Assembly: GCF_025813715.1 (NCBI RefSeq)
Contig: NZ_CP107532.1
Coordinates: 3,178,001-3,242,000 of the forward strand
Length of the DNA: 64,000 nt
Reading direction: 5' to 3'
From: Methylobacterium sp. FF17
Lineage (GTDB): Bacteria > Pseudomonadota > Alphaproteobacteria > Rhizobiales > Beijerinckiaceae
The position numbers and the translations under genes are program-made. The notes beneath the pieces were generated by a model that saw only the letters and a list, made by a program, of their open reading frames with translations, was not told the origin of the DNA and ran no database searches. Positions 1-64,000 of this stretch are shown piece after piece; within the stretch, counting starts at the first letter, position 1; each line of letters opens with the position of its first letter.

Positions 1-203
1 GACAGGGCCCGCGACAGCAGGCCGCCGAGCACGGTCTTCTCGCCGTCGTCCGCATGGGTCAGGGTGGCCTGGCTCGCGGCGAATACCGACAGGCACAGGA
101 GCACCGCGACGACGCGCACCCTCCCGAACTTCTTCGCGACCATCCGCGCCGCCCGAGGAGGGCGGGCCGGTGCCCATGCGCTCAGTGCGGTCCGCAAGCC
201 CAT
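1..203 (-). CDS. tamB: TamB, translocation and assembly module inner-membrane subunit (N-terminus only, cut by window edge)
   Basis: Only about the first 67 residues are present. They show a basic start, a hydrophobic signal-anchor (VVAVLLCLSVFAASQ) and then a short stretch with LGGLLSRALS, which matches the usual N-terminus of TamB. TamB is a very large periplasm-spanning protein that works with the Omp85 protein TamA in building the outer membrane. The ATG shares one base with the tamA stop codon (TGATG), so the pair is translationally coupled. The identification rests mainly on position after tamA; the AsmA-like and DUF490 parts lie outside the window. Confidence 0.8.
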   Translation of the reverse strand, partial: MGLRTALSAWAPARPPRAARMVAKKFGRVRVVAVLLCLSVFAASQATLTHADDGEKTVLGGLLSRAL

Positions 204-2320
204 CAGAACGACTGCCCCAGGCTGATGTAGAGGGCCACGGGGCGCTCGTGATTGCCCTTGATGCGGTCCATCGGGAAGGCGACATCGACGCGGATCGGAC
301 CGATGCCGGTGTAGTAGCGCAGCCCCAGGCCGACGGCGTAGCGGATGCGCTCGTCGAAATCGGGCAGGCTTCCGGCGAACGCCGTGCCGGCATCGATGAA
401 CGGCACCACGCCGATCGTGTCCGTGACCTTGATGCGCGCCTCCACCGACGCTTCGAGAAGGCTGCGCCCACCGATCGGCAGGTTGAAGGGGCCGCGCGGC
501 CCGAGCGTCCGATAGGGGAAGCCACGCACCGACCCGCCGCCGCCGGCGAAGAAGCGGATATTGGCGGGGATGTCCTCGAGGTTCGCCCCCGAGATCGAGC
601 CGAAGCCGATGCGCCCGGCCAGGATGTAGCGGCCCTCGTCGTCGAAGGCGTAGTAGGTCGAGCCCTGCGCCTTGGCGACGAAGATCGAGGGGTTCGAGCC
701 CAGGAACCCCGCATAGGGCGTGGCCGAGGCGGTGAGGCGCACGCCTTCGGTCGGGTCGAGCAGGTTGTCCGTCGAATCGTAGGAGACCGACAGCGGAACG
801 CCCACGAGGCGGTAATCGACCTTGCCCAGCGCGTCCTGCGAGCGGCCGGCCTGACCATCGACGCCGATCTGCGCGAAGAAGGTGTCCGAGAACCGGTGGC
901 GCAGGGCGACCGTGCCCCCGGCCGCGTCGCTGACGTAGGATTGCTGCGCCTCGCGACCCGCGAAGACGTTGGCGACGAGGTCGTTGCGCGTGCCCCACAG
1001 AGCCGGCTTGACGAAGGTGGCGGAGACCCGCCCGCCCAGTCCGTTCGAATCGATGCCGGCCGCCTTGCGCTGCTTGGCGTAGAGATCGTTGCCGAGATAG
1101 TAGATGTCGGCGTCGAGCCGCAAGGTCTCGCCCCCGCCGAACAGGTTGCGGTTGGCGTAGTAGGCCCGGATACCCGGTCCGTCCACGGTGGAGAACCGGG
1201 CGGCGACGCCGATCAGGTTCCGCTCGCGCTCGGTGACGTCCACGAAGATCGGCAGGTTGCCGGCGGCGTCCAGGGTCTCGCCCTCGCGCACGCGGATCGA
1301 GCCGAGGCCCTCGACCTTGGCCACGAAGCGCCGGATGTCCGACACGGCCTTCGGGGAATAGGGATCGCCCGGCTCGGCATAGATGAACGAGCGGACGACG
1401 GCGGGGTCGATGTCCCGGGTGCCGCGGACCGCCACGTCGCCGAGGCCGGCGATCGGCCCCGGCTCGATCGTATAGGTCACGTCCATGACATGGGCGGCAT
1501 CGTCCACGACCGGATCACGCGACGCCGCCTTGGCGAAGGGGTGACCGAGGGCGCGGAAGCGATCCACGATCTTCGCCTCGCGGGCGAGAACGGTGGCGGA
1601 GCGTGCGGGCACGTCTGCGCCGACCCGCGTGAAGCGCTCGGGCAGGATCTCGTCGGGGACGGCATTGCCCCGTGCATCGCGCACCGCGATGGTGCGGAGG
1701 GTGTAGAGCGGCCCGGGGTCGACCACGACCTTGACGGGCACCAGGGCCCGCGCCCGCGAGGCTTCCGCCGCCCCCGCCGCCGTCACCACGCTGGCTTCCC
1801 CGGCCAGCGCCACGCCGTCGATGCGGATCGCGACTTTGCCCTGATAATAGCCGTAGCCGGAGAGCACGTCGGCCAGCCGGCGCAGGTCGGCCTCGGCGCG
1901 GCGCACCAGCCCCTCGCCATCGGGCGGTGCCTCCTGGCGCAGGCGGTAGAGGGTCGACGTGTCCTGGAGCGCCCGCAGCACGTCGTCGTCATCGACGCCC
2001 TGGAATTTCACCGTATAGGGCAAGGCGTCGGCACTGGGTGCCGGTGGCTCCGCCTCCGAGCCGAACAGGCCGAACAGGTCGAAGGCCGCCGCCGGCGCGG
2101 CCATGAGCGTGGCACCGACCAAGCCACCGGCCAGGCCGGCGGCGAGCGGCCACGCCGCGCGCGCGAATTCCACCGTCGATCCGCCGCGGACACGCCCCCG
2201 AATCCGCCTCACGAATCGACATTCCGGCAAAGCGATCGCAGCGTCGGCACCGGCCCGAGGCCGTTCTGCCACCGCATTCCGCACACCCTCATCCCATCCC
2301 CGTCCTTGCCCCGGCGCCAT
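203..2320 (-). CDS. tamA: TamA, Omp85-family outer-membrane assembly protein
   Basis: This is an outer-membrane beta-barrel of the Omp85 superfamily that pairs with TamB to insert or fold outer-membrane proteins. After a signal peptide ending APAAA come POTRA-like repeats in the first half and a barrel in the second half. The barrel holds the family motif VRGFPYR and a final beta strand ending in LGQSF, an aromatic C-terminus as expected for a barrel protein. The start is uncertain. The frame is open up to 2341 from a TTG, the first ATG is at 2320, and a GTG at 2173 would start directly before the signal peptide (VEFARAAWPL) and may be the true one. The stop overlaps the tamB start. Confidence 0.88.
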   Translation of the reverse strand: MAPGQGRGWDEGVRNAVAERPRAGADAAIALPECRFVRRIRGRVRGGSTVEFARAAWPLAAGLAGGLVGATLMAAPAAAFDLFGLFGSEAEPPAPSADALPYTVKFQGVDDDDVLRALQDTSTLYRLRQEAPPDGEGLVRRAEADLRRLADVLSGYGYYQGKVAIRIDGVALAGEASVVTAAGAAEASRARALVPVKVVVDPGPLYTLRTIAVRDARGNAVPDEILPERFTRVGADVPARSATVLAREAKIVDRFRALGHPFAKAASRDPVVDDAAHVMDVTYTIEPGPIAGLGDVAVRGTRDIDPAVVRSFIYAEPGDPYSPKAVSDIRRFVAKVEGLGSIRVREGETLDAAGNLPIFVDVTERERNLIGVAARFSTVDGPGIRAYYANRNLFGGGETLRLDADIYYLGNDLYAKQRKAAGIDSNGLGGRVSATFVKPALWGTRNDLVANVFAGREAQQSYVSDAAGGTVALRHRFSDTFFAQIGVDGQAGRSQDALGKVDYRLVGVPLSVSYDSTDNLLDPTEGVRLTASATPYAGFLGSNPSIFVAKAQGSTYYAFDDEGRYILAGRIGFGSISGANLEDIPANIRFFAGGGGSVRGFPYRTLGPRGPFNLPIGGRSLLEASVEARIKVTDTIGVVPFIDAGTAFAGSLPDFDERIRYAVGLGLRYYTGIGPIRVDVAFPMDRIKGNHERPVALYISLGQSF

Positions 2321-2753
2321 GATCCGGCCGGGGCGTGTCAAAGCCGTTAAGTCGGCGCGGGCGCGGCCATGCCACGCGTCAGGTTATCGGCCGGACACCC
2401 GCGCGGCAACCTCGGCGGGAAGTCGCATCCCCGTACAATACACGATCCACCGTCCGCTGGATCACCCCGACGCCGGGTGCTGGCGGTTTCGTGACGATTC
2501 CGGGAACTCGGCCCGCGCTGGCGCCTTGTCCAGGCGTCGCAGGATTCCCAAACTATAACCATCGCGCCACGGCCGGTATTGAACCGGGTTCATCACGCAT
2601 CACCCGTCGCGACTGCTTTGCAGCACGACGGAATGCGCGTGACATCGATCCCATCCCAGTCCGACGACCCTGCGCCACGGGTTACCGCGCGTCCGCGCGC
2701 GGGTTCCGGGCAGACGATGGCAGGCAAGGCAACGCTCGAAGGAGACGATCACC
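2321..2753. other. Intergenic region between divergent tamA and cspA
   Basis: About 430 bases without a convincing gene. Open frames here are shadows without ribosome sites. It must carry promoters for tamA (leftward) and cspA (rightward). An AAGGAG-type ribosome site lies just before cspA. I see no riboswitch or repeat. Confidence 0.5.
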
Positions 2754-2963
2754 ATGAGCACGGGTACCGTGAAATGGTTCAACGAAACCAAGGGTTACGG
2801 CTTCATTCAGCCGGATGACGGCGGCAAGGACGTCTTCGTCCACATCTCGGCCGTGGAACGCGCGGGCATGCGGAACCTGATCGAGGGTCAGAAGGTCTCG
2901 TACGAGATCGAGAACGACCGCCGTACGGGCAAGCAATCGGCTGGCAATCTCCAGTCGGCTTGA
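2754..2963 (+). CDS. cspA: Cold-shock protein, CspA family
   Basis: A 69-residue single cold-shock domain, the normal length for the family. Both nucleic-acid-binding motifs are visible: RNP1-like [15 protein letters not shown] at residues 3-17 and RNP2 DVFVHIS near residues 25-31. Such proteins bind single-stranded RNA or DNA and act as RNA chaperones in the cytoplasm. The start is supported by a purine-rich GAAGGAGA site about ten bases upstream. It appears monocistronic, with a hairpin about 50 bases after the stop. Which of the several Csp paralogues usual in these bacteria it is cannot be told from sequence alone. Confidence 0.95.
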
Positions 2964-3012
2964 TCTCGCCTCCGGTGCCGGACTGCTGAGGCACGGATTC
3001 AACATCGCGCCG

Positions 3013-3039
3013 GAAGCCGCTCTCACGTAGGGCGGCTTC
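3013..3039 (+). terminator. Possible terminator hairpin after cspA
   Basis: GAAGCCGC at 3013-3020 pairs perfectly with GCGGCTTC at 3032-3039 across an 11-base loop. The T-tract that follows is weak (TGTTG), so intrinsic termination is not certain. Confidence 0.4.
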
Positions 3040-3175
3040 TGTTGCGTCGCGGCGGCCCATCATGCATTGGGCTGCTGCGACTTGAATTTCACCTGCTTTC
3101 CTGATTTCCCCCACGGCCCGTGCCGCGCGTGCTCAACGCCGGATGCGGAGCGACAGACCACATGAGAAAGGTCAG

Positions 3176-3550
3176 ATGAGCGCCTTCGACTACAGGAATT
3201 TTGACGACCGCCGCAAGAACTCCCTCAGCGCCAAGCAGATGCTGCTGGAAAAATTCAAAGCCCGTCCGGCGCCGGACGATCCGGAGATGATCGCCAAGGC
3301 ACGTGCCCGCGCCGAAGTCTCCCGCGCCCGCGAAGAGCGCGCCCGCGAGCGGGAAGCAGCCCGGATCGCAGCCGAGAAGGCCGCCGCCGAGGAGAAGCGC
3401 GCGCGCGAGGAGGCGGAACTCGCTGCCCAGATCGCCCGCGAGGAGGCGGAGGCCCTGGCTGCGGCCGAGCGCAAGGCCGCCGAACTCGCCGAGAAGAAGG
3501 CCCAGCGCGACGCGCGCTACGCGGCCCGCAAGGCGAAGGCGCGTCGTTGA
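3176..3550 (+). CDS. DUF6481 family protein, highly charged helical
   Basis: A 124-residue protein beginning MSAFDYRNFDDRRKNSLSAK, which I recognise as the conserved N-terminus of DUF6481. From about residue 40 to the end it is almost wholly Ala, Glu, Arg and Lys, predicting one long charged helix or coiled coil. The chosen ATG follows an AAAGGTCAG site; an ATG 33 bases earlier is possible but adds non-conserved residues. No signal peptide or membrane segment is present. The function of the family is unknown. It is a single gene followed by a good hairpin terminator. Confidence 0.8.
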   Translation: MSAFDYRNFDDRRKNSLSAKQMLLEKFKARPAPDDPEMIAKARARAEVSRAREERAREREAARIAAEKAAAEEKRAREEAELAAQIAREEAEALAAAERKAAELAEKKAQRDARYAARKAKARR

Positions 3551-3603
3551 GCCGAAAGGTTTGACGGGGTGCGGTCCCCGGGACGGGGATCGCGAAGGCC
3601 GTA

Positions 3604-3632
3604 GGGTCGGCGCTCGGCGCCGGCCCTTTCTT
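3604..3632 (+). terminator. Rho-independent terminator after the DUF6481 gene
   Basis: GGGTCGGCG pairs with CGCCGGCCC (one G-U pair) around a 5-base loop, followed by TTTCTT. It lies about 50 bases after the stop, between convergent genes. Confidence 0.55.
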
Positions 3633-3650
3633 CGTCGCTACGCCGCTCGG

Positions 3651-3896
3651 TCAGGCCTCGGTCTCGCCCTCGGCGGTCTCAGCGGCCTCGTGACCCTCGG
3701 CCTGCGGCTCGGCCTTGTCGCCAGCCTCATCCTCAGGGCGCGGACCCGCCTTGAACGTGCGACGGGGCGTATTGCTGCGCTTGTTCTGGATCGGCTTCTC
3801 GATCGCACCGAGGCGCTCGGACAGAAGCTTGGCACGCTCGTTGAAGTCGTTGGTCGAGCGCGATTGGGATGCACCACTCTTGAACGCGTTTGCCAC
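3651..3896 (-). CDS. Small conserved hypothetical protein
   Basis: An 81-residue protein with no recognised domain. The N-terminal half (ANAFKSGASQSRSTNDFNER) is basic and polar. The C-terminal 30 residues are acidic and rich in Glu and Ala. The start is a GTG with an AAGAGG site five bases upstream. Neither a signal peptide nor a membrane segment is visible. It sits downstream of, and on the same strand as, the TonB receptor gene, about 140 bases away. Codon use looks normal for the region, which supports a real gene, but I cannot assign a role. Confidence 0.6.
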   Translation of the reverse strand: MANAFKSGASQSRSTNDFNERAKLLSERLGAIEKPIQNKRSNTPRRTFKAGPRPEDEAGDKAEPQAEGHEAAETAEGETEA

Positions 3897-4035
3897 TGGG
3901 GCCTCTTGGAGTTGCCCAGGGCACGGGGTCGTGCGGGGTTGCCCCCTCCTAGCACGCCTGCATCCCGGCGTCGGCCTTTATCTTGCGGCCGGGCCGCAGA
4001 CAGGGGCAGACCGCGCGAACGCCCGCTCCCGCCGC

Positions 4036-6174
4036 TCAGAATCGCGCCGTCAGGAACAGGCGCACGTTCCGACCCGGCAGCAGGATCTCGTCCTTCTTGA
4101 AGGAGGCGGAGTTGCGGATGCGGTCGTCGAGGAGGTTGCGCCCCTGCAGGCCGAGGGTGACCTCGCTCATGCCGTAGAGACCCGGATCGAGGGGCTTGGT
4201 GTAGCTCAACTCAGCGCGCAGGTCGTCGAAGCCGGGCGTGACGGTCTCGATCGGCGCGATCTCCGTATGGGCGAAGGCATGGAGCAGGTTCACGCGGGCG
4301 TACCAGCCGTCCGCGCGCACGAAGACGCCGCCGCCGAGGCGGTGCGGCGGGATGCGCGGCACGAAGGTTCCGTCATCGAACTGCGCCCGCACGAAATCGT
4401 ACTGCGCATCGAGGCCGGCAAAGCCGTTGCCCACCGGGATCAGGTCGAGTTGCGCCCCGATCTCGGCCCCGTAGAAGGTGGCGTTGGCCTGCGAGTAGAC
4501 GATCTGCTGCAGTTCGTCGTCCGACCCGCAGGAGCCGAAATCGTCACCACAGCGGATGCCGGTGTCACGTTTGTAGATGAACCCGGTGTAGCGCGTGTAG
4601 TAGCCCGTGGCGTCGAGGCGCAGCGGCCCTTCCGCTCGGCGGATGCTGGCCTCCACGGTGCGTGCGCGTTCCTTCTTCAGGTTGGCGTCACCGATCTCGA
4701 AGGTCTCCGTCGCATCGTGCGCGCCGCGCGAGTAGAGTTCGAACGCGGTGGGGGCCCGCTCCACGAACGAACCGTTCAGACTTGCGACGAAACCGTAGGG
4801 CAGGTCCTGCAGGACGCCGAAGCTGACACTCTTCGGCGCAAACTTGCGCCGTCGCCCGAAGGAGAGGGGCTCTTCGCCGTCGACGGGGCGGTAATCACCG
4901 GGGAAGGCCGTGGCCGTTCCGGTGGCGCGGTCGCCCTCGATCCGCCCCGCCGCCTGCAGGCTTAGACCGCCGCCAAGCGCCAGTTCCTCGAAGAGGTACA
5001 CGGCGTTGCTGCGGGAATCCGTCGGCGCCAGCAGCCCGCCCGCCTCGCCGGCGGTGCCGAGGGTGCGGCGTCCGGCCTGTAGGCCGAGGGCACCGGTGAG
5101 CGTCCCGAAGGGCAGGGCGACGGGCACGTGCTGGAACTCGACGCGCCCCTCCGCCTCGCGGTTCTTGAAGGTGGCGCGGATGCCGTCGATGCCCTGATCG
5201 TCGAGGCCGGTCTCGTCGTGGCGATAGACCGAGCCGCCGAGCCAGAACCGAACCGCCGCGATGGGCCCGTCGAGGGGCCGGTACTCGCCACGGGCCAGCA
5301 GTCGGTCCTGGCGCGGATCGAGGCGGGTGCGACTCTCGGCGGCCTCGCCTCCGGGGATCTGATAGAGCGCGTCATAGTGGCTGTAGGACAGGCCGACGAA
5401 GCCACGGTCGCCGATGAACGACATGCCGACCGCGCCGCCCTGGCTCTCGTTGGCGGAGTTCCGCTGGATGCCGGCCGGCGTCGCGTAGCTGTCCGCGGCG
5501 GTCCGGAAGCCGTCCGCGTGAACCGCGACGTTGCCGGAACCCCCATCCACCGTGACCGCGCCGAGGCGGCCGTTATCGACCGAGGAATAGCCGGTGGTCG
5601 CGGAGCCGGAGACGCCGTTCGCCGGAATGAAGGTCGGGACGCGGTTGTTCTCGGCGCTGACGACCCCGCCGATCGCCTGCGAGCCGAAGCGGAGCGAGGC
5701 CGGTCCCCGGATCACCTCGATCCGGTTGGCGACCAGCGGATTGATCGGCACTCCGTGATCCTCTCCGAGTTCGGAGACGTCCTGGATGCCGACCCCGTTC
5801 TCCTGGATGCGCACCCGGTTGTTGTCGAGGCCCCGGATGATCGGCCGGCTGGCAGCGCCCGGCGCGTAGGTCGAGGCGGAGATGCCGGGCCGATCGCCGA
5901 GCGCGTCTCCGAGGGTACGCGGTTGGTCACGGGCGATCTGCTCGGCCGTCACCACCGTGACCGGGGAGAACGTGTTCGTGACGACGGGCAGGATGCCGAT
6001 CGGGGGCCCCGCCGATGGGACACCGGTCGGGCTCGGCACGATCGGGCTCGGCGACGTGACGCTGAGTTCCTCCAAGGTGGCCTGCGCCTGCTGTGCAACG
6101 GCGGGCCCCGCCACGATGCCGGCTCCAACCGCGACCGCGCCCGCCCAGAACCCCCTCGACCGCCGAACCTGCAT
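4036..6174 (-). CDS. znuD: TonB-dependent outer-membrane receptor, ZnuD-like (probable zinc uptake)
   Basis: A 712-residue TonB-dependent transporter. It has a signal peptide (about residues 1-27, AVA-QQ), then a plug with RPIIRGLDNNRVRIQENGVG and NRIEVIRGPASLRFGSQAIGG, then a 22-strand-type barrel ending in Phe. The plug segment SELGEDHGVPINPL and the end segment GRNLLDDRIRNSASFKKDE resemble the ZnuD family of zinc receptors more than siderophore receptors. An extracellular loop holds two Cys (about residues 541 and 548) flanked by acidic residues, a plausible metal-capture site. Two similar Fur/Zur-type elements lie just upstream, which fits repression by metal. Substrate is inferred; another divalent metal is possible. 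Confidence 0.8.
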   Translation of the reverse strand: MQVRRSRGFWAGAVAVGAGIVAGPAVAQQAQATLEELSVTSPSPIVPSPTGVPSAGPPIGILPVVTNTFSPVTVVTAEQIARDQPRTLGDALGDRPGISASTYAPGAASRPIIRGLDNNRVRIQENGVGIQDVSELGEDHGVPINPLVANRIEVIRGPASLRFGSQAIGGVVSAENNRVPTFIPANGVSGSATTGYSSVDNGRLGAVTVDGGSGNVAVHADGFRTAADSYATPAGIQRNSANESQGGAVGMSFIGDRGFVGLSYSHYDALYQIPGGEAAESRTRLDPRQDRLLARGEYRPLDGPIAAVRFWLGGSVYRHDETGLDDQGIDGIRATFKNREAEGRVEFQHVPVALPFGTLTGALGLQAGRRTLGTAGEAGGLLAPTDSRSNAVYLFEELALGGGLSLQAAGRIEGDRATGTATAFPGDYRPVDGEEPLSFGRRRKFAPKSVSFGVLQDLPYGFVASLNGSFVERAPTAFELYSRGAHDATETFEIGDANLKKERARTVEASIRRAEGPLRLDATGYYTRYTGFIYKRDTGIRCGDDFGSCGSDDELQQIVYSQANATFYGAEIGAQLDLIPVGNGFAGLDAQYDFVRAQFDDGTFVPRIPPHRLGGGVFVRADGWYARVNLLHAFAHTEIAPIETVTPGFDDLRAELSYTKPLDPGLYGMSEVTLGLQGRNLLDDRIRNSASFKKDEILLPGRNVRLFLTARF

Positions 6175-6191
6175 CGCACCCTACCATTCAT

Positions 6192-6228
6192 GTTATAATG
6201 TTACGTTGCGCAGACGTTATAGTATTGC
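6192..6228 (-). promoter_or_regulatory. Paired Zur/Fur-family-like operator upstream of the ZnuD-like receptor
   Basis: Read toward the receptor, the elements are GCAATACTATAAC (6228-6216) and GTAACATTATAAC (6204-6192). They agree at 10 of 13 positions and start 24 bases apart. The second is 18 bases from the receptor start codon. Each is an imperfect palindrome of the AT-rich kind bound by Fur-family repressors such as Zur. This AT-rich patch is unusual in the GC-rich surroundings. The assignment to Zur is inference. Confidence 0.45.
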
Positions 6229-6422
6229 AATGCCTAGCGTATGTGCCAGGGCGTTTCGGTGGTTGCTGTTGCTCCGGCGCACCAACGTGGGGCGACGGGT
6301 TTTCCGCTCGCGCATTGCCGAGTGATCGATGGTTCCTGCTCGTGACCCTGCTTCCCTGGTGCAGCGCACGATGTGACGTTGCGCGCGCGGAACTGGATGA
6401 GGATGCCGGGGATTGCGCAGGC

Positions 6423-6689
6423 ATGTCTGAAACGTCCCATCCACCCGCGCCGGATACCGGCAACTCACACTCCGGAAGGGCCCTGCGGGTCACCGTCGAC
6501 CTCAATCTCTGTCAGGCCTACGCCCAGTGCTGCTACGCGGCGCCGGACCATTTCGTCCTGAAGGGACGCGAAGCCCTGCACTACGATCCCGCCCCATCCA
6601 TCCGTTCGCGGATGGATATCGAGCGCGCGCGGATCGCCTGCCCGGTCCAGGCGATCCAGGTGGAGGATATCGGGACCGCGCGGGAATGA
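6423..6689 (+). CDS. P450-type single-cluster ferredoxin
   Basis: An 88-residue ferredoxin that would pass electrons from the reductase encoded next to the P450 encoded after it. The cluster motif reads CQAYAQC followed by ACPVQAI, that is CX2YX2C(X)nCP: three Cys with Tyr where a fourth ligand would sit. This is the pattern of bacterial P450 ferredoxins with a 3Fe-4S or atypical 4Fe-4S cluster. The APDHF segment after the motif is also typical. The first 20 residues are a non-conserved polar leader. Its stop overlaps the next ATG by 4 bases, marking an operon. Confidence 0.85.
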   Translation: MSETSHPPAPDTGNSHSGRALRVTVDLNLCQAYAQCCYAAPDHFVLKGREALHYDPAPSIRSRMDIERARIACPVQAIQVEDIGTARE

Positions 6690-7978
6690 CCGGTTCCGAG
6701 ATGCGGATCGTCGTGGTGGGCGCCTCGCTCGCCGGCTTGCGCGGCGCCGAGAGCCTGCGCCTGTCGGGCTTCGCCGGACCTCTGACCATCGTCGGGGCCG
6801 AGCCGCACCGCCCCTACGACCGGCCGCCCCTCTCGAAATCGGTGCTCATCGGCGAGATCGCCGCCGATGGCACGACCCTGCCGAACCTCGTCGATCTCGA
6901 TGCGCAGTGGCGGCTCGGAGCACCGGCGATCCGGCTCGATCGCGCGCGCCGCACGCTCACCCTCGCGGGCGGCGAGTCGGTGCCCTATGATCGCCTGCTC
7001 ATCGCCACCGGTGCCGCGGCGTGTCCCTGGCCGGACCCGGCGCAGGCGCGGCTGGCAGGCGTGCACACCTTGCGCGGCCGCGACGATGCCGAGGCGCTGC
7101 GGCGTGACCTCGCCGCCGAACCCCGCCACGTCCTCGTCATCGGCGGCGGCTTCATCGGATGCGAGGTGGCGGCCTCCTGCCGGACCCTCGGCCTGCCCGT
7201 GACCCTGGTGGAGACCGGGCCGACCCTGCTGGCGGGCATCCTCGGCCAGCACCTCGGCAGCGTGGTGGAAGCCCTCCACGCCGCCCGTGGCGTCGCGATC
7301 CGGACCTGTGCCAAGGTTTCTGCACTGGAGGATGACGGCGAAGGTCGCGTGGCGGGTGCGCGGCTCGATGACGGTACGGTGATCCCGGCCGATGTGGTGG
7401 TGGTGGCGCTCGGAGCGAAGCGGAACACCGCCTGGCTCGAATGCTCCGGCCTCGCCTTCGACGCGGGCGGCCTCGATTGCGATACGGAGGGTTACGCGCT
7501 TGATGCGCAAGGCCAGCCCGATCGACGCATCGCGGCGGCCGGTGACGTCGCCCGCTTCCCCCACCCGCTCTATCCCGGCGGCCGGGTCGCCCTCGAGCAT
7601 TGGGGGCACGCGGTGGCACAGGGCGCGCGCGCCGGTCGCCTCTTGGCCGGGCTCGAGCCAGAACCCTACGCCGATGTGCCGGCCTTCTGGTCGAGCCAGG
7701 GCGGGATCACGATCAAGTCGGTGGGTCTCACGGCGGGGGCCGACGGTTTCGTCATCGCGCGGGGCGACCCGAAGGAGGGCCGTTTCCTCGCGGTCTACGG
7801 ACGCGAGGGGCGCTCGATCGCGGCCGTCGCCTTCGATTGCGCGCGCTGGCTCCCGGCCTATGCCGAGCAGATTGCGGCGGGGGCGGCGTTTCCGCCCGAG
7901 ATGGGCGGCGTCGATGCGGGGCCGATGACGGTCCTGCCGCCCGCCTTCCCCGAAGCCGCCAGCAAGGACGAGCCATGA
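6686..7978 (+). CDS. FAD-dependent ferredoxin reductase (P450 redox partner)
   Basis: A 430-residue flavoprotein of the rubredoxin/putidaredoxin reductase class. The FAD dinucleotide motif VVVGASLAGLRGAE is near residues 9-22, with YDRPPLSK just after. The NAD(P)H-binding motif VIGGGFIGCEVA is at about 150-161, and the second FAD motif AAAGDVARF is near 290. A reductase C-terminal domain follows. It should take electrons from NAD(P)H and reduce the ferredoxin encoded upstream. It overlaps both neighbours by ATGA. The ATG chosen is the one inside the ferredoxin stop; a second ATG six codons on is possible. Confidence 0.9.
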   Translation: MTGSEMRIVVVGASLAGLRGAESLRLSGFAGPLTIVGAEPHRPYDRPPLSKSVLIGEIAADGTTLPNLVDLDAQWRLGAPAIRLDRARRTLTLAGGESVPYDRLLIATGAAACPWPDPAQARLAGVHTLRGRDDAEALRRDLAAEPRHVLVIGGGFIGCEVAASCRTLGLPVTLVETGPTLLAGILGQHLGSVVEALHAARGVAIRTCAKVSALEDDGEGRVAGARLDDGTVIPADVVVVALGAKRNTAWLECSGLAFDAGGLDCDTEGYALDAQGQPDRRIAAAGDVARFPHPLYPGGRVALEHWGHAVAQGARAGRLLAGLEPEPYADVPAFWSSQGGITIKSVGLTAGADGFVIARGDPKEGRFLAVYGREGRSIAAVAFDCARWLPAYAEQIAAGAAFPPEMGGVDAGPMTVLPPAFPEAASKDEP

Positions 7979-9219
7979 GCGACGACACCCTGTTCGCGCG
8001 GATCAAGGAGGAGGCGAACCGGCCGGATCCATACCCGCTCTTCGCCGCTTTGCGCGCGTGCCCGGTCTCGCGCCAGGACGACGGCACCTACGTGGCCGCG
8101 ACGCACGCGGCGATCGCCAGCCTGCTGCACGACCCCCGCGTGAGTTCGGAGACCCTGCCGCCCGCCGACAGGCCGAGGACCGGCAATCCCTTCCAGGACT
8201 GGCTGGTGAAGCCGGTCCGGGACCACATCACGGATACGCACCGGCCCTTCATCTTCCGCGACCCGCCGGACCACGACACCCTGCGCGCCGCCGTGATGCA
8301 TCAGTTCACGCATCAGCGCGTCCAGGCGATGCGGGCGCGCTCTCACGTGCTCGTGGACGAGATCCTGACCAAGCTCGGCGACGCCCGCACCATCGATATC
8401 GTCGACGATCTCGCCTATCCACTTCCCGTGACGGTGATCTGCGAGCTCCTCGGCGTGCCGCCGGAGGACGAGTCGCGGTTCCACGGCTGGGCCACGCAAC
8501 TCGCCACGGCGCTGGAGCCCGACACTCTGAACGACGCGGAATTGCGCGCCGAGAACAGCCGCACCTTCGAGACCATCTCGGACTACATGCAAGGGCTCAT
8601 CAAGGAGAAGCGCGCGAACCCGAAGGACGACATGCTCTCCGGTCTGGCGACGGAAAGCGGCGAGGGCGCGCCGCGCATGGGCGACTTCGACCTGATCGCC
8701 ACCGCGATCCTCATGCTGGTTGCCGGGCACGAAACCACGGTGAATCTCATCACCAACGGCATGCTCACCCTGCTGCGCCATCCGGAGGAACTGCAGCGCC
8801 TGCGCGCGGATCCGACCCGCGCCCCCCGTGTGGTCGAAGAGTTGTTGCGCTTCGAGCCGCCGGTGCAATTCCGCACGCGAAAAACCCTGTGCCCGATCAC
8901 GCGGGACGGCGTCACGATCCCGGAGGGTGCCCCCCTGGTTCTCCTGCTGGCCGCGGGCAACCGCGACCCGGAGGTCTATGCCGAACCCGACCGCTTCGAC
9001 CCCGACCGCACCGACAACCGCCATCTCGGCTTCGGGGGCAGCCTGCATTACTGTGTCGGCGCGCCTTTGGCCCGGTTCGAGGTCGAGGCCGCCCTGGTGG
9101 CTTTGTCCCGGCGCCTGAGGAACCCGCGCCTCCTCGCCGACCCGCCGCCCTACCGGCCCGGCTCGGCCCTGCGCGGTCCGAAGCACTTGCGCCTGGCCAT
9201 CGACGGCATCGATCCCTGA
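7975..9219 (+). CDS. Cytochrome P450 monooxygenase
   Basis: A soluble bacterial P450 of 414 residues. The I-helix motif AGHETT lies near residue 250, the ExxR motif (EELLRFEPP) near 288, and the heme-binding loop FGGSLHYCVGAPLAR has its Cys ligand at about residue 360. No membrane anchor is visible, so it is cytoplasmic. It is the third gene of a ferredoxin-reductase-P450 operon, giving a complete class I chain from NAD(P)H to heme. The substrate cannot be read from sequence. Length and motifs are intact. Confidence 0.93.
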   Translation: MSDDTLFARIKEEANRPDPYPLFAALRACPVSRQDDGTYVAATHAAIASLLHDPRVSSETLPPADRPRTGNPFQDWLVKPVRDHITDTHRPFIFRDPPDHDTLRAAVMHQFTHQRVQAMRARSHVLVDEILTKLGDARTIDIVDDLAYPLPVTVICELLGVPPEDESRFHGWATQLATALEPDTLNDAELRAENSRTFETISDYMQGLIKEKRANPKDDMLSGLATESGEGAPRMGDFDLIATAILMLVAGHETTVNLITNGMLTLLRHPEELQRLRADPTRAPRVVEELLRFEPPVQFRTRKTLCPITRDGVTIPEGAPLVLLLAAGNRDPEVYAEPDRFDPDRTDNRHLGFGGSLHYCVGAPLARFEVEAALVALSRRLRNPRLLADPPPYRPGSALRGPKHLRLAIDGIDP

Positions 9220-9396
9220 TGCGTCCCGGGGCGCCGCCCTGAGGCACGCGCGCCACACCGTTCGGCAAATGTGACGCCCTCCCGGCAAAACCCGCGCACG
9301 TTGCAGAGCATGCCTTGCGGGCAGCGCAATTGCCGGTGACGCAGGCCCGAACCGGGGCGGCCTGCCCCGTTCCTGCCCCTTCGGGAATTGCCATCG

Positions 9397-9996
9397 ATGC
9401 CGCGCTCGCCCCTGTCGACAGTCGCCATCCTCGCGCTCACCGCCGGTCTCGGTGCCTGCGCCTCGCAGCGCTTCGACGGTCCCGTGCGCGGCCGCGCCGC
9501 TCCCGGGCCCCAGGCTGCCCTGGAGCCGGTCGTTCCGGCGCTCCCCTCCGGCCCCGTCACCTCGTCGCCGCTCGCGCCCCCGCCGGGTGCGACCGCCGCG
9601 CCGGCCGACCTGCCGCCGGTCGGCGCGAATGTCGCCGTCGCCCCTTCGACGCCGGTGATCGCGCCCGAGCCGGCGCCGAGCATCGCCCCGGTGGCGCCGC
9701 CGCCGGTCATCGCCAGCGGCCGCTCCTCGGTGGTCGGCAGCTGGAACGCCAAGGACGCCACCGGCGCGAGTTGCAAGGTCTCGCTGTCGAGCGCCCCGGC
9801 CCTCGACCTCTACAAGGCCAGCGCCTCGGGCTGCCCGAACAAGGACCTCGCCAAGGTCACCGCCTGGGATTACCGGGATGGCGAGGTCTACCTCTACCAG
9901 CCCGGCGGCACCGTCACGGCCCGCCTGCGGCAGGGCGGCGGCGCGCTCGACGGTGCGCTCTCGAAGTCCGGCGCGTCCCTGGCGATGGTGCGCTGA
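9397..9996 (+). CDS. AprI/Inh-family metalloprotease inhibitor-like lipoprotein
   Basis: A 199-residue exported protein. The N-terminus has a lipoprotein signal ending LGACAS (lipobox Cys about residue 21). A Pro/Ala-rich linker of about 80 residues follows. The C-terminal domain (about 110-199) has SSVVGSWNAKDATGASCKV, a Cys pair, and WDYRDGEVYLY, which match the beta-barrel fold of Inh/AprI inhibitors and Omp19-like lipoproteins. Such proteins block serralysin-type proteases in the periplasm or sit in the outer membrane. No protease gene is nearby. It ends 10 bases from the convergent porin gene. Confidence 0.75.
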   Translation: MPRSPLSTVAILALTAGLGACASQRFDGPVRGRAAPGPQAALEPVVPALPSGPVTSSPLAPPPGATAAPADLPPVGANVAVAPSTPVIAPEPAPSIAPVAPPPVIASGRSSVVGSWNAKDATGASCKVSLSSAPALDLYKASASGCPNKDLAKVTAWDYRDGEVYLYQPGGTVTARLRQGGGALDGALSKSGASLAMVR

Positions 9997-10006
9997 GCCG
10001 CGCCGC

Positions 10007-11731
10007 TCACGGGTTGATCCGCACCCCGAGCAGGAAGGTGTTGGCGGAGAAGCTCGATCCCGCCACCGAACTGTCGAGGCGCTGGTAGATGTAGCTGCCG
10101 CGCATCGCCAGCCAGCGGTTGAAGCGGTAGTCGAGGCGCGCGGTGGCCGAGAAGCCACGCTCCGTGATGTTGGCGCCGTCGTAGTCGTTCGAGAGCAGGC
10201 TGATCCCCCCGATCAGCGAGAGGTTGCGCAGGAGGTCGTGCTGGACCTCCAGCGTCGCCGTCTGGGTCAGCACGCCGCTCGAATTCGGCACCGAAGTCTC
10301 GGTGACGCCAGTGGCGGCGTTGAAGCGGACCGTGGTCAGGGGGCTCGCCGTCCAGATCAGGCCGGCCAGGACGACCGGCGCCGTCAGGTCGCGCAGGCGC
10401 GGGTCGACGTAGCTCCGGTGCTGCAGGCCGGCGGAGATCTCTCCGGTCACGAAACGGGTGAGGGCGAAGCTCGCGCCCCCTGATACGGTGAGACCGTCCG
10501 AATCACGGCTGAGGCCGCTCGAATCCCTCCGGAGGTCGTAGACCCGGCTATCGGCGAGCACACCGACGAAGGGGGTGATGACCGGCGAGATCTCGTAGCC
10601 CGCCCGCAACTGGAGGCCGTACTGCGTCAGGTTGCGCTCGCTCTGGCGCAGGAGCGTGCCGTCTGCGAGCTGCGCGTCCTCGAATTCGGACCGGTCGACG
10701 AGCCCGCGCAGCGACACCTGCATCCGGTTGAAGCGCTCCGTGACGCCGAAGGTGGAGCCGTAGCTCGCCACCAGCGGCCGTGAGGCGACGGCGGCCGCGA
10801 GGTCCGGTGTGCCGGCCCGCTGCGTGTCGAGGACGAAGCGACCCTCCACGTCGAAGCGCGTGTCGCGATTGGCGTCGATGCGCAGGCGGGTCACGCCCGA
10901 GCCGTTCGGTCGGCTTGCCCCCGGGTTGTCCGGGTAGTCGCTGTAGCCGCCGCGCAGGTCGCCGCTGAGTTCGCTCGAGGACCAGTCGCTGCGGAAGGCG
11001 AGCTCGCCGTCCGTGCGCAGGGCGATCGAGGGTTTGGCGAGGCGATTGACGATCTGGTCTGGGTTGGTGTCGTAGCCGACGCTCTGCTGAACGGCCGGGA
11101 GGATCGTGAAGGTGCCGACCCTGATGCCCAGCGGGGCATAGGCCTCGTCGATGGTGATCGGCCGGCGCAGGGCTGTGCCGAGTAGGAACCCCGAGGTCTG
11201 GACTCCGGCGAGCGGCAGCAGGGTCGGCAGCGGCACACCGACGACGGCACTTCGCACCACCGGCGTCAGGCGCAGGTCATAGGATTGAGTCTGGGTCACC
11301 GCCCGGGTCGGCCGCATCGTCGCCGAGCCGAAGCGGCGCGGCGGTGCTGCGCGCAGGCGCAGAAGGTTCGTCGGCGCCCGGTTGTTGGCGCCGCTGGTGC
11401 CGCCGGAGACGAGGGCGCTGCCCGAGCGCGCGCCGGCGAGCGCCCTGGTGCTGGAGCGCGCACCGCCCCCGGCCTCACCCGTCGTGGAACTGCCCGCATT
11501 GCCGCTGGGCGTCGCGTCGGACGTCGTCGCGGACCCTCCCGAGGCGTTGCTTCCACGCAGGGCGCCCGAAGACAGGTCGCTGGCGGAACTCGTCCCGCCA
11601 GGCCGGTCGGTGCCGCTCGCCGTGATTGCCTGGGCGCCGGCTTCGGCCGGGAGGAGGGCGAGGGCAGCCAGGACCGCGAGCCCCAGGGACTTCCGGTTCG
11701 GCCCTCCTGCGCTCGGCGCTGCACGCGTCAC
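10007..11731 (-). CDS. Outer-membrane beta-barrel protein (BBP2_2-type porin family)
   Basis: A 574-residue outer-membrane protein. A signal peptide (LGLAVLAALALLPAEAGAQA) is followed by a Ser/Thr/Gly/Ala-rich low-complexity stretch of about 80 residues, then repeated amphipathic beta strands with YQLR, RFDVEGRF and GYEISPVITPFVG patterns. The protein ends with SANTFLLGVRINP. This matches the putative beta-barrel porin 2 family, often found near exopolysaccharide genes in alphaproteobacteria. Here the polysaccharide locus starts about 2.4 kb away, beyond mutL. The role (pore or exopolysaccharide exit) is unknown. Two TTAACC-type elements lie upstream. Confidence 0.7.
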   Translation of the reverse strand: MTRAAPSAGGPNRKSLGLAVLAALALLPAEAGAQAITASGTDRPGGTSSASDLSSGALRGSNASGGSATTSDATPSGNAGSSTTGEAGGGARSSTRALAGARSGSALVSGGTSGANNRAPTNLLRLRAAPPRRFGSATMRPTRAVTQTQSYDLRLTPVVRSAVVGVPLPTLLPLAGVQTSGFLLGTALRRPITIDEAYAPLGIRVGTFTILPAVQQSVGYDTNPDQIVNRLAKPSIALRTDGELAFRSDWSSSELSGDLRGGYSDYPDNPGASRPNGSGVTRLRIDANRDTRFDVEGRFVLDTQRAGTPDLAAAVASRPLVASYGSTFGVTERFNRMQVSLRGLVDRSEFEDAQLADGTLLRQSERNLTQYGLQLRAGYEISPVITPFVGVLADSRVYDLRRDSSGLSRDSDGLTVSGGASFALTRFVTGEISAGLQHRSYVDPRLRDLTAPVVLAGLIWTASPLTTVRFNAATGVTETSVPNSSGVLTQTATLEVQHDLLRNLSLIGGISLLSNDYDGANITERGFSATARLDYRFNRWLAMRGSYIYQRLDSSVAGSSFSANTFLLGVRINP

Positions 11732-11833
11732 GGATCGTGATCTTTCCGCTGTGCTCCGCGCCGGTGGGCGCGTCGGGAGAGGGCCATCGCCGGATCGGCG
11801 GGCGCTTCGATCCCCCGGGAGAGCCGCTGCGCC

Positions 11834-11866
11834 ATGGTTAACAGGGCTACAACCGGCAGGGTTAAC
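11834..11866 (-). promoter_or_regulatory. Possible CtrA half-sites upstream of the porin
   Basis: On the minus strand a TTAACCAT octamer (11841-11834) matches the CtrA half-site used in alphaproteobacteria. A second GTTAACC lies 24 bases further upstream (11866-11860). They are about 100-135 bases from the porin start. The spacing is not the full TTAA-N7-TTAA form, so the call is tentative. Confidence 0.35.
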
Positions 11867-12120
11867 GGCCCGTCAATGAGAGGACGCGCGGCGCGGGTTT
11901 GCCGGTCGTTCTCGCAACGGGCGACGCGCGATCCGGGCCCGTTCCTCACGCCGCTCAAGAACCCGTTTCCGCGCTGGCACCGGGGCCTGTCTGGCGGGGA
12001 CACTCACGACCGATGCCCGTGAACCCGGAATCCGCGCCGGTCACCGCCTCGACCGCTGTGGAGAACGCGTACGCTTTCGGCCTTTCGCGGCCGAGCCTTT
12101 CGGGCGTGAGGGGCTGCGCC

Positions 12121-12126
12121 TATACT
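12121..12126 (+). promoter_or_regulatory. Possible -10 element (TATACT) directly before mutL
   Basis: TATACT ends 10 bases before the mutL ATG, and no ribosome-binding site lies between. If used, transcription would begin close to the start codon, giving a nearly leaderless mRNA. No clear -35 element is seen. Confidence 0.25.
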
Positions 12127-12136
12127 GCACGGCCTC

Positions 12137-14044
12137 ATGACAACGCCACCCCGTCCCGTCCGCCGCCTCGACCCGATCCTCGTTGACCGCATCGCGGCGG
12201 GCGAGGTCGTCGAGCGCCCCGCCTCCGCTGTGAAGGAGCTGGTGGAGAACGCCATCGATGCAGGCGCGCGCAGCATCGAGGTGACCATCGAGGGGGGCGG
12301 CCGTCGTCTCATCCGGGTGGTCGATGACGGGGCCGGCATGAGCGCCGACGACCTGGCCCTCGCGGTGGAGCGCCACGCCACCTCGAAGCTCCCCGGCGGC
12401 GATCTCACCCGCATCGATACCCTGGGGTTCCGAGGTGAAGCGCTGCCCTCGATCGGCGCCGTGGCGCGTCTGACGCTGACGAGCCGTACGGCGGAGGCCG
12501 GGACCGGCTCCACCCTCACGGTGGATGCGGGCGTGAAAGGGGAGGTTCGCCCCGCTCCGAGCGCGCGCGGCACCCGCATCGAGGTCACCGACCTGTTCTC
12601 CGCCACGCCGGCGCGACTCAAGTTCCTGAAGTCCGACCGGGCCGAGACGGCCGCCATCGGCGACATCCTGCGCCGCCTCGCCGTGGCGCAGCCGGGCATC
12701 CGGCTGGTGCTGCGCCCCGAGAGCGGGGCGCCGCAGGTGTTCCCCGCCGAGACCGAGGTGGGACCGGCGGCGACCCTGCGCCGGCTGACGGCGGTGTTCG
12801 GCCCGGATTTCGGCGCCAACGCCCTCGCCCTAGAGATGGCACGCGAGGGCTTCGCGCTGACGGGCCATATCGGCCTGCCGAGTTACCACCGGGGGGCTGC
12901 CAACCAGATCCACTTCACGGTGAACGGGCGTCCTGTGCGCGACCGGCTGCTGCTCGGGGCCGTGCGGGGTGCCTATGCCGACACGATGAGTTCGGACCGC
13001 CACCCCGTCCTCGGCCTCGCGATCCTTTGCGATCCGTCCCTCGTGGACGTCAACGTCCATCCGGCCAAGACCGAGGTGCGCTTCCGCGATCCCGGCCTCA
13101 TCCGTGGCCTGATCGTCAGTGCGATCCACGAGACCCTGCGGCAGGCGGGGCTGCGCGGCGCGACGACGGGCGCCAGCCGGACCTTGGAAGCATTGCGGCC
13201 GGCGGGCCTGCAGGTGAATGGCGCCGCCAGTGCGTATCCGGGGCCCGCCCCTGGTCCGCCCCGGGGACTTCCCTCCTGCGCGGCACCTGCCGGCTATCGG
13301 CCGTCACCGTCTGCGGCCCCAGCCTTCGCCGGTCTCGCCGAGGGCCCCCAGGCCCGCTTCGACCATGGCTTCGCACCGCCCTCGGCGGACCTTCGTGTGG
13401 AGGCGGAGCCCGTCCTGGCCGAAGCGGAGGCGCACCCCCTCGGGGCAGCACGGGCGCAGCTGCACGAAACCTATATCGTCGCCCAGACCGCCGATGGCCT
13501 CGTTCTCGTGGACCAGCACGCGGCTCATGAACGCCTCGTCTACGAACGGCTGAAGCGCGAGCGGGCGCGGGGCGGCATCGCGCGCCAGGGCCTTCTGATC
13601 CCGGATGTCGTCGAGCTGCCCCCCGACGATGCGGAACGCCTCGTGGCGGCGGCGCCGGATCTCGACCGCCTCGGCCTGACCCTCGAGGCCTTCGGAACCG
13701 GGGCGGTGCTGGTGCGCGAGGTGCCGGCGGCCCTGGCGAATGCCTCGATCCGGAACCTCGTCACCGACATCCTCGACGCCCTCGCCGAGAGCGGGCTCGA
13801 AGACGAGAGCCCCGACGGCACCGACGCGGGCGGCGGCCCCCTCGGCCGTCGCCTCGACGCGATCCTCTCGCGCATGAGCTGCCACGGCTCGATCCGGGCC
13901 GGACGGCGCCTGCGTCCCGAGGAGATGAACGCGCTCCTGCGCGAGATGGAGGCGACGCCGCTCGCCGGCACGTGCAACCACGGCCGTCCGACCTTCGTGG
14001 AACTGAAGCTCCACGATATCGAACGGCTGTTCGGTCGCCGTTAG
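12137..14044 (+). CDS. mutL: DNA mismatch repair protein MutL
   Basis: A 635-residue MutL. The GHKL ATPase motifs are intact: ENAIDAGA near residue 36, DDGAGM, and TLGFRGEALPSI. The N-terminal transducer domain includes NGRPVRDR. After a variable Pro/Ala-rich linker (about 340-430) comes the C-terminal dimerisation domain. It has the nicking motif DQHAAHERLVYE from about residue 459, and CNHGRP near the end. It therefore looks like an endonuclease-active MutL acting with MutS to nick the daughter strand. No ribosome site precedes the ATG. mutS is not in the window. Confidence 0.97.
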   Translation: MTTPPRPVRRLDPILVDRIAAGEVVERPASAVKELVENAIDAGARSIEVTIEGGGRRLIRVVDDGAGMSADDLALAVERHATSKLPGGDLTRIDTLGFRGEALPSIGAVARLTLTSRTAEAGTGSTLTVDAGVKGEVRPAPSARGTRIEVTDLFSATPARLKFLKSDRAETAAIGDILRRLAVAQPGIRLVLRPESGAPQVFPAETEVGPAATLRRLTAVFGPDFGANALALEMAREGFALTGHIGLPSYHRGAANQIHFTVNGRPVRDRLLLGAVRGAYADTMSSDRHPVLGLAILCDPSLVDVNVHPAKTEVRFRDPGLIRGLIVSAIHETLRQAGLRGATTGASRTLEALRPAGLQVNGAASAYPGPAPGPPRGLPSCAAPAGYRPSPSAAPAFAGLAEGPQARFDHGFAPPSADLRVEAEPVLAEAEAHPLGAARAQLHETYIVAQTADGLVLVDQHAAHERLVYERLKRERARGGIARQGLLIPDVVELPPDDAERLVAAAPDLDRLGLTLEAFGTGAVLVREVPAALANASIRNLVTDILDALAESGLEDESPDGTDAGGGPLGRRLDAILSRMSCHGSIRAGRRLRPEEMNALLREMEATPLAGTCNHGRPTFVELKLHDIERLFGRR

Positions 14045-14141
14045 CGAGCCGCTCCGCGTCCTGCGCCATTCCATCCCGAGCGCTGGGACGAGCGGATCCG
14101 CATCGCCCCGCCCCGCTCGATGTCGCGGCCGGCTCCGAACC

Positions 14142-15236
14142 TCACCGGCCGTTCGAGCCTTCGGCCTCTCGGGTCTTGCGGACCCATTCGGCGAGGGAGG
14201 TCAGTCCATCCCGCAGACTCGTGCGCGGCGTCCAGTTCAGGATCGTCTCCGCCGCCCGGATGTCGGCGACGGCGTGACGAACGTCGCCCGCGCGAAACTG
14301 TCCGGTGACCCGTATCTCGGTCTCCGGCGCGCCGAGCACGGCTGCGAGTTCGCGCGCGGTTTCGAGGATCGTGGATGGCGTCCCGCTGCCGATGTTGATC
14401 GGTTGCTCCGGCCGCGTCGCCGCCGTCAGCCCTCGGAGGATCGCGTCGACGACGTCTTCGACATAGACGAAGTCGCGAACGATCTGCCCATCCTCGTAGA
14501 TGTTGAGCGACTGACCCTGCAGGATCTGACTCGAGAAGATCGACAGCACGCCCGTGTAGGGATTGTTCAGGCTCTGGCCGGGGCCGTAGACGTTCTGGAA
14601 TCGTAGCACGACCGGCTCGGTCGCCGTGCCGAGCAGCGCCTGCATCACCACGAATTCCTGCATCAGCTTCGTCGATGCGTAGATCGAAGCCGGGGCTGTC
14701 GGAGCGTTCTCCGGCGTGGGCACGGCGCGCAGGGCCAGACCGTCCACCATCGGATCGAACAGGCCTCGGGTCATGTCCCGGGGTTGCCGGGCCGGGGGCA
14801 CGACGAGGCTTCCCGCGCCGTCGCGGTACGCGCCTTCGCCATAGACGGCACGGGAGGAGGCCAGCACGAGGCGACGTCCCACGCGCTCCGGCAGGCTGCG
14901 GACGGCCTCGACGAGCGCGGCCGTGCCACCGACATTGACGTCACAGTAGCGGTGGACCTCGTCCCACGATTGCCCCGTCCCGGTTTCCGCCGCGAGGTGG
15001 ATGATGTGGTCCGGCTTGGTCTGCGCGACCACGCGGGCGATCGCGTCCCGATCGCGGATGTCGGCCTGAACGAAGTCCGTGCCCTCCGGAAGTGCCCCGC
15101 AGACGGCGTCTGGCCCGTGGATTTGCGGGTGCAGGTTGTCGAAGACGCTGAGATCGTACCCCATCTCCGCCAGGCGAGGCAGGAGATGCGATCCGATGAA
15201 ACCAGCACCGCCGGTCACGAGGATGCGTTCACGCAT
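14142..15236 (-). CDS. NAD-dependent nucleotide-sugar epimerase/dehydratase (extended SDR)
   Basis: A 364-residue extended short-chain dehydrogenase. The NAD-binding motif ILVTGGAGFIGSH is at residues 5-17, and HLAAETG is near 79. The active-site Tyr and Lys lie in SIYASTKLMQEF. RFQNVYGPGQ and DFVYVEDVVDAI are typical of UDP-glucose 4-epimerase-like enzymes that act on nucleotide sugars. It is the last gene of the minus-strand arm of the polysaccharide locus, 32 bases after the preceding glycosyltransferase. It probably makes a donor sugar for that locus. The exact substrate cannot be told. Confidence 0.9.
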   Translation of the reverse strand: MRERILVTGGAGFIGSHLLPRLAEMGYDLSVFDNLHPQIHGPDAVCGALPEGTDFVQADIRDRDAIARVVAQTKPDHIIHLAAETGTGQSWDEVHRYCDVNVGGTAALVEAVRSLPERVGRRLVLASSRAVYGEGAYRDGAGSLVVPPARQPRDMTRGLFDPMVDGLALRAVPTPENAPTAPASIYASTKLMQEFVVMQALLGTATEPVVLRFQNVYGPGQSLNNPYTGVLSIFSSQILQGQSLNIYEDGQIVRDFVYVEDVVDAILRGLTAATRPEQPINIGSGTPSTILETARELAAVLGAPETEIRVTGQFRAGDVRHAVADIRAAETILNWTPRTSLRDGLTSLAEWVRKTREAEGSNGR

Positions 15237-15268
15237 GGCTCAACTCCAATTGGTGCTGCGCGGAGGTC

Positions 15269-16360
15269 TCAGGTACGGGCCTGCACGGCCAAGTCGTAGA
15301 GTTGGCGGTACGAGCCCGGAAGGTCCTGTCCGCCGAACAGAGATGCCAGGTATTGTCGTTGCGCCGCCATGAACGGCGCCGGGTCCTTCGTTGCCGCTTC
15401 GGCGAAGGTGAGCCAGTCGTCAAGGCTCGAAACGACCTGCAATCCCTCGTAGATGCCGATATCGATGTTGCCGTCGGCGCTCGCCCATACCGCGGTGGGG
15501 ATCCCCGCCCAGACCATGTCGAGGAGCACACTGGACGGTGCCGAGATGCCGAAGGTGAACTTCTCGAGCGCCTGCTTGTAGAGCGGCGCCCGATTGAAGC
15601 GCACATTCTTCGGCAGAGCGACTTTGTTCTTTTCCGAGTATCGGCCCGCGGGATGCGGCCTCAGCTCAGCCGTCCCGCCCGTGGCGGCGATCGCGTCCGC
15701 GAACCGGCCGAGCACCTCGACGAACTCGATCTTTGCCCCCGCGCCGAAGCGGACCGAATGCAGGTTCTCGCAGATCAGACCGTGCAAAGGGGCAGCGTGG
15801 GCCGGCCACGGCCACGGGCGCTCGATCACGGGCGGATGCGACAGGGCGACGAGGGGGCCGACCGTCAGGATCTTCGCCCTCTGGTCGGACCTGACCGAAT
15901 GAAGCCGCTCGATGGGAAACCAACTCGCGGCGATGTCGCAGGCCATCCCGATCCGATGGCCGAAGGCGGTATCGTGGGCGTCGTTATGGTTGAAGCCGAT
16001 GCATTCGAGGCCGTGCTGGAGCGTGACCCGGGTGAACCCGGCGGGCGCGGCCAGAAACACCTGATGGCAGAAGGCATGGGCTCCGAGCTCGGATTCGCTT
16101 GCCGATATCAGAAGGCCGCATCGGCGGTTGAGCGCCGCCACCACGTCGAAGACCGTGTCGACATCGACCAGAACCGCCCCGAGCTGCTGGGCAATGTCCT
16201 GGAGTTCCGCGAACCAGACGCCGTCGGAATCGCGCTTCCGAAACTGCGTGCTGACGAGGAAGTGGAGTTCGAGTCCCCCCAGGTCTCGGAAGTGCTTGGC
16301 CAATGGCCTGATGGCAGCGACGTCCTGCTTCAGATCGAACAGAAAGGCGGCAACGTTCAT
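15269..16360 (-). CDS. GT-B-like glycosyltransferase or glycan biosynthesis protein
   Basis: A 363-residue soluble protein of two Rossmann-like halves. The C-terminal half has AELRPHPAGRYSEKN and ISAPSSVLLDMVWAGIPTAVWA. These resemble the donor-site region of GT-B enzymes such as CDP-glycerol:polyglycerophosphate transferases and capsule proteins. TLQHGLEC mid-protein is also typical. It begins 3 bases after the stop of the upstream glycosyltransferase gene, so both are in one operon. Acceptor and donor are unknown. It could instead be a non-catalytic surface-glycan protein, but context favours a transferase. Confidence 0.65.
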   Translation of the reverse strand: MNVAAFLFDLKQDVAAIRPLAKHFRDLGGLELHFLVSTQFRKRDSDGVWFAELQDIAQQLGAVLVDVDTVFDVVAALNRRCGLLISASESELGAHAFCHQVFLAAPAGFTRVTLQHGLECIGFNHNDAHDTAFGHRIGMACDIAASWFPIERLHSVRSDQRAKILTVGPLVALSHPPVIERPWPWPAHAAPLHGLICENLHSVRFGAGAKIEFVEVLGRFADAIAATGGTAELRPHPAGRYSEKNKVALPKNVRFNRAPLYKQALEKFTFGISAPSSVLLDMVWAGIPTAVWASADGNIDIGIYEGLQVVSSLDDWLTFAEAATKDPAPFMAAQRQYLASLFGGQDLPGSYRQLYDLAVQART

Positions 16361-16363
16361 GGG

Positions 16364-17887
16364 TCAGGAGGCTCCGGCGCCCTGCGCCTTCCCGATGGCG
16401 GGGTATGAAGACAGGCCGGCCACGTGGATCTCCAGCGAGGGGAAGGCTCGTCGGAAGACATGCATGAGGTTCGAGAGGGCGCTGTAGTAAGCCTCGGTCT
16501 CGTACAGGATCTGATGCGGTTCGGATGGCAGGACCGGCAGCGCCGCATCGAGCAGCAACATGTCGTGGGCCGCGAGCCTCACCATGCGAACCTTCTTGAA
16601 ATCCTCGGGCTCCGACAGACCTGACTGGAGCGGCTCCGCCAGATACGGAACCAGTCCCGGCTTGACCCAGACGGCCAGGACGCGTCCACCCACGTGATCG
16701 AGACGAACATCGAACGCTTGTTCGCCGCGCGTATAGGGCGACCGGATCGACAAGATCCCCGCCGCGCGAGTCGCAGGGACAGTCGCGCGCTCCGGATCGA
16801 GCGCATACAGCACGGCCTGCGTGCGCGGGCGCAGGCCTCTCGAATCCTGGGTGCCACCGCCCACCCGATGCTGCCGGGTGAGGAACAGGAAGAGCGACAC
16901 GAGCACGTTCTCGAGGTCCGAGATGCGCTCCACCACCTGCGTGATCTCGCCGAGCGTGTCTGAGCTGATCCGGCAGGCCCCGCGCTCGATATCGGCGAGG
17001 AGCTCGCTCGCCTGCGTGTAAACGGCCGTATCGAGATCGAGATAGAGGGGGAACCCTGGCGAAAGAACCTGGGCCCCGCCGGAGATGGCGGTCAGGGCGC
17101 GGTTCGGAGACTTGGCGCGGCTGAACGACTGCCCATTCACCGGCAGGAAGGCGACAAGTGCCTGATCGAGGGCGATCGCCTCGCGCTCTTCCGTCCAGGC
17201 CTCGATCGTATAGGGCACCGGAAGCCGGCTGATCCGGGCGAGATTCGCCGGATTCAAGGAGTTCGTATCGGTGAGAATCGTCAGATGGACGTCGAACCGA
17301 CCGGCCGCGAGCTCGGCCAGGGACCAGGAATAGGCGCAGAGATCCTGGATCCCCACGGGAAAGAACGGATTTGCGCCAATCCCGAACCAGAGGACCTCGA
17401 TCACCCCGGTTTCCCGGGTCCGTTCCAGCGACCCGGCGAGGGACGCCGAGACGGTTTGCGCGTCGATCTTCGGGTACGGGTCCGGCAAGATATGCACCGG
17501 CAGGCCCGGCACCTGCTCCCTGACGACGCGCTGCATCGTTGCCGTCGAGCAGAGCGCGAACTGGAACACGGGTCCGAAACGCCGCAGCCAGGTGCGAAAC
17601 CGCGTCAGGCGCGGATCGTCGTCCTGACTGAAGTAATCGTCGAACAGGTCGACGCCGACCACGATACCGCGTGCGCGAAGGATCTTGGCGATGCTGATGG
17701 CACCGACCGAATAGGTTTTCGAGAACACGCAGACGGAGCACGCCGCGAAGTCGGCCTCCGTGACCTCGTCCATGGATTGAATCGCCACATCGAAGTAGGC
17801 GGACTTGGTCTTCAACCGGTCATACCGGATGCGACTGCCAGCCGTGACCTTGTGCTGCTTGGTCGCTACGAGGAAGAGGATGCGCAT
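16364..17887 (-). CDS. Glycosyltransferase, GT-B fold (GT4-like)
   Basis: A 507-residue protein starting MRILFLVATKQHKVTAGSRIRY, typical of family-4-like glycosyltransferases. GIVVGVDLFDDYF, HILPDPYP and IEVLWFGIGANPFF mark the two Rossmann domains. SFSRAKSPNRALTAISGGAQVL corresponds to the donor-site loop. About 180 C-terminal residues have no recognised domain. The open frame extends much further upstream, but that part overlaps the preceding gene and has no coding character. The start chosen is the ATG 38 bases after that gene's stop. It is the second gene of the minus arm. Confidence 0.72.
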   Translation of the reverse strand: MRILFLVATKQHKVTAGSRIRYDRLKTKSAYFDVAIQSMDEVTEADFAACSVCVFSKTYSVGAISIAKILRARGIVVGVDLFDDYFSQDDDPRLTRFRTWLRRFGPVFQFALCSTATMQRVVREQVPGLPVHILPDPYPKIDAQTVSASLAGSLERTRETGVIEVLWFGIGANPFFPVGIQDLCAYSWSLAELAAGRFDVHLTILTDTNSLNPANLARISRLPVPYTIEAWTEEREAIALDQALVAFLPVNGQSFSRAKSPNRALTAISGGAQVLSPGFPLYLDLDTAVYTQASELLADIERGACRISSDTLGEITQVVERISDLENVLVSLFLFLTRQHRVGGGTQDSRGLRPRTQAVLYALDPERATVPATRAAGILSIRSPYTRGEQAFDVRLDHVGGRVLAVWVKPGLVPYLAEPLQSGLSEPEDFKKVRMVRLAAHDMLLLDAALPVLPSEPHQILYETEAYYSALSNLMHVFRRAFPSLEIHVAGLSSYPAIGKAQGAGAS

Positions 17888-17925
17888 GTGCGGCTGAGAC
17901 TCGCCCTGGTGGAAACTCGGCCGCG

Positions 17926-20900
17926 TCAGAAGGACCTGACCAGCGTGCTCGCCCGGACGGCGGGCAGCAGTCGCGCGGCACTGAGCCGTGTCGCCTCGAA
18001 GACCTTGACGCCGCGGGGCGAGCGCGGAAAGTCTCGGGCGGTGACGGACAACAGCGAGGTGCAGAGGTTCGTGTACCCCGCTTCCACCGCTCGGGTCGAT
18101 AGGGTCACACCCGCTTGAGCGGATAAAGCAGTGGCGTCCTTCAGCCCTCCCACCTCTCGCCACACATACATGGAGATCGCCATGCAGGTCAGAAGGTTGG
18201 CCGCGACGGGGTAGATTGCCATCGGCAGAAGGGCAATGCTGTCCAGCTCTTTCAGGGACAGGGCCGGCGGCCCCGCGAAATCGACCCGGCCGGGGAACAG
18301 GCCCGCGCTCTTGAGGACGTAGTTGTTTTCGGCAGGCGTCCGCGCCCTGATCTGCAGGCAGCCCACCGTTCCGGTGCCGTCCAGCGTGGCGAGGCGCGCC
18401 AGCGTATCCAGGGTCCTCGGATCGTGCAGGATCATGCTCTGGTCGAGCAGCACGAGAACGTCCCCGGTCGCCCGCGAAGCCAGAACGTTCAGCGCAGAGT
18501 TGATCTGCGAGGTGTCGAGGTCGGAAACGACCTGGCCCAGTCCGGGGAGGATGTCCGCCACCAGTTGGCGAAGGGAATCGAGTTTCGAGTCATGCGCCGC
18601 TGCTCCGACGATGATTTCCTGGACATTCGGCGCAGCCTGTGCGGCGAGCGAGGCCAGGAGCGGCTGGAGATTGTGCTCGGGCTGCTCGACCAGCACGAGG
18701 ACCGAGATGCTTGGCGCGGAAGGACCGATCTGCGGCAGGATCGTCGGCTGATCGCGCGGGACCGGGGAGATGAGATCCGCCTGCGTCGGCGCGCCGAGGT
18801 CACGGAACAGAATGGCGAGCGGCAGCAAGCGATCCGCGTGCGGATCGGGCTGCGGGTCATCCCCACGCCCCTCGAGCGCAGGGAAGCTCTGGCGCGCGAT
18901 CCGGCCGAGCTCGGTCACGGCGGCGAGGGGTCCGCCCTCGGGTAGAGCGATGAACCAGCGCTTCGTTGGTGCCGCGGGGTCGGTGACGATGTGGGGCGCG
19001 AAGGCCGACGCGGAAGGAAGGGGTTCCCGCGAAACCAAGCCGGCGATCGTCGGGACAGCGGCGTTGCCCAGCGACAAGCGCAGCCGACCCGGACGGGACG
19101 CGGCTCCATCGGGCCGCTTCAACTGTGCGACGGCATGATCGGCGAAGCCGCGGTCACCGAGGTCGCGGTCGACGCGCGCCTCGATATTCGTGGCGCCGAC
19201 CGGGATCCGGGGCACTGCCGCAAGCCATTCACGCAGGCTCGGATCGAAGATCGGTTCCGTCCCGATGACCGTCGATAGATCGATGTCGAGACCCGCGAGC
19301 GCGAACTCGGCGGGGTGGTTCTCGCCACCGATGCAGTCCGTGAGGTAGGTGTCCGACAATCGGCGCAGGTCCGACAGGCTTCCCGATTCGTCACCGAGTG
19401 CCGAGACCTCGGCCTCGTGCGGACCCCCGCGCAGCAGGGATGGGAACGGCACGAGATCGATGAACGCGATCTCGCCCGCCGCAGTGCAGCCGACCACAAG
19501 GAGCGGCATGTAGGCCGAGCGCATGCCGACCGGGTAGATCGCCGCATGGGGCGACAGCTCCTGCTCGTCGACCTGGATCAGACCGAGGGTGCCGGTCGGG
19601 GCACGTTGCAGCTGATAGACGCGCAGGACGGTGGGCGTGATCCCGGAGGTGACGGCCGGGGCGTCGAGGCTTCGGACCTTCAGGAGGCGGCTGTTCGCCC
19701 ACCAGAGATCCGCAACGTGGAGCCGGTCGCGGCCATCGGCGGTCCGAAGGGTTCGGAAGGACGCGAGATCGTTCCGGTGAGCCCGAAAGCTCGGCGGCGC
19801 ATAGCTCCGCCCGTCGAGGCGGACCGACGGGAGCAGGCCGGGCGCGTCGTCCAGGAGGTGGAAGAGGGCGTGCAGGCCGCCGATCGGTAGTTCGAACCCC
19901 TTGCTGTGGCTCGAATCGCCGACATGGGCATCCACGTCGGACCGCCGCATACGCCGCGCGTTCCAGCCGAGCCTGACATCGCCGCACCAGATCTCGAGGG
20001 GCAGACCCTCTGCGCGACCCCGCTCCTGCGGGGACCAGGCCCAACCCACCACCTTGTCGTCGATGAAGGCGTCGACGTGGAATCCGTCGACGTCGCGTTC
20101 ATCCGCCGGCGGAGCGTCGGCCTCCGTTCCCGCACTCGACGCGTGAGTGGTGGGAGCCACTGCGGAGGCCGCGAGCTCCTGTGCCCGCGCGAAGACGGAG
20201 AGAACTTGCTCCGCGAGGCGCTCCGGACTGTAGTCGCGCCGCAGCTTCTCCTGAGCGCGCTCGACCTGGGCGCGGTGCGCACCACCGTCCTCGAGCAGGC
20301 GCTCGAAGGCCGCGAACCATTCCGCCTCACCGTCGACGAGGAGGCCGCAGCCGTCGGCGCAGCAGGCATCGTAGACGGTGCCGCGCGAAGCCACCACGGC
20401 AAAGCCGCAGGCGGTGTACTCCACCCACTTCGTGTCGGCCTTGACCGCGTTGAAGGGGGTCTGGGCCAGCGCGCAGATGCCGATCGTCCAGCCAAGCCCT
20501 TCGAGCGTGTCCATGAACGCGCCGTAATCGCCCACCGGTGGGATCGTCCGTACCCGGTCGCCGAACAGCTTGAGTGCGTCAGGCATCGGCGTCGAGCCGA
20601 AGATCTCGAAGGTCACCTCCGGCCGGCCCGTGAGCAGGCGGACGAGCGCCGGGACGACGGGCGCGAGGTCGTGGCTGTGGTCGGTGCCCATGTAGCCAAT
20701 GACAGATCGGATGGGTTCGACCGGGGCACGCCGAACGCGATGGGCACAGTAGAGGGAGCCGGCGACCACGCGCGAACTCTCCCCATCGCCGAACAGGCGC
20801 TGCCGCAGGGCCGGTGTCGAGCAATATGCGAGGGTGGTTTCCGCCAGCAGGTACCGGATCGTCGCCAGACGGTCGGGATGCATGTGCAGAGCCTGCTTGG

Positions 20901-21285
20901 CAGCCCCAAGTTCGATCGGGATATCGAGCAGGTCGTCATCGATGTGGAAGATGGTCGGGACACCGCGCTCGCGGGCCCAGTTCACGATGGTCTCGGGTTG
21001 CGGACCGCTGTAACGGCAAAGAATGATTAGCTTCGGTGCAAGTTCATTCAGACGCGCTCTTATCCAGGACGCCGCAGGATCACCGCGCATTTCAGGACCG
21101 AACCGCTCTTTCAGAGCAGATTCAGTTATAAGCTCTTCGTCGATTAAATTATTCGATTGATCAATCGATCCTAATTGAAGGAACGGATCAAGAAAACTAA
21201 TAACAAGGCTAGCTACCTTAGAATTAGCGACATATGCAATCTTATCGAGGGGATAAGTTGTGGCAAGCCCGGTGCCAACAAGCAT
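17926..21285 (-). CDS. Large multidomain glycosyltransferase: GT-B domain, accessory domain, degenerate GT2-like domain
   Basis: A 1119-residue cytoplasmic protein. Residues about 50-390 form a GT4-like GT-B domain with IFHIDDDLLDIP, GYMGTDHSHD and KWVEYTACGFAVVAS (near 288). Residues about 400-500 hold an accessory domain (VVGWAWSPQERG to SKGFELPIGG) seen in other surface-glycan enzymes. Residues about 500-850 are unassigned. The rest is GT2-like (SISVLVLVEQPEHN), but the metal-binding DXD is replaced by LLDQSM near 948, so it may bind sugar without transferring it. An in-frame stop just upstream fixes the ATG. The first 80-90 codons are AT-rich, unlike the remainder. It leads the minus arm. 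Confidence 0.75.
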   Translation of the reverse strand: MLVGTGLATTYPLDKIAYVANSKVASLVISFLDPFLQLGSIDQSNNLIDEELITESALKERFGPEMRGDPAASWIRARLNELAPKLIILCRYSGPQPETIVNWARERGVPTIFHIDDDLLDIPIELGAAKQALHMHPDRLATIRYLLAETTLAYCSTPALRQRLFGDGESSRVVAGSLYCAHRVRRAPVEPIRSVIGYMGTDHSHDLAPVVPALVRLLTGRPEVTFEIFGSTPMPDALKLFGDRVRTIPPVGDYGAFMDTLEGLGWTIGICALAQTPFNAVKADTKWVEYTACGFAVVASRGTVYDACCADGCGLLVDGEAEWFAAFERLLEDGGAHRAQVERAQEKLRRDYSPERLAEQVLSVFARAQELAASAVAPTTHASSAGTEADAPPADERDVDGFHVDAFIDDKVVGWAWSPQERGRAEGLPLEIWCGDVRLGWNARRMRRSDVDAHVGDSSHSKGFELPIGGLHALFHLLDDAPGLLPSVRLDGRSYAPPSFRAHRNDLASFRTLRTADGRDRLHVADLWWANSRLLKVRSLDAPAVTSGITPTVLRVYQLQRAPTGTLGLIQVDEQELSPHAAIYPVGMRSAYMPLLVVGCTAAGEIAFIDLVPFPSLLRGGPHEAEVSALGDESGSLSDLRRLSDTYLTDCIGGENHPAEFALAGLDIDLSTVIGTEPIFDPSLREWLAAVPRIPVGATNIEARVDRDLGDRGFADHAVAQLKRPDGAASRPGRLRLSLGNAAVPTIAGLVSREPLPSASAFAPHIVTDPAAPTKRWFIALPEGGPLAAVTELGRIARQSFPALEGRGDDPQPDPHADRLLPLAILFRDLGAPTQADLISPVPRDQPTILPQIGPSAPSISVLVLVEQPEHNLQPLLASLAAQAAPNVQEIIVGAAAHDSKLDSLRQLVADILPGLGQVVSDLDTSQINSALNVLASRATGDVLVLLDQSMILHDPRTLDTLARLATLDGTGTVGCLQIRARTPAENNYVLKSAGLFPGRVDFAGPPALSLKELDSIALLPMAIYPVAANLLTCMAISMYVWREVGGLKDATALSAQAGVTLSTRAVEAGYTNLCTSLLSVTARDFPRSPRGVKVFEATRLSAARLLPAVRASTLVRSF

Positions 21286-21490
21286 TTCTTTGTCTCATAC
21301 ATCATGCCGAGTGCTGTCTGTACGGTTCTTAGGGCAATGTGCTATCGTAGGCAACATCGGTCGGGCTGAAGCGATATCGCGGCTTGTGTGCATGCGACTG
21401 AGACGCTAGCAGGTGTTACCGATAACGGGCCAAAATCCCTTTTACAATCAGAACCGAGCTTAGCTCAAAAGCGACGATTGGAAGCTGTAA
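21286..21490. other. AT-rich divergent promoter region of the polysaccharide locus
   Basis: About 205 bases between the leftward glycosyltransferase arm and the rightward methyltransferase arm. It is much richer in A and T than the genome and should carry both promoters. No operator is recognisable. Confidence 0.5.
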
Positions 21491-22144
21491 ATGAGCCTTT
21501 GGCAAGACAATCTCAACAATAAAGGCAAAATAATTCATAAATGGGCGCATTATTTCCCTGTTTATGAAAAGCATTTCGAGCGTTGGCGCAATAGGTCAAT
21601 GGTTTTCTGGGAGGTGGGCGTCTACGAAGGCGGGTCACTTCAGATGTGGCAGAAGTATTTTGGCCCATCTGCCATCATCATCGGCCTTGATATAAACCCC
21701 GCGTGCACGAAGCATGCTGCCGAGGGTATCAATATACGTATCGGCGATCAGAGCGATACAGCTTTCTTGCAACGTGTCATCGATGAGTTCGGTCCGCCCG
21801 ACGTCGTTCTTGATGACGGAAGTCATCACATGAAACAAACGTGGGCAACGTTCTCTCATGTATATCCGCAAGTTCCGAAAAACGGAGTTTACATGGTTGA
21901 GGACATGCACACAAGCTACTGGGAAAACTGGGGCGGAGGACTCGATGTTCAAGACTCTTTTATTAATAAATCGAAAAAACTAATTGACGAGCTAAACGCT
22001 GATCATACAAAGGGAGCTCTTCTCCCAACAGAATTCACGAGAACTACAGACAGCATAAGTTTCTATGACAGCATCGTCGTATTTGAGAAAGGAAATATTT
22101 GGTGGAAGCGCGGCTTCCGCACTGGTGGCAATAAAGAAACTTGA
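21491..22144 (+). CDS. Class I SAM-dependent methyltransferase, probably sugar O-methyltransferase
   Basis: A 217-residue methyltransferase. The SAM motif VFWEVGVYEGGSLQMWQKYF is followed by AIIIGLDINPAC, IRIGDQSD, PDVVLDDGSHH and YMVEDMHTSYW. These match the metal-dependent family that includes sugar O-methyltransferases for macrolide and anthracycline sugars (MycE/ElmM-like). The paired acidic residues in DDGSHH and ED would hold the metal. In this locus it probably methylates a hydroxyl of a surface glycan sugar. GGAAG seven bases before the ATG can serve as ribosome site. GC content is low, close to 45% by eye, suggesting transfer. Confidence 0.8.
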   Translation: MSLWQDNLNNKGKIIHKWAHYFPVYEKHFERWRNRSMVFWEVGVYEGGSLQMWQKYFGPSAIIIGLDINPACTKHAAEGINIRIGDQSDTAFLQRVIDEFGPPDVVLDDGSHHMKQTWATFSHVYPQVPKNGVYMVEDMHTSYWENWGGGLDVQDSFINKSKKLIDELNADHTKGALLPTEFTRTTDSISFYDSIVVFEKGNIWWKRGFRTGGNKET

Positions 22145-23345
22145 AAGCCAATCTAACGTGCCTAAATCAAGCCAGATTGACTTGACTATCAAAACAGAGA
22201 GGGGGTTGACCGTTCATCCCCTCCTGTTGGGCAGTGCAAAATCAAGACTTCTGCTTCCGAACGCGCCGTCCTCATCTCATTTTGAACATCTCCGAACGAA
22301 AAAAGGTAAGATTGTCAATCTGTTCGAGATAATAGCCGAGGAAGCAACATCTCAGGCCCAGCAAGCTTTTGATGAAAGGGTTATCTATGGTGGGCCGCTT
22401 TTTGATCATTTCGGTCATTTGATAGCTGAGAGCGTGCATCGAATTTGGCCGCGCCTAGTCTATCCTGAACTGTCTAAACTGAAGATAGCATTTCACCCAA
22501 CGCCAACGAGATCAGGCTACTCTCAGGTTAAGCATGCATGGATGATTTCTGTGCTTTCGTACATGGGTGTTAGCAGAAGCGATATAATTTTAATCGATCA
22601 ACCTACGTATTTTCGAGAATTGCTCATCCCTCAGCAGGCACGCGGTCAAATATTTTCGACTGCAGATCCTAAATACAACGAATTATTCCCGTTAATCGAA
22701 AAATCGACTGGATCTGCGTTTCAGAGAACTGAAAAGTTCATCTACGTATCGAGGCGGCGATATCTACACTCCGGGTCCTACTTGGGTGAAGTCCTTGTCG
22801 AAGATGTTCTGCAGAGCGTCGGTTTTACGATCGTTTATCCTGAAGATTGGGATGTAAAAGATCTTGTTGACTTATTTTGTGGCGCTGAAGCAATAGTCTT
22901 CAGTGAGGGAAGCGCTATTCATGTGCTGGAGTTGTGCGGAAAGATCTCCGCATCTGTTTTTGTAATTTGCCGAAGAAGCACGAGTTTTGTTAAGACCGTT
23001 TTTGGGCAAATCCTTTCGGAATTTGCGGCGCGTCATGTACTAATTGAAAATACGGAAGTCGTTACACCTTTGGACTGGGACCGCAGTAAAAACTTGCCAA
23101 CCGTCGGTAATGCAAGCGCTATCGTTGATATCAAAAGTCTGCTGGAAACGTTGTCGAATGATATCTCTATCAGTATTCCTGTTCCATCAGATGAAGCAAT
23201 AAGGCATGCTCAGCAACGCGATCTCCTTCGCATGATCCTTGATAAGAGATCTACAAAGGCTGGAACTGACGTTTGTAAACTCGGAGAACTTTTAATCATT
23301 TTAAGAAAGCAGTTCGAAGATCACTATTTACTCGAGGATCGATAG
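22065..23345 (+). CDS. Glycosyltransferase family 61 protein (DUF563)
   Basis: A 426-residue protein from this start. The family region begins near residue 105 with ERVIYGGPLFDHFGHLIAES and ends with VFSEGSAIHVLELCGK and FVICRR, matching DUF563/GT61. These enzymes transfer pentose or hexose to glycans. The start is uncertain. The ATG at 22065 overlaps the methyltransferase by 80 bases and has no ribosome site. GTG codons at 22125 and 22158 are alternatives, and the latter leaves no overlap. The gene is strongly AT-rich (35-43% GC in sampled lines), the clearest foreign composition in the window. It is intact. Confidence 0.75.
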   Translation: MTASSYLRKEIFGGSAASALVAIKKLESQSNVPKSSQIDLTIKTERGLTVHPLLLGSAKSRLLLPNAPSSSHFEHLRTKKGKIVNLFEIIAEEATSQAQQAFDERVIYGGPLFDHFGHLIAESVHRIWPRLVYPELSKLKIAFHPTPTRSGYSQVKHAWMISVLSYMGVSRSDIILIDQPTYFRELLIPQQARGQIFSTADPKYNELFPLIEKSTGSAFQRTEKFIYVSRRRYLHSGSYLGEVLVEDVLQSVGFTIVYPEDWDVKDLVDLFCGAEAIVFSEGSAIHVLELCGKISASVFVICRRSTSFVKTVFGQILSEFAARHVLIENTEVVTPLDWDRSKNLPTVGNASAIVDIKSLLETLSNDISISIPVPSDEAIRHAQQRDLLRMILDKRSTKAGTDVCKLGELLIILRKQFEDHYLLEDR

Positions 23346-23402
23346 GACTACTCGACTTTGCCGGTGATGCAAAAACTGATCTTGGCACCGCCTGAGGTAT
23401 TT

Positions 23403-24119
23403 ATGAACTTTGCAAAAGCAGATCCTACGATTCTCGTGATCGGGCAAAGCCACGTAGAAGCCGTGCTTTCTGCCAACCCGCCTGAGAATAAATTAAAGAT
23501 TATCAATCTTAATTCGGTTGACCGATCAATCTCAATTGCCGACAAAATCAATCTGGGCGGGTATTTGCCAGAGCCAGCCGAGAATTCAATCGTATTTTCG
23601 ATGATTGGTGGTAACTTTCACAACACATTCGGATTAATTGAAAGTTCGCTCCCATTCGATTTCGTTGAGCCGGAGAGCCATAACTACTCCTTTGGGTCGA
23701 AGCGATACCTAATTACATATGAATTAATCTTCCGGTATTTTACCGATGCAATGAGAGGGGGCTTTCTTAGATCAATTTTGAAACTGAAAAACTACTACGG
23801 AACTCCGTTCGTTCATATCATCTCGCCGCCGCCGATCGGCGATGACGAGCATATCAAACAGAATCCCGGTGGTTACTTCAAAGATAAAGTTCATCTTGGA
23901 GTAACGCCTGCTGAATTACGCGGGAAGCTTTATCGACTCCATACGCGTGTAATTGTCGAGTTCTGCCAGGAACACGGCATCCCAACGCTCCCCCCGCCGG
24001 CCGAGGCCGTTACCGAGGACGGGTTCCTGGCGCGTCCATTCTGGAAGAACGATCCCACGCACGCCAATGCCGCCTACGGGCGTTTGGTGCTCGAACAGCT
24101 TCGCGGATACACGGCATGA
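23403..24119 (+). CDS. SGNH/GDSL-type hydrolase-like protein
   Basis: A 238-residue protein with the SGNH blocks in order. GQSH near residue 14 carries the nucleophile Ser, GGNFHN lies near residue 64, and DPTHANAAYG near the C-terminus supplies the Asp-His pair. Such enzymes remove or transfer acyl groups, here perhaps acetyl on the glycan. The ATG at 23403 has a GAGG five bases upstream and places block I at the N-terminus as usual. Upstream ATG (23367) and TTG starts are less likely. Composition changes inside the gene: AT-rich to about 23,950, then GC-rich to the end. It overlaps the next gene by ATGA. Confidence 0.72.
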   Translation: MNFAKADPTILVIGQSHVEAVLSANPPENKLKIINLNSVDRSISIADKINLGGYLPEPAENSIVFSMIGGNFHNTFGLIESSLPFDFVEPESHNYSFGSKRYLITYELIFRYFTDAMRGGFLRSILKLKNYYGTPFVHIISPPPIGDDEHIKQNPGGYFKDKVHLGVTPAELRGKLYRLHTRVIVEFCQEHGIPTLPPPAEAVTEDGFLARPFWKNDPTHANAAYGRLVLEQLRGYTA

Positions 24120-25261
24120 GCGCCAACCCGTATCAGGGCCGACCGGACTACCAGTTCTGGAAGCGCGGCGGCGGTTTCGATCGCGCCGAGGACTTCGATC
24201 CGGTCACCGGCCCGTCCTTCGCCATCACCCCGGGGGATTCGGTGGTGACGGCGGGAAGCTGCTTCGCGCAGCACGTCTCGCGTCATCTCATGAAGGCCGG
24301 GTTCAACGTGCTCGTCACCGAGCATGCGCATCCGCTCATCCCCGACAAGTATGCCGCGCAGTTCCACTACGGATTGTTCGCGGCCCGCTACGGCAACGTC
24401 TATACCGCCCGCCAATTGCGCCAACTGCTGGAGCGGGCCTACGGCCTGTTCATCCCGCGGGAGAGCGCCTGGCCGCTGGGCGCGGACCGCTGGGTCGACC
24501 CGTTCCGGCCACAGATCCAGCCGGGCGGCTATGTCTGTGTCGCGGAGCTGGAGGAGGACCGCCGCATCCACCTCGACGCCGTCCGCCGCGCGATCGACGG
24601 AATGTCGGTCTTCGTCTTCACGCTCGGGCTGACGGAGGCATGGGTCGATCGCGCCGACGGCGCCGTCTATCCGCTCGCGCCCGGGGTCGCCGGCGGGGTC
24701 TATGATCCCGATCGCATCGCCTTCCAGAACTTCACCGCCGCGCAGACCCGTGAGGATCTGGAGTGGTCGTTGAACTTCATCCGCCGCCGCAATCCCGGCG
24801 TGCGCGTGATCCTAACGGTCTCGCCTGTTCCGCTGAACGCCACGGCCGTCGACCGGCATGTGATGGTTTCGACGGCCTACTCGAAGGCGGCCTTGCGGGT
24901 TGCGGCCGAGGAGGTCTCGGGTTCCCTGAGGGACGTCGACTACTTTCCATCCTTCGAGATCGTCACCAGCCCCCACGCCGGGTCGACCTACTTCGCCGAC
25001 GACCGGCGATCCGTCACCGAGGCCGGCGTCGCCCACGTGATGCGGACGTTCCTGCGGCACTACGGTGCGTCTCAGGATGCAGCGGCGGTGATCCCATCCG
25101 TATCCGAAGAACCCGACGGAGTAACCGTCACGGCAGCCCCTCCGGCCGCGGTACCGCAGCGCGATATCGACACCGCCCGCGAGAACGTCCGACGCGAAGT
25201 CGCGGCCATGAGTACCCTGGTCGAGACCCTTTGCGACGAGGAAGCCATCGACAACACCTGA
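24116..25261 (+). CDS. GSCFA family protein
   Basis: A 381-residue protein with the signature AGSCFAQHVSRHL near residue 45 and FTLGLTEAWVDR near 166, both diagnostic of GSCFA. This family is related to SGNH hydrolases and is often found beside polysaccharide genes. The Ser in GSCFA is the likely nucleophile. VILTVSPVPLNAT and the late segment SFEIVTSP also fit. The C-terminal 55 residues are non-conserved. It overlaps the SGNH gene by 4 bases, so two acyl-ester enzymes are co-expressed. GC content is back to the genome norm. Substrate unknown; glycan acyl modification is an inference. Confidence 0.82.
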   Translation: MSANPYQGRPDYQFWKRGGGFDRAEDFDPVTGPSFAITPGDSVVTAGSCFAQHVSRHLMKAGFNVLVTEHAHPLIPDKYAAQFHYGLFAARYGNVYTARQLRQLLERAYGLFIPRESAWPLGADRWVDPFRPQIQPGGYVCVAELEEDRRIHLDAVRRAIDGMSVFVFTLGLTEAWVDRADGAVYPLAPGVAGGVYDPDRIAFQNFTAAQTREDLEWSLNFIRRRNPGVRVILTVSPVPLNATAVDRHVMVSTAYSKAALRVAAEEVSGSLRDVDYFPSFEIVTSPHAGSTYFADDRRSVTEAGVAHVMRTFLRHYGASQDAAAVIPSVSEEPDGVTVTAAPPAAVPQRDIDTARENVRREVAAMSTLVETLCDEEAIDNT

Positions 25262-25424
25262 CCGCGCGCGTGAAGCAACCGTGTTGCAGCGCTGCCCTTG
25301 TTCGGCGGGGTGCGTTGCGGCAGGATCGATGGGTATCCCGCCTGGACCGTCACGGCTGACGTCCGGCGTTCTGAAGCGGGAGCGGCCCGCGCCGTTCGAT
25401 CCCCAGACAGAGCGAGACCACCGC

Positions 25425-26123
25425 ATGAGCACACGGCTGAAAGTCTATGTCGGCTACGATAGCCGAGAGGACATCGCTTGGCAGGTCTGTCGGCTCTCCC
25501 TGAACCGGCACGCCAGCATTCCGGTCGAGGTCTATCCGCTGCGCCAGGACACGGTGCGCGAACTCGGCCTCTACACGCGGCCGCAGGACAAGGGTGCGGC
25601 GACCGAGTTCTCGCTGACCCGCTTCCTCGTTCCCTACATCGCCGCCCACGAGGGTTGGACGGTGTTCGTCGATTGCGACTTCCTGTTCACAACGGACATC
25701 GCCCGGCTGCTGGACAGCCTCGACCCCGCCAAGGCCGCCTACGTCGTGCAGCACGATTACGTGCCGCGTTCGGCCAGCAAGATGGACGGACAGGTACAGA
25801 CGACCTACCCGCGCAAGAACTGGTCGTCCTTCATGGTGTTCAACGGGGCGCACCCGGCGATCAAGGCGCTCACCCCGGACGTGGTGAACACCCAGAGCCC
25901 CGCCTACCTGCACCGCCTGTCCTGGGTCGAGGACAAGGATCTCGGCGCGCTGGACCTCGGCTGGAACTTCCTCGAAGGCGAGTACGACAAGCCTGAGCAG
26001 GTTCCGCCCGCGATCCATTACACCAATGGCGGTCCCTGGTTCCCGAACTGCCAGGACGTCGACTTCGCCGACCTCTGGATCGCGGAGAAGGCACGGTTCG
26101 AGAAGACGCTCGAGACCGCTTGA
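25425..26123 (+). CDS. GT-A fold glycosyltransferase (nucleotide-diphospho-sugar transferase)
   Basis: A 232-residue protein. The start KVYVGYDSREDIAWQV and the motif WTVFVDCDFLFTTDI, with the metal-binding DXD (Asp-Cys-Asp), place it in a GT-A family of sugar transferases. SSFMVFNGAHPAIK and WNFLEGEY are acceptor-side elements also typical of it. Open frame extends 144 bases further upstream, but that part has no conserved features, so the ATG at 25425 is chosen. It lies 163 bases after the GSCFA gene on the same strand and ahead of kpsF, in the plus arm of the locus. Confidence 0.78.
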   Translation: MSTRLKVYVGYDSREDIAWQVCRLSLNRHASIPVEVYPLRQDTVRELGLYTRPQDKGAATEFSLTRFLVPYIAAHEGWTVFVDCDFLFTTDIARLLDSLDPAKAAYVVQHDYVPRSASKMDGQVQTTYPRKNWSSFMVFNGAHPAIKALTPDVVNTQSPAYLHRLSWVEDKDLGALDLGWNFLEGEYDKPEQVPPAIHYTNGGPWFPNCQDVDFADLWIAEKARFEKTLETA

Positions 26124-26172
26124 CGCTGCGGCTGCCACAACGCCGCCATATCGCTGGGTGCAAGATCACCAA

Positions 26173-27201
26173 ATGATGAACGACCTGGCAATCCTGCACC
26201 GGCCCGTCCCCCCGAACGATGACGATCCCGGATCCGACGCCGCCGTTCGCTCGACCGGCATCGGCAGTCTCGAGATCGGCATGCAGGCCATGCAGGAACT
26301 CGTCGAGGCGCTGCACGGCGACCTCGGCGTTCCCTTCGAGAAGGCCGTCGGCACGATCCTGAGAACCCGCGGGCGTCTCATCGTGTCCGGGATCGGCAAG
26401 AGCGGGCATATCGGGCGCAAGCTCGCCGCGACGCTCGCGTCGACGGGGACACTCGCGTTCTTCGTGCATCCCGGCGAAGCGAGCCACGGCGATCTCGGGA
26501 TGATCGCGCGGGACGATACCGTGCTGGCGCTGTCGTGGTCCGGCGAAACGAGCGAATTGGGCGACCTCATCGCCTTCACCCGCCGCTTCTCGATCCCGCT
26601 CATCGCGATGACGTGGAACCCGGCGAGCACGCTCGGACGGGCCGCCGACGTCCTGCTTGCCTTGCCGCGCGTGCGCGAGAGCTGCCCGCACGACCTCGCG
26701 CCGACCTCCTCAAGCCTGATCCAGCTCGCGATGGGTGATGCCCTGGCCGTCGCCCTGTTGGCGCGACGCGGCTTCACGAGCTCCAACTTCCGAACCTTCC
26801 ATCCGGGCGGCAACCTTGCGGCTCGGCTCAAGACCGTGGGGCAGCTTATGCACACGGGCGACGAGATCCCGCTCGTGGGATCCGGGACACTCATGCGCGA
26901 CGTGCTGCTGGCGATCGCGGGGCGGCGCTTCGGCTGCGTGGGTGTGGTGGACGAAAGCGGGATGCTCGTGGGTGTCGTGACCGACGGCGATCTGCGCCGC
27001 CATATCGGCTCCGAACTCCTGGCGATGCCGGTCGAGGACGTGATGACCGAGAATCCGCTCGTGGTCGATCCGTCCCTGCTTGCGAGCGCCGCCCTCGAAA
27101 CCATGAATCGTTGCCGTGTCACGGCGCTCTTCGCGGTGGAGAATGGCCGGCCCGCCGGCATCCTGCACGTCCACGATCTGCTGCGCGCCGGCATCGTCTA
27201 G
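26173..27201 (+). CDS. kpsF: KpsF/GutQ-type D-arabinose 5-phosphate isomerase
   Basis: A 342-residue two-part enzyme. The SIS domain (about 50-185) has GRLIVSGIGKSGHIGRKLAATL, HPGEASHGDLGM and SWSGETSELGDLI. Two CBS domains follow (about 225-342; MRDVLLAIAGRRFGC and VEDVMTENPLVVDP). It converts ribulose 5-phosphate to arabinose 5-phosphate, the first step to KDO for lipopolysaccharide or capsule. It closes the plus arm, 49 bases after the GT-A gene. The ATG at 26173 is followed at once by another ATG. No other KDO genes are present here, so this may be a locus-specific copy. Confidence 0.92.
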   Translation: MMNDLAILHRPVPPNDDDPGSDAAVRSTGIGSLEIGMQAMQELVEALHGDLGVPFEKAVGTILRTRGRLIVSGIGKSGHIGRKLAATLASTGTLAFFVHPGEASHGDLGMIARDDTVLALSWSGETSELGDLIAFTRRFSIPLIAMTWNPASTLGRAADVLLALPRVRESCPHDLAPTSSSLIQLAMGDALAVALLARRGFTSSNFRTFHPGGNLAARLKTVGQLMHTGDEIPLVGSGTLMRDVLLAIAGRRFGCVGVVDESGMLVGVVTDGDLRRHIGSELLAMPVEDVMTENPLVVDPSLLASAALETMNRCRVTALFAVENGRPAGILHVHDLLRAGIV

Positions 27202-27354
27202 GCCGCGCTGCGCCTCATTGGATCCCTGAGAACCTCGGGTCTCGGACAGATCTCTCGGCCGGGGGTTCACGGAACCTCGCCGAGCATGCCTTTCGGTAGA
27301 TTGAAGCAGGCCCGTGGGCGTCCGAGCATCACGGCTCCGTCGCCTGGGCCCGAG

Positions 27355-27391
27355 GAGGTTGTGGGCGATGACCTACGCCGCCCACAACCTC
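27355..27391. terminator. Strong perfect inverted repeat between kpsF and azoR
   Basis: GAGGTTGTGGGCG at 27355-27367 pairs perfectly with CGCCCACAACCTC at 27379-27391 across an 11-base loop. It lies between convergent genes, about 150 bases after kpsF. No run of T follows on either strand, so it may stop transcription with Rho, or mark a small RNA or repeat. Confidence 0.45.
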
Positions 27392-27470
27392 TTCAAGATA
27401 ACGAAATTTCGGCACTGAGCTTAGACGCCGTCGTATGGCTGCTTGGACCTTCATACGGCTCCCGGCGCTC

Positions 27471-27489
27471 GAATCCGGTTCTCGGATTC
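27471..27489 (-). terminator. Short hairpin directly after azoR
   Basis: GAATCCG and CGGATTC pair perfectly around a 5-base loop, two bases beyond the azoR stop. No T-tract follows on the minus strand, so terminator function is weakly supported. Confidence 0.3.
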
Positions 27490-27491
27490 CC

Positions 27492-28103
27492 TCAAACGGC
27501 AGGCAGGCTGGACACGGCCGCAAGGGCTCCGGCGAGGGCCTTCTCCCGGAATTCCGGGCCGATGGCGATGCCCTCGGCCACGATGACCTCCGGATTCGTG
27601 ATGCCGATGAAGGTGAGGATGGTGCGCAGGTAGGTCTCGGCGTGCTCGGAGGCCGCGGCCGGCGTACCCGCCCCGTAGAAGCCCCCCCGTGCCACGGCGA
27701 CGATGACCCGCTTTTCGGATACGAGGCCGACCGAGCCGCTTTCCGTGTACTTAAAGGTCTTACCGGCGACGAGGATGCGGTCGATCCAGGCTTTCAGCTG
27801 GGAGGAGACCGTGAAGTTGTAGAGCGGTGCGCCGATCACCACGATGTCGGCGTCCAGGAATTCATCCAGCACCGTCCGGCCGAGCGCCACATCGTTCTGA
27901 ATGTCGGAGGTGTTGGTGGCGTTGGGCTGGTGGCCGGCGAGGTAGGCGCCCGAGAGGTGCGGGATCGGCTCGGCGGCGAGATCGCGATAGGTCACGGCGA
28001 GATCCGGCGCCGCGGCCTTGAGGTGCGCGACGATCGCGGCGGAGACGGTGCGGCTGACGGAATGATCCCCCAGGATGCTGCCGTCGACGTGCAGGAGCTT
28101 CAT
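27492..28103 (-). CDS. azoR: FMN-dependent NADH-azoreductase
   Basis: A 203-residue flavodoxin-like quinone/azo reductase of normal length. It starts [21 protein letters not shown], with the FMN phosphate loop around residues 9-17. [20 protein letters not shown] and ARGGFYG are the conserved flavin-contact segments. It uses NADH for two-electron reduction of quinones and azo compounds in the cytoplasm, protecting against electrophile stress. It is divergently transcribed from an HxlR-type regulator 76 bases away, the usual arrangement for control by that regulator. Confidence 0.93.
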
Positions 28104-28179
28104 GTTCGGTCCCTGGTATCAGAAGTGTACCGGGGCGCTATAGAGAACCACGATCGCCGCAGCGCAAGGAGGCACATGC
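28104..28179. promoter_or_regulatory. Divergent azoR / HxlR promoter region
   Basis: This 76-base gap must hold both promoters. It contains a small dyad, GGTA and TACC, at 28115-28131, of the kind bound by HxlR-family dimers, though only four bases pair on each side. An AAGGAGG ribosome site at 28166-28172 supports the GTG start of the regulator. Confidence 0.4.
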
Positions 28180-28584
28180 GTGGAACTCGGTCACACGGAA
28201 GGAACCGAGGTGCCCGTATCGCATCATCCCGGTGATTGTCGGGTCGTCGGCACCGTGCTGGCACGGATCGGCGACAAGTGGAGCATCCTGGTGGTGATGA
28301 CGCTGACGGATGGCCCGCGTCGTTTCAACGAACTGAAGCGGATGATCGGCGGCATTTCGCAGCGAATGCTGACCTTCACCTTGCGCGGCCTGGAACGGGA
28401 CGGCCTCGTTTCTCGCACGGTGTATCCCACGATTCCGCCGCGGGTGGATTATGCACTGACCCCGCTCGGCCGCTCCCTGCAGGAGCCGGTCCAGGCCCTG
28501 GGCGCCTGGGCCTTCGCGAACCTTCCGGCGATCCAGGATGCGCGAACGCGCTTCGACGCCAGTGGCGACCCGGGGGATCGCTGA
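28180..28584 (+). CDS. HxlR-family (MarR-like) winged-helix transcriptional regulator
   Basis: A 134-residue single-domain regulator. [47 protein letters not shown] is split across the winged-helix core, and [12 protein letters not shown] is the family end motif. Cys20 sits just before the first helix (GDC), where redox or quinone sensors such as HypR, YodB and QorR have their sensing Cys. With azoR divergent, it most likely represses azoR and itself and is released by electrophiles. The start is a GTG with a perfect AAGGAGG seven bases upstream. The stop lies 3 bases from a convergent gene. Confidence 0.9.
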
Positions 28585-28587
28585 CGG

Positions 28588-29721
28588 TCAGGTCCAGTAG
28601 AGGATCCGCGCCTGCGGCAGGGTCGTCCGGACCGTCTCGGTGATGGTCTGACGCATCGCCTGCATGAGCTCACGGGGGAAGACGTACTTCACGGAGCCGA
28701 ACTTCGTGAGCTTGCGGCTGCGCTCCGCCTCCGCCATCGGCAGGTCCGAACCGGGATACCAGCCCTGGAGCACGTCCTTCGAGCCCGGCGTGAAGCGGTG
28801 GGTGATGAGCTCGACCGTGAGATCGAGGTTGGGCACGCCGGCGAGCGCTTCGGCGACGTCGCGCGCCAAGGCTGCGTAGGCGTCGGCCCAGTCCGGCACG
28901 GGCAGGATCGGCGCGATGGTGAGACCGACCGGGTAGCCCGCCTGCGCGACGGCGCGCAGCGCGGCCAGGCGCGCATCGAGGCTCGCGGTCCCGCCTTCGT
29001 AGCGGGCGGCGTTGCGGGCGTTCACCGAGAAGCGGATACGGGTCCGGCCGCGATGGGGCAGGGTGAGCAGCGGCGCGACGCCGGCGAACTTGGTGGTGAA
29101 GCGGAGCTGCACCGGGGCATCCCAGGCTCCGAAATGCGTGATCGCGGCCGAGAGGGAGCCGGTCAGGTGCTCGATGCCGAGCGGGTCCGTATAGCAGGAG
29201 GCCTCGAAGGTGGTGCCTTCCCCGGATCGCTCGGCCTGCGCCGAGGTGACGCCGCCCTGGCCGAGATAGCCGCCGAGATTGGCCAGGATGGCGTCGAGAT
29301 TGGCATAGGCCCGCGTCACCGGCGGGCCGGACAGCGAACCGGCGAGGTAGCAGTACTGGCAATGGGCGGGGCAACCCTCGGCGAGGTCGACACGCCAATC
29401 GGCGCTCGGGGGGATCGGCTGCAGCTTCAGCTTGGTCGGGGGCGCAACCACGATGGCGAGGGTGGCCTTCGCGTCGCGATAGGCCTTACGCGGGTCCGCG
29501 TCGCGCAGGCCCATCAGGCGATTGCTCTTCAGGCGCTCGACGGGAAGCCCCAGGGCCTCGACGCGGGCCAGGATCGCTCGGCCGTGCTCATGCTCCAGCG
29601 CCGCCGGAGTCACCAGCACGCGGCGCGGGCGCCAGAGGCGCGCGGGGCGGGACACGTCCCGCTGTGCGTCGCCGGGCGGTTCGATCGTGATGGAGTCCGG
29701 CGCAGTGTCTTCGAGGACCAT
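28588..29721 (-). CDS. Spore photoproduct lyase family radical SAM protein
   Basis: A 377-residue radical SAM enzyme. The cluster motif CPAHCQYCYL has Cys at about 117, 121 and 124 (CX3CX2C). ARPRRVLVTPAAL near the start, FEASCYTDPLGIEHLTG, and the C-terminal KFGSVKYVFP match spore-photoproduct-lyase-like proteins of non-sporulating proteobacteria. True SplB repairs spore photoproduct in DNA. The role in a bacterium without spores is not established, and DNA photolesion repair is only an inference. The frame extends 309 bases upstream into rsmD but without coding character, so the ATG at 29721 is chosen. Confidence 0.82.
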   Translation of the reverse strand: MVLEDTAPDSITIEPPGDAQRDVSRPARLWRPRRVLVTPAALEHEHGRAILARVEALGLPVERLKSNRLMGLRDADPRKAYRDAKATLAIVVAPPTKLKLQPIPPSADWRVDLAEGCPAHCQYCYLAGSLSGPPVTRAYANLDAILANLGGYLGQGGVTSAQAERSGEGTTFEASCYTDPLGIEHLTGSLSAAITHFGAWDAPVQLRFTTKFAGVAPLLTLPHRGRTRIRFSVNARNAARYEGGTASLDARLAALRAVAQAGYPVGLTIAPILPVPDWADAYAALARDVAEALAGVPNLDLTVELITHRFTPGSKDVLQGWYPGSDLPMAEAERSRKLTKFGSVKYVFPRELMQAMRQTITETVRTTLPQARILYWT

Positions 29722-29779
29722 GTGGGGGCAACGCAGGGTCGCGGCCCGCAGGTTCCCTCCGCGCGCAGCGGTCGCGGGG

Positions 29780-30337
29780 TCAGTCCCGGTAGCGCGCGTA
29801 GGCGAGGGCGGTGTCGCCGTAGGTCCGGCGTTCCAGCTCGGTGAATCCGGCGGGTAGCGCGACTTGGACGCTCGCCGCCTCCTCCACCACGACCAGGGCG
29901 CCGGGGGCGAGCCAGCCGCCCTCGGCCGCGCTGGCGAGTGCCGCCGGCGCGAGGTCGCGGCTATAGGGCGGATCGCAGAAGACCAGGGTGAAGGTGCCGC
30001 TGGTGCCGACCGGACCCAGCCGCGTGGCATCCCGCCGGAACAGGCGCGTCGCGCCCTCGGCGCCGAACGCCTCGATGTTCTCGCGGATCAGCGCCCGCGC
30101 TTCCGCCCCCTCGTCAACGAGGAGCGCGTAAGCCGCCCCCCGCGACAGGGCTTCGAAGCTCAGGGCGCCGGTGCCGGCGAAGAGGTCGAGAACACGGGCG
30201 CCCACCGCCGCGTCGTCATAGGCGTGGGCCAGGACGTTGAAGATCGCCTCGCGCAGGCGGTCCGAGGTCGGGCGGATGGCATCGGTCTTCGGTGTGGCGA
30301 GGCGGCGACCGCGATGATCGCCGCCGACGATCCTCAC
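29780..30337 (-). CDS. rsmD: 16S rRNA (guanine(966)-N2)-methyltransferase RsmD
   Basis: A 185-residue methyltransferase of normal length. It begins MRIVGGDHRGRRLATPK, a family hallmark, with RPTSDRLREAIFN next. The SAM motif VLDLFAGTGALSFEALSRGA is near residue 50, and the catalytic FCDPPY near 121 marks N-methylation of a base. It modifies G966 of 16S rRNA in the small subunit. Its ATG overlaps the stop of the pseudouridine synthase gene by 4 bases, so two rRNA-modifying enzymes are co-translated. Confidence 0.96.
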   Translation of the reverse strand: MRIVGGDHRGRRLATPKTDAIRPTSDRLREAIFNVLAHAYDDAAVGARVLDLFAGTGALSFEALSRGAAYALLVDEGAEARALIRENIEAFGAEGATRLFRRDATRLGPVGTSGTFTLVFCDPPYSRDLAPAALASAAEGGWLAPGALVVVEEAASVQVALPAGFTELERRTYGDTALAYARYRD

Positions 30338-32823
30338 CGGCCCCCGCCGCGCGGCGGACGACCCGAGCCGCCGGGTTTGCCCGAGCCACCGGCGGGCCGA
30401 GAGGAGCCTCCGGCGGGCCGCGCAGAGCCACCCGGTTTGCCGCCGCCGGATCCGCCCCGCCCGAAGCCGCCGCTCGGCTTTCCACCGGGCTTCGAGAAGC
30501 CGCCGGGTTTGCCGCCGGCCTTGAAGCCACCGGGCTTTCCGCCGGGCTTGGCACCACCCTTGAACCCGCCCCGGTCACCGCCGGAACGCTCGCCATCGCG
30601 GAAGCCGCCGGGCTTCTCGTTGCGGAAGCCATCGGGACGGTCACCGCGCGGCGCCGATGCGCGTGCGCCTCGCTCCGCACCGTCACCGGCCTGGCGGTTG
30701 GCATTGGAGCGGAACGGGCCGCGCGGGCGATCCTCGCTGCCCGGCGGCGGGCCACGGCGCTCGGCGCCGTCCTGCCGAAAGTTTCCGCGCGGGCGCTCGT
30801 CGTCGCGACGCTGCGGGCGGCCCTCGCCGAAGGTCCGGGCGGGCCGGGCCGCGTCGTCACCGCGACGGGGAGGACGCGCGTCGGATTGGCGGAACGGACG
30901 GTTCTGGGATTCGGACCGCGCCCCGTAGGAATCCGTCTGAGGCGGACGCGCGGACCGAGGCGCGCTCGTCTCGTCGCGGCGGCGCGCGCCGCTGTCGCGA
31001 CGGTGCGGCTCGGCCGCCGGCTCTTGTGGGCTGGACTTCAGGCGCTCCACGAGAACGCGGCGCTCGCCGGTGCTGATCGCGCCGACGCGCTCGCGGCCCC
31101 GCGCGGCGGCGGCTTCGCGCTCTACCTTCGGATCGGCGCCCCGGCGCGGGATCTTCACCCGGCGCGGCCCATCCTCCGGACGTGCCTCGTCCTCGGCGCG
31201 CCAGACGGAACGGCGCGGGCCCGCACTGTTGCCGCCGGTCGGGACGCGGGCTGGCTTCGCCGGTGCCGCCGGACGCTCGCCGCCTCGGAACGAACCGCGG
31301 TCGGCGCGGGGGGCTTCGTCGTCATAGGCCCGCGGCTCGCGACGCTGCGCCGCCGAGGCGCTGCGGGCGGGCTGTTTGGCCTGCTGCTTCGGCGATCCGA
31401 ACGCCGCGATCGGCTCGCGGACGGGGCTCTCGAAATCGACGCCGGCCTGTTCGGACAGGGCCGGGCCGAGCTGTTCCTTCAGCACCTTGGTGCGGATCTC
31501 CTCGGCCAGACCCGCCTCGAGGTCGCCGAGCTGGAACGGTCCGAAGGAGAGCCGGATCAGGCGGTTCACCGCCAGGCCGAGATGCTCCAGGATGCGCTTG
31601 ACCTCGCGGTTCTTGCCTTCGCGCAGGCCGAGCGTCAGCCAGAGGTTGTCGCCGGACGCCCGGTCCAGGGTCGCTTCGACGGGGCCGTAATCCATCCCGT
31701 CGATGGTGACGCCCCGGCGCAGCTTGTCGAGTTCGGCCTGGGTGGTGTCGCCGTGGGCGCGCACGCGGTAGCGGCGCAGCCAACCGGTATCGGGATGGGC
31801 GATGACCTTGGCGAGCCCGCCGTCATTGGTGAGGAGGAGCAGGCCCTCGGTGTTGATGTCGAGGCGTCCGATGGCGACGACGCGGGGCAGGTCCTCGGGC
31901 AGGGCCTCAAAGACCGTCTGCCGGCCCTCGGGATCGCGGGCCGTGGTCACGAGGCCGCGCGGCTTGTGATAGATCCACAGGCGGGTGCGCTCGCGGGCGG
32001 GCAGCGGCTCGCCGTCGACGGTGATCGCATCCTCCGGCGTCACGTTGATGGCCGGCGAAGTCAGCGTCCGGCCGTTCAGGGTGACGCGGCCCTGCTCGAT
32101 CATCGCTTCGGCGTCGCGGCGGGAGGCAATGCCGGCCCTGGCAATGGCCTTGGCGATGCGGTCGCCCTCCGGCGTCCCGGCTTCGCCTTCAGCGGTCTCC
32201 GCCTCGGGCCTGGCGACTGGCACGACCTTCGCCGCAGCGGGCTTGCGCCGCAGGGGGGCGTCGCCGCCACGGGCCGGGGCGACGACGCGGCGGACCTTCG
32301 GCTTCTCCTCGGCGGAATCGCCCGGAATGCCGGCATCGGTCGCGGGTGCCCACGCGGTCGCGGGTGATGATTCGGTGGCGACCTCGGCCGTCTTCTCAGC
32401 GCGCTTCGTACGCGCCGGCTTCGGCTCGGAGGCTTGGGTTTCGGACGATTCGGCCTTCGCAGATCCGGATTCGGAGGGATCCGTCTTCGCAGGCTTCGAT
32501 TCCGAAGTCTCGCCGCCAGGGACCTCGGGAGCCGCCGTCTCGGCGATCGGTGCCGCGCCCTGCGAAGCTGCCGTCTTCGGAGCCGTTTTCTTGGTGGCTC
32601 TCGGCTTCGCGACTTTCGCCTTCGGACTTTCGACTTCCGGATTTGCGGCTTCGCGGCCGCCGGTCTCCGGCGTGCTCTCCAAAGCCGTCTCGGTCGCAGC
32701 GCTCTCGGATGCAGCCGTCTTCGACGACGCCGTCTTCAACGAGGCCGGCTTGGCTTTCGAACGGGATTTCTTCGCAGGCGCGTCCTCGGACTCGCCATTC
32801 GTATCGTCAGTCTTGTCGCTCAT
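30334..32823 (-). CDS. rluB: RluB/RsuA-family rRNA pseudouridine synthase with long disordered extensions
   Basis: An 829-residue protein whose enzyme core is only about 250 residues. Residues 1-215 are low-complexity Ala/Glu/Lys/Ser. Residues about 221-270 are an S4 RNA-binding domain (IAKAIARAGIASRRDAEAMI). The synthase domain has IGRLDINTEGLLLL, with the catalytic Asp near 322. From about 470 to the end it is Arg/Gly/Pro/Lys-rich, ending in GGK/PGG repeats. It makes pseudouridine in 23S rRNA. The family is normally 250-300 residues; long tails occur in some alphaproteobacteria, but this one is extreme. The frame opens upstream to 32979, but the ATG at 32823 is preferred. Confidence 0.9.
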   Translation of the reverse strand: MSDKTDDTNGESEDAPAKKSRSKAKPASLKTASSKTAASESAATETALESTPETGGREAANPEVESPKAKVAKPRATKKTAPKTAASQGAAPIAETAAPEVPGGETSESKPAKTDPSESGSAKAESSETQASEPKPARTKRAEKTAEVATESSPATAWAPATDAGIPGDSAEEKPKVRRVVAPARGGDAPLRRKPAAAKVVPVARPEAETAEGEAGTPEGDRIAKAIARAGIASRRDAEAMIEQGRVTLNGRTLTSPAINVTPEDAITVDGEPLPARERTRLWIYHKPRGLVTTARDPEGRQTVFEALPEDLPRVVAIGRLDINTEGLLLLTNDGGLAKVIAHPDTGWLRRYRVRAHGDTTQAELDKLRRGVTIDGMDYGPVEATLDRASGDNLWLTLGLREGKNREVKRILEHLGLAVNRLIRLSFGPFQLGDLEAGLAEEIRTKVLKEQLGPALSEQAGVDFESPVREPIAAFGSPKQQAKQPARSASAAQRREPRAYDDEAPRADRGSFRGGERPAAPAKPARVPTGGNSAGPRRSVWRAEDEARPEDGPRRVKIPRRGADPKVEREAAAARGRERVGAISTGERRVLVERLKSSPQEPAAEPHRRDSGARRRDETSAPRSARPPQTDSYGARSESQNRPFRQSDARPPRRGDDAARPARTFGEGRPQRRDDERPRGNFRQDGAERRGPPPGSEDRPRGPFRSNANRQAGDGAERGARASAPRGDRPDGFRNEKPGGFRDGERSGGDRGGFKGGAKPGGKPGGFKAGGKPGGFSKPGGKPSGGFGRGGSGGGKPGGSARPAGGSSRPAGGSGKPGGSGRPPRGGGR

Positions 32824-33013
32824 GCCAGCCCCATAACAGAGCGGACGCGCTGTTGCGAGTGATCCCGGCTCACCGCGACCCGGCATCCGCAGGAACTGGT
32901 CGATCGAGGGTCGAAATCCGTGCCCGACCGGGCCTCGGGCACGCGAAAGGGCGACCTTGCGGCCGCCCTTCACGCTCATCGTGGTGCGGAAGCGAGGCTC
33001 CCGCGGCGCGCGA

Positions 33014-33217
33014 TCAGAGCTTGCTCTTGACCGTATCGGCGGCGTTCTTCACGCCGTCCTTGGCATCGCCGACGGTCTTCTGGGCTTCGCCCTTCAGTTC
33101 CTGCGCCTTGCCCTCGGCCTTCAGCTTGTCGTTGTCCGTGGCATTGCCGATGCCCTGCTTGACGTTGCCGACGGCTTCGTTGGCAAGGCCCTTGATCTTG
33201 TCGGTGGTGCTGCTCAT
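33014..33217 (-). CDS. CsbD family stress-response protein
   Basis: A 67-residue hydrophilic helical protein. It starts [21 protein letters not shown] and carries [19 protein letters not shown], the CsbD signature. CsbD proteins are general-stress proteins of unknown mechanism. GGAGCGC lies just before the ATG. It is a single gene between the pseudouridine synthase and tadA. Promoter and sigma-factor dependence cannot be judged by eye. Confidence 0.9.
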
Positions 33218-33354
33218 GGTGCGCTCCTCAACTTTCAGTGGCGGTCGAACCGCGTCGGCTTGTCCAACGGCCACGTCCCGGTGATGTTCCCGTTCGTCAT
33301 GCGCTTCGCGTGATGCGTTGCCTCCGCGTCGCGCGGCGGGCAGGAACTTCAGAG

Positions 33355-33837
33355 ATGGCCACGCACCCTTCCGCACTTCCGGACCACGACGCGAATACCG
33401 ACCCGCTGAGCCTCGCCTTCGCGGCGGCACGCCGTGCGGCGGCGGAGGGCGAAGTGCCGGTCGGGGCAGCGGTGGTGAAGGACGGCGTGGTGATCGCCGT
33501 GGCGCATAACAGGCCGCGAATCCTGCGCGATCCGACCGCGCATGCGGAGATCCTGGCGATCCGCGCCGCGTGCCTCGCCCTCGACGACGAGCGGCTCAGC
33601 GGCTGCGACCTCTACGTCACCCTCGAACCCTGTCCCATGTGCGCGGGCGCGATCTCCTTCGCGCGCATCAGGCGACTGTACTTCGCGGCCTCGGACCCCA
33701 AGGGCGGAGCGGTCGAGCACGGGCCGCGCGTCTTCAACCAGCCGACCTGCCACCATGCGCCGGAGGTCTATGGCGGCTTCCGGGAGGCGGAGGCCGCCGC
33801 CCTGCTGCGCGGCTTCTTCGCCGAACGCCGCTCCTGA
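33355..33837 (+). CDS. tadA: tRNA-specific adenosine deaminase TadA
   Basis: A 160-residue zinc deaminase. HAE (His63, Glu65) and PCPMC (Cys93, Cys96) form the active site, with [10 protein letters not shown] before and [14 protein letters not shown] [12 protein letters not shown] after. It converts A34 to inosine in tRNA-Arg(ACG) and is normally essential. The start is the ATG at 33355; open frame extends 117 bases upstream without conserved sequence. It is single and converges with the MFS gene 25 bases downstream. Confidence 0.95.
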
Positions 33838-33862
33838 GCCCGTGACCGCCTCGACCGGCGGC

Positions 33863-35353
33863 TCAGGCCGCCGCCAGGGGTTTCGACACGTCCTCCAGCG
33901 ACTTGCCCTCTGCGGCCGTGCCGAAGAGTCCGCCCACCACGGCCGCCACCGCCATCAGCCCGGCGCCGATGAGGTAGCCGATCAGTACGTTGTCGCGGGA
34001 GCCCGATTCCACCAGGGCCCCGAACAGGAGGGGCCCGGAGACACCGCCGATGCCGGTCCCGAGGGCGTAGAACACCGCGATGGCGAGCGCGCGGATTTCG
34101 AGGGGGAAGGTCTCGGCCACCGTGAGATAGGCGGCGCTCGCGGCGGCGGAGGCGAAGAAGAACACCACCATCCAGGCCGCCGTTTGGCCCACGGGGCCGA
34201 ACACCTCGATCTTGAACAGATAGCCGGTGACGGTGAGCAGGACCGCGGAGATGCCGTAGGTGAACGCGATCATAGGGCGGCGGCCCACCGTGTCGAACAG
34301 ACGCCCGAGGAGGAGCGGGCCGAGGAAGGAGCCCAGCGCGAAGGGCAGCAGGTACCAGCCGACATGGTCCCCCGGCACGCCGTAGAAGCGCTGCAGAACC
34401 AGGGCATAGGTGAAGAACAGGGCGTTGTAGAAGAAGGCCTGCGCGATCATCAGGGCCAGGCCCACCAGGGTCTGGCGCCGATGGCCGACCAGCATGGTGC
34501 CGAACACCTCCTTGAGCGGCGTATGGCTGCGGGTCCGGAGCTTCATGCGCTTGGCGTCGTCGATGGGCGGCAGGGTGTGCCCCTCGTCGATGAAGCGCTT
34601 CTCGATGCCCGAGACCACGCGGTCGGCTTCCGCCACGTAGCCATGGGTGGCGAGCCAGCGCGGGCTCTCGGGGATCCAGGTGCGCAGGAGCAGGATCACG
34701 AGGCCGATGCCGCCGCCCACGAAGAAGGCGATCCGCCAGCCCCAGGCCGGGTCGATCATGCCCGGGCGCAGCACCACGATGGAGAGGAAGGACCCCATCG
34801 CAGCTCCGATCCAGAACGAGCCGTTGATGACCAGATCCGTCCATCCGCGCACGCGGGCGGGGACCAGTTCCTGGATCGTCGAGTTGATGGCGGTGTATTC
34901 GCCACCGATTCCCGCGCCGGTGAGGAAGCGGAACAGGCAGAAGCTGTAGATGTCCCAGGACAGTCCCGTGGCGGCGGTGGCCGCGAGGTAGAGCGCCAGG
35001 GTGATGAAGAAGAGTTTCTTGCGCCCGATCCGGTCGGTGAGCCAGCCGAACCCGAGGGCCCCGGTGACCGCGCCGACGAGGTAGGAGCTTGCCGCGAGCC
35101 CGATATCGAACTCGGTGAAGCTCATCGGCTCGGCGCGCAGGGCCCCGACCAGGGAACCGGCCAGGGTGACCTCGAGCCCGTCGAGCACCCAGGTGATGCC
35201 GAGCGCCACGATGACGAGGACATGGAAGCGTCCCCAGGGCAGGCGGTCGAGACGGGCCGAGATGTCGGTGTCGATCACCGTCCCCATCGGCACCCGTTCG
35301 GGCGTCGTCGCGCCCGCCGCACCCTTCGCGTCGCCCAAGGCCCTGGTTGTCAT
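33863..35353 (-). CDS. MFS transporter, sugar-porter or metabolite:H+ symporter type
   Basis: A 496-residue integral inner-membrane protein with about 12 membrane segments. The MFS loop motif GWLTDRIGRKK follows the second segment, GRLFDTVGRRP repeats it in the second half, and WIPESPRWLATHG lies before the central loop. RFLTGAGIGGEYTAINSTI resembles metabolite:proton symporters. Substrate cannot be assigned. The start chosen is the ATG at 35353; the frame is open 138 bases further but without membrane or conserved features. No regulator is adjacent. Confidence 0.88.
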   Translation of the reverse strand: MTTRALGDAKGAAGATTPERVPMGTVIDTDISARLDRLPWGRFHVLVIVALGITWVLDGLEVTLAGSLVGALRAEPMSFTEFDIGLAASSYLVGAVTGALGFGWLTDRIGRKKLFFITLALYLAATAATGLSWDIYSFCLFRFLTGAGIGGEYTAINSTIQELVPARVRGWTDLVINGSFWIGAAMGSFLSIVVLRPGMIDPAWGWRIAFFVGGGIGLVILLLRTWIPESPRWLATHGYVAEADRVVSGIEKRFIDEGHTLPPIDDAKRMKLRTRSHTPLKEVFGTMLVGHRRQTLVGLALMIAQAFFYNALFFTYALVLQRFYGVPGDHVGWYLLPFALGSFLGPLLLGRLFDTVGRRPMIAFTYGISAVLLTVTGYLFKIEVFGPVGQTAAWMVVFFFASAAASAAYLTVAETFPLEIRALAIAVFYALGTGIGGVSGPLLFGALVESGSRDNVLIGYLIGAGLMAVAAVVGGLFGTAAEGKSLEDVSKPLAAA

Positions 35354-35484
35354 CGAATCCTCGTTAACCGTGCGCCACGCAAGCTGTTGGCAATCTCGCC
35401 GGACGGTCGCTTGTTCCGCCAAGCTTGGTGCGATGGTAAAATGCTTCGCGTTCGAGTGGGTGCGCCCTTCCGGACGCCGCCCCG

Positions 35485-35748
35485 ATGCCACGCCTGCTCG
35501 ACACGATCTTCCTTTTCACCGCGATTCTCGCCTCCTCCTGGCTCCTCGCCTTCGCGGTACTGGCCGGCATCGATACGAATTCGCGCCGGGACAGGGTCGC
35601 CGGATCCGTGTGGCGCCTGCGCTCGAGTCCCGACGGGCCGCTGCCGACGATCGAGGATCCGGCACTGCGGTTGAGGCTGGCCGAGGAGGTTCCGGAGGAA
35701 CGCCGCGTCGTCCGGGTGGTGTATCCGGGCCTGACCGGTCCGCGCTGA
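35485..35748 (+). CDS. Small membrane-anchored hypothetical protein
   Basis: An 87-residue frame with one N-terminal membrane helix (TIFLFTAILASSWLLAFAVLAG), then a polar tail with two Pro-rich stretches. No domain is recognised. It has an ATG start but no strong ribosome site. It sits between the divergent MFS start and the convergent oppC-like gene, 3 bases from the latter's stop. The clear helix and the tight fit between genes favour a real protein. Confidence 0.5.
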   Translation: MPRLLDTIFLFTAILASSWLLAFAVLAGIDTNSRRDRVAGSVWRLRSSPDGPLPTIEDPALRLRLAEEVPEERRVVRVVYPGLTGPR

Positions 35749-35751
35749 GCG

Positions 35752-36834
35752 TCAGCGCGTCTCCGAAAGCCGCGGATCGAGGGCGTCGGCGAGACCGTCG
35801 CCCAGGATGTTGAGGGCGACCAGGGTGGTCACGAGGAAGCCGGCCGGCGCGGCGAGCATCCAGGGCGCGGATTCGATGGCGCGGGAGCCCTCGGCGATCA
35901 GGGCGCCCCAGCTGGTTGACGGCTCCTGCACCCCGAGGCCCAGGAAGGAGAGGAAGCTTTCCAGCAGAATCACCTTCGGCACCAGCAGGGTCGCGGCGAC
36001 GGTGACGGGTCCGAGCGTGTTGGGCAGGATGTGCCGGCGCAGGATCGCGCCGGCGGAGAGGCCGAGCGCCTCGGCCGCGCGGACGAAGTCACGCTGGCGC
36101 AGCGACAGAGTCTGCGCCCGGACGATACGGGCCATGTCGAGCCACTCCACCGCCCCGATCGCCACGAGAATCAGCCCGATCCCGGCGCGGAAGAACACCA
36201 GTAGCAGGATGACGAAGAACACGAAGGGCAGGGCGTAAAGGACATCGACCAGGCGCATCATCACGGCGTCGATGCGCCCGCCGCAATAGCCCGCCACCGC
36301 CCCGTAGAGGACGCCGATGAGGAGCGCGACGCCGGTGGCGACGAGCCCGATGAGCAGGGAGACCCGTCCCGCCACGAGGCTGCGGCTGAGGAGGTCGCGC
36401 CCCAGCACGTCGGTGCCGAGCGGGAAGGTGAGCCGGCGCACGGGCGCCTCGACGACGAGGCGGCGCCCGTCCGCCTCCCGCGCCACGATGGTGGCTGGAC
36501 CGAACAGGTCGGAGCGGGGCAGGTAGCTCAAGGCACGCGGATCGATCGGCTGCGGCGCCGAGAGGGTGAGGTGCAGGATCGATCCCTCGACCCGGATCGC
36601 CTCCGGCGTGGCCCGCATCCGGAAGGCGAGACGCTCCACCGCCGGACCGATGGCGTCGGGGCCGGGATGGGGGCTGAACGAGGGCGCCATGCGGACGAGA
36701 TCGGGGTAGATCCGGCTCGGATCGTGTCCGGTCAGGCCGGGGCCGACGAGGCAGGCGAGGGCGATGCCGATGAGGACCAGCATCGCCGCCAGCGCCGGCC
36801 GGTTGCGCGCGAGGCGCGCGAGCGCGCGCTTCAC
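35752..36834 (-). CDS. Peptide/nickel-type ABC transporter permease (OppC/DppC-like)
   Basis: A 360-residue inner-membrane permease. It has an N-terminal helix, an unusually long periplasmic segment of about 110 residues between the first and second helices, then the BPD_transp_1 domain. That domain has GTDVLGRDLLSR and the ATPase-contact loop EALGLSAGAILRRHILPN. SFLGLGVQEPSTSWG is the OppC C-terminal signature. The GTG start overlaps the upstream oppB-like stop (GTGA). It is the last gene of the set; no ATPase gene (OppD/F) follows. Confidence 0.9.
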   Translation of the reverse strand: MKRALARLARNRPALAAMLVLIGIALACLVGPGLTGHDPSRIYPDLVRMAPSFSPHPGPDAIGPAVERLAFRMRATPEAIRVEGSILHLTLSAPQPIDPRALSYLPRSDLFGPATIVAREADGRRLVVEAPVRRLTFPLGTDVLGRDLLSRSLVAGRVSLLIGLVATGVALLIGVLYGAVAGYCGGRIDAVMMRLVDVLYALPFVFFVILLLVFFRAGIGLILVAIGAVEWLDMARIVRAQTLSLRQRDFVRAAEALGLSAGAILRRHILPNTLGPVTVAATLLVPKVILLESFLSFLGLGVQEPSTSWGALIAEGSRAIESAPWMLAAPAGFLVTTLVALNILGDGLADALDPRLSETR

Positions 36835-37754
36835 CGGGCCATCCGCAGGCGCGGATCGAGGAGACCGGAGAGCAGGTCCGAGAGGATGTTGAGGGCGATC
36901 ACGAACACGGCGACCAGGATCACCGTGCCCATCACGAGTGTGTAGTCGCGGTTCAGCGCGCCATCCACGAAGTAGCGGCCGATGCCCGGCAATCCGAAGA
37001 TGGTCTCGACCACCACCGAGCCCGTGAGCAGGCCGGCGGCGGTGGGGCCGAGGATCGCCAGAACCGGCAGGAGTGCGGCTCGCAGGGCATGTCGGGCGAT
37101 GCGGTAGGGTGGCAGTCCCATGGCGCGCTGGGTGCGGATGGGCTGGGCGGAGAGCACTTCGGCGAGCGAGGCGCGGGTGAGGCGGGCGAGCGCCCCGACC
37201 TGCGGCAGGGCCAGGGTGATCACCGGCAGCACCAGATGGGCCGGCGCGCCGCCTTCCCAACTCCCCACGGGCAACCATCGCAGGCTCAGGCCGAACACGA
37301 TCTGGAGCAGAGGGGCGACGACGAAGGTCGGCACCGCCAGGGCGACGCCCGCCGTCAGGCCGATGCCGCGGTCGATCGCGCCGCCGCGCCGGAAGGCCGC
37401 CAGCGTGCCGAGGCCGATGCCGAGCGCCAGGGCCAGCGCGAGCGCCAGGGCGCCCAGCGTCATCGAGACCGGCAGGCCGCGCGCGAACAGTTCGGCCACG
37501 GTGAGATCGCGGAACGAGAAGGACGGACCGAAATCCCCGGTCGCGAGGGCGCCGAGGTAGCGCAGATATTGCACCCCAAGCGGCTGATCGAGGCCGTAGA
37601 CCCGCGCGAGGTTGGCCATGGCGGCCGGCGGCAGGGGGCGCTCGAGGTCGAAGGGTCCGCCCGGCGCCAGGCGGATGAGGAAGAAGCTCAGCGTCACCAC
37701 GGCGAACAGGGTTGGGATCGCCTGGAGCAGGCGGCGCAGGACGAAAGCGATCAC
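36831..37754 (-). CDS. Peptide/nickel-type ABC transporter permease (OppB/DppB-like)
   Basis: A 307-residue inner-membrane permease with six helices. Its N-terminus IAFVLRRLLQAIPTLFAVVTLSFFLIRLAPG is diagnostic of OppB-type subunits. The ATPase-contact loop RAMGLPPYRIARHALRAALLPV and VVETIFGLPGIGRYFVDG are conserved. It pairs with the downstream permease to form the channel. The GTG start overlaps the stop of the binding-protein gene by 4 bases. The frame is open far upstream inside that gene, which is a shadow. Confidence 0.9.
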   Translation of the reverse strand: MIAFVLRRLLQAIPTLFAVVTLSFFLIRLAPGGPFDLERPLPPAAMANLARVYGLDQPLGVQYLRYLGALATGDFGPSFSFRDLTVAELFARGLPVSMTLGALALALALALGIGLGTLAAFRRGGAIDRGIGLTAGVALAVPTFVVAPLLQIVFGLSLRWLPVGSWEGGAPAHLVLPVITLALPQVGALARLTRASLAEVLSAQPIRTQRAMGLPPYRIARHALRAALLPVLAILGPTAAGLLTGSVVVETIFGLPGIGRYFVDGALNRDYTLVMGTVILVAVFVIALNILSDLLSGLLDPRLRMAR

Positions 37755-39358
37755 GGGGCGAGCCTGAGAAAGCGGGTCGGCACGACGTTCCGGAGGTTCG
37801 GGTGATAGCCGACGAGGCGCGGGGCGATCAGCGCCTTCGTGCGGGTGTGCATCACGGGGATCCACGGCAGGTCCGTGACGATGATCGTCTCGGCCGCGAA
37901 CAGCAGGTCGGCGCGCGTCCCGAGTTCGCGCTCGGCGGCGGCCCGGCGCATTAGCGCATCGTAGGCCGGATTGGCGTAGCGGCCGGGGTTCAGCCCGTCG
38001 TTGCCGCCCTCCAAAAGGAACAGAAAGTTCTGTGGGTCCGAGTAATCGGCGATCCAGGACATGCGCGCCACGTCGAAGTCGCCGCCGTCGCGCAGGTAGG
38101 CGAAGTGGGTCTTGGCATCGGTGTAGACGAAGCGGGTCTCGACGCCGATGCCACGCCACATCTCGGCGATGGCGAGTGCGGTGTTGCGGTTGTTGTCGCT
38201 GACGTTGAAGCGGTATTCCACCCGCAGGGGCCGCGGTCCCTCGGTGAAGCCGGCGGCGGCCAGGAGCGCGCGGGCCTCGTCCTCCCGGTCGATGGGCAGG
38301 GCGTCGCGCCCGGCGAGTTCCGGCGGGGGCCGGGCGTTGTCGAGGCCGGGCGGACAGAGCGAGTAGGCCGGCATCATGGTCCCGCCCCAGAGCTTGTCCG
38401 CCAGGAACTCGCGGTCGATCACCAGGGAGAGGGCGCGGCGCACCCGGACATCGTCGAACGGCGCCTTGCTGGTGTTGAGCGACAACGCATAGAGGCCGAG
38501 TGCCGGCCCCAGCGCCACCTGACCGGGAAAGCGCGCCTTCAGGGAGGCGATCTGGTCGCCCGGCAGGTCGGCCAGGGAATCGATCTCGCCCGCCGCGTAG
38601 CGCCGCACCGCGCTCGACAGGTCGGGCGTGGGCAGGAAGGCCACCCGCGGGATCGCGACATCGGCGGCCGCATAGAAACCGGGGTTGCGCTCGAGCGTGA
38701 TGCGGTCGTTCGGCACCACATCCCGCAAGCGATAGGGGCCGTTGGTGACGCTGTTGCCGGGCCGCGTGAAGGCGTCGCCGAACCGCGCCACGGTGGGTGG
38801 GTGCACGGGCAGGGAGGTCTGATGCGTCAGCAGTTCGAGCATGTACGGCGTCGGCTGCTCGAGGGTCAGCACGAGGCGCCGGGCCTCGGGCGCCGCGACC
38901 CCGAGGGCATCGGGTGGCATCGTGCCCTGGTTCACCGCGCGGGCGTTCTTCAGCGGGAACAGCACCTCGGCGTATTTCGCCGCCGTGACGGGGGAAAGGA
39001 TGCGCCGGAGGGCGAAGACGAAATCGGCGGCGACGACCGGATCGCCGTTGGACCAGCGGCCGTCCTCGCGCAGGGTGAACTCGTAGGTCAGGCCGTCGTC
39101 GGAGATCGTCCAGTGCGTGGCGGCGCCGGGGATCAGGGCGCCGCAATAGTCGTAGGTGAGCAGGCCCTCGTAGAGGTCGCGCAGGATATGCGCCTCGGCC
39201 ACGGTGGAGGACTTGTGCGGGTCCAGGGTCTCCGGGTCCGCATCGTTGCCGCGCCGGTAGAGGTCGGCGGGGGCTGCGTCCACCGGTCCGGCGAGCGCAC
39301 TCGTCAGGGCGGCCGCGCCCCCCATCAGGCAATGGCGCCGATGCGGGCGTGCCGTCAC
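37751..39358 (-). CDS. Peptide ABC transporter substrate-binding protein (SBP family 5)
   Basis: A 535-residue periplasmic binding protein. A signal peptide (LMGGAAALTSALAGPVDA) is followed by the OppA fold: NDADPETLDPHKSST, LRDLYEGLLTYD, GRWSNGDPVVAADF, NTSKAPFDDVRVRRALSL and WIADYSDPQNFLF. It would deliver oligopeptides, perhaps murein peptides, to the two permeases encoded downstream. Both junctions in the operon are 4-bp GTGA overlaps. It starts just after the GlcG-like gene stop (1-base gap), so that gene probably leads the operon. Confidence 0.9.
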   Translation of the reverse strand: MTARPHRRHCLMGGAAALTSALAGPVDAAPADLYRRGNDADPETLDPHKSSTVAEAHILRDLYEGLLTYDYCGALIPGAATHWTISDDGLTYEFTLREDGRWSNGDPVVAADFVFALRRILSPVTAAKYAEVLFPLKNARAVNQGTMPPDALGVAAPEARRLVLTLEQPTPYMLELLTHQTSLPVHPPTVARFGDAFTRPGNSVTNGPYRLRDVVPNDRITLERNPGFYAAADVAIPRVAFLPTPDLSSAVRRYAAGEIDSLADLPGDQIASLKARFPGQVALGPALGLYALSLNTSKAPFDDVRVRRALSLVIDREFLADKLWGGTMMPAYSLCPPGLDNARPPPELAGRDALPIDREDEARALLAAAGFTEGPRPLRVEYRFNVSDNNRNTALAIAEMWRGIGVETRFVYTDAKTHFAYLRDGGDFDVARMSWIADYSDPQNFLFLLEGGNDGLNPGRYANPAYDALMRRAAAERELGTRADLLFAAETIIVTDLPWIPVMHTRTKALIAPRLVGYHPNLRNVVPTRFLRLAP

Positions 39359-39359
39359 C

Positions 39360-39794
39360 TCAGGCGCCGGTCTGCGCGGTGAGGCCCGCCGCCTCGATGC
39401 CGGCGACGGCGCAGCGTTCGTCGTTGTCGGAGGTGTCGCCCGAAACGCCGACCGCGCCGACCACCGCCCCGGCCTCGAGGATCAGCACGCCGCCCGGCAC
39501 CGGCACGAGGGCGGCCGGGCCGACGAGGTGGCTCACGGCCGCGGCGAAATAGGCCTGCTCCTCCGCGCGCTTGTGGATGGCGCGCCCGCCGAGTCCGAGG
39601 GCGAGGCAACCATTCGCCTTGCCCATCGCGACCTCGGCCCGGCGCAGCGAGGTGCCGTCCTCGGCGCCCAGCGCCTTCAGCGCCCCACGCGCATCGTAGA
39701 CGACCACGGCGAGGGGCTTCAGGTCGTGACCGCGCGCGGTCTCCAGGGCGGTGGCGACGATGGTCTGGGCGGCGGCGAGGGAAAGGTCTGGCAT
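39360..39794 (-). CDS. GlcG/HbpS family heme-binding-like protein
   Basis: A 144-residue protein of the HbpS/GlcG fold (DUF336). LSLAAAQTIVATALETARGHDLKPLAVVVYD is split over the first helices, RRAEVAMGKANGCL follows, and the end VPVPGGVLILEAGAVVGAVGVSGDT is the family signature. Members bind heme or small acids; the role here is unknown. It is directly upstream of the peptide importer with a 1-base gap, suggesting co-transcription. No signal peptide is seen, so it is probably cytoplasmic. Confidence 0.87.
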   Translation of the reverse strand: MPDLSLAAAQTIVATALETARGHDLKPLAVVVYDARGALKALGAEDGTSLRRAEVAMGKANGCLALGLGGRAIHKRAEEQAYFAAAVSHLVGPAALVPVPGGVLILEAGAVVGAVGVSGDTSDNDERCAVAGIEAAGLTAQTGA

Positions 39795-39863
39795 CGGTGC
39801 TCCGGGGTTTTCGTGAGCGGGCGTGCCCCTCGACTAACCCGGCGCGGCGCGAGCGACCAGGGG

Positions 39864-40850
39864 TCAGGGGGTGAGCCCGGCCAGGAACCTGTCGTAGCGC
39901 GCGGTCACGTCGGGCAGGCGCTCGAAATGCGGGAAGGCGCCGGTCTCCAGAACGTCGATCGTCCAGTCGGGCGCATCGTGGAATTCCTCCGCGTGCCGGT
40001 AATCGACGAAGTCGCCGCGCGTGCCGTGCACCATCCAGACCGGCAGGTCGAGGCGCGGATAGACCCGGCCCGTCTCCGTGGCGAAGAGGTGCCCGGCCAG
40101 GAACGAGAACGGCGCATGTTCGGCGCCGGGCTGGTGGGCGGACGCCTGATCGTACTCGAACAGGCCCTCGTCGATCTGGGGTGAGCCCCAGGTCTTCTCC
40201 AGGAAGAAGCGCATGCTGGGGCGGCTGACCAGCAGGTCGAACACGGCCCGGCTCCAGAGCGGAAAGCCCACCACCGCGCGGGCGGCGTCGCTGCCCTTCG
40301 GGCTGCGGCGCGCATAACGCCGGTCGAAACCCGTGGGGCTGATGAAGCCGAGGCTGCGGTAATCCTCACGGCGTTCCAGGGCCGCCCGCGCGAGGAACTC
40401 GGCCGACAGCGAGAGGGCCACCGCATCGACGCGTGACCCGCCGTGGCGGCGCCGGATCTCCGCGACCATGGCGTGGATCGCCGCCACCATCAGTTCCGGG
40501 GTGTAGACGCGGTCGCTCCGCTCGGAGAAGCCGAAGCCCGGCAGGTCCAGGGCGTAGACGGGCCGCGAGCGGGCATAGTGCCGGTAGAGGGGCCGGACCT
40601 CGTAGGCATTGGCCGCCGCGTTGACGGAGTGGATCAGCAGGAGCGGAACGCCTTCGGCCGCGTCGGAGCCGTAGAAGGCCAGGCCGCCGGCCTCGCTCCC
40701 GAGGCATTCCTGTCGGCCGGGGAGGGCGGGGTGCAGGCGTTGCCGGTGGTCGATGCCGTAGCGGCTGTAGGCGAGCCACGCGGCGGCGGCCCCGAAGGGG
40801 AGCAGCGCGAGCCCGGGGCCGAACCGGGATCGACGGGTGGCATCGGGCAT
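39864..40850 (-). CDS. Alpha/beta-fold hydrolase with N-terminal membrane anchor
   Basis: A 328-residue protein. One hydrophobic helix (residues about 12-27) precedes an alpha/beta hydrolase domain. PLLLIHSVNAAANAYE is the oxyanion region and YALDLPGFGFSERS the next strand. The nucleophile elbow reads ALSLSAEF instead of the usual GxSxG. The acid is probably in HGTRGDFVDY, and the His in GAFPHFE. The elbow is relaxed but keeps the Ser. The substrate is unknown. The gene stands 69 bases upstream of the GlcG-like gene on the same strand. Confidence 0.82.
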   Translation of the reverse strand: MPDATRRSRFGPGLALLPFGAAAAWLAYSRYGIDHRQRLHPALPGRQECLGSEAGGLAFYGSDAAEGVPLLLIHSVNAAANAYEVRPLYRHYARSRPVYALDLPGFGFSERSDRVYTPELMVAAIHAMVAEIRRRHGGSRVDAVALSLSAEFLARAALERREDYRSLGFISPTGFDRRYARRSPKGSDAARAVVGFPLWSRAVFDLLVSRPSMRFFLEKTWGSPQIDEGLFEYDQASAHQPGAEHAPFSFLAGHLFATETGRVYPRLDLPVWMVHGTRGDFVDYRHAEEFHDAPDWTIDVLETGAFPHFERLPDVTARYDRFLAGLTP

Positions 40851-40937
40851 CGCGGGTTCCCTTCAGCGTTGCGCTAAACCGGGAAACGCCTGCGCCCTCG
40901 GGAATGTTGCCCGCCCGCCTGCGCGACGCACCGCCGC

Positions 40938-42812
40938 TCAGGCGCCGGCGCCCTCGATCTCGCCGCTGAGTTCCAGCCACTCCTCCTCGGCCGCCTCCAG
41001 GGCGGCGGCCGCATCCGAGCGCATCTTGGCGAGTTCGCCCGCCTTGGCGGGGTTCGCCTGAAAGGCCGTGCCGTCGGCCAGCGCCGCGTCGATCTTGGCC
41101 ATGGCGTCGGTCAGCTTCTTCATCCGCGCCTCGACGCCCTCGAGCTTCTTGCGCAGGGGCGCCAGCGCCACGCGCCGGTCGGCGTTGGAGCGGCGCTCCA
41201 CGGCCTTGGCGCCGCCGGTCGAATCGGCGCTGCCCTTCTCGGCCTCGCGCTCGGGACCGGCCAGGACGAAGCGGCGGTAATCGTCCATGTCGCCGTCGAA
41301 CGCTTTGACGGATCCGTTCGAGACGAGCCAGAGCCGGTCGGCGCAGGCCTCCACCAGGAAGCGATCATGGCTGACCAGGATGACGGCGCCCTCGTAATCG
41401 TTGATCGCCTCCACCAGCGCCTGCCGGCTCTCGATGTCGAGGTGGTTGGTCGGCTCGTCCAGGATGAGGAGGTGCGGGCCCTTGAAGGCCGCCAGCCCCA
41501 TGAGCAGGCGTGCCTTCTCGCCACCGGAGAGCTGCGAGACCGGTGTCTCCGACTTCGTACCCGAGAAGCCGAGCCGGGCGGCAGCCGCGCGCGCCTTCGA
41601 TTCGGGAACGTCCGGCATCAGGTCGCGGACATGGGCATAGGCGCTCTCGGCCGGGCGCAGCTCGTCGAGCTGGTGCTGGGCGAAGTACGCGACCTCCATC
41701 TTGCCCGAGCGCCGAAGCTCGCCGCTCAAGGGGGGAAGGCGGCCGCCGATGAGCTTGCAGAAGGTCGACTTGCCGTTGCCGTTGGCCCCGAGCAGCGCCA
41801 CCCGGTCGTCGGGGGCGAGACTCAGGTTGAGGCCCGAGAGCACGATCCGGTCCGGATAGCCGGCCTGTACCCGCTCCATGGCGACGATGGGCGGCGAGAG
41901 CGGCCGCTCAGGGCTCGGCAGGCGGAAGGCCGGCACGTCGTCCTCGATCACCGAGGCGATGATCTCCATCTTGGCGAGCCGCTTGACCCGGGACTGGGCC
42001 TGGCGCGCCTTCGTGGCCTTGGCCTTGAAGCGGTCCACGAAGCTCTGGAGATGCGCGCGCTCAACATCCTGCTTGGCCTTGGCCTTGGCTTGGAGCACGC
42101 GCTTCTCGGCCACCTGCCGGGCGAAGGAGGTGTATCCGCCCCGGTAGATGCTGAGCTTGCCGCGATCGAGGTGGAGGATGTGGTCCACGCACTCGTCGAG
42201 CAGGTCGCGGTCGTGGCTGATGATGACGGCGGTGCGCGGGTAGCGCTCGAGGTAGTCGTAGAGCCAGATCGTGCCCTCGATGTCGAGGTAGTTGGTCGGC
42301 TCGTCCAGCAGCAGCAGGTCGGGTTCGGAGAACAGCACCGCGGCGAGGGCCACGCGCATGCGCCAGCCTCCGGAGAAGTCCGAGCAGGGGCGACCCTGCG
42401 CCTCTGCGTCGAAGCCGAGGCCGTGCAGGATCGCGGCCGCACGAGCCGGCGCCGAATGCGCCTCGATGTCCACCAGCCGGGTCTCGATCTCGGCCCGCCG
42501 GATCCCGTCGGCGTGCTCGGCCTCCGCCATCAGCCGGGCGCGCTCGGTGTCCGCCGCGAGGACGACCGCGTGCAGGGTCTCGGGACCCGCCGGCGCCTCC
42601 TGGGCCACCGCGCCGATGCGCATGCCCTTGGGCATCGAAACCGTGCCGCCCTCGGTGGGCAACTCGCCGAGGATCGCCTTGAACAAGGTGGTCTTGCCCG
42701 CGCCGTTGCGGCCGACCAGCCCGACGCGGGCGCGATCCGGGATCACGAAGGTGGCGCCGTCGAGGATCAGGCGCTCGCCGATGCGGTAGGTGAGGTCGTT
42801 GACGCGCAGCAT
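40938..42812 (-). CDS. ABC-F family ATPase (Uup/EttA-like translation factor)
   Basis: A 624-residue soluble protein with two ABC domains and no membrane segments. Walker A motifs are GRNGAGKTT (near residue 35) and GANGNGKST. The signatures are FSGGWRMRVALA and LSGGEKARLLM, and the Walker B motifs are LLLLDEPTNYLDIE and LLILDEPTNHLDIE. The linker between them is Lys/Ala/Arg-rich, and a Glu/Lys-rich C-terminal coiled coil follows, as in Uup. ABC-F proteins act on the ribosome. The frame is open 93 bases upstream, but MLRVNDLTY is the normal start. Confidence 0.93.
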   Translation of the reverse strand: MLRVNDLTYRIGERLILDGATFVIPDRARVGLVGRNGAGKTTLFKAILGELPTEGGTVSMPKGMRIGAVAQEAPAGPETLHAVVLAADTERARLMAEAEHADGIRRAEIETRLVDIEAHSAPARAAAILHGLGFDAEAQGRPCSDFSGGWRMRVALAAVLFSEPDLLLLDEPTNYLDIEGTIWLYDYLERYPRTAVIISHDRDLLDECVDHILHLDRGKLSIYRGGYTSFARQVAEKRVLQAKAKAKQDVERAHLQSFVDRFKAKATKARQAQSRVKRLAKMEIIASVIEDDVPAFRLPSPERPLSPPIVAMERVQAGYPDRIVLSGLNLSLAPDDRVALLGANGNGKSTFCKLIGGRLPPLSGELRRSGKMEVAYFAQHQLDELRPAESAYAHVRDLMPDVPESKARAAAARLGFSGTKSETPVSQLSGGEKARLLMGLAAFKGPHLLILDEPTNHLDIESRQALVEAINDYEGAVILVSHDRFLVEACADRLWLVSNGSVKAFDGDMDDYRRFVLAGPEREAEKGSADSTGGAKAVERRSNADRRVALAPLRKKLEGVEARMKKLTDAMAKIDAALADGTAFQANPAKAGELAKMRSDAAAALEAAEEEWLELSGEIEGAGA

Positions 42813-42995
42813 GCCGGGCTTTTGCGGGCAAGGCGGCCCAGTGGCAAGCGCCACGATCGGCGACCCGTTCGGTGGCGCTGGGAACGGTGTCGACAGCGCA
42901 TCCACGCCTATCGGCGGCGGAAGCGTTCACGCAGCTTGACCTAGCAGTTGCACAGCGTATCGATCAGGTCGACCATACGAGCGGAGGCAAAACGC

Positions 42996-43688
42996 GTGAC
43001 CACAGGACGGCTGGCGACCATCCCGTTCTTCAAGGAACCGGGAATCGAGCTGTCGTCCTACGAGACACGCTGCCACTGGCGCCGCTTCGACGAGAACGAA
43101 GTGCTGGTCGACTACGACGACGTCTCCACCGACGTGTACTTCCTGGCATCGGGTGAGGTGCGCATCCTGAACCGGTCGCAATCCGGCAAGGAGGTCATCC
43201 TCGGCGAGATGCGCGGCGGCGCCTTCTTCGGCGAGCTCGCCGCCCTCGACGGCATCGGCCGCTCGGCGAACGTCACGGCGCTGACGCGCGGCGAGGTCTG
43301 CGTGGTGCCGGCCCCGGTCTTCCGCCAGATCATCTTCGCGTCGGAATCCATCGCCGACCGCCTGTTCCGGCTGCTCGCCAAGCGCGTGCGTGAACTGAAC
43401 ACCCGCCTCATGGAGCACGCGCTCCTCGATCTGCGCCACCGCCTCTACGCCGAATTGCTGCGCCTCTCGGTTCCGCGCGCGGGTGGCGACGGCGAGCGCG
43501 TGGTGACGCCGCCGCCCTATCACCACGTGCTCGCCGCCCGGATCGGCTGCCGCCGCGAGCAGGTGACGCGCGAATTCACCGTGATGGCGACGGACGGGCT
43601 GATCGACCGCACGCGCGGCGCCCTGGTGATCCGCCGTCCCGACCTCCTCGAAGCCCGCGTGGCGGAAGCGTTGCGCGAGGACAGCTGA
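42996..43688 (+). CDS. Crp/Fnr family transcriptional regulator
   Basis: A 230-residue regulator. The cyclic-nucleotide-binding-like domain (about 25-135) has VYFLASGEVRILNRSQSGKEVILGEMRGGAFFGELAALDG in pieces. The C-terminal winged helix has HHVLAARIGCRREQVTREFTVM. There is no N-terminal Cys cluster, so it is not an oxygen-sensing Fnr. The start is the GTG at 42996, with a GGAGG eight bases upstream; a TTG 48 bases earlier is not credible. It lies 17 bases ahead of a three-gene ABC importer on the same strand and may be co-transcribed with it or control it. Confidence 0.88.
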   Translation: MTTGRLATIPFFKEPGIELSSYETRCHWRRFDENEVLVDYDDVSTDVYFLASGEVRILNRSQSGKEVILGEMRGGAFFGELAALDGIGRSANVTALTRGEVCVVPAPVFRQIIFASESIADRLFRLLAKRVRELNTRLMEHALLDLRHRLYAELLRLSVPRAGGDGERVVTPPPYHHVLAARIGCRREQVTREFTVMATDGLIDRTRGALVIRRPDLLEARVAEALREDS

Positions 43689-43705
43689 GGGCGGCGGCAC
43701 GCATC

Positions 43706-44773
43706 ATGGGGCCGACGACCTCGCCGGGGACCACCGGCCTCCTCACCTGTGCCGGCCTCTCGAAACGCTTCGGTGCGCACGAGGCGGTGGCGGATCTCGA
43801 CCTGAGTCTGGCGGCGGGCGAGTTCCTGTGCCTGCTCGGGCCCTCGGGCTGCGGCAAGAGCACCCTGTTGCGTCTCATCGGCGGGTTCGAAGCGCCGAGC
43901 GTGGGCAGCATCCACCTCGATGGCACCGACATCACCGCCGACCCACCGCACCGTCGGCCGGTGAACATGATGTTCCAGTCCTACGCGCTGTTCCCGCACA
44001 TGAACGTGGCGGCCAACATCGCCTACGGGCTGAACGGCCTGGGCCGCGCCGCACGGCACGCGCGGGTGGCTGAACTCCTGCGCCTCGTGCGCCTCGACGG
44101 GTTCGGCGAGCGCCGGCCCGACACCCTCTCGGGCGGCCAGCGCCAGCGGGTGGCCCTGGCCCGGGCGCTCGCCCGTTCGCCGAAGGTCCTGCTCCTCGAC
44201 GAGCCGCTCGGTGCCCTCGACCGGGCCCTGCGGGAAGAAACCCAGGGCGAGTTACGGGGGCTGCAGAAGCGCCTCGGCACGAGCTTCGTTGTCGTGACCC
44301 ACGATCCGGCGGAGGCCATGGCGCTCGCCGACCGGATCGGCGTGATGAATCGGGGCCGCCTCGTCCAGATCGGCGACCCGGCGAGCCTCTACGAGCGTCC
44401 CGCGACCCGCTTCGTCGCCGGTCTCCTGGGCGACGTGAACCTGATCGGCGGCCGGATCCGGTCGCGCGACGCGGCGGGCATCGCCACCGTCGAGACGGCC
44501 TGCGGCCCCTTGCGCGCGGCGGGGCCGGCGGAGGGCGATGTGGTGATCGCCCTCCGCCCGGAACGCATCGCCCTGGATCCGGTGCCGGGCCCGACCCTGA
44601 CCGGGCAGGTCGTGGAGACGACCTATCTCGGCGACCGCCTGCGCGCGCAGGTGCGCCTCGGGGACGGCACGCTCTGGCGGGTCAGCGCGACAGCCGGCTC
44701 CGCCATACCGGGGGAGGGTGCCACCGTCGGCCTTGCCTACCGTCCCGAGGCGGCCTGGCTGATGCCGTCGTGA
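43706..44773 (+). CDS. ABC transporter ATPase, spermidine/putrescine (PotA) type
   Basis: A 355-residue ATPase. Walker A is GPSGCGKSTLL (near residue 47), the signature is LSGGQRQRVALARAL, Walker B is VLLLDEPLGALD and the H-loop is VVTHDPAEAM. The C-terminal part (about 245-350) is a TOBE domain as in PotA and related importers of polyamines, iron or thiamine. It is the first of three overlapping or adjacent genes. It should energise the two permeases that follow. Substrate is inferred only from family. Confidence 0.92.
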   Translation: MGPTTSPGTTGLLTCAGLSKRFGAHEAVADLDLSLAAGEFLCLLGPSGCGKSTLLRLIGGFEAPSVGSIHLDGTDITADPPHRRPVNMMFQSYALFPHMNVAANIAYGLNGLGRAARHARVAELLRLVRLDGFGERRPDTLSGGQRQRVALARALARSPKVLLLDEPLGALDRALREETQGELRGLQKRLGTSFVVVTHDPAEAMALADRIGVMNRGRLVQIGDPASLYERPATRFVAGLLGDVNLIGGRIRSRDAAGIATVETACGPLRAAGPAEGDVVIALRPERIALDPVPGPTLTGQVVETTYLGDRLRAQVRLGDGTLWRVSATAGSAIPGEGATVGLAYRPEAAWLMPS

Positions 44774-44789
44774 GCGGAGGGCTCGTCGA

Positions 44790-45677
44790 ATGAGGCGCCT
44801 CGTTCCGGTCGTGCCCTTTCTCTGGCTCGCGGCCTTCGTCCTCCTGCCGGTCGTCATCACCCTCAAGATCAGCCTGTCGAGCCCGGCCATGGCGCAGCCT
44901 CCCTACCTGCCGGTGCTGGATTGGAGCGCGGGCCTGGAGGGCTGGGGCAGCTTCCTCGAAGCCCTCGACTTCGCCAACTTCGAGACCCTGGCCTCGGACG
45001 CCCTGTACCGTGATGCGGCCCTGTCGTCCCTGGCGCTCGCCGCGACCGCCACCGTCATCCTAGCACTGATCGGTACGCCCATCGCCCATGCCCTCGCGCG
45101 CGCGCCGGCGCGGAGCCAGCCGATCCTCCTCGCCCTGGTGATCGTGCCGTTCTGGACGAGCTTCCTCATCCGGATCTATGCCTGGATCGCGATCCTCAAG
45201 CCGGAGGGCCTGCTCAACGCCGGGCTGATGCGGCTCGGGTTGGTCGATCAGCCGCTGGAGATCCTGAACACGCAAGGGGCGGTGCTGATCGGGCTCACCT
45301 ACGCTTACCTGCCCTTCATGGTGCTGCCGCTCTACGCGGTGCTGGCCAAGCGCGATCCCAGCCTGATCGAGGCGGCGGCCGACCTCGGCGCCGGGCCGGT
45401 GCGCGCGTTCTGGACCGTGACGCTGCCGCTGGCGCGACCGGGGCTCGCCGCTGGCGCGCTCCTCTGCTTCGTGCCCATGGTCGGCGAGTTCATCATTCCA
45501 GACCTTCTGGGCGGCTCGGATACGCTGATGCTGGGCCGGGTGCTGTGGAGCGAGTTCTTCTCCAATCGCGACTGGCCGCTCGCCTCCGCCGTGGCGATCC
45601 TCGTGCTCGTCCTGGTGGTGGGTCCGCTCCTGCTCTTCCGCGAGGCCGACCAGCCTCACGCGGATGCGCCGCGATGA
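44790..45677 (+). CDS. ABC transporter permease, PotB/PotH type
   Basis: A 295-residue inner-membrane permease with six helices. LVPVVPFLWLAAFVLLPVVITLKIS is the first segment. The cytoplasmic EAA loop reads EAAADLGAGPVRAFWTVTLPLARPG, split around the contact site. PMVGEFIIPDLLGG is characteristic of polyamine permease PotB/PotH. It follows the ATPase gene by 16 bases and overlaps the next permease by ATGA. Confidence 0.9.
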   Translation: MRRLVPVVPFLWLAAFVLLPVVITLKISLSSPAMAQPPYLPVLDWSAGLEGWGSFLEALDFANFETLASDALYRDAALSSLALAATATVILALIGTPIAHALARAPARSQPILLALVIVPFWTSFLIRIYAWIAILKPEGLLNAGLMRLGLVDQPLEILNTQGAVLIGLTYAYLPFMVLPLYAVLAKRDPSLIEAAADLGAGPVRAFWTVTLPLARPGLAAGALLCFVPMVGEFIIPDLLGGSDTLMLGRVLWSEFFSNRDWPLASAVAILVLVLVVGPLLLFREADQPHADAPR

Positions 45678-46447
45678 AGGCGCTCGATCGCGTGGCGCTG
45701 GCCCTCGGACTCGGGTTCCTCTACGCGCCCATTCTGATCCTGGCGGTCTATTCCTTCAACGCCTCCGCCCTCGTCACGGTCTGGGGCGGGTTTTCGACGC
45801 GCTGGTACGGGATCCTGTTCGCCGACGGGCCGCTGCTCGAATCCGCCCGCGTCTCGTTCGTCGTGGCGCTCGCCGCTGCCACCCTCGCGACGATCCTGGG
45901 GACGTTCGCGGCCCTCGCCCTCGATCGCGGCGGCGCGTTCACCGGCCGGCGGGCCTTCAGCGGCCTCGTCTACGTGCCGCTCGTCATGCCCGAGGTCATC
46001 ACCGGCCTGTCGCTGCTGCTGCTCTTCGTCGGCCTCGGGCTCGATCGCGGCATCCTCACGATCGTCATCGCGCATGCGACGCTCGGGCTCGGCTTCGTGG
46101 CGGTCATCGTCGGGGCGCGCCTGCGTGGCCTCGACCGGTCGCTGGAGGAGGCCGCCGCCGATCTCGGCGCCGGTCCCGCCCGGGTGTTCGCGACCGTCAC
46201 GCTTCCGCTGATCGCGCCCTCGCTGGCGGCCGGATTCCTCCTCGCCTTCACCCTGTCGCTGGACGACCTCGTGATCGCGAGCTTCGTCTCGGGGCCGGGC
46301 GCGACCACGCTGCCGATGCGGCTCTACAGCCAGGTCCGACTCGGGGTGAACCCCGAGATCAATGCGGCCTCGACGCTCCTCGTCGGCGCCGTCACCGCCA
46401 TCGTCCTGACGGCCTCGTGGTTGAGCGGGCGCCGAAACCCCGTCTGA
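45674..46447 (+). CDS. ABC transporter permease, PotC/PotI type
   Basis: A 257-residue permease. ALGLGFLYAPILILAVYSFNAS is the typical PotC start. LVYVPLVMPEVITGLSLLLL, the EAA loop EEAAADLGAGPARVFATV, and FTLSLDDLVIASFVSGPGATTLP all match PotC/PotI. It completes the membrane channel. No substrate-binding protein gene follows: the next gene is an AsmA homologue on the other strand. The ATG inside the PotB-like stop is the start. Confidence 0.9.
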   Translation: MKALDRVALALGLGFLYAPILILAVYSFNASALVTVWGGFSTRWYGILFADGPLLESARVSFVVALAAATLATILGTFAALALDRGGAFTGRRAFSGLVYVPLVMPEVITGLSLLLLFVGLGLDRGILTIVIAHATLGLGFVAVIVGARLRGLDRSLEEAAADLGAGPARVFATVTLPLIAPSLAAGFLLAFTLSLDDLVIASFVSGPGATTLPMRLYSQVRLGVNPEINAASTLLVGAVTAIVLTASWLSGRRNPV

Positions 46448-46457
46448 GGCCCTGACC

Positions 46458-48344
46458 TCAAGGCGCGTAGGCGCGGGCCGTCGACGGGATCTGCGCGGCG
46501 GGGGCGCCCGCCGGCACCCGCAGGGCGTTCGGCGTGAGGACCGAGCCGCCGCGAAGGCCGGGATCCGCCTCGGTGATCACGGGGCGCACGGCGAGGTCGC
46601 CGAACGGCCCGCCGATCAGGAACTGCGTCGGCTTCTGGAGTGGCCCCCCCGCGGTGGCGTTCCGGGCCGTGACATCCGCCACGGTCTCGCAGCGCCGGTC
46701 GTGCAGGAACACGGTTCCGCGCAGGGAGGCGGAGAGCGCCGGGCCCTCCAGGGCCCCCTCGACGATCTCCCCGACGCCGTCGGTGAAGCGCAGGTTCAAG
46801 GTCGCGCGCTCGAAGCCGGTTCGACCGATCCGCCGGGCCGGGCTCCGGTGACGCTGGGCGATCTCGCTCAGATCCAGCCCGATCAGGGTTCCGTTCTCGA
46901 CGCCGAGGATCGCATGCCCGTCCACGTGGTTCAGGAGCCGCTCCGTCGTGGCGCCGGAGCCCTGCGCCAGGAACTGCCCCTGCACCCGTCCGAGGATGCG
47001 GCTCTCCTGGCGCAGATCCCCGAGGAGCGCGCCGAGGTCGAGGCCGTCCACGGCGCCCTGCGCCTTCATCTCGGTGACGGCCGGGTCGGATTTCGAGACG
47101 TTGAGGGCCAGTCGTCCCTTCAGGGTGCCGCTGGCGAGGGTCGCCCGGTTGAGGGAAGCCTCGATGTTCCCCGCCCGTACCAGCACGCTGGCCGCGACAT
47201 CCTCAGCGAGCATCGGCCCCACCCGGGCCGCGCCCGCCGAGAGCCGGAGATCGAGGTCGCCGGCCGTGAAGGGCGCCAGGGCGAGGCTGCGTGCCGGGCC
47301 CCGCGGGGCGTCCGCCCCGGCCGGGTCGTGGCCGAGCAGCCGCAGGGTTTCGACCAGAAGCGGGGCGAGGTTCAGGGATTCGGCCGCGAGCGTCGCCTGG
47401 ATCGCGGGCCTCTGCCGATCGAAGGCGATCGAGCCCGCCCCTTCCAGGAGGTTGGCGCCGAAGGAGACCTTCACGTCCGGCAGCATGAGGCGGCGCCCGT
47501 CCATGTCGAAGCTCCCCTCGAGGCCGAAGGCTTCGACGAAGGGCGCGAGGGCCGCGGCGCCGCCGGCCCAGGCCAGCGTCTCGGGCAGGGATCGCGTCGC
47601 GAAGGTGCCGCGCCCGGTCAACCTCAGGCTGGCGTCGCGCACGAGCCCGTGCCCCTCGGCGGCGAGGCTTCCGGCGGCCCAGCTCGCGCTCAGCGAGAAC
47701 GGACTCGCGCGCCCGCTCAGGAGATCCACGATGCGCAGGTCCGAGAAGGCGAACCGCGCCGGCGCCGCGTTCCACAGGAAGCTGCCGCTCACATCCGCCA
47801 GGGTGCTCCAGAGCGGCCAGGATACGGACAGGTCGATATCCCGGGCAATCTGCGGGGTGCCGTCACGCGGGTCCGATCCCGTGGCCGTGGCGCGCGAAAG
47901 GCTGACGCGGCGCGGGTGGGAGGTACCGTCCGCCACGAGCCGCGCTTCCAGGAGGCGGACCGGTTCGGACCAGCGCGCGTCGGCGGGGCCCGTCGGCAGC
48001 CGGATGGTCGCGCCGTCGAGGGCCAGGGTGTTCACGTCGATCCGGCCGGTCAGGAGCGGAATCAGGTTGAGCTGGAGCGAGAGCGTCCCACCCTCCGTCA
48101 GGACCGGTCCGTCGAGGCTCCCGGCGCTGAGGCGCACGCCGCCGAGGCCGAGCCGGGGCAGAGGCAGCAGCGCGACCTCGATCGGGCCCTCGGCCCTCAG
48201 GGCGACCCCGTAGGAGCGCGCCAGTTCCCGCGCGACGAAGCGCGTCAGGCCCGGCGCGGGGACCGTCCAAGTCAGGCAGGCACAGGCGAGACCCGCAGCG
48301 AGAAGGCCGAGGCCGAAGACGGTTGCGATGCGGCGCAGCGGCAT
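46458..48344 (-). CDS. AsmA family protein
   Basis: A 628-residue periplasmic protein anchored by one N-terminal helix (ATVFGLGLLAAGLACACLTW). An AsmA N-terminal domain (VARELARSYGVALRAEG and IDVNTLALDGATIRLP) is followed by the long beta-rich body. Near the C-terminus, IGRTGFERATLNLRFTDGVGE and LIGGPFGDLAVRPVI match the AsmA-like C-terminal region. These proteins are thought to bridge the envelope and move phospholipids. The ATG at 48344 has a GGAG four bases upstream and is preferred to a GTG at 48365. Confidence 0.87.
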   Translation of the reverse strand: MPLRRIATVFGLGLLAAGLACACLTWTVPAPGLTRFVARELARSYGVALRAEGPIEVALLPLPRLGLGGVRLSAGSLDGPVLTEGGTLSLQLNLIPLLTGRIDVNTLALDGATIRLPTGPADARWSEPVRLLEARLVADGTSHPRRVSLSRATATGSDPRDGTPQIARDIDLSVSWPLWSTLADVSGSFLWNAAPARFAFSDLRIVDLLSGRASPFSLSASWAAGSLAAEGHGLVRDASLRLTGRGTFATRSLPETLAWAGGAAALAPFVEAFGLEGSFDMDGRRLMLPDVKVSFGANLLEGAGSIAFDRQRPAIQATLAAESLNLAPLLVETLRLLGHDPAGADAPRGPARSLALAPFTAGDLDLRLSAGAARVGPMLAEDVAASVLVRAGNIEASLNRATLASGTLKGRLALNVSKSDPAVTEMKAQGAVDGLDLGALLGDLRQESRILGRVQGQFLAQGSGATTERLLNHVDGHAILGVENGTLIGLDLSEIAQRHRSPARRIGRTGFERATLNLRFTDGVGEIVEGALEGPALSASLRGTVFLHDRRCETVADVTARNATAGGPLQKPTQFLIGGPFGDLAVRPVITEADPGLRGGSVLTPNALRVPAGAPAAQIPSTARAYAP

Positions 48345-48716
48345 TCCACTCCATCCGGCGGTCACCGCGCGAGGCCGCGCGCGATCGTCGAGGGACGACG
48401 ATCAGGCGCCGGGACAGAGCGGCCGCGACGCGCGGGTGAACCGGCGGTCGCCTCCCTGATACCCGGTACGTACGCATTTGTCTTCCCGGACCGCCCGTGG
48501 GCGCCCGCGCCGTCCACGGCGCAGATGCGCCATCCCGCTTGTCGACCGCGCCCGACCTGCCGCAGAGAGGGGACCGCACGATCCCGAGCGATCCTGCCCG
48601 TCGGCATGCCGCGCGCTGCGAAATGTAACCGCTGCATCGCCACAAGGGCTTGGCAGGGCGCGGCTTTCGCGTGACGGTCGGCGCCAGAAAGAAACGTGCG
48701 ATACAGGAGGGCTCCC
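48345..48716. other. Intergenic region between divergent AsmA and CoA-transferase genes
   Basis: About 370 bases with no convincing gene. It must hold promoters for both. A strong AGGAGG precedes the CoA-transferase start at 48717. No repeat or riboswitch is visible. Confidence 0.5.
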
Positions 48717-49442
48717 ATGAAGAAGGTACATTCCGATGCCGCCTCGGCGCTGGCCGGGGTGCTGAAGGATGGCATGATGATCATGTGCGGGGGCTTCGGT
48801 CTCTGCGGCATCCCGGATGCCCTGATCGACGCGATCCGCGACTCGGGCGTGAAGGATCTCACGGTCGTCTCGAACAACGCGGGCATCGACGGCGTCGGCC
48901 TCGGCAAGCTTCTCGAGACCCGTCAGGTCGCGAAGATGATCTCGTCCTATGTCGGCGAGAACAAGGAATTCGCCCGCCAGTATCTCGGCGGCGAACTCGC
49001 GATCGAGTTCAACCCGCAGGGGACGCTGGCCGAGCGGATCCGCGCTGGCGGCGCCGGGATCCCGGCCTTCTACACCAAGACCGGCGTCGGGACCCTGATC
49101 GCCGAGGGTAAGGACGTCCGCGAATTCGATGGCGAGGAATACGTGATGGAGCGTGGGCTCTTCGCCGACCTCGCCATCGTCCACGCCTGGAAGGGCGATA
49201 CCGAAGGCAACCTGATCTACCGGAAGACGGCGCGGAACTTCAATCCGATGATGGCCACCGCCGCCAAGGTCACCGTGGCGCAGGTGGAGCACCTGGTGCA
49301 GCCCGGCGAGATCGACCCCGACACCATCATCACCCCCGGCATCTTCGTGAAGCGCATCGTCCACGTGCCAGTGCGCGACAAGCGCATCGAGCAGCGCACC
49401 ACCCGCAAGCGCGGCGAGCCCGCCGTGCCCGCCGCCGTCTGA
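48717..49442 (+). CDS. scoA: CoA transferase subunit A (3-oxoacid CoA-transferase type)
   Basis: A 241-residue subunit starting MKKVHSDAASALAGVLKDG. MIMCGGFGLCGIPDALIDAI is the glycine-rich family I motif, and GAGIPAFYTKTGVGTLIAEGK is also conserved. With subunit B it moves CoA between succinyl-CoA (or another donor) and acetoacetate, linking ketone bodies and polyhydroxybutyrate breakdown to central metabolism. The ATG has AGGAGG six bases upstream; an earlier in-frame ATG at 48696 is not supported. Subunit B follows after 21 bases. Confidence 0.92.
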   Translation: MKKVHSDAASALAGVLKDGMMIMCGGFGLCGIPDALIDAIRDSGVKDLTVVSNNAGIDGVGLGKLLETRQVAKMISSYVGENKEFARQYLGGELAIEFNPQGTLAERIRAGGAGIPAFYTKTGVGTLIAEGKDVREFDGEEYVMERGLFADLAIVHAWKGDTEGNLIYRKTARNFNPMMATAAKVTVAQVEHLVQPGEIDPDTIITPGIFVKRIVHVPVRDKRIEQRTTRKRGEPAVPAAV

Positions 49443-49463
49443 GAGCCCGCAAGGAGAACCACC

Positions 49464-50123
49464 ATGGCCTGGACCCGCGAACAGATGGCCGAGCGCGCCG
49501 CGAAGGAGCTGCAGGACGGCTACTACGTGAACCTCGGCATCGGCATCCCGACCCTCGTCTCGAACTACATCCCCGACGGCATGTCCGTGCAGCTGCAATC
49601 CGAGAACGGCATGCTCGGCATGGGGCCGTTCCCGTTCGAGGGCGAGGAGGATGCCGACCTCATCAATGCCGGCAAGCAGACGATCACCGCGCTGCCCACC
49701 ACCAGTTACTTCTCCTCGGCGGAATCCTTCGGGATGATCCGGGGTGGGCACATCAACCTGTCGATCCTCGGCGCCATGCAGGTGGCGGAGAACGGGGATC
49801 TCGCGAACTGGATGATCCCCGGCAAGATGGTGAAGGGCATGGGCGGTGCCATGGACCTCGTGGCCGGCGTCAAGAAGGTGGTGGTGGTGATGGAGCACAC
49901 CGCCAAGGGCAAGGACGGCTCGGAAAGCCCGAAGCTGCTGGCCGAATGCGACCTGCCGCTCACCGGCACCCACGTGGTCGACATGGTGATCACCGATCTC
50001 GGCGTGTTCACCATCGACAAGAAGGGTGAGGGCGGCATGACGCTCGTTGAACTCGCGGACGGTGTCACCGAGGACGAGATCCGCCAGAAGACGACGGCGC
50101 GGTTCACCAGCAAGATCGCCTGA
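49464..50123 (+). CDS. scoB: CoA transferase subunit B (3-oxoacid CoA-transferase type)
   Basis: A 219-residue subunit. [17 protein letters not shown] is followed by [10 protein letters not shown], in which Glu47 is the catalytic residue that carries Co[15 protein letters not shown] and [18 protein letters not shown] complete the family pattern. It acts as a heterotetramer with subunit A. AAGGAG lies ahead of the ATG. A good terminator follows 31 bases after the stop, so the two genes form a closed operon. Confidence 0.93.
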
Positions 50124-50153
50124 GCCGCGAAGTCCCACCCGAGGATGCGATGA

Positions 50154-50185
50154 CCCGCCCGGCGCCACCGCCGCGGCGGGTTTTT
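50154..50185 (+). terminator. Rho-independent terminator of the CoA-transferase operon
   Basis: CCCGCC at 50154-50159 pairs with GGCGGG at 50175-50180, followed directly by TTTTT. Confidence 0.7.
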
Positions 50186-50258
50186 CGGACCCACCGGTCC
50201 CCGGAACGTCGCAACGCCCTAACCTATAGGAACAGACCGGGACGAGGAGCGTGACGAC

Positions 50259-50432
50259 ATGACCGTGATTTCGAAGTCCGTATGGGCGGAAGGCAAGGCG
50301 GCGAAGGTGGCCGGGCAGTCGGATGACGCCAATCCCTACCCTGCCGGATCCCAGAACAGTGCAGACTGGCTGGACGGCTATACCTTCGACGAAGCGGAAC
50401 AGAACACCGATTCGTCGGAGGGTGAACTCTGA
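50259..50432 (+). CDS. Rmf/CrpP-fold small protein (57 residues)
   Basis: A 57-residue protein beginning MTVISKSVWAEGKAAKVAGQ. The pattern W-x-E-G-x-x-A-x-x-x-G, then NPYPAGSQNSADWLDGY, fits the Rmf/CrpP family: G-x-x-x-x-x-G, (C/N)PY, W-x-x-G-(W/Y). Rmf binds stationary-phase ribosomes. CrpP is a disputed ciprofloxacin-modifying protein. Most alphaproteobacterial members are uncharacterised. GAGGAGC about nine bases before the ATG is a good ribosome site. The gene stands alone after the CoA-transferase terminator. Confidence 0.65.
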   Translation: MTVISKSVWAEGKAAKVAGQSDDANPYPAGSQNSADWLDGYTFDEAEQNTDSSEGEL

Positions 50433-50638
50433 GATCTGATGGCTCGTGTCCTCGTTCGGCTAAGTGTTCGCCGTGATAGGCGGACGAAGCCTGATGTGGA
50501 GGACGTGACATCGGGCCCGCCGATGAGGCTTCGTTACATGCGAAGATCGGTAAACAGGAAACCCGTCAGGGCGGATGAACAAATGATACGGGTGGTGCGT
50601 TGGTTCGCCAGATTGAGACAACTGGGAGTCAACGCACC

Positions 50639-50926
50639 ATGTCGATGAAGACTTTTGCCCTCGCCGGATCCTTCGCCCTGGCTCTGACGGGTTCCGCCTT
50701 CGCACAGACGCCGGCCGGTGGCGGCTCCGCCGAAGGCAATATGAACAATCCCGGTAGCGTGAAGAGCAACAGCGAAAAGAGCATGGAGCGTTCCGGTACG
50801 ACGGGCTCGACCATGGCACCGGCCGGGACGTCGGGCGGCCCGAGCACGGCGACAACCGGCGCGCCCGGCGGCAGCACCGGCGGCAATGCCGTGACCGGCA
50901 GCGGCGCCGCCCCCAGCGGCAAGTAA
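50639..50926 (+). CDS. Exported low-complexity hypothetical protein
   Basis: A 95-residue protein. A signal peptide (KTFALAGSFALALTGSAFAQ, cleavage near residue 22) is followed by about 70 residues almost only of Gly, Ser, Thr, Ala, Pro and Asn. The mature part looks unstructured and periplasmic. No family is recognised, but similar small exported proteins are common in Methylobacterium. The frame is open 39 bases further upstream; the ATG at 50639 starts the signal peptide. A strong terminator follows. Confidence 0.7.
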   Translation: MSMKTFALAGSFALALTGSAFAQTPAGGGSAEGNMNNPGSVKSNSEKSMERSGTTGSTMAPAGTSGGPSTATTGAPGGSTGGNAVTGSGAAPSGK

Positions 50927-50973
50927 GCCTGTCCGACTTTTAGGCGCGACTGGGTCGTCGAGACTCACCTGCA

Positions 50974-51006
50974 GCCCCGCGGTCCCTTGGCCCGCGGGGC
51001 TTTTTT
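50974..51006 (+). terminator. Strong Rho-independent terminator
   Basis: GCCCCGCGG pairs with CCGCGGGGC, with TTTTTT directly after. It ends the small exported-protein gene and lies between convergent genes. Confidence 0.85.
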
Positions 51007-51024
51007 GATTTCTCGGCGGAAGCC

Positions 51025-51519
51025 TCAGGTGCCGGTATAACCCAGCGACGCGGCGGCTGCCTTCAGGGCCGTGAAGGCGGTGGCGTAGCGTGCTCGCAGA
51101 GCCTCCCCGCCGACGAGGGTCCGTTCGGGACTGAGGTTGTCCTCCGTGTCCGACATCTTGATCAGGATCGCGCCGAGATTCCCGCGCGCGATCAGGCGCG
51201 CCGTCCGCTCCTCATAGGGCATCGGCTCGTTCGGCTTGGTCAGCAACTGAACCATCGTGATGACGGGCGCGGAGAATCCCTCGGCCCGCAGGGCCACCGG
51301 GGTCGTCGGCGTATCCTCCAGAACGTCGTGCAGAATCGCCGCCTGCATCACCTCCATGGGCTCGATCGCGAGGCGGTCCACCGATTTCGCATGCCCGGCG
51401 CGGCCGACCGCAGCGTTCGCGACGCGTTCCAGGTGCCGGATATAGGGTTGTCCGCCCTTATCGATCTGGCCGGCATGGGCAATCATCGCGAAGCTGTGGG
51501 CTTCGAAGATGGATGCCAT
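51025..51519 (-). CDS. Stand-alone HD-domain hydrolase (small alarmone-hydrolase-like)
   Basis: A 164-residue single-domain protein. FAMIAHAGQIDKGGQPYIRHLERVA and AAILHDVLEDTPTT give the metal-binding His and His-Asp pair. LTKPNEPMPYEER and AILIKMSDTEDNL follow, as in the hydrolase domain of SpoT and Mesh1-like enzymes that break down (p)ppGpp. There is no synthetase, TGS or ACT domain. A GGAGGAG site precedes the ATG at 51519. The longer frame to 51633 is not supported. Activity on alarmones is inferred from motifs; another nucleotide could be the substrate. Confidence 0.75.
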   Translation of the reverse strand: MASIFEAHSFAMIAHAGQIDKGGQPYIRHLERVANAAVGRAGHAKSVDRLAIEPMEVMQAAILHDVLEDTPTTPVALRAEGFSAPVITMVQLLTKPNEPMPYEERTARLIARGNLGAILIKMSDTEDNLSPERTLVGGEALRARYATAFTALKAAAASLGYTGT

Positions 51520-51755
51520 GGCGTCTCCTCCCTGCGCGTCGATCTCCCTGATCCATCCCTGCCCGGTTCGATCGCGTGGGTAAACCGGCGATAGCCCGAC
51601 CGAAGGCGGACCCGGAGGCGATGACCCGAGCATGCCTCGCTCCCGAATTCGGGACGCACCCGCCGGGCAGCATTAGCCGAGCGTTAAGCGGAACGGTCGA
51701 AATCACGGGATGTCGGGGGTGTTCGCCCCCGGGCGTATCGTGAGGATGGTGGCGT

Positions 51756-52253
51756 ATGGGTAGCGTTGCGACGACGGACAATGTCGTTCCCTTCAGGCGC
51801 ACGGCACGCCTACAGCAATCGGCCACTCCGCATTCCGCACCGCGCGGCGTGGCGGCCCGGCGCAGCGAGCAGCGCGCCCTGATGGATGCGGTCTACGCGA
51901 CGGGCAGCCTCGCCGTGGCGGCCGGCGACCGGGAGACGAAGCTCATCGCGGCCCGACTCCAGGTCTATGGCTTCTTCCTCATCGAGGAGATCGGCGCGGA
52001 TGGTTCGATTCGGCGCCTGCGGCCGTCCGAGGCCATCCGGGCGCGCGTCGACTGCCCGTGGCGCCTCTCGAAGGCCAGCTACGGCGCCGGGCCGAGCCTT
52101 GGCGGAACGAGCCTTGCCAGGCCGAGCATTGCTGGGCCGAGCCTTGGCGGCTCGGGTCTCGGCGGATCGAGGCTTGGCGGCTCGAACCTTGCCGTCACGA
52201 TTCCGGCGGTGGACGGCTTCCTGTTCGATCGCCCGACCGGGTTTCTCGCCTGA
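51756..52253 (+). CDS. Hypothetical protein with pentapeptide-like repeat segment
   Basis: A 165-residue protein in three parts. Residues 1-30 are basic (VVPFRRTARLQQ). Residues about 35-105 form a compact region with RALMDAVYATGSLAVAAGDRETKLIAARLQVYGFFLIEEIG, not assigned to any domain I know. Residues 112-146 are seven tandem five-residue units of the form G-x-S-L-G/A. A short hydrophobic end follows. No signal peptide is present. It is a single gene; the upstream ATG is supported by AGGATGG. Function unknown. Confidence 0.6.
   Translation: MGSVATTDNVVPFRRTARLQQSATPHSAPRGVAARRSEQRALMDAVYATGSLAVAAGDRETKLIAARLQVYGFFLIEEIGADGSIRRLRPSEAIRARVDCPWRLSKASYGAGPSLGGTSLARPSIAGPSLGGSGLGGSRLGGSNLAVTIPAVDGFLFDRPTGFLA
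52089..52193 (+). repeat. In-frame 15-bp tandem repeat (7 units)
   Basis: Seven imperfect 15-base units run in frame inside the preceding gene. Each encodes a five-residue unit: GPSLG, GTSLA, RPSIA, GPSLG, GSGLG, GSRLG, GSNLA. The DNA units share a core like GAGCCTTGGCGG. Unit number could vary by slippage. Confidence 0.8.
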
Positions 52254-52610
52254 GGGAGACCCAACTCCCCGCCGCGCGAGGGTGGGCGGCGGCGCAAGCG
52301 AAGCTGTGGCGCAGGAGAGACAACGGGAGTTTCCTCGCCGACCGCGTATTCGCGCACATCGAAAAGGGAGCCCGGGCGTGAGAGAAGCAGGTCCGTTCCA
52401 CGCCCGGCCGCACCGTCATGTTGTCCGCCTCCGAAAACCTCGTGATCCAGCACCGTGAGATCGTCGCCGTCCTGGTGACGTACGGGGTCTTTCTGTCCGG
52501 CGTCCTGACCTTCGCCTGGTTGGCCGCCTGAACGCGCGCCGTCGCGCCGTCCCCGGAACCCGCATCCGTCGAAACCGGTTCACCGCCCGGACTTTTTGGG
52601 AGGTGACACC
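52254..52610. other. Intergenic region with at most one very small gene
   Basis: About 360 bases between the repeat-protein gene and the DUF3140 gene. The only candidate is the 37-codon membrane frame at 52418. No hairpin or promoter stands out. Confidence 0.4.
52418..52531 (+). CDS. Possible 37-residue membrane micro-protein
   Basis: A 37-codon frame encodes a polar start (MLSASENLVIQH) and a single hydrophobic helix (EIVAVLVTYGVFLSGVLTF) ending LAA. No clear ribosome site is present. The composition is that of a small membrane protein, but a chance frame cannot be excluded. Confidence 0.3.
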   Translation: MLSASENLVIQHREIVAVLVTYGVFLSGVLTFAWLAA

Positions 52611-52964
52611 ATGTCCGGACAGACCGACGACCACGCCGAAACCTACGCGGCGTTCCACGATGCCGTGAACATGACCCCGGCGAAACTGGAGGCGTTCCTC
52701 GAAACGGAGGAGAGCCAGTCCGTGGGTCAGAAGAAGGATGGCGGCGAGGCCACGGGCCATCGCGAGGGCCGGCGGATCGTTACGCTGCTGCGCACCAAGA
52801 AGGCCGACCTCACCGAGGACGATTACGCCCACATGGCCAAGGTGGTCGGCTACGTCCATCGCCACCTGAAGCAGGGCGGTCCGGCGGATCAGGCGAAGGT
52901 CAAGGATTCGCCCTGGCGTCTGTCCCTGATGAACTGGGGCCACGACCCGCTCAAGGACGAATGA
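52611..52964 (+). CDS. DUF3140 family protein
   Basis: A 117-residue hydrophilic protein. FHDAVNMTPAKLEAFLETEES and HREGRRIVTLLRTKKADLTEDD (in pieces), then MAKVVGYVHRHLKQG and WRLSLMNWGHDPLK, match DUF3140. Function is unknown; one short stretch resembles histone-like or DNA-binding helices, but I would not assign it. The ATG at 52611 follows a GGGAGGTGA site. The gene stands alone. Confidence 0.85.
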   Translation: MSGQTDDHAETYAAFHDAVNMTPAKLEAFLETEESQSVGQKKDGGEATGHREGRRIVTLLRTKKADLTEDDYAHMAKVVGYVHRHLKQGGPADQAKVKDSPWRLSLMNWGHDPLKDE

Positions 52965-53060
52965 ACGGCGTCCGGGCGGGTTGCGCGATTCTCGCGCATC
53001 ACGACCGTCCTCATAGTGTCAGGCTTTGAAAACCACCGTGGGTCCCAAATGTGGGAAACC

Positions 53061-53136
53061 TGGTGGAGCTGAGCGGGATCGAACCGCTGACCTCCGCAGT
53101 GCGATTGCGGCGCTCTCCCATCTGAGCTACAGCCCC
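53061..53136 (-). tRNA. tRNA-Ala (anticodon CGC)
   Basis: The reverse strand folds as a full cloverleaf of 76 bases including an encoded CCA. The acceptor GGGGCTG pairs with CAGCTCC, with the G3-U70 pair that marks tRNA-Ala. The D arm is GCTCAGATGGGAGAGC. The anticodon stem CCGCA/TGCGG has loop ATCGCAC, anticodon CGC. The T arm is AGCGGTTCGATCCCGCT. It decodes GCG, a frequent codon in this GC-rich genome. Confidence 0.96.
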
Positions 53137-53258
53137 GTTCCGGGGTGGCGGCCTTTTAGGCTCGGTCACACCGACCTGTCAATTCCAGAAATCCTGCGGC
53201 TTTGTGGGCGCGCATCGCGCGCCGCGAGGGCAGGGCCTTGAGGACATCGTTTCCGCGC

Positions 53259-53561
53259 ATGAACGCCTTCATCTGGCTCTTCGACACCGTCGTGCAGCTC
53301 TACATCTACGTCCTCATCGCCAGCGCGGTCCTGAGCTGGCTCGTGGCGTTCAACGTGGTGAACGTGCGCAACCCCATCGTCTCGCAGATCGGGGAGGTGC
53401 TCTACCGCCTCACGGAGCCGGTGCTGCGCCCCATCCGCAACATCCTTCCGAACCTCGGCGGCGTGGACCTCTCGCCGATCGTGCTGGTGCTGCTGCTCCT
53501 GTTCGCGAGCCGCCTGCTGCACGAGTTCGTGCCGGTCCAGACCACCGTCTACACGCGCTGA
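53259..53561 (+). CDS. YggT family membrane protein
   Basis: A 100-residue integral membrane protein with two helices, MNAFIWLFDTVVQLYIYVLIASAVLSWLVAF (in pieces) and LSPIVLVLLLLFASRLLHEF. The linker LTEPVLRPIRNILPNLGGVD contains the YggT signature PxLRPIRxxxP. YggT proteins are linked to osmotic tolerance and cell-envelope assembly, but their mechanism is unknown. The ATG at 53259 matches the family start; the longer frame upstream is not conserved. Confidence 0.9.
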   Translation: MNAFIWLFDTVVQLYIYVLIASAVLSWLVAFNVVNVRNPIVSQIGEVLYRLTEPVLRPIRNILPNLGGVDLSPIVLVLLLLFASRLLHEFVPVQTTVYTR

Positions 53562-53569
53562 GCGCGATT

Positions 53570-53599
53570 CCCCGGCGGTGCTGAACGGCGCCGCCGGGG
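53570..53599 (+). terminator. Hairpin after yggT
   Basis: CCCCGGCGG pairs perfectly with CCGCCGGGG around a 12-base loop, starting 9 bases after the YggT stop. There is no T-tract, so it may be a Rho-aided terminator or an RNA-stability hairpin. Confidence 0.4.
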
Positions 53600-53675
53600 G
53601 CGACTGTCACGACCGACCAGACGACTGCCACAACAAGAAACGTGAGCCACCGCGCCGCTCCAGGGACGATCGACC

Positions 53676-54722
53676 ATGAAGACCAATCCCGGCCGCTTCT
53701 TCGAGGATTACCGCCTCGGGGAAACCATTCGCCACGCCACGCCCCGGACCGTGACGGAGGGCGACGTGGCGCTCTACACGGCGCTCTACGGGCCGCGGTT
53801 CGCCGTGCAATCCTCTGACGCGTTCGCACGGGCCATCGGCTATCCGCGCAGCCCGCTCGACGACCTGCTCACCTTCCACGTGGTGTTCGGCAAGACCGTC
53901 CCGGACATCTCGCTGAACGCGCTCGCCAACCTCGGCTACGCCGAGGGTGGCTTCCGGCGGCCGGTCTATGCGGGGGAAACCCTCTCGACGGTGTCCGAGG
54001 TGATCGGCCTCAAGGAGAGTTCGAACCGGCAGACCGGCGTGGTCTACGTTCGCTCCACCGGCTCGGATGCCCAGGGCGAGACCGTGCTCAGCTACTGCCG
54101 CTGGGTCCTGGTGAAGAAGCGCGACCCCGAGGCGCGGATCGCGGAGGAGCATGTCCCGACCTTCGCGAAGGTGGTGAACCCGGCCGACCTCGCCGCTGCG
54201 CTGCCGCCGATCGCGGCGAGCGCCTACGACCTGGAGCTCGCCGGCTCGCCGCACCGGTTCTCCGACTACGTGGTGGGCGAGAAGATCGACCACGTCGACG
54301 GCATGACCGTCGAGGAGGCCGAGCACCAGATCGCCACCCGCCTGTTCCAGAACACCGCCAAGGTGCACTTCGATGCCTTCGCCACGAAGGACACCCGCTT
54401 CGGACGCCGCCTGATCTATGGCGGCCACGTCATCTCGCTCGCCCGCGCGCTGAGCTTCAACGGCCTCGCCAACGCCTTCGCCCTCGCCGGCATCAATGCC
54501 GGACGCCACGTGGCGCCGCTGTTTGCCGGCGACACGGTCTATGCCTGGAGCGAGGTGCTGGAGACCGCCGAGTTGCCGGGCCGCACGGATATCGGTGCGC
54601 TCCGCCTGCGCACGATCGCCACCAAGAACCAGCCCTGCGGCAACCACCCCGACAAGGTCGGCGACGGCTACGACCCTTCGGTGATCCTCGACCTCGATTA
54701 TTGGGCCTTCATGCCCCGCTGA
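53676..54722 (+). CDS. meaC: Mesaconyl-CoA hydratase (ethylmalonyl-CoA pathway), double MaoC domain
   Basis: A 348-residue protein of two MaoC-like hot-dog domains. The N-terminal one has GRFFEDYRLGETIRHATPRTVTEGD and SPLDDLLTFHVVFGKTVPDISLNA; the C-terminal one has RFGRRLIYGGHVISLARALSF and NAGRHVAPLFAGDTVYA. This matches mesaconyl-CoA hydratase, which makes beta-methylmalyl-CoA. The step belongs to the pathway that regenerates glyoxylate in serine-cycle methylotrophs and in acetate users lacking isocitrate lyase. It is a strong clue to the organism. The gene is single; other pathway genes are not in the window. Confidence 0.88.
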   Translation: MKTNPGRFFEDYRLGETIRHATPRTVTEGDVALYTALYGPRFAVQSSDAFARAIGYPRSPLDDLLTFHVVFGKTVPDISLNALANLGYAEGGFRRPVYAGETLSTVSEVIGLKESSNRQTGVVYVRSTGSDAQGETVLSYCRWVLVKKRDPEARIAEEHVPTFAKVVNPADLAAALPPIAASAYDLELAGSPHRFSDYVVGEKIDHVDGMTVEEAEHQIATRLFQNTAKVHFDAFATKDTRFGRRLIYGGHVISLARALSFNGLANAFALAGINAGRHVAPLFAGDTVYAWSEVLETAELPGRTDIGALRLRTIATKNQPCGNHPDKVGDGYDPSVILDLDYWAFMPR

Positions 54723-54858
54723 GGCGGGTTTCGAGGCTTGACGGTCCGCTGCCGGCCCCGATGCGTGGCCGGCGGCCCACACCCGACGGAACCGTTGCGG
54801 TTCGGCGTCCCCTTGGCCACACTGCCCGCGTCGAACCCCGCCCGCCGGATGTCGCACC

Positions 54859-55077
54859 GTGGCTGCTGAACCGATCAAGGGACCTGCGTCCTATTTCCCA
54901 TCCATCGAGAAGCGGTACGGCCGGCCCATCGGCGACTGGCAAGACCTCGTCCTTCAGAAGCTTCCAGCCAGACATATGGATCTGGTCGCGATGTTGAAGG
55001 CCGATCATGGGATGGGCCATGGGCACGCCAACGCGATCGTGGCGCATGTGCTGGCGACCCGGAAAGCGGAATCGTAG
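54859..55077 (+). CDS. DUF4287 family protein
   Basis: A 72-residue protein. GPASYFPSIEKRYGRPIGDWQDLV and MDLVAMLKADHGMGHGHANAIVAHVL (each in pieces) are the DUF4287 pattern. Members occur alone or fused to DUF5655; the function is unknown. The start is a GTG. It is convergent with the TSUP gene, 33 bases away. Confidence 0.87.
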   Translation: MAAEPIKGPASYFPSIEKRYGRPIGDWQDLVLQKLPARHMDLVAMLKADHGMGHGHANAIVAHVLATRKAES

Positions 55078-55110
55078 CATGATGCAACCTCGCCGAGGCC
55101 GCGGCATCGC

Positions 55111-55911
55111 TTACCCGCCGAACAACCCAGCCAGCGCTTGCCGCAGCGGGTTCGCGGGATCGGACAGCAGGCGCAGCGCCATCACGCAGGCGATCGTGAC
55201 CAGGAGCGGGCGGATCAGCCGCGCCCCGAGCCGGATCGCCAGGCGGGACCCGATCTGAGCCCCGAGCACGGCGCCCACCGCCATCGCCAACCCGATGGGC
55301 CAGACCACATGGCCGCCGATGGCGAACAGCGCCAGGCTGCCGAGATTGCTGGCGGCGTTGGCCAGTTTGGTGTGAGCGGTCCCCTTCACCACGCCGAGCC
55401 CGAGCAGCGTCACGAAGCCGATCATGTAAAAGGCGCCGGCGCCCGGCCCGAAGACACCGTCGTAGAAGCCGACCGCCGGGGCCACGGTCAGGGCGAACAG
55501 GTTCGGTGAGATCCGCGCGGTGGCGTCCTCGTTGCTCATCCGCCGCGCGGTGGCGAAGTAGACCGCGATGCCGACGAGCAGGATCGGCACCGCCGCATCC
55601 AGCACCGGACGCGGCAGCAGGCTGATGCAGAGCGCGCCGGCCACCGAGGCGAAGCCGGCACTCACCGCGATCTTCCAGGCATCCGGCCAATGGATCAGCC
55701 GGCGCCGGGCGAAGGCGATGGTGGAGGACACCGCTCCGGCACTGCCCTGGAGCTTGTTCGTCGCGATGGCCGAGACGGGATCGAGCCCCGACAGGAGCAG
55801 GGTCGGCACGGTGAGGAGACCGCCGCCGCCCGCGATGGCATCGACACAGCCAGCCGCCACCGCGACCGCGAAAAGACCCGCGATCAGGCCGATATCCACG
55901 CCGAAAATCAT
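55111..55911 (-). CDS. TSUP family transporter (TauE/SafE-type)
   Basis: A 266-residue inner-membrane protein with about eight helices. AVAAGCVDAIAGGGGLLTVPTLLLSGLDP and IATNKLQGSAGAVSSTIAFAR are the first-half signature. NAASNLGSLALFAIGGHV is its second-half repeat. The family exports or imports sulfite, sulfonates or organic acids; the substrate cannot be assigned. The start ATG is at 55911. No sulfur-metabolism genes are adjacent. Confidence 0.92.
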   Translation of the reverse strand: MIFGVDIGLIAGLFAVAVAAGCVDAIAGGGGLLTVPTLLLSGLDPVSAIATNKLQGSAGAVSSTIAFARRRLIHWPDAWKIAVSAGFASVAGALCISLLPRPVLDAAVPILLVGIAVYFATARRMSNEDATARISPNLFALTVAPAVGFYDGVFGPGAGAFYMIGFVTLLGLGVVKGTAHTKLANAASNLGSLALFAIGGHVVWPIGLAMAVGAVLGAQIGSRLAIRLGARLIRPLLVTIACVMALRLLSDPANPLRQALAGLFGG

Positions 55912-55982
55912 CCCGTCCTCACCTCATGGATCCAGTGAGGCCGACTGGAGGCGGGCTCGGACAGGTGGCGCCGCGCGCCCGC

Positions 55983-56555
55983 TCAGTTGCGGACGATGAC
56001 CCGCGTTCCGACCTTCACGCGGTCGTAGAGGTCGACCACGTCCTTGTTCGTCATGCGGATGCAGCCCGACGAGACCGCCGCGCCCATGGTCTCGGGCTCG
56101 TTCGATCCATGGATGCGGTAGAGCGACGAACCGAGATAGAGCGCGCGGGCGCCGAGCGGGTTGTCCTGGCCGCCGGCCATGAAGCGGGGCAGGTCGGGCC
56201 GGCGCGCCAGCATCTGCGACGGCGGGCGCCAATCCGGCCATTCCTTCTTCATGGTCACGCGCTTCTCGCCGGACCACGAGAATCCCTGGCGGCCGACACC
56301 GACGCCGTAGCGCACGGCTTCGCCACCGCCGAGAACGTAGTAGAGGCGGCGCTGGCCCTGGGAGACCACGATGGTGCCGGGCTTCTCGGCGCCCTTCCAG
56401 GCCACCGTCTGGCGCGGGATCGCCTGCTCGCGGAAGATGTTCATGAAGTCGGCGATCGGCCCGCTGTCGAACGGGTTGCCGGCGTGTGCCGGCCCGACCG
56501 CAAAGGTCAGGGCCGCCGCAATGGCGGATGCGGCGAGAACGCGGCGCGTCTGCAT
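55983..56555 (-). CDS. L,D-transpeptidase (YkuD domain)
   Basis: A 190-residue periplasmic enzyme. A signal peptide (VLAASAIAAALTFAVGPAHA) is followed by a YkuD domain with GTIVVSQGQRRLYYVLGGG, the HGSNEP motif (His149) and SSGCIRM (Cys165 nucleophile). It cross-links peptidoglycan by 3-3 bonds or attaches proteins to it. No LysM or binding domain is fused. The ATG at 56555 follows a GGAGGAGA site; the frame is open much further upstream but is non-coding there. Confidence 0.93.
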   Translation of the reverse strand: MQTRRVLAASAIAAALTFAVGPAHAGNPFDSGPIADFMNIFREQAIPRQTVAWKGAEKPGTIVVSQGQRRLYYVLGGGEAVRYGVGVGRQGFSWSGEKRVTMKKEWPDWRPPSQMLARRPDLPRFMAGGQDNPLGARALYLGSSLYRIHGSNEPETMGAAVSSGCIRMTNKDVVDLYDRVKVGTRVIVRN

Positions 56556-56807
56556 GGTCGTCTCCTCCAGCCGAAATGGCGATCCGGCGGGCATGGGAGG
56601 CCCTGCGGTATCCATCCGGTCCGTGATCGATGAGCGAGAGCCTTGGCGGGATGGGGGAGGGTGGTCAACCGAGGCGGGTACGAAGCCGGCAGGCCTGTGT
56701 GATCCCGGCAACGCCCTCCGGTGGTCCCTGAATATGAGGCTCGCACAGGCCGGACACAATGCCGCAGGAACTTGCATGGCAGGTCCATCAACCCCAGAGT
56801 CTGCCTC

Positions 56808-57239
56808 GTGACAAGCTCGGCAATCCAGGATGTGACGGCGGCTGATGCCCGCCGACGGTACGTTGCCCCAACGTTCGCGCCCGCCTGGTTCTCGGCGGTA
56901 CGGACCGTGCGGTTTGTTGCGTCCCGCGTGCTTGCGTTCGCGTGCCTCGTCTGTGCCCTGCTTCCCCTTCTGCACGTCGCGGGCGACATCCCGCGTGGTT
57001 TCGAGATCCGGCCCGTGCTGGCGTCGTCCGCGCGGCTGCCGGTTTCGGACGCGGGCAACCGCGCGGCGACCACGGCGTTCGATGCCGATGACCTCCACGA
57101 GGATGTGGTGCCACCGCGTGCCACGCGCCTCGCGATGCGTGCAGTCGATCGTCCGGCCCTCCCGCGCCTGATCGGTGCGTTCCGGACCAGGGCCGGCGCC
57201 CCCCTCGATCGACCCCCGCGCACCACCGCCGCCGGCTGA
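56808..57239 (+). CDS. Possible membrane-anchored hypothetical protein
   Basis: A 143-residue frame from a GTG. It has one hydrophobic helix (ASRVLAFACLVCALLPLLHVAG, about 40-62) and a polar tail ending in Pro/Arg-rich sequence. No domain is recognised and no good ribosome site is seen. If it is not a gene, the stretch from 56556 to 57576 is over 1 kb of non-coding sequence, which argues for it. Confidence 0.35.
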   Translation: MTSSAIQDVTAADARRRYVAPTFAPAWFSAVRTVRFVASRVLAFACLVCALLPLLHVAGDIPRGFEIRPVLASSARLPVSDAGNRAATTAFDADDLHEDVVPPRATRLAMRAVDRPALPRLIGAFRTRAGAPLDRPPRTTAAG

Positions 57240-57576
57240 TCGACCCTCGGTTCACCGCATCGGTCCGTGAAATCGGCTGGCGGATACAACCGATGTCGTC
57301 GGATCGCCCAGATTATCCGCCAGGATGGAAACAGCGCGCCGATATCCCCCGGGATCGCGGTCGGCATTCCGCCTCGGATCGCGGATGTCGAGACCTCCCG
57401 ACACGACACCGCTCGACGTCCGCGCGGGTGGGACACAACCCAGACCGGTGGTCTCGGCCCGTCGCTTGCCTCGGACCCGGTCCTGAGCCGGATCAGCGTC
57501 CGCGACCTTGAACACAGTGGCGCCGGCTTGCACGGCCGGCGCCAACGGACCGAAATTTCGCAGGAGCGAATCGATC
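57240..57576. other. Intergenic region ahead of the RND efflux operon
   Basis: About 340 bases presumed to hold the efflux promoter. No regulator gene of the TetR or MarR type is adjacent and no clear operator dyad is visible. AGGAG ten bases before the GTG at 57577 supports that start. Confidence 0.45.
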
Positions 57577-58866
57577 GTGACGTCCCTCACCCACCGCCTG
57601 TTCCGGGCCCGGCCGGCTTCCCTCGCCGCCGGCTTCGTTCTGGTCGCCCTCTCGGCCTGTAACCAGAAGCAGCAGGCCGCCGCGCCGGTCCCCGGTCCCC
57701 TGACCGAGGTGAGCGTCGTGACCGTCCGCGAGCAGCCGATCCCCTACGTGCGCGACCTGCCGGGCCGGGTCGCCCCCCTGCGGATCGCAGAGGTGCGCTC
57801 GCGCGTCTCCGGTCTCGTGACCAAACGGACCTTCGAGCAGGGCAGCTTGGTGAAGGAGGGCGATGTCCTCTACAAGATCGATCCGGCGCCCTTCGAGGTC
57901 GAGTTGCAGAGCGCCGAAGCGGCCCTCGCGCGCACGGAAGCCGCCCAGGTTCTCGCCGGCCAGCAAGCCGACCGTCTCGAACAGCTGCTCTCGCGCCAAA
58001 CCGCGAGCCAGGCACAGTACGACAGCGCCTATGCCGGCCTGAAGCAGGCCCAGGCGGAGGTCGCCGGTGCCAAGGCGACCCGAGACCGTGCCAAGCTCAA
58101 CCTCGGCTATACCGATGTGCGTGCGCCGATTTCCGGGCGGATCGGGCGCGCGCTGCTGACGGAGGGCACCCTGGTCGACCAGGGGGGCACGTCCAACCTC
58201 GCGACGATCCAGCAGCTCGATCCGATCTATGTCGACATCACCCAGTCGGTGGGCGAGCTGAACAAGCTCCGCCGGGATCTCGCCAGCGGCGAACTCTCAC
58301 GCCTCTCGGCAGATACCGCCAACGTCCACCTCATCATGGATGACGGCGCCCTCTACGGCTCGGCGGGCAAGCTCCTGTTCTCCGACGTCACCGCCGATCC
58401 GAGCACGGGCCAGGTCACCCTGCGCGTGCTGTTCCCCAACCCGCACGACGAACTCTTCCCCGGCATGTATGTCCGCGCCCGCATCAAGCAGGGCATCGAC
58501 GTCGACGCCCTCGCGGTGCCGCAACAGGCCATCCAGCGGACCAACGACGGCAAGGCCGAAGTCTGGGTGGTGCGGGACGACAGCAAGGTCATGCTTCAGC
58601 CCGTGGAGGTCGGCCCGGTCGTCGACAACCAGTGGGTCATCCGTGCGGGCCTGAAGGCGGGCGACCGGGTGGTCGTCGAGGGCCTGCAGAAGATCACCAT
58701 CGGGCAGCAGGTGAAGACGGTGGAACTGAAGGTCGCCGCCGACGACGAGCCGAAGCCCCGCGACACCGAGCCTGCCGAGCCCGAGCCGGCGTCGCCCAAG
58801 CCTGCTTCACCCAAGCCCGCTTCGCCCGCCCCCACCTCGCCCAAGCCCGTTTCCCAGGTGCGCTGA
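57577..58866 (+). CDS. RND efflux periplasmic adaptor subunit (AcrA/MexA-like lipoprotein)
   Basis: A 429-residue membrane-fusion protein. A lipoprotein signal ends VALSACNQ, with the lipobox Cys near residue 28. The lipoyl half-motif RVAPLRIAEVRSRVSGLV, the hairpin domain (QSAEAALARTEAAQVLAGQQ and later Ala/Gln-rich helices), the second lipoyl half (LGYTDVRAPISGRIG) and the beta-barrel (PNPHDELFPGMYVRARI) follow in order. The last 45 residues are Pro/Ala/Ser/Lys repeats of the PKPASPKPASP kind. It joins the pump encoded 3 bases downstream to an outer-membrane channel not encoded here. Confidence 0.93.
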   Translation: MTSLTHRLFRARPASLAAGFVLVALSACNQKQQAAAPVPGPLTEVSVVTVREQPIPYVRDLPGRVAPLRIAEVRSRVSGLVTKRTFEQGSLVKEGDVLYKIDPAPFEVELQSAEAALARTEAAQVLAGQQADRLEQLLSRQTASQAQYDSAYAGLKQAQAEVAGAKATRDRAKLNLGYTDVRAPISGRIGRALLTEGTLVDQGGTSNLATIQQLDPIYVDITQSVGELNKLRRDLASGELSRLSADTANVHLIMDDGALYGSAGKLLFSDVTADPSTGQVTLRVLFPNPHDELFPGMYVRARIKQGIDVDALAVPQQAIQRTNDGKAEVWVVRDDSKVMLQPVEVGPVVDNQWVIRAGLKAGDRVVVEGLQKITIGQQVKTVELKVAADDEPKPRDTEPAEPEPASPKPASPKPASPAPTSPKPVSQVR

Positions 58867-58869
58867 ACC

Positions 58870-61800
58870 ATGGCCCGTTTCTTCATCGACCGGCCGGTCT
58901 TCGCCTGGGTCGTCGCTCTCTTCATCATCCTGGGCGGCCTGCTCACGATCCCGCAATTGCCGGTGGCGCAGTATCCCGTCATCGCGCCGCCCTCCATCGC
59001 GCTCTCCACCGCCTACCCGGGCGCATCCGTGGAGAACCTCTACACGGGCACGACGCGGCTCATCGAGGATGAGCTGAACGGCGCGGCCAACATCCTCAGC
59101 TTCGAATCGGCCAGCGACGCCTTCGGCGTGGTCGAGATCACCGCGCAGTTCCAGCCGGGCACCGATTCCAGCCTCGCGGGCGTCGAGGTGCAGAACCGCC
59201 TCAAGCGCGTGGAAGCCCGCCTTCCGGCCGAGGTGCGCCAGCAGGGCACCCTCGTGGAGGAGGCTTCCGCCGCGACCCTGCAGATCATCACGCTGGTCTC
59301 GCCCGATAAGTCGATGGACGAGATCGCGCTCGGCGACTTCCTGATCCGCAACGTCATCAACGAGATCCGCCGCATCCCGGGCGTCGGTCGTGCCACGCTC
59401 TATTCGACGGAACGCAGCCTGCGGATCTGGATCGATTCCGACAAGCTGCGCGGCCTGTCACTGAACGCCTCCGACGTCTCGAAGGCGATCTCGAACCAGA
59501 ACGTCCAGATCGCCTCGGGCGCCGTCGGCGCGATGCCGAGCCCGCAGAACAATCCGGTCAACTTCCCCATCATCGTGAAGGGCCAGATGACCGCGCCGGA
59601 GGAGTTCGGCGCCATCGTCCTGCGTGCGAACCCCGACGGGTCCAATGTGCGCTTGCGCGACGTCGCCCGGATCGAACTCGGCGGCGAGGACTACAAGTTC
59701 ACCACCCGCCTCGACGGCGGCGAAGCCGCCGGCATCTCGGTGACGCTGGCTCCCGACGGCAATGCGCTCCAGACCGCATCGGCCATTCGCGCCAAGATGG
59801 AGGAGCTGTCGCAGTTCTTCCCCTCGAACGTGAAGTGGGACATCCCTTACGACATCACTCCCGCGGTGGAAGCGTCGATCGAGAAAGTGCTGCACACCCT
59901 CGTCGAGGCGGTGGTGCTCGTCTTCATCGTGATGTTCGTCTTCCTTCAGAACATTCGCTACACGCTCATCCCCACCATCGTGGTGCCGATCGCCCTGATG
60001 GGTACCTGCACGGTGATGCTGCTCGCCGGCTTCTCGGTGAACGTGCTCACCATGTTCGGCATGGTGCTGGCGATCGGCATCCTCGTCGACGACGCCATCG
60101 TGGTGGTCGAGAACGTCGAGCGCATCATGAACGAGGAAGGCCTCTCCCCGAAGGAGGCCACCCGCAAGGCCATGAGCCAGATCACCGGCGCCATCATCGG
60201 CATCACGCTGGTGCTGATCGCGGTGTTCATCCCGATGGCGTTCTTCCCCGGCTCGGTCGGCATCATCTACCGCCAGTTCTCCATCGCGATGGTGACCTCG
60301 ATCGCCTTCTCGGCGTTGCTGGCACTGTCGCTGACCCCGGCCCTGTGCGCGACCCTGCTGAAGCCCATCGAGAAGGGCCACGGCCATTCGAAGGGCGGCG
60401 TCTTCGGCTGGTTCAACCGGTTGGTGGACCGCGAGACGGCCCGCTACGGCCGTGGCGTCGCCGGGCTGATCAAGCGTTCCGGCCGGGTGATGCTGGTCTA
60501 TCTCGCCCTGGTCATCGGCCTCGGCTACGCCTTCCTGCGCCTTCCGGAGGGCTTCCTTCCGGTCGAGGACCAGGGCTTCTTCACGGTCGACATCCAGACC
60601 CCGCCCGGCTCCTCCTTCAACCGCACCGAGACGGCGGTGAAGAAGGTCGAGGAACACCTCCTGGCGCAGCCCGGCGTCGCCACCGTCACCGTGGTCAACG
60701 GCTTCTCGTTCTCCGGCCAGGGTCAGGTGACCTCGCAGGCCTTCGTGACCCTGAAGCCCTGGGGCGAGCGCGATGCCGACAACTCGGCGGCCAAGCTGAT
60801 CGAGGGCACCAACAAGGCGCTCTCGACCTACAAGGACGCGGTCATTCAGGCCCTCGAGCCGCCGCCGATCGACAACCTCGGCAACGCCTCGGGCTTCAGC
60901 TTCCGCCTTCAGGACCGCGCGCAGAAGGGCTACTCGGCCCTGATGGCCGCCCAGGAGCAGTTGCTGTCGCTCGCTCGCAAGAGCCCGATCCTGCAGAAGG
61001 TCTATGTCGAGGGCCTGCCACCGGCGCCGCAGGCCGAACTCGTGATCGACCGCGAGAAGGCCGCCGCCCTCGGCGTCGACTTCGAGGAGATCAACAATAC
61101 GATCCAGGTGAACCTCGGTTCGGTCTACACCAACGACTTCCCGAACCGAGGCAAGATGCAGCGCGTCATCGTCCAGGCGGAGGACGCGCAGCGCCTAAAG
61201 GCAGCCGACATCCTGAATTACGGGGTGAAGAACGCCTCCGGGACCATGGTGCCGATGTCCTCCTTCGCCGACCTCAAATGGGGCGTCGGCCCGGCCCAGA
61301 TCATCGGCTTCAACGGCTACCAGTCGGTCCGCATCACCGGCGAGCCGGCCGCGGGCTATACCTCGGGTGATGCGCTCAACGAGATGGAGCGCCTGATGGA
61401 GCAGCTGCCGAAGGGCTTCGGCTACGCCTGGACCGGTCAGTCTCTGCAGGAGAAGCAGGCGGGCAGCCAAGCCTCACTGCTGCTCGGCCTCTCGATCCTG
61501 ATTGTCTTCCTGTGTCTGGCCGCCCTGTACGAAAGCTGGTCGATCCCGTTCTCGGTGCTCCTGGTGATCCCGCTCGGCGTCATCGGTTCGGTGGCGGCGG
61601 TGTACCTGCGTGGGCTGCCCAACGACGTCTACTTCAAGATCGGCATCATCACGATCATCGGACTCTCGGCCAAGAACGCGATCCTGATCGTGGAATTCGC
61701 CAAGGATCTGTGGAAGCCCGGCACCTCCCTGGTGGATGCGACCATCGAGGCCGCCACCCTCCGGTTCCGGCCGATCGTGATGACCTCGCTCGCCTTCATC

Positions 61801-62034
61801 TTCGGCGTGGTGCCCCTCGCCATCGCGTCGGGAGCGGCCTCGAAGAGCCAGCAGGCCATCGGCACCGGCGTGCTCGGCGGCATGGTCTCCGCCACGGTTC
61901 TGGCGGTTCTGTTCGTGCCGGTCTTCTTCGTGGTGGTGATGCGTCTGTTCCGCCGGAAGGACGCGACCGAGGGCATCCGCGCAGAGGCCGAGCCGGGGGC
62001 GGTGCATGTGCCGCACCACGCGCCGGCCGAGTAG
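58870..62034 (+). CDS. RND multidrug efflux pump, HAE1 family (AcrB/MexB-like)
   Basis: A 1054-residue inner-membrane pump of normal length with 12 predicted helices. MARFFIDRPVFAWVVALFIIL is the standard start. GMVLAIGILVDDAIVVVENVER in the fourth helix carries the Asp pair of the proton relay. FFPGSVGIIYRQFSIAMVTS and SAKNAILIVEFAKD are conserved. Two large periplasmic loops supply the porter and docking domains. It should export hydrophobic drugs or metabolites by proton antiport, with the upstream adaptor and a TolC-type channel. A terminator hairpin follows. Confidence 0.96.
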   Translation: MARFFIDRPVFAWVVALFIILGGLLTIPQLPVAQYPVIAPPSIALSTAYPGASVENLYTGTTRLIEDELNGAANILSFESASDAFGVVEITAQFQPGTDSSLAGVEVQNRLKRVEARLPAEVRQQGTLVEEASAATLQIITLVSPDKSMDEIALGDFLIRNVINEIRRIPGVGRATLYSTERSLRIWIDSDKLRGLSLNASDVSKAISNQNVQIASGAVGAMPSPQNNPVNFPIIVKGQMTAPEEFGAIVLRANPDGSNVRLRDVARIELGGEDYKFTTRLDGGEAAGISVTLAPDGNALQTASAIRAKMEELSQFFPSNVKWDIPYDITPAVEASIEKVLHTLVEAVVLVFIVMFVFLQNIRYTLIPTIVVPIALMGTCTVMLLAGFSVNVLTMFGMVLAIGILVDDAIVVVENVERIMNEEGLSPKEATRKAMSQITGAIIGITLVLIAVFIPMAFFPGSVGIIYRQFSIAMVTSIAFSALLALSLTPALCATLLKPIEKGHGHSKGGVFGWFNRLVDRETARYGRGVAGLIKRSGRVMLVYLALVIGLGYAFLRLPEGFLPVEDQGFFTVDIQTPPGSSFNRTETAVKKVEEHLLAQPGVATVTVVNGFSFSGQGQVTSQAFVTLKPWGERDADNSAAKLIEGTNKALSTYKDAVIQALEPPPIDNLGNASGFSFRLQDRAQKGYSALMAAQEQLLSLARKSPILQKVYVEGLPPAPQAELVIDREKAAALGVDFEEINNTIQVNLGSVYTNDFPNRGKMQRVIVQAEDAQRLKAADILNYGVKNASGTMVPMSSFADLKWGVGPAQIIGFNGYQSVRITGEPAAGYTSGDALNEMERLMEQLPKGFGYAWTGQSLQEKQAGSQASLLLGLSILIVFLCLAALYESWSIPFSVLLVIPLGVIGSVAAVYLRGLPNDVYFKIGIITIIGLSAKNAILIVEFAKDLWKPGTSLVDATIEAATLRFRPIVMTSLAFIFGVVPLAIASGAASKSQQAIGTGVLGGMVSATVLAVLFVPVFFVVVMRLFRRKDATEGIRAEAEPGAVHVPHHAPAE

Positions 62035-62048
62035 GCCCGACGAATGCG

Positions 62049-62091
62049 ATGCGGCGGCTCAGACCGAGGTCCGAGCCGCCGCATTCGTCCT
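62049..62091 (+). terminator. Terminator after the RND operon
   Basis: ATGCGGCGGCTC at 62049-62060 pairs with GAGCCGCCGCAT at 62073-62084 around a 12-base loop, followed by TCGTCCTTT. It starts 14 bases after the pump stop. Confidence 0.6.
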
Positions 62092-62140
62092 TTACCTCCG
62101 GTCTTCGCGCCGCTCCTCGTGGGCGCCGGCCGTCAGAGGG

Positions 62141-62737
62141 TCACTGCGCCGCCGAATGCGGCGTCAGCCGGCGGGCTTCGTCGACGGCAGCGCTGCAGCC
62201 TCGGTCGCCCTTCGCGTTCAGGTCGATCGCCCGCTGCAACGCCGATTTCGCCAGAGAAACCTTATCCTCGGACGTGCGCTGCGCACCGGTTTCGCCCGCC
62301 GCTGCCGCAGCGGCCGTGGTCGGGCGGTTCTCGGATTGACGCCGAACATCCTCGGCCGACGTGGCGATTCGACCGCTCGCGACCGCATCGGCTTGGCCCG
62401 ATCCCGTGGCCGCGCCGACGGGGCCCGAGACACCTCCGACCGTTCCCGGCGTTCCCCCGGACTTGCGATCCGCGCCTCCAGCTTGAGCCCGGTCGGTGTC
62501 CGGTGTCCCCACCGGCTTGGCGCCGCCCCCCGTACCTCCGGCCTGGGTATTCTCCGGCCCGCGCCGCTGGCCGTAATCCGGTTCGGAGATGGGTGCACCC
62601 AGCCCGGCATGGCCGGCAAGGTCGCGCCGAAGTTTGGCGATGTCGTCCGTGCACGGCCCGGTCTGGGCCCCCGCCGTGACAGGCGCCAGTCCCAAGGTGC
62701 ACGCCAGCATCGCGCCGCACATCAACAGTCGTGTCAT
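62141..62737 (-). CDS. Exported hypothetical protein with Gly-rich middle
   Basis: A 198-residue protein. The signal peptide (LLMCGAMLACTLGLAPVTAGAQ) is followed by a region beginning TGPCTDDIAKLRRDLAG. A Gly/Ala/Thr/Pro-rich unstructured middle follows (about 60-130). The helical C-terminus reads SEDKVSLAKSALQRAIDLNAKGDRGCSAAVDEARRL in pieces. Two Cys (about 28 and 185) could form a disulfide. No family is recognised; the pattern resembles small periplasmic proteins common in Methylobacterium. The start ATG is at 62737. Confidence 0.72.
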   Translation of the reverse strand: MTRLLMCGAMLACTLGLAPVTAGAQTGPCTDDIAKLRRDLAGHAGLGAPISEPDYGQRRGPENTQAGGTGGGAKPVGTPDTDRAQAGGADRKSGGTPGTVGGVSGPVGAATGSGQADAVASGRIATSAEDVRRQSENRPTTAAAAAAGETGAQRTSEDKVSLAKSALQRAIDLNAKGDRGCSAAVDEARRLTPHSAAQ

Positions 62738-62811
62738 GGTGAAGCCCTCGCGGTCGTTTCCTCGTCAGCGTGAACCTCAGTTCGGCAAGGGAGTTCGCCG
62801 CACGAGAGTCT

Positions 62812-63105
62812 CTACGCCCCCCGCATTTCTTCGTCCGGCACCGTCCGGCTGAGGGCGTTCCGTTCCGGAATCGCGTCGGTGAAGGGGATTGTCAGGAGTG
62901 GGTGGGCCTGCGCGTTCTCGATTTCGAAGCTGCAGGCGAACCAGTCGCGAATCGCGCTGAGTTGCGTCCGGGCAATCAGATCGCGCGCGATGGTCAACGC
63001 GTGATCGTGCGCCGCCGTGAGGTCGGGCAATTCATCGCCTTCCGGGTCCACTGAGAGATGCTCCGGGCCAGGGCCGAAGCGAACGTTGAAGTAGAAACGC
63101 GGCAT
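62812..63105 (-). CDS. DUF6894 family protein
   Basis: A 97-residue protein beginning MPRFYFNVRFGPGPEHLSVDPEGDELPD, the DUF6894 signature. It continues with LTAAHDHALTIARDLI and SFEIENAQAHPLLTIPFTDAI. Many paralogues occur in Methylobacterium; the function is unknown. A GTG directly before the ATG is an alternative start. It is a single gene about 75 bases beyond the start of the exported protein gene. Confidence 0.85.
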   Translation of the reverse strand: MPRFYFNVRFGPGPEHLSVDPEGDELPDLTAAHDHALTIARDLIARTQLSAIRDWFACSFEIENAQAHPLLTIPFTDAIPERNALSRTVPDEEMRGA

Positions 63106-63926
63106 CACCGCTCATCCCGCATGCGACACACCCATTCCGCCGAAGACGGCCCGTGAGGGCTATGCGCGCTCCTAGCGTGCCGGTCGCTCGACATGACCTT
63201 GGGCATGGAAGAGGCCGCCTCCGAAAGCGCGATCGAAACTGGGCCCCGTCGCCATGGACGGGCCCTGCGCGGAAAGGTCTAGGATTCCTGCGAGCCGGTA
63301 CCCTGAGACAACGGACAAGGCATGAGAGCCTCCTGAGACCCGAACACTCATGGCTTCCCGTTGGACAGACGAACGTGCACGCGATGACCGTTAGTAGCTC
63401 ATTTCGAGCGGGTCATCCACCGAGGTGCCAGTAATGTCGGGTACCCAACACACGCTGTTCGGGGAAGACTTGGATATAACGCTGAGGCAGGTTTCACAAA
63501 AATGTGCTCTGCATCTAAAATATCTTACAGAGGCGAACGAAAACTTCGATCATCACATTTGTTAGTTTGACGATGCTGCTCTGGATTCACCAGACTCAGA
63601 CTGGTCGATCTTTCGAATCAACTAAATCGTCGCATCGACCTCTCTAAAGCTGGGATCGGAGTAAGGGCCACGTTGCAGCCATTGCGGTCCTCAAGGCCAT
63701 TGCAGAACGTGAGTGGCCCCATTTCGGGGAACGAGCCACGACGAATGAACGAGGACCGCGAACGGACGCTTGTTCGACTGTGGTCCCGTGACTTCGTCTG
63801 CATCGTCAGATCTGGATCGGACGTCTCGCACAACGTCCGCCCCGGGCGGTGCAACTGACGCTCGGCGTGCCTCACTGATAAGGGCGCGCCGCGCGAAGGT
63901 GGGTTGCCCCCGCCCAGTCGATGAGG
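63106..63926. other. Gene-poor stretch of mixed composition
   Basis: About 820 bases without a confident gene. From about 63,440 to 63,650 it is clearly less GC-rich than the rest. From 63,660 to 63,850 there are repeated words: CCATTGC occurs twice, and GGGCCAC is matched by an inverted GTGGCCCC. This suggests a dispersed-repeat or mobile-element remnant. Open frames on either strand here have no ribosome sites except the 43-codon one at 63434. Confidence 0.4.
63434..63565 (+). CDS. Possible 43-residue small protein
   Basis: The frame encodes MSGTQHTLFGEDLDITLRQ and a further 24 residues, ending in HHIC. GAGGTG lies seven bases upstream as a possible ribosome site. Composition is protein-like but AT-rich, and no family is recognised. 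Confidence 0.3.
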   Translation: MSGTQHTLFGEDLDITLRQVSQKCALHLKYLTEANENFDHHIC

Positions 63927-64000
63927 TCAGGGCTTCACAGCCGCCTGCGGATCGACGGTTCCGGTTTCGCGCTCGACCCGGTCGTCCACGGCCTCGTCAT
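63927..64000 (-). CDS. C-terminal end of a gene cut by the window edge
   Basis: The last 24 codons of a leftward frame read DEAVDDRVERETGTVDPQAAV and KP, then stop. The acidic, polar sequence is compatible with a protein tail, but it is too short to identify or to be sure it is coding. Confidence 0.35.
   Translation of the reverse strand, partial: DEAVDDRVERETGTVDPQAAVKP

Follow-up and report, generated by a model that had tools for sequence, protein, structure and literature searches.

The capsule (cps) locus of the pneumococcus is reportedly exchanged by homologous recombination. Excerpts of one account state that in the surface polysaccharide loci of the Enterobacteriales the sugar-specific genes are transferred by homologous recombination (PMC7305143). 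The gain of low-GC polysaccharide clusters by horizontal transfer is well described; excerpts of another account report for the OBC3 O-antigen cluster of Pseudomonas protegens CHA0 a GC content of 51% in a genome of 63.4%, a conserved insertion site, and signs of sequential acquisition (PMC10715155).

Here we describe a polysaccharide locus of Methylobacterium sp. FF17 lying in the window, that is, the whole 64,000-nucleotide stretch of DNA that was analysed. At a probability of roughly 0.7, a foreign cassette of glycan genes from a distant bacterium replaced the middle of this locus by recombination inside the two genes at its ends, leaving both as in-frame hybrids. Among the papers listed by literature searches, in which subscription journals are mostly absent, none describes the locus or shows SGNH-GSCFA as a point of exchange in Methylobacterium.

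Organization and composition of the locus

The features of the locus are as follows.

14045-27491, no strand: whole polysaccharide locus, flanked by mutL (12137-14044) on the left and by a flavodoxin-fold gene (27492-28103) on the right
14142-15236, minus strand: NAD-dependent epimerase-like gene, left part of the locus
15269-16360, minus strand: unnamed gene of 363 aa, left part of the locus
16364-17884, minus strand: unnamed gene of 506 aa, left part of the locus
17926-21285, minus strand: glycosyltransferase-like gene of 1119 aa, containing the left cassette edge (Glyco_trans_1_2 at 24.3 bits, under the cut-off of 25)
21018-23966, no strand: AT-rich cassette, bounded by maximum-likelihood change points
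21286-21490, no strand: divergent AT-rich spacer of 205 bp between the glycosyltransferase and methyltransferase genes
21491-22144, plus strand: class I methyltransferase-like gene of 217 aa (Methyltransf_24 at 20.8 bits, below the cut-off of 26.3)
22125-23345, plus strand: GT61 gene of 406 aa from a GTG start
23403-24119, plus strand: SGNH-fold gene of 238 aa, with the right cassette edge at about codon 188
24116-25261, plus strand: GC-rich (0.67) GSCFA-family gene, overlapped by the SGNH gene
25425-26123, plus strand: unnamed gene of 232 aa, right part of the locus
26176-27201, plus strand: KpsF/GutQ-family sugar-phosphate isomerase gene, start not fixed, right part of the locus

The GT61 gene overlaps the end of the methyltransferase gene, and its start is most likely the GTG at 22125, an alternative longer reading being available from an ATG at 22065; its product scores above the PF04577 cut-off (39.4 bits against 27) and belongs to glycosyltransferase family 61. 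Promoter and terminator scans gave no clear excess over shuffled sequences, and promoter-like sites in the 21-24 kb interval are no commoner than in the shuffles.

A reading of the sequence by itself had described a fall in GC between about 21.0 and 23.96 kb with a sharp return, and a three-segment maximum-likelihood fit over 14,142-27,200 bears this out. The fit gains 222 units of log-likelihood and places the left edge at 21,018 (profile interval 20,998-21,022, 24 bp) and the right edge at 23,966 (23,934-23,990, 56 bp). The 2.95 kb between them has a GC content of 0.45, compared with 0.667 in the rest of the locus and 0.704 and 0.692 in the DNA around the locus. In 200 bp windows GC ranges from 0.40 to 0.535 within the cassette and from 0.595 to 0.725 in the locus on both sides, so that a floor of 35% GC, as first proposed, is too low. 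Across all 64 kb, the only other 500 bp windows (taken at 250 bp steps) below 0.60 GC are single ones at 50,251 (0.59) and 63,251 (0.53).

Both edges fall inside intact reading frames, at the positions foreseen within the first 80-90 codons of the 1119-residue glycosyltransferase gene and the last 50-60 of the SGNH gene. The left edge is at codon 89 (88-96) of the minus-strand glycosyltransferase frame and the right edge at codon 188 (178-196) of the SGNH frame, about 50 codons ahead of its stop. GC at third codon positions (GC3) steps within single genes: with coding parts divided at 21,031 and 23,955, the four inside the cassette have values of 0.38, 0.50, 0.42 and 0.47 (glycosyltransferase start, methyltransferase, GT61 and SGNH), compared with 0.76-0.88 in the eight parts of the locus outside it. 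Within the 1119-aa gene alone, GC3 is 0.38 over the first 89 or so codons and 0.83 over the remainder. Both GC and GC3 of the cassette are unlike those of the host and of the adjoining genes, as for a horizontally acquired glycan cassette. The cassette DNA occurs only once in the 5.99 Mb genome.

Protein mosaics at the two edges

The 238-aa protein encoded across the right edge matches no Pfam family in a Pfam scan, and its assignment to the SGNH superfamily is made on motif and fold. Excerpts of a description of this superfamily place a serine in Block I, an asparagine in Block III and an Asp-x-x-His near the C-terminus, and name GSCFA as a member family whose function is not known (PMC9487903). 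The 238-aa protein shares these residues: Gly14-Gln-Ser16-His, Gly70-Asn71 and Asp217-Pro-Thr-His220 are invariant in an alignment of 19 of the 58 SGNH proteins collected. It differs from the superfamily members as described in having no match to a Pfam family. A structure model built from the same number of sequences has a mean pLDDT of 88.4. Its matches in the PDB are mostly SGNH proteins: ranks 1 and 2 are designed scaffolds, but ranks 3-6 are putative acylhydrolases and GDSL-like lipases, and PatB (rank 15) and a sialic acid esterase (rank 30) follow; these natural proteins match at query TM-scores of 0.45-0.52 and 11-14% identity. A search of solved structures by sequence returned one match, with an E value of 0.92. 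The predicted fold and the Block I, III and V residues together place the protein in the SGNH superfamily. The GC edge lies between Asn71 and Asp217, and the active site would therefore combine both parts of the gene.

A search of 5.8 billion proteins yielded the 58 SGNH proteins, including the window's own (database protein P0006; some of the searches used a 253-aa reading from 23358, 15 residues longer). The four nearest others, P0007-P0010, are drawn from lgn and ena, where their contigs measure 4.7-17.6 kb; they are taken to be metagenomic and are known here as proteins alone. The window protein shares 61-65% of residues 1-184 with these four and 89-91% of residues 185-238, and among all five the mean identity is 58-60% over residues 1-155 and 88% over residues 166-238. 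The comparison was made with protein distance ratios (residues 166-238 over residues 1-155). All 10 pairs of the five have ratios of 0.12-0.36, and all 315 control pairs have ratios of 0.43-1.81. In the 77 control pairs of matched N-terminal identity, the mean identity of the 3' part is 0.66 and the maximum 0.82, compared with a mean of 0.88 for the five. P0033-P0063 (31 of the 58 proteins) were aligned but stand outside the distance test, and P0029 was left out of the distance test by a coverage filter and of the step test by hand.

Sliding windows show a strong rise in identity in the five proteins and a weak one in P0011-P0029. When the conservation seen in the other homologues is allowed for, the step is best placed after residue 137 (about nucleotide 23,814), and a step of this size was reached by 5 of 5000 block shuffles and by none of 200 random groups of five. 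The step thus precedes the GC edge by about 150 bp and the two do not coincide exactly, which counts against an exchange at this edge. Most simply, donor and recipient would both have belonged to a group in which the SGNH 3' end is conserved, and the crossover would have occurred inside that end.

At the left edge, eight aligned glycosyltransferase N-termini, the window's and seven sequences from six of twelve loci, share a common motif, and the AT-rich end of the gene is therefore homologous to its family and not foreign filler. (The alignment omits L169, in which the match begins at residue 65, and L170-L174, which match only from residue 195 on or in the C-terminal part.) The closest relative of the window protein, from M. 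oryzihabitans, is 24% identical over residues 14-88 and 61% identical over residues 89-371. The ratio of N-terminal to C-terminal identity is 0.39-0.57 (mean 0.47) in the 7 pairs that include the window protein and 0.47-1.02 (mean 0.72) in the 21 that do not, so that the two ranges overlap and 4 of the 21 control pairs do not exceed 0.57. In 27 of all 28 pairs, conservation is lower over the start of the glycosyltransferase than over its remainder. These comparisons support a replacement of the N-terminus less strongly than those at the right edge support an exchange there.

Relatives of the cassette and of the locus

The closest relatives of the three cassette proteins are at 87% (methyltransferase, P0064), 59% (GT61, P0001) and 71% (SGNH) identity, and for each of the three the longest contig is given as 17,596 bp; because this value does not differ between them, a single sister contig likely carries relatives of all three genes. 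In full blocks of 40 residues, the methyltransferase is evenly similar to its relative (34-36 identities in each of five), the GT61 protein varies between 18 and 30 in eight, and the SGNH protein rises to 35 of 38 in its end block. Only 5 GT61 relatives in all were found in a word-limited protein search; this search and that of the genus used a query translated from 22137, which is not a start codon.

Presence in the genus is patchy, as for a horizontally acquired cassette. Among 111 genomes, the window's own included, the SGNH protein has homologues in 13 (best other 34%), the GT61 protein in 75 (best others 48% and 37%) and the methyltransferase in 42 (best other 56%). Sampling of the order gave an SGNH match in 15 of 397 genomes, again with its own, and 13 of the 16 other SGNH places were fetched. 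Twelve of these have the SGNH gene directly upstream of GSCFA with a gap of 15-159 bp, the matched stretches of the two genes lying within 0.04 GC of each other; the one remaining locus has about 1.1 kb between the two. The window SGNH gene passes from a GC of 0.44 to 0.65 part way along. Amino-acid make-up was also tried as a proxy for the GC of homologues and was uninformative.

AT-rich glycan genes recur in Methylobacterium, and AT-richness is not peculiar to this event. One genome (G020) has a 2.5 kb AT-rich islet with SGNH-GSCFA and another (G015) a 3.0 kb islet with a GT61 homologue, both with edges between or at the ends of genes, and in a close relative (G001) SGNH-GSCFA lies in an AT-rich region of several kb. 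In G049 the GT61 homologue has a GC of 0.76 in surroundings of 0.73. Of the three islets with fitted edges, only the window cassette has both well inside genes.

The locus as a whole has its own history. In 11 of 14 genus relatives with a close orthologue of the flavodoxin-fold gene (79-87% identity), that gene adjoins mutL, with 5-506 bp between the matches; in G107 other DNA follows mutL, and in G055 and G114 the two genes are on separate contigs. Seven further genomes have a 74-77% flavodoxin-fold homologue on another contig (six) or 2.6 Mb off (one). None of the window's glycan proteins has a match between mutL and the flavodoxin-fold gene in the relatives' regions read. Since the two genes adjoin in relatives without glycan matches between them, the 13 kb locus (14.1-27.4 kb) is itself, as judged from gene order, an insertion at this site. 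Of 13 regions of relatives, 11 carry another isomerase (about 50% identical) ahead of mutL, and 4 carry a weak GT61 relative (23-25%) there. The sequence-only reading would have been contradicted by finding the same genes with the same composition here in all relatives, with gene trees matching the species tree, and no glycan match of this kind was found in the regions read. Its proposal of an exchange between conserved flanks is borne out in part: the in-frame edges and the protein mosaics agree with an exchange, but conserved flanks are lacking at this site, where the relatives read have none of the locus.

A full-length homologue of the 1119-aa gene was found only in this genome and in M. 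oryzihabitans among the 111, with contig-edge pieces in G049, in a search that scored only a few best candidates per genome. The match in M. oryzihabitans TER-1 is on contig NZ_SACP01000020.1, where homologues of the 1119-aa, 506-aa and 363-aa genes lie near one another. This cluster matches the 1119-aa protein at 51%, the 506-aa protein at 61%, the 363-aa protein at 68%, the isomerase at 62% and the 232-aa protein at 75-76% identity, and also has a 58-residue match to the epimerase. FlhB- and FliG-family genes are about 3 kb away from it, and mutL is on a different contig. Neither the methyltransferase-GT61-SGNH trio nor GSCFA was seen in the surrounding 29 kb that were read; other contigs of this genome have distant relatives of the methyltransferase and of GT61. 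On a 5.5 kb contig of G049, the C-terminus of the 1119-aa protein, the 506-aa protein, the isomerase, SGNH and GSCFA have consecutive homologues, with GC of 0.72-0.78 throughout and identities of 29-62%; this contig resembles what an unreplaced GC-rich arrangement would look like. Partial clusters are also present in Sphingomonas, Comamonadaceae and Hyphomicrobiales records.

Origin of the cassette and comparison with known systems

A mobile element was considered as the source of the cassette and rejected. No repeat pairs the two edges, the nearest being 23 nt at 78% (20,988 with 24,470); the sole tRNA found is at 53 kb, away from the cassette; and the cassette DNA has no match in a plasmid collection. 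As had been observed at the outset, there is no transposase or integrase in Pfam scans of the locus genes. Marks of a transposon or integrative element are thus lacking among the locus genes scanned by Pfam, the edge repeats and the tRNAs. Plasmid proteins include distant methyltransferase relatives (52.4% at best among the best 20 of 34 records) and SGNH relatives at no more than 32.9% (6 records). A viral origin was also rejected; viral contigs have no SGNH relative and four methyltransferase relatives, at 38-39% only.

The best reading of the cassette is an exchange, on account of its sharp in-frame edges, its foreign composition and the protein-level mosaics at both edges, the stronger one being at the right. 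Each edge lies in frame inside a gene homologous to its family, with apparently mosaic ancestry on either side. A plausible scenario is that the donor had the same layout, with the glycosyltransferase gene divergent from methyltransferase-GT61-SGNH and a GC near 45%, and that one crossover took place near the start of the glycosyltransferase gene, within it, and the other within the conserved 3' end of SGNH. In the resulting hybrid SGNH protein, Ser16 of Block I and Asn71 of Block III would be of donor origin and Asp217-His220 of Block V of recipient origin, and the swap would alter methylation, a linkage or acylation of the surface glycan. The whole 13 kb locus was inserted between mutL and the flavodoxin-fold gene, either before or after the swap.

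It is quite possible, if somewhat short of an even chance, that the locus arrived as one already mosaic piece and that the exchange occurred in another bacterium. This agrees with the junction of mutL and the flavodoxin-fold gene in most relatives, free of glycan matches in the regions read, with the GC of the locus outside the cassette being slightly under that of its surroundings, and with the rarity of full-length 1119-aa homologues; such an arrival, however, merely relocates the exchange and does not replace it. A plain insertion of AT-rich foreign genes, by illegitimate recombination or by a mobile element since lost, would do away with homologous exchange, and the islets of G020 and G015, similar in size and with related genes, speak in its favour. 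We consider it improbable, as each edge interrupts neither the frame nor the integrity of its gene, the AT-rich end of each gene aligns with the family of the rest, and no repeat pairs the edges.

Least probable is that no transfer took place, the composition having drifted locally or been selected for AT-richness and the SGNH step reflecting stronger constraint on the 3' part. That part is indeed better conserved in 56 of 57 homologues, G001, G015 and G020 also have AT-rich relatives of SGNH, GSCFA or GT61, and low-GC glycan loci are common according to the excerpts of PMC10715155. Such a process is, however, hard to reconcile with edge intervals of tens of bases inside genes, with an SGNH step far larger than in controls of equal N-terminal identity, or with homologues of the same genes being GC-rich in other GC-rich hosts.

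In Methylobacterium, this locus is a clearly delimited example of glycan genes likely altered by recombination inside genes, in which the SGNH enzyme appears to be a hybrid of two lineages. A bolder idea, which we regard as rather unlikely, is that the SGNH 3' end and GSCFA form a standing recombination anchor, at which several lineages plug in different upstream glycan genes and each swap builds a hybrid acyl-modifying enzyme with the nucleophile half from the donor and the Asp-His half from the recipient. If the SGNH 3' end were such a repeated anchor, it would explain variation of surface glycans without mobile elements and would bear on phage sensitivity and surface attachment.

The cassette and its locus resemble OBC3 in being low-GC polysaccharide DNA at a conserved insertion site, with signs of acquisition in successive steps, and differ from it in that OBC3 holds transposases, insertion sequences and inverted repeats, none of which was seen among the locus genes scanned here. 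As in the exchange of capsule and O-antigen loci, sugar-specific genes would have been swapped between bacteria by homologous recombination. Capsule and O-antigen studies compare many strains with the same locus, whereas here the locus is known at this site from a single genome, and unlike in those cases one edge falls within an SGNH gene and the other within a glycosyltransferase gene. Mosaic glycan loci are a known kind of event, of which this is a case with unusually clear intragenic edges.

Site between mutL and the flavodoxin-fold gene

The entire polysaccharide locus (window 14045-27491) lies between mutL and a flavodoxin-fold gene, a pair that is adjoining in 11 of the 14 relatives with a close orthologue. 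In G055, at contig ends, and in the close relative G001, mutL or the flavodoxin-fold gene is adjoined by different DNA in which a motif is iterated (by eye, GCTTCG.TCTTATCC-like); this position may therefore be a hotspot for insertions.

Iterated-motif DNA near mutL or the flavodoxin-fold gene in G055 and G001 (by eye)
L177 2901-3208
L178 1301-1997
L100 15307-15812

AT-rich glycan genes in the genus

Two other members of the genus carry AT-rich islets with homologues of the locus genes, and the edges of both islets are at gene ends or between genes.

L154 9716-12188, 2.5 kb islet, SGNH-GSCFA homologues
L229 4260-7292, 3.0 kb islet, GT61 homologue

The SGNH-GSCFA genes of G001 are also within an AT-rich region (L158, about 1250-9000), in which GC is 0.33-0.49 in 250-bp windows, with a GC-richer interruption near 5.25-5.75 kb.

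Other features of the window

A second, short GC dip (0.53) is present close to the window end (63251-63750). The gene adjoining hxlR (28591-29670) scores 280.6 bits against PF20903, the family of spore photoproduct lyases; Methylobacterium is not known to form spores.

GC-rich and flagellum-proximal relatives

Genome G049 contains GC-rich homologues in a row (L151 1-5524), corresponding to the C-terminus of the 1119-residue glycosyltransferase, the 506-residue protein, the isomerase, SGNH and GSCFA, and this row may resemble the arrangement of the locus preceding the proposed replacement of its middle. The homologous glycan cluster of M. oryzihabitans (L163 4756-6920) and genes of the FliG and FlhB families are about 3 kb apart, so that a connection between the cluster and flagella is conceivable.
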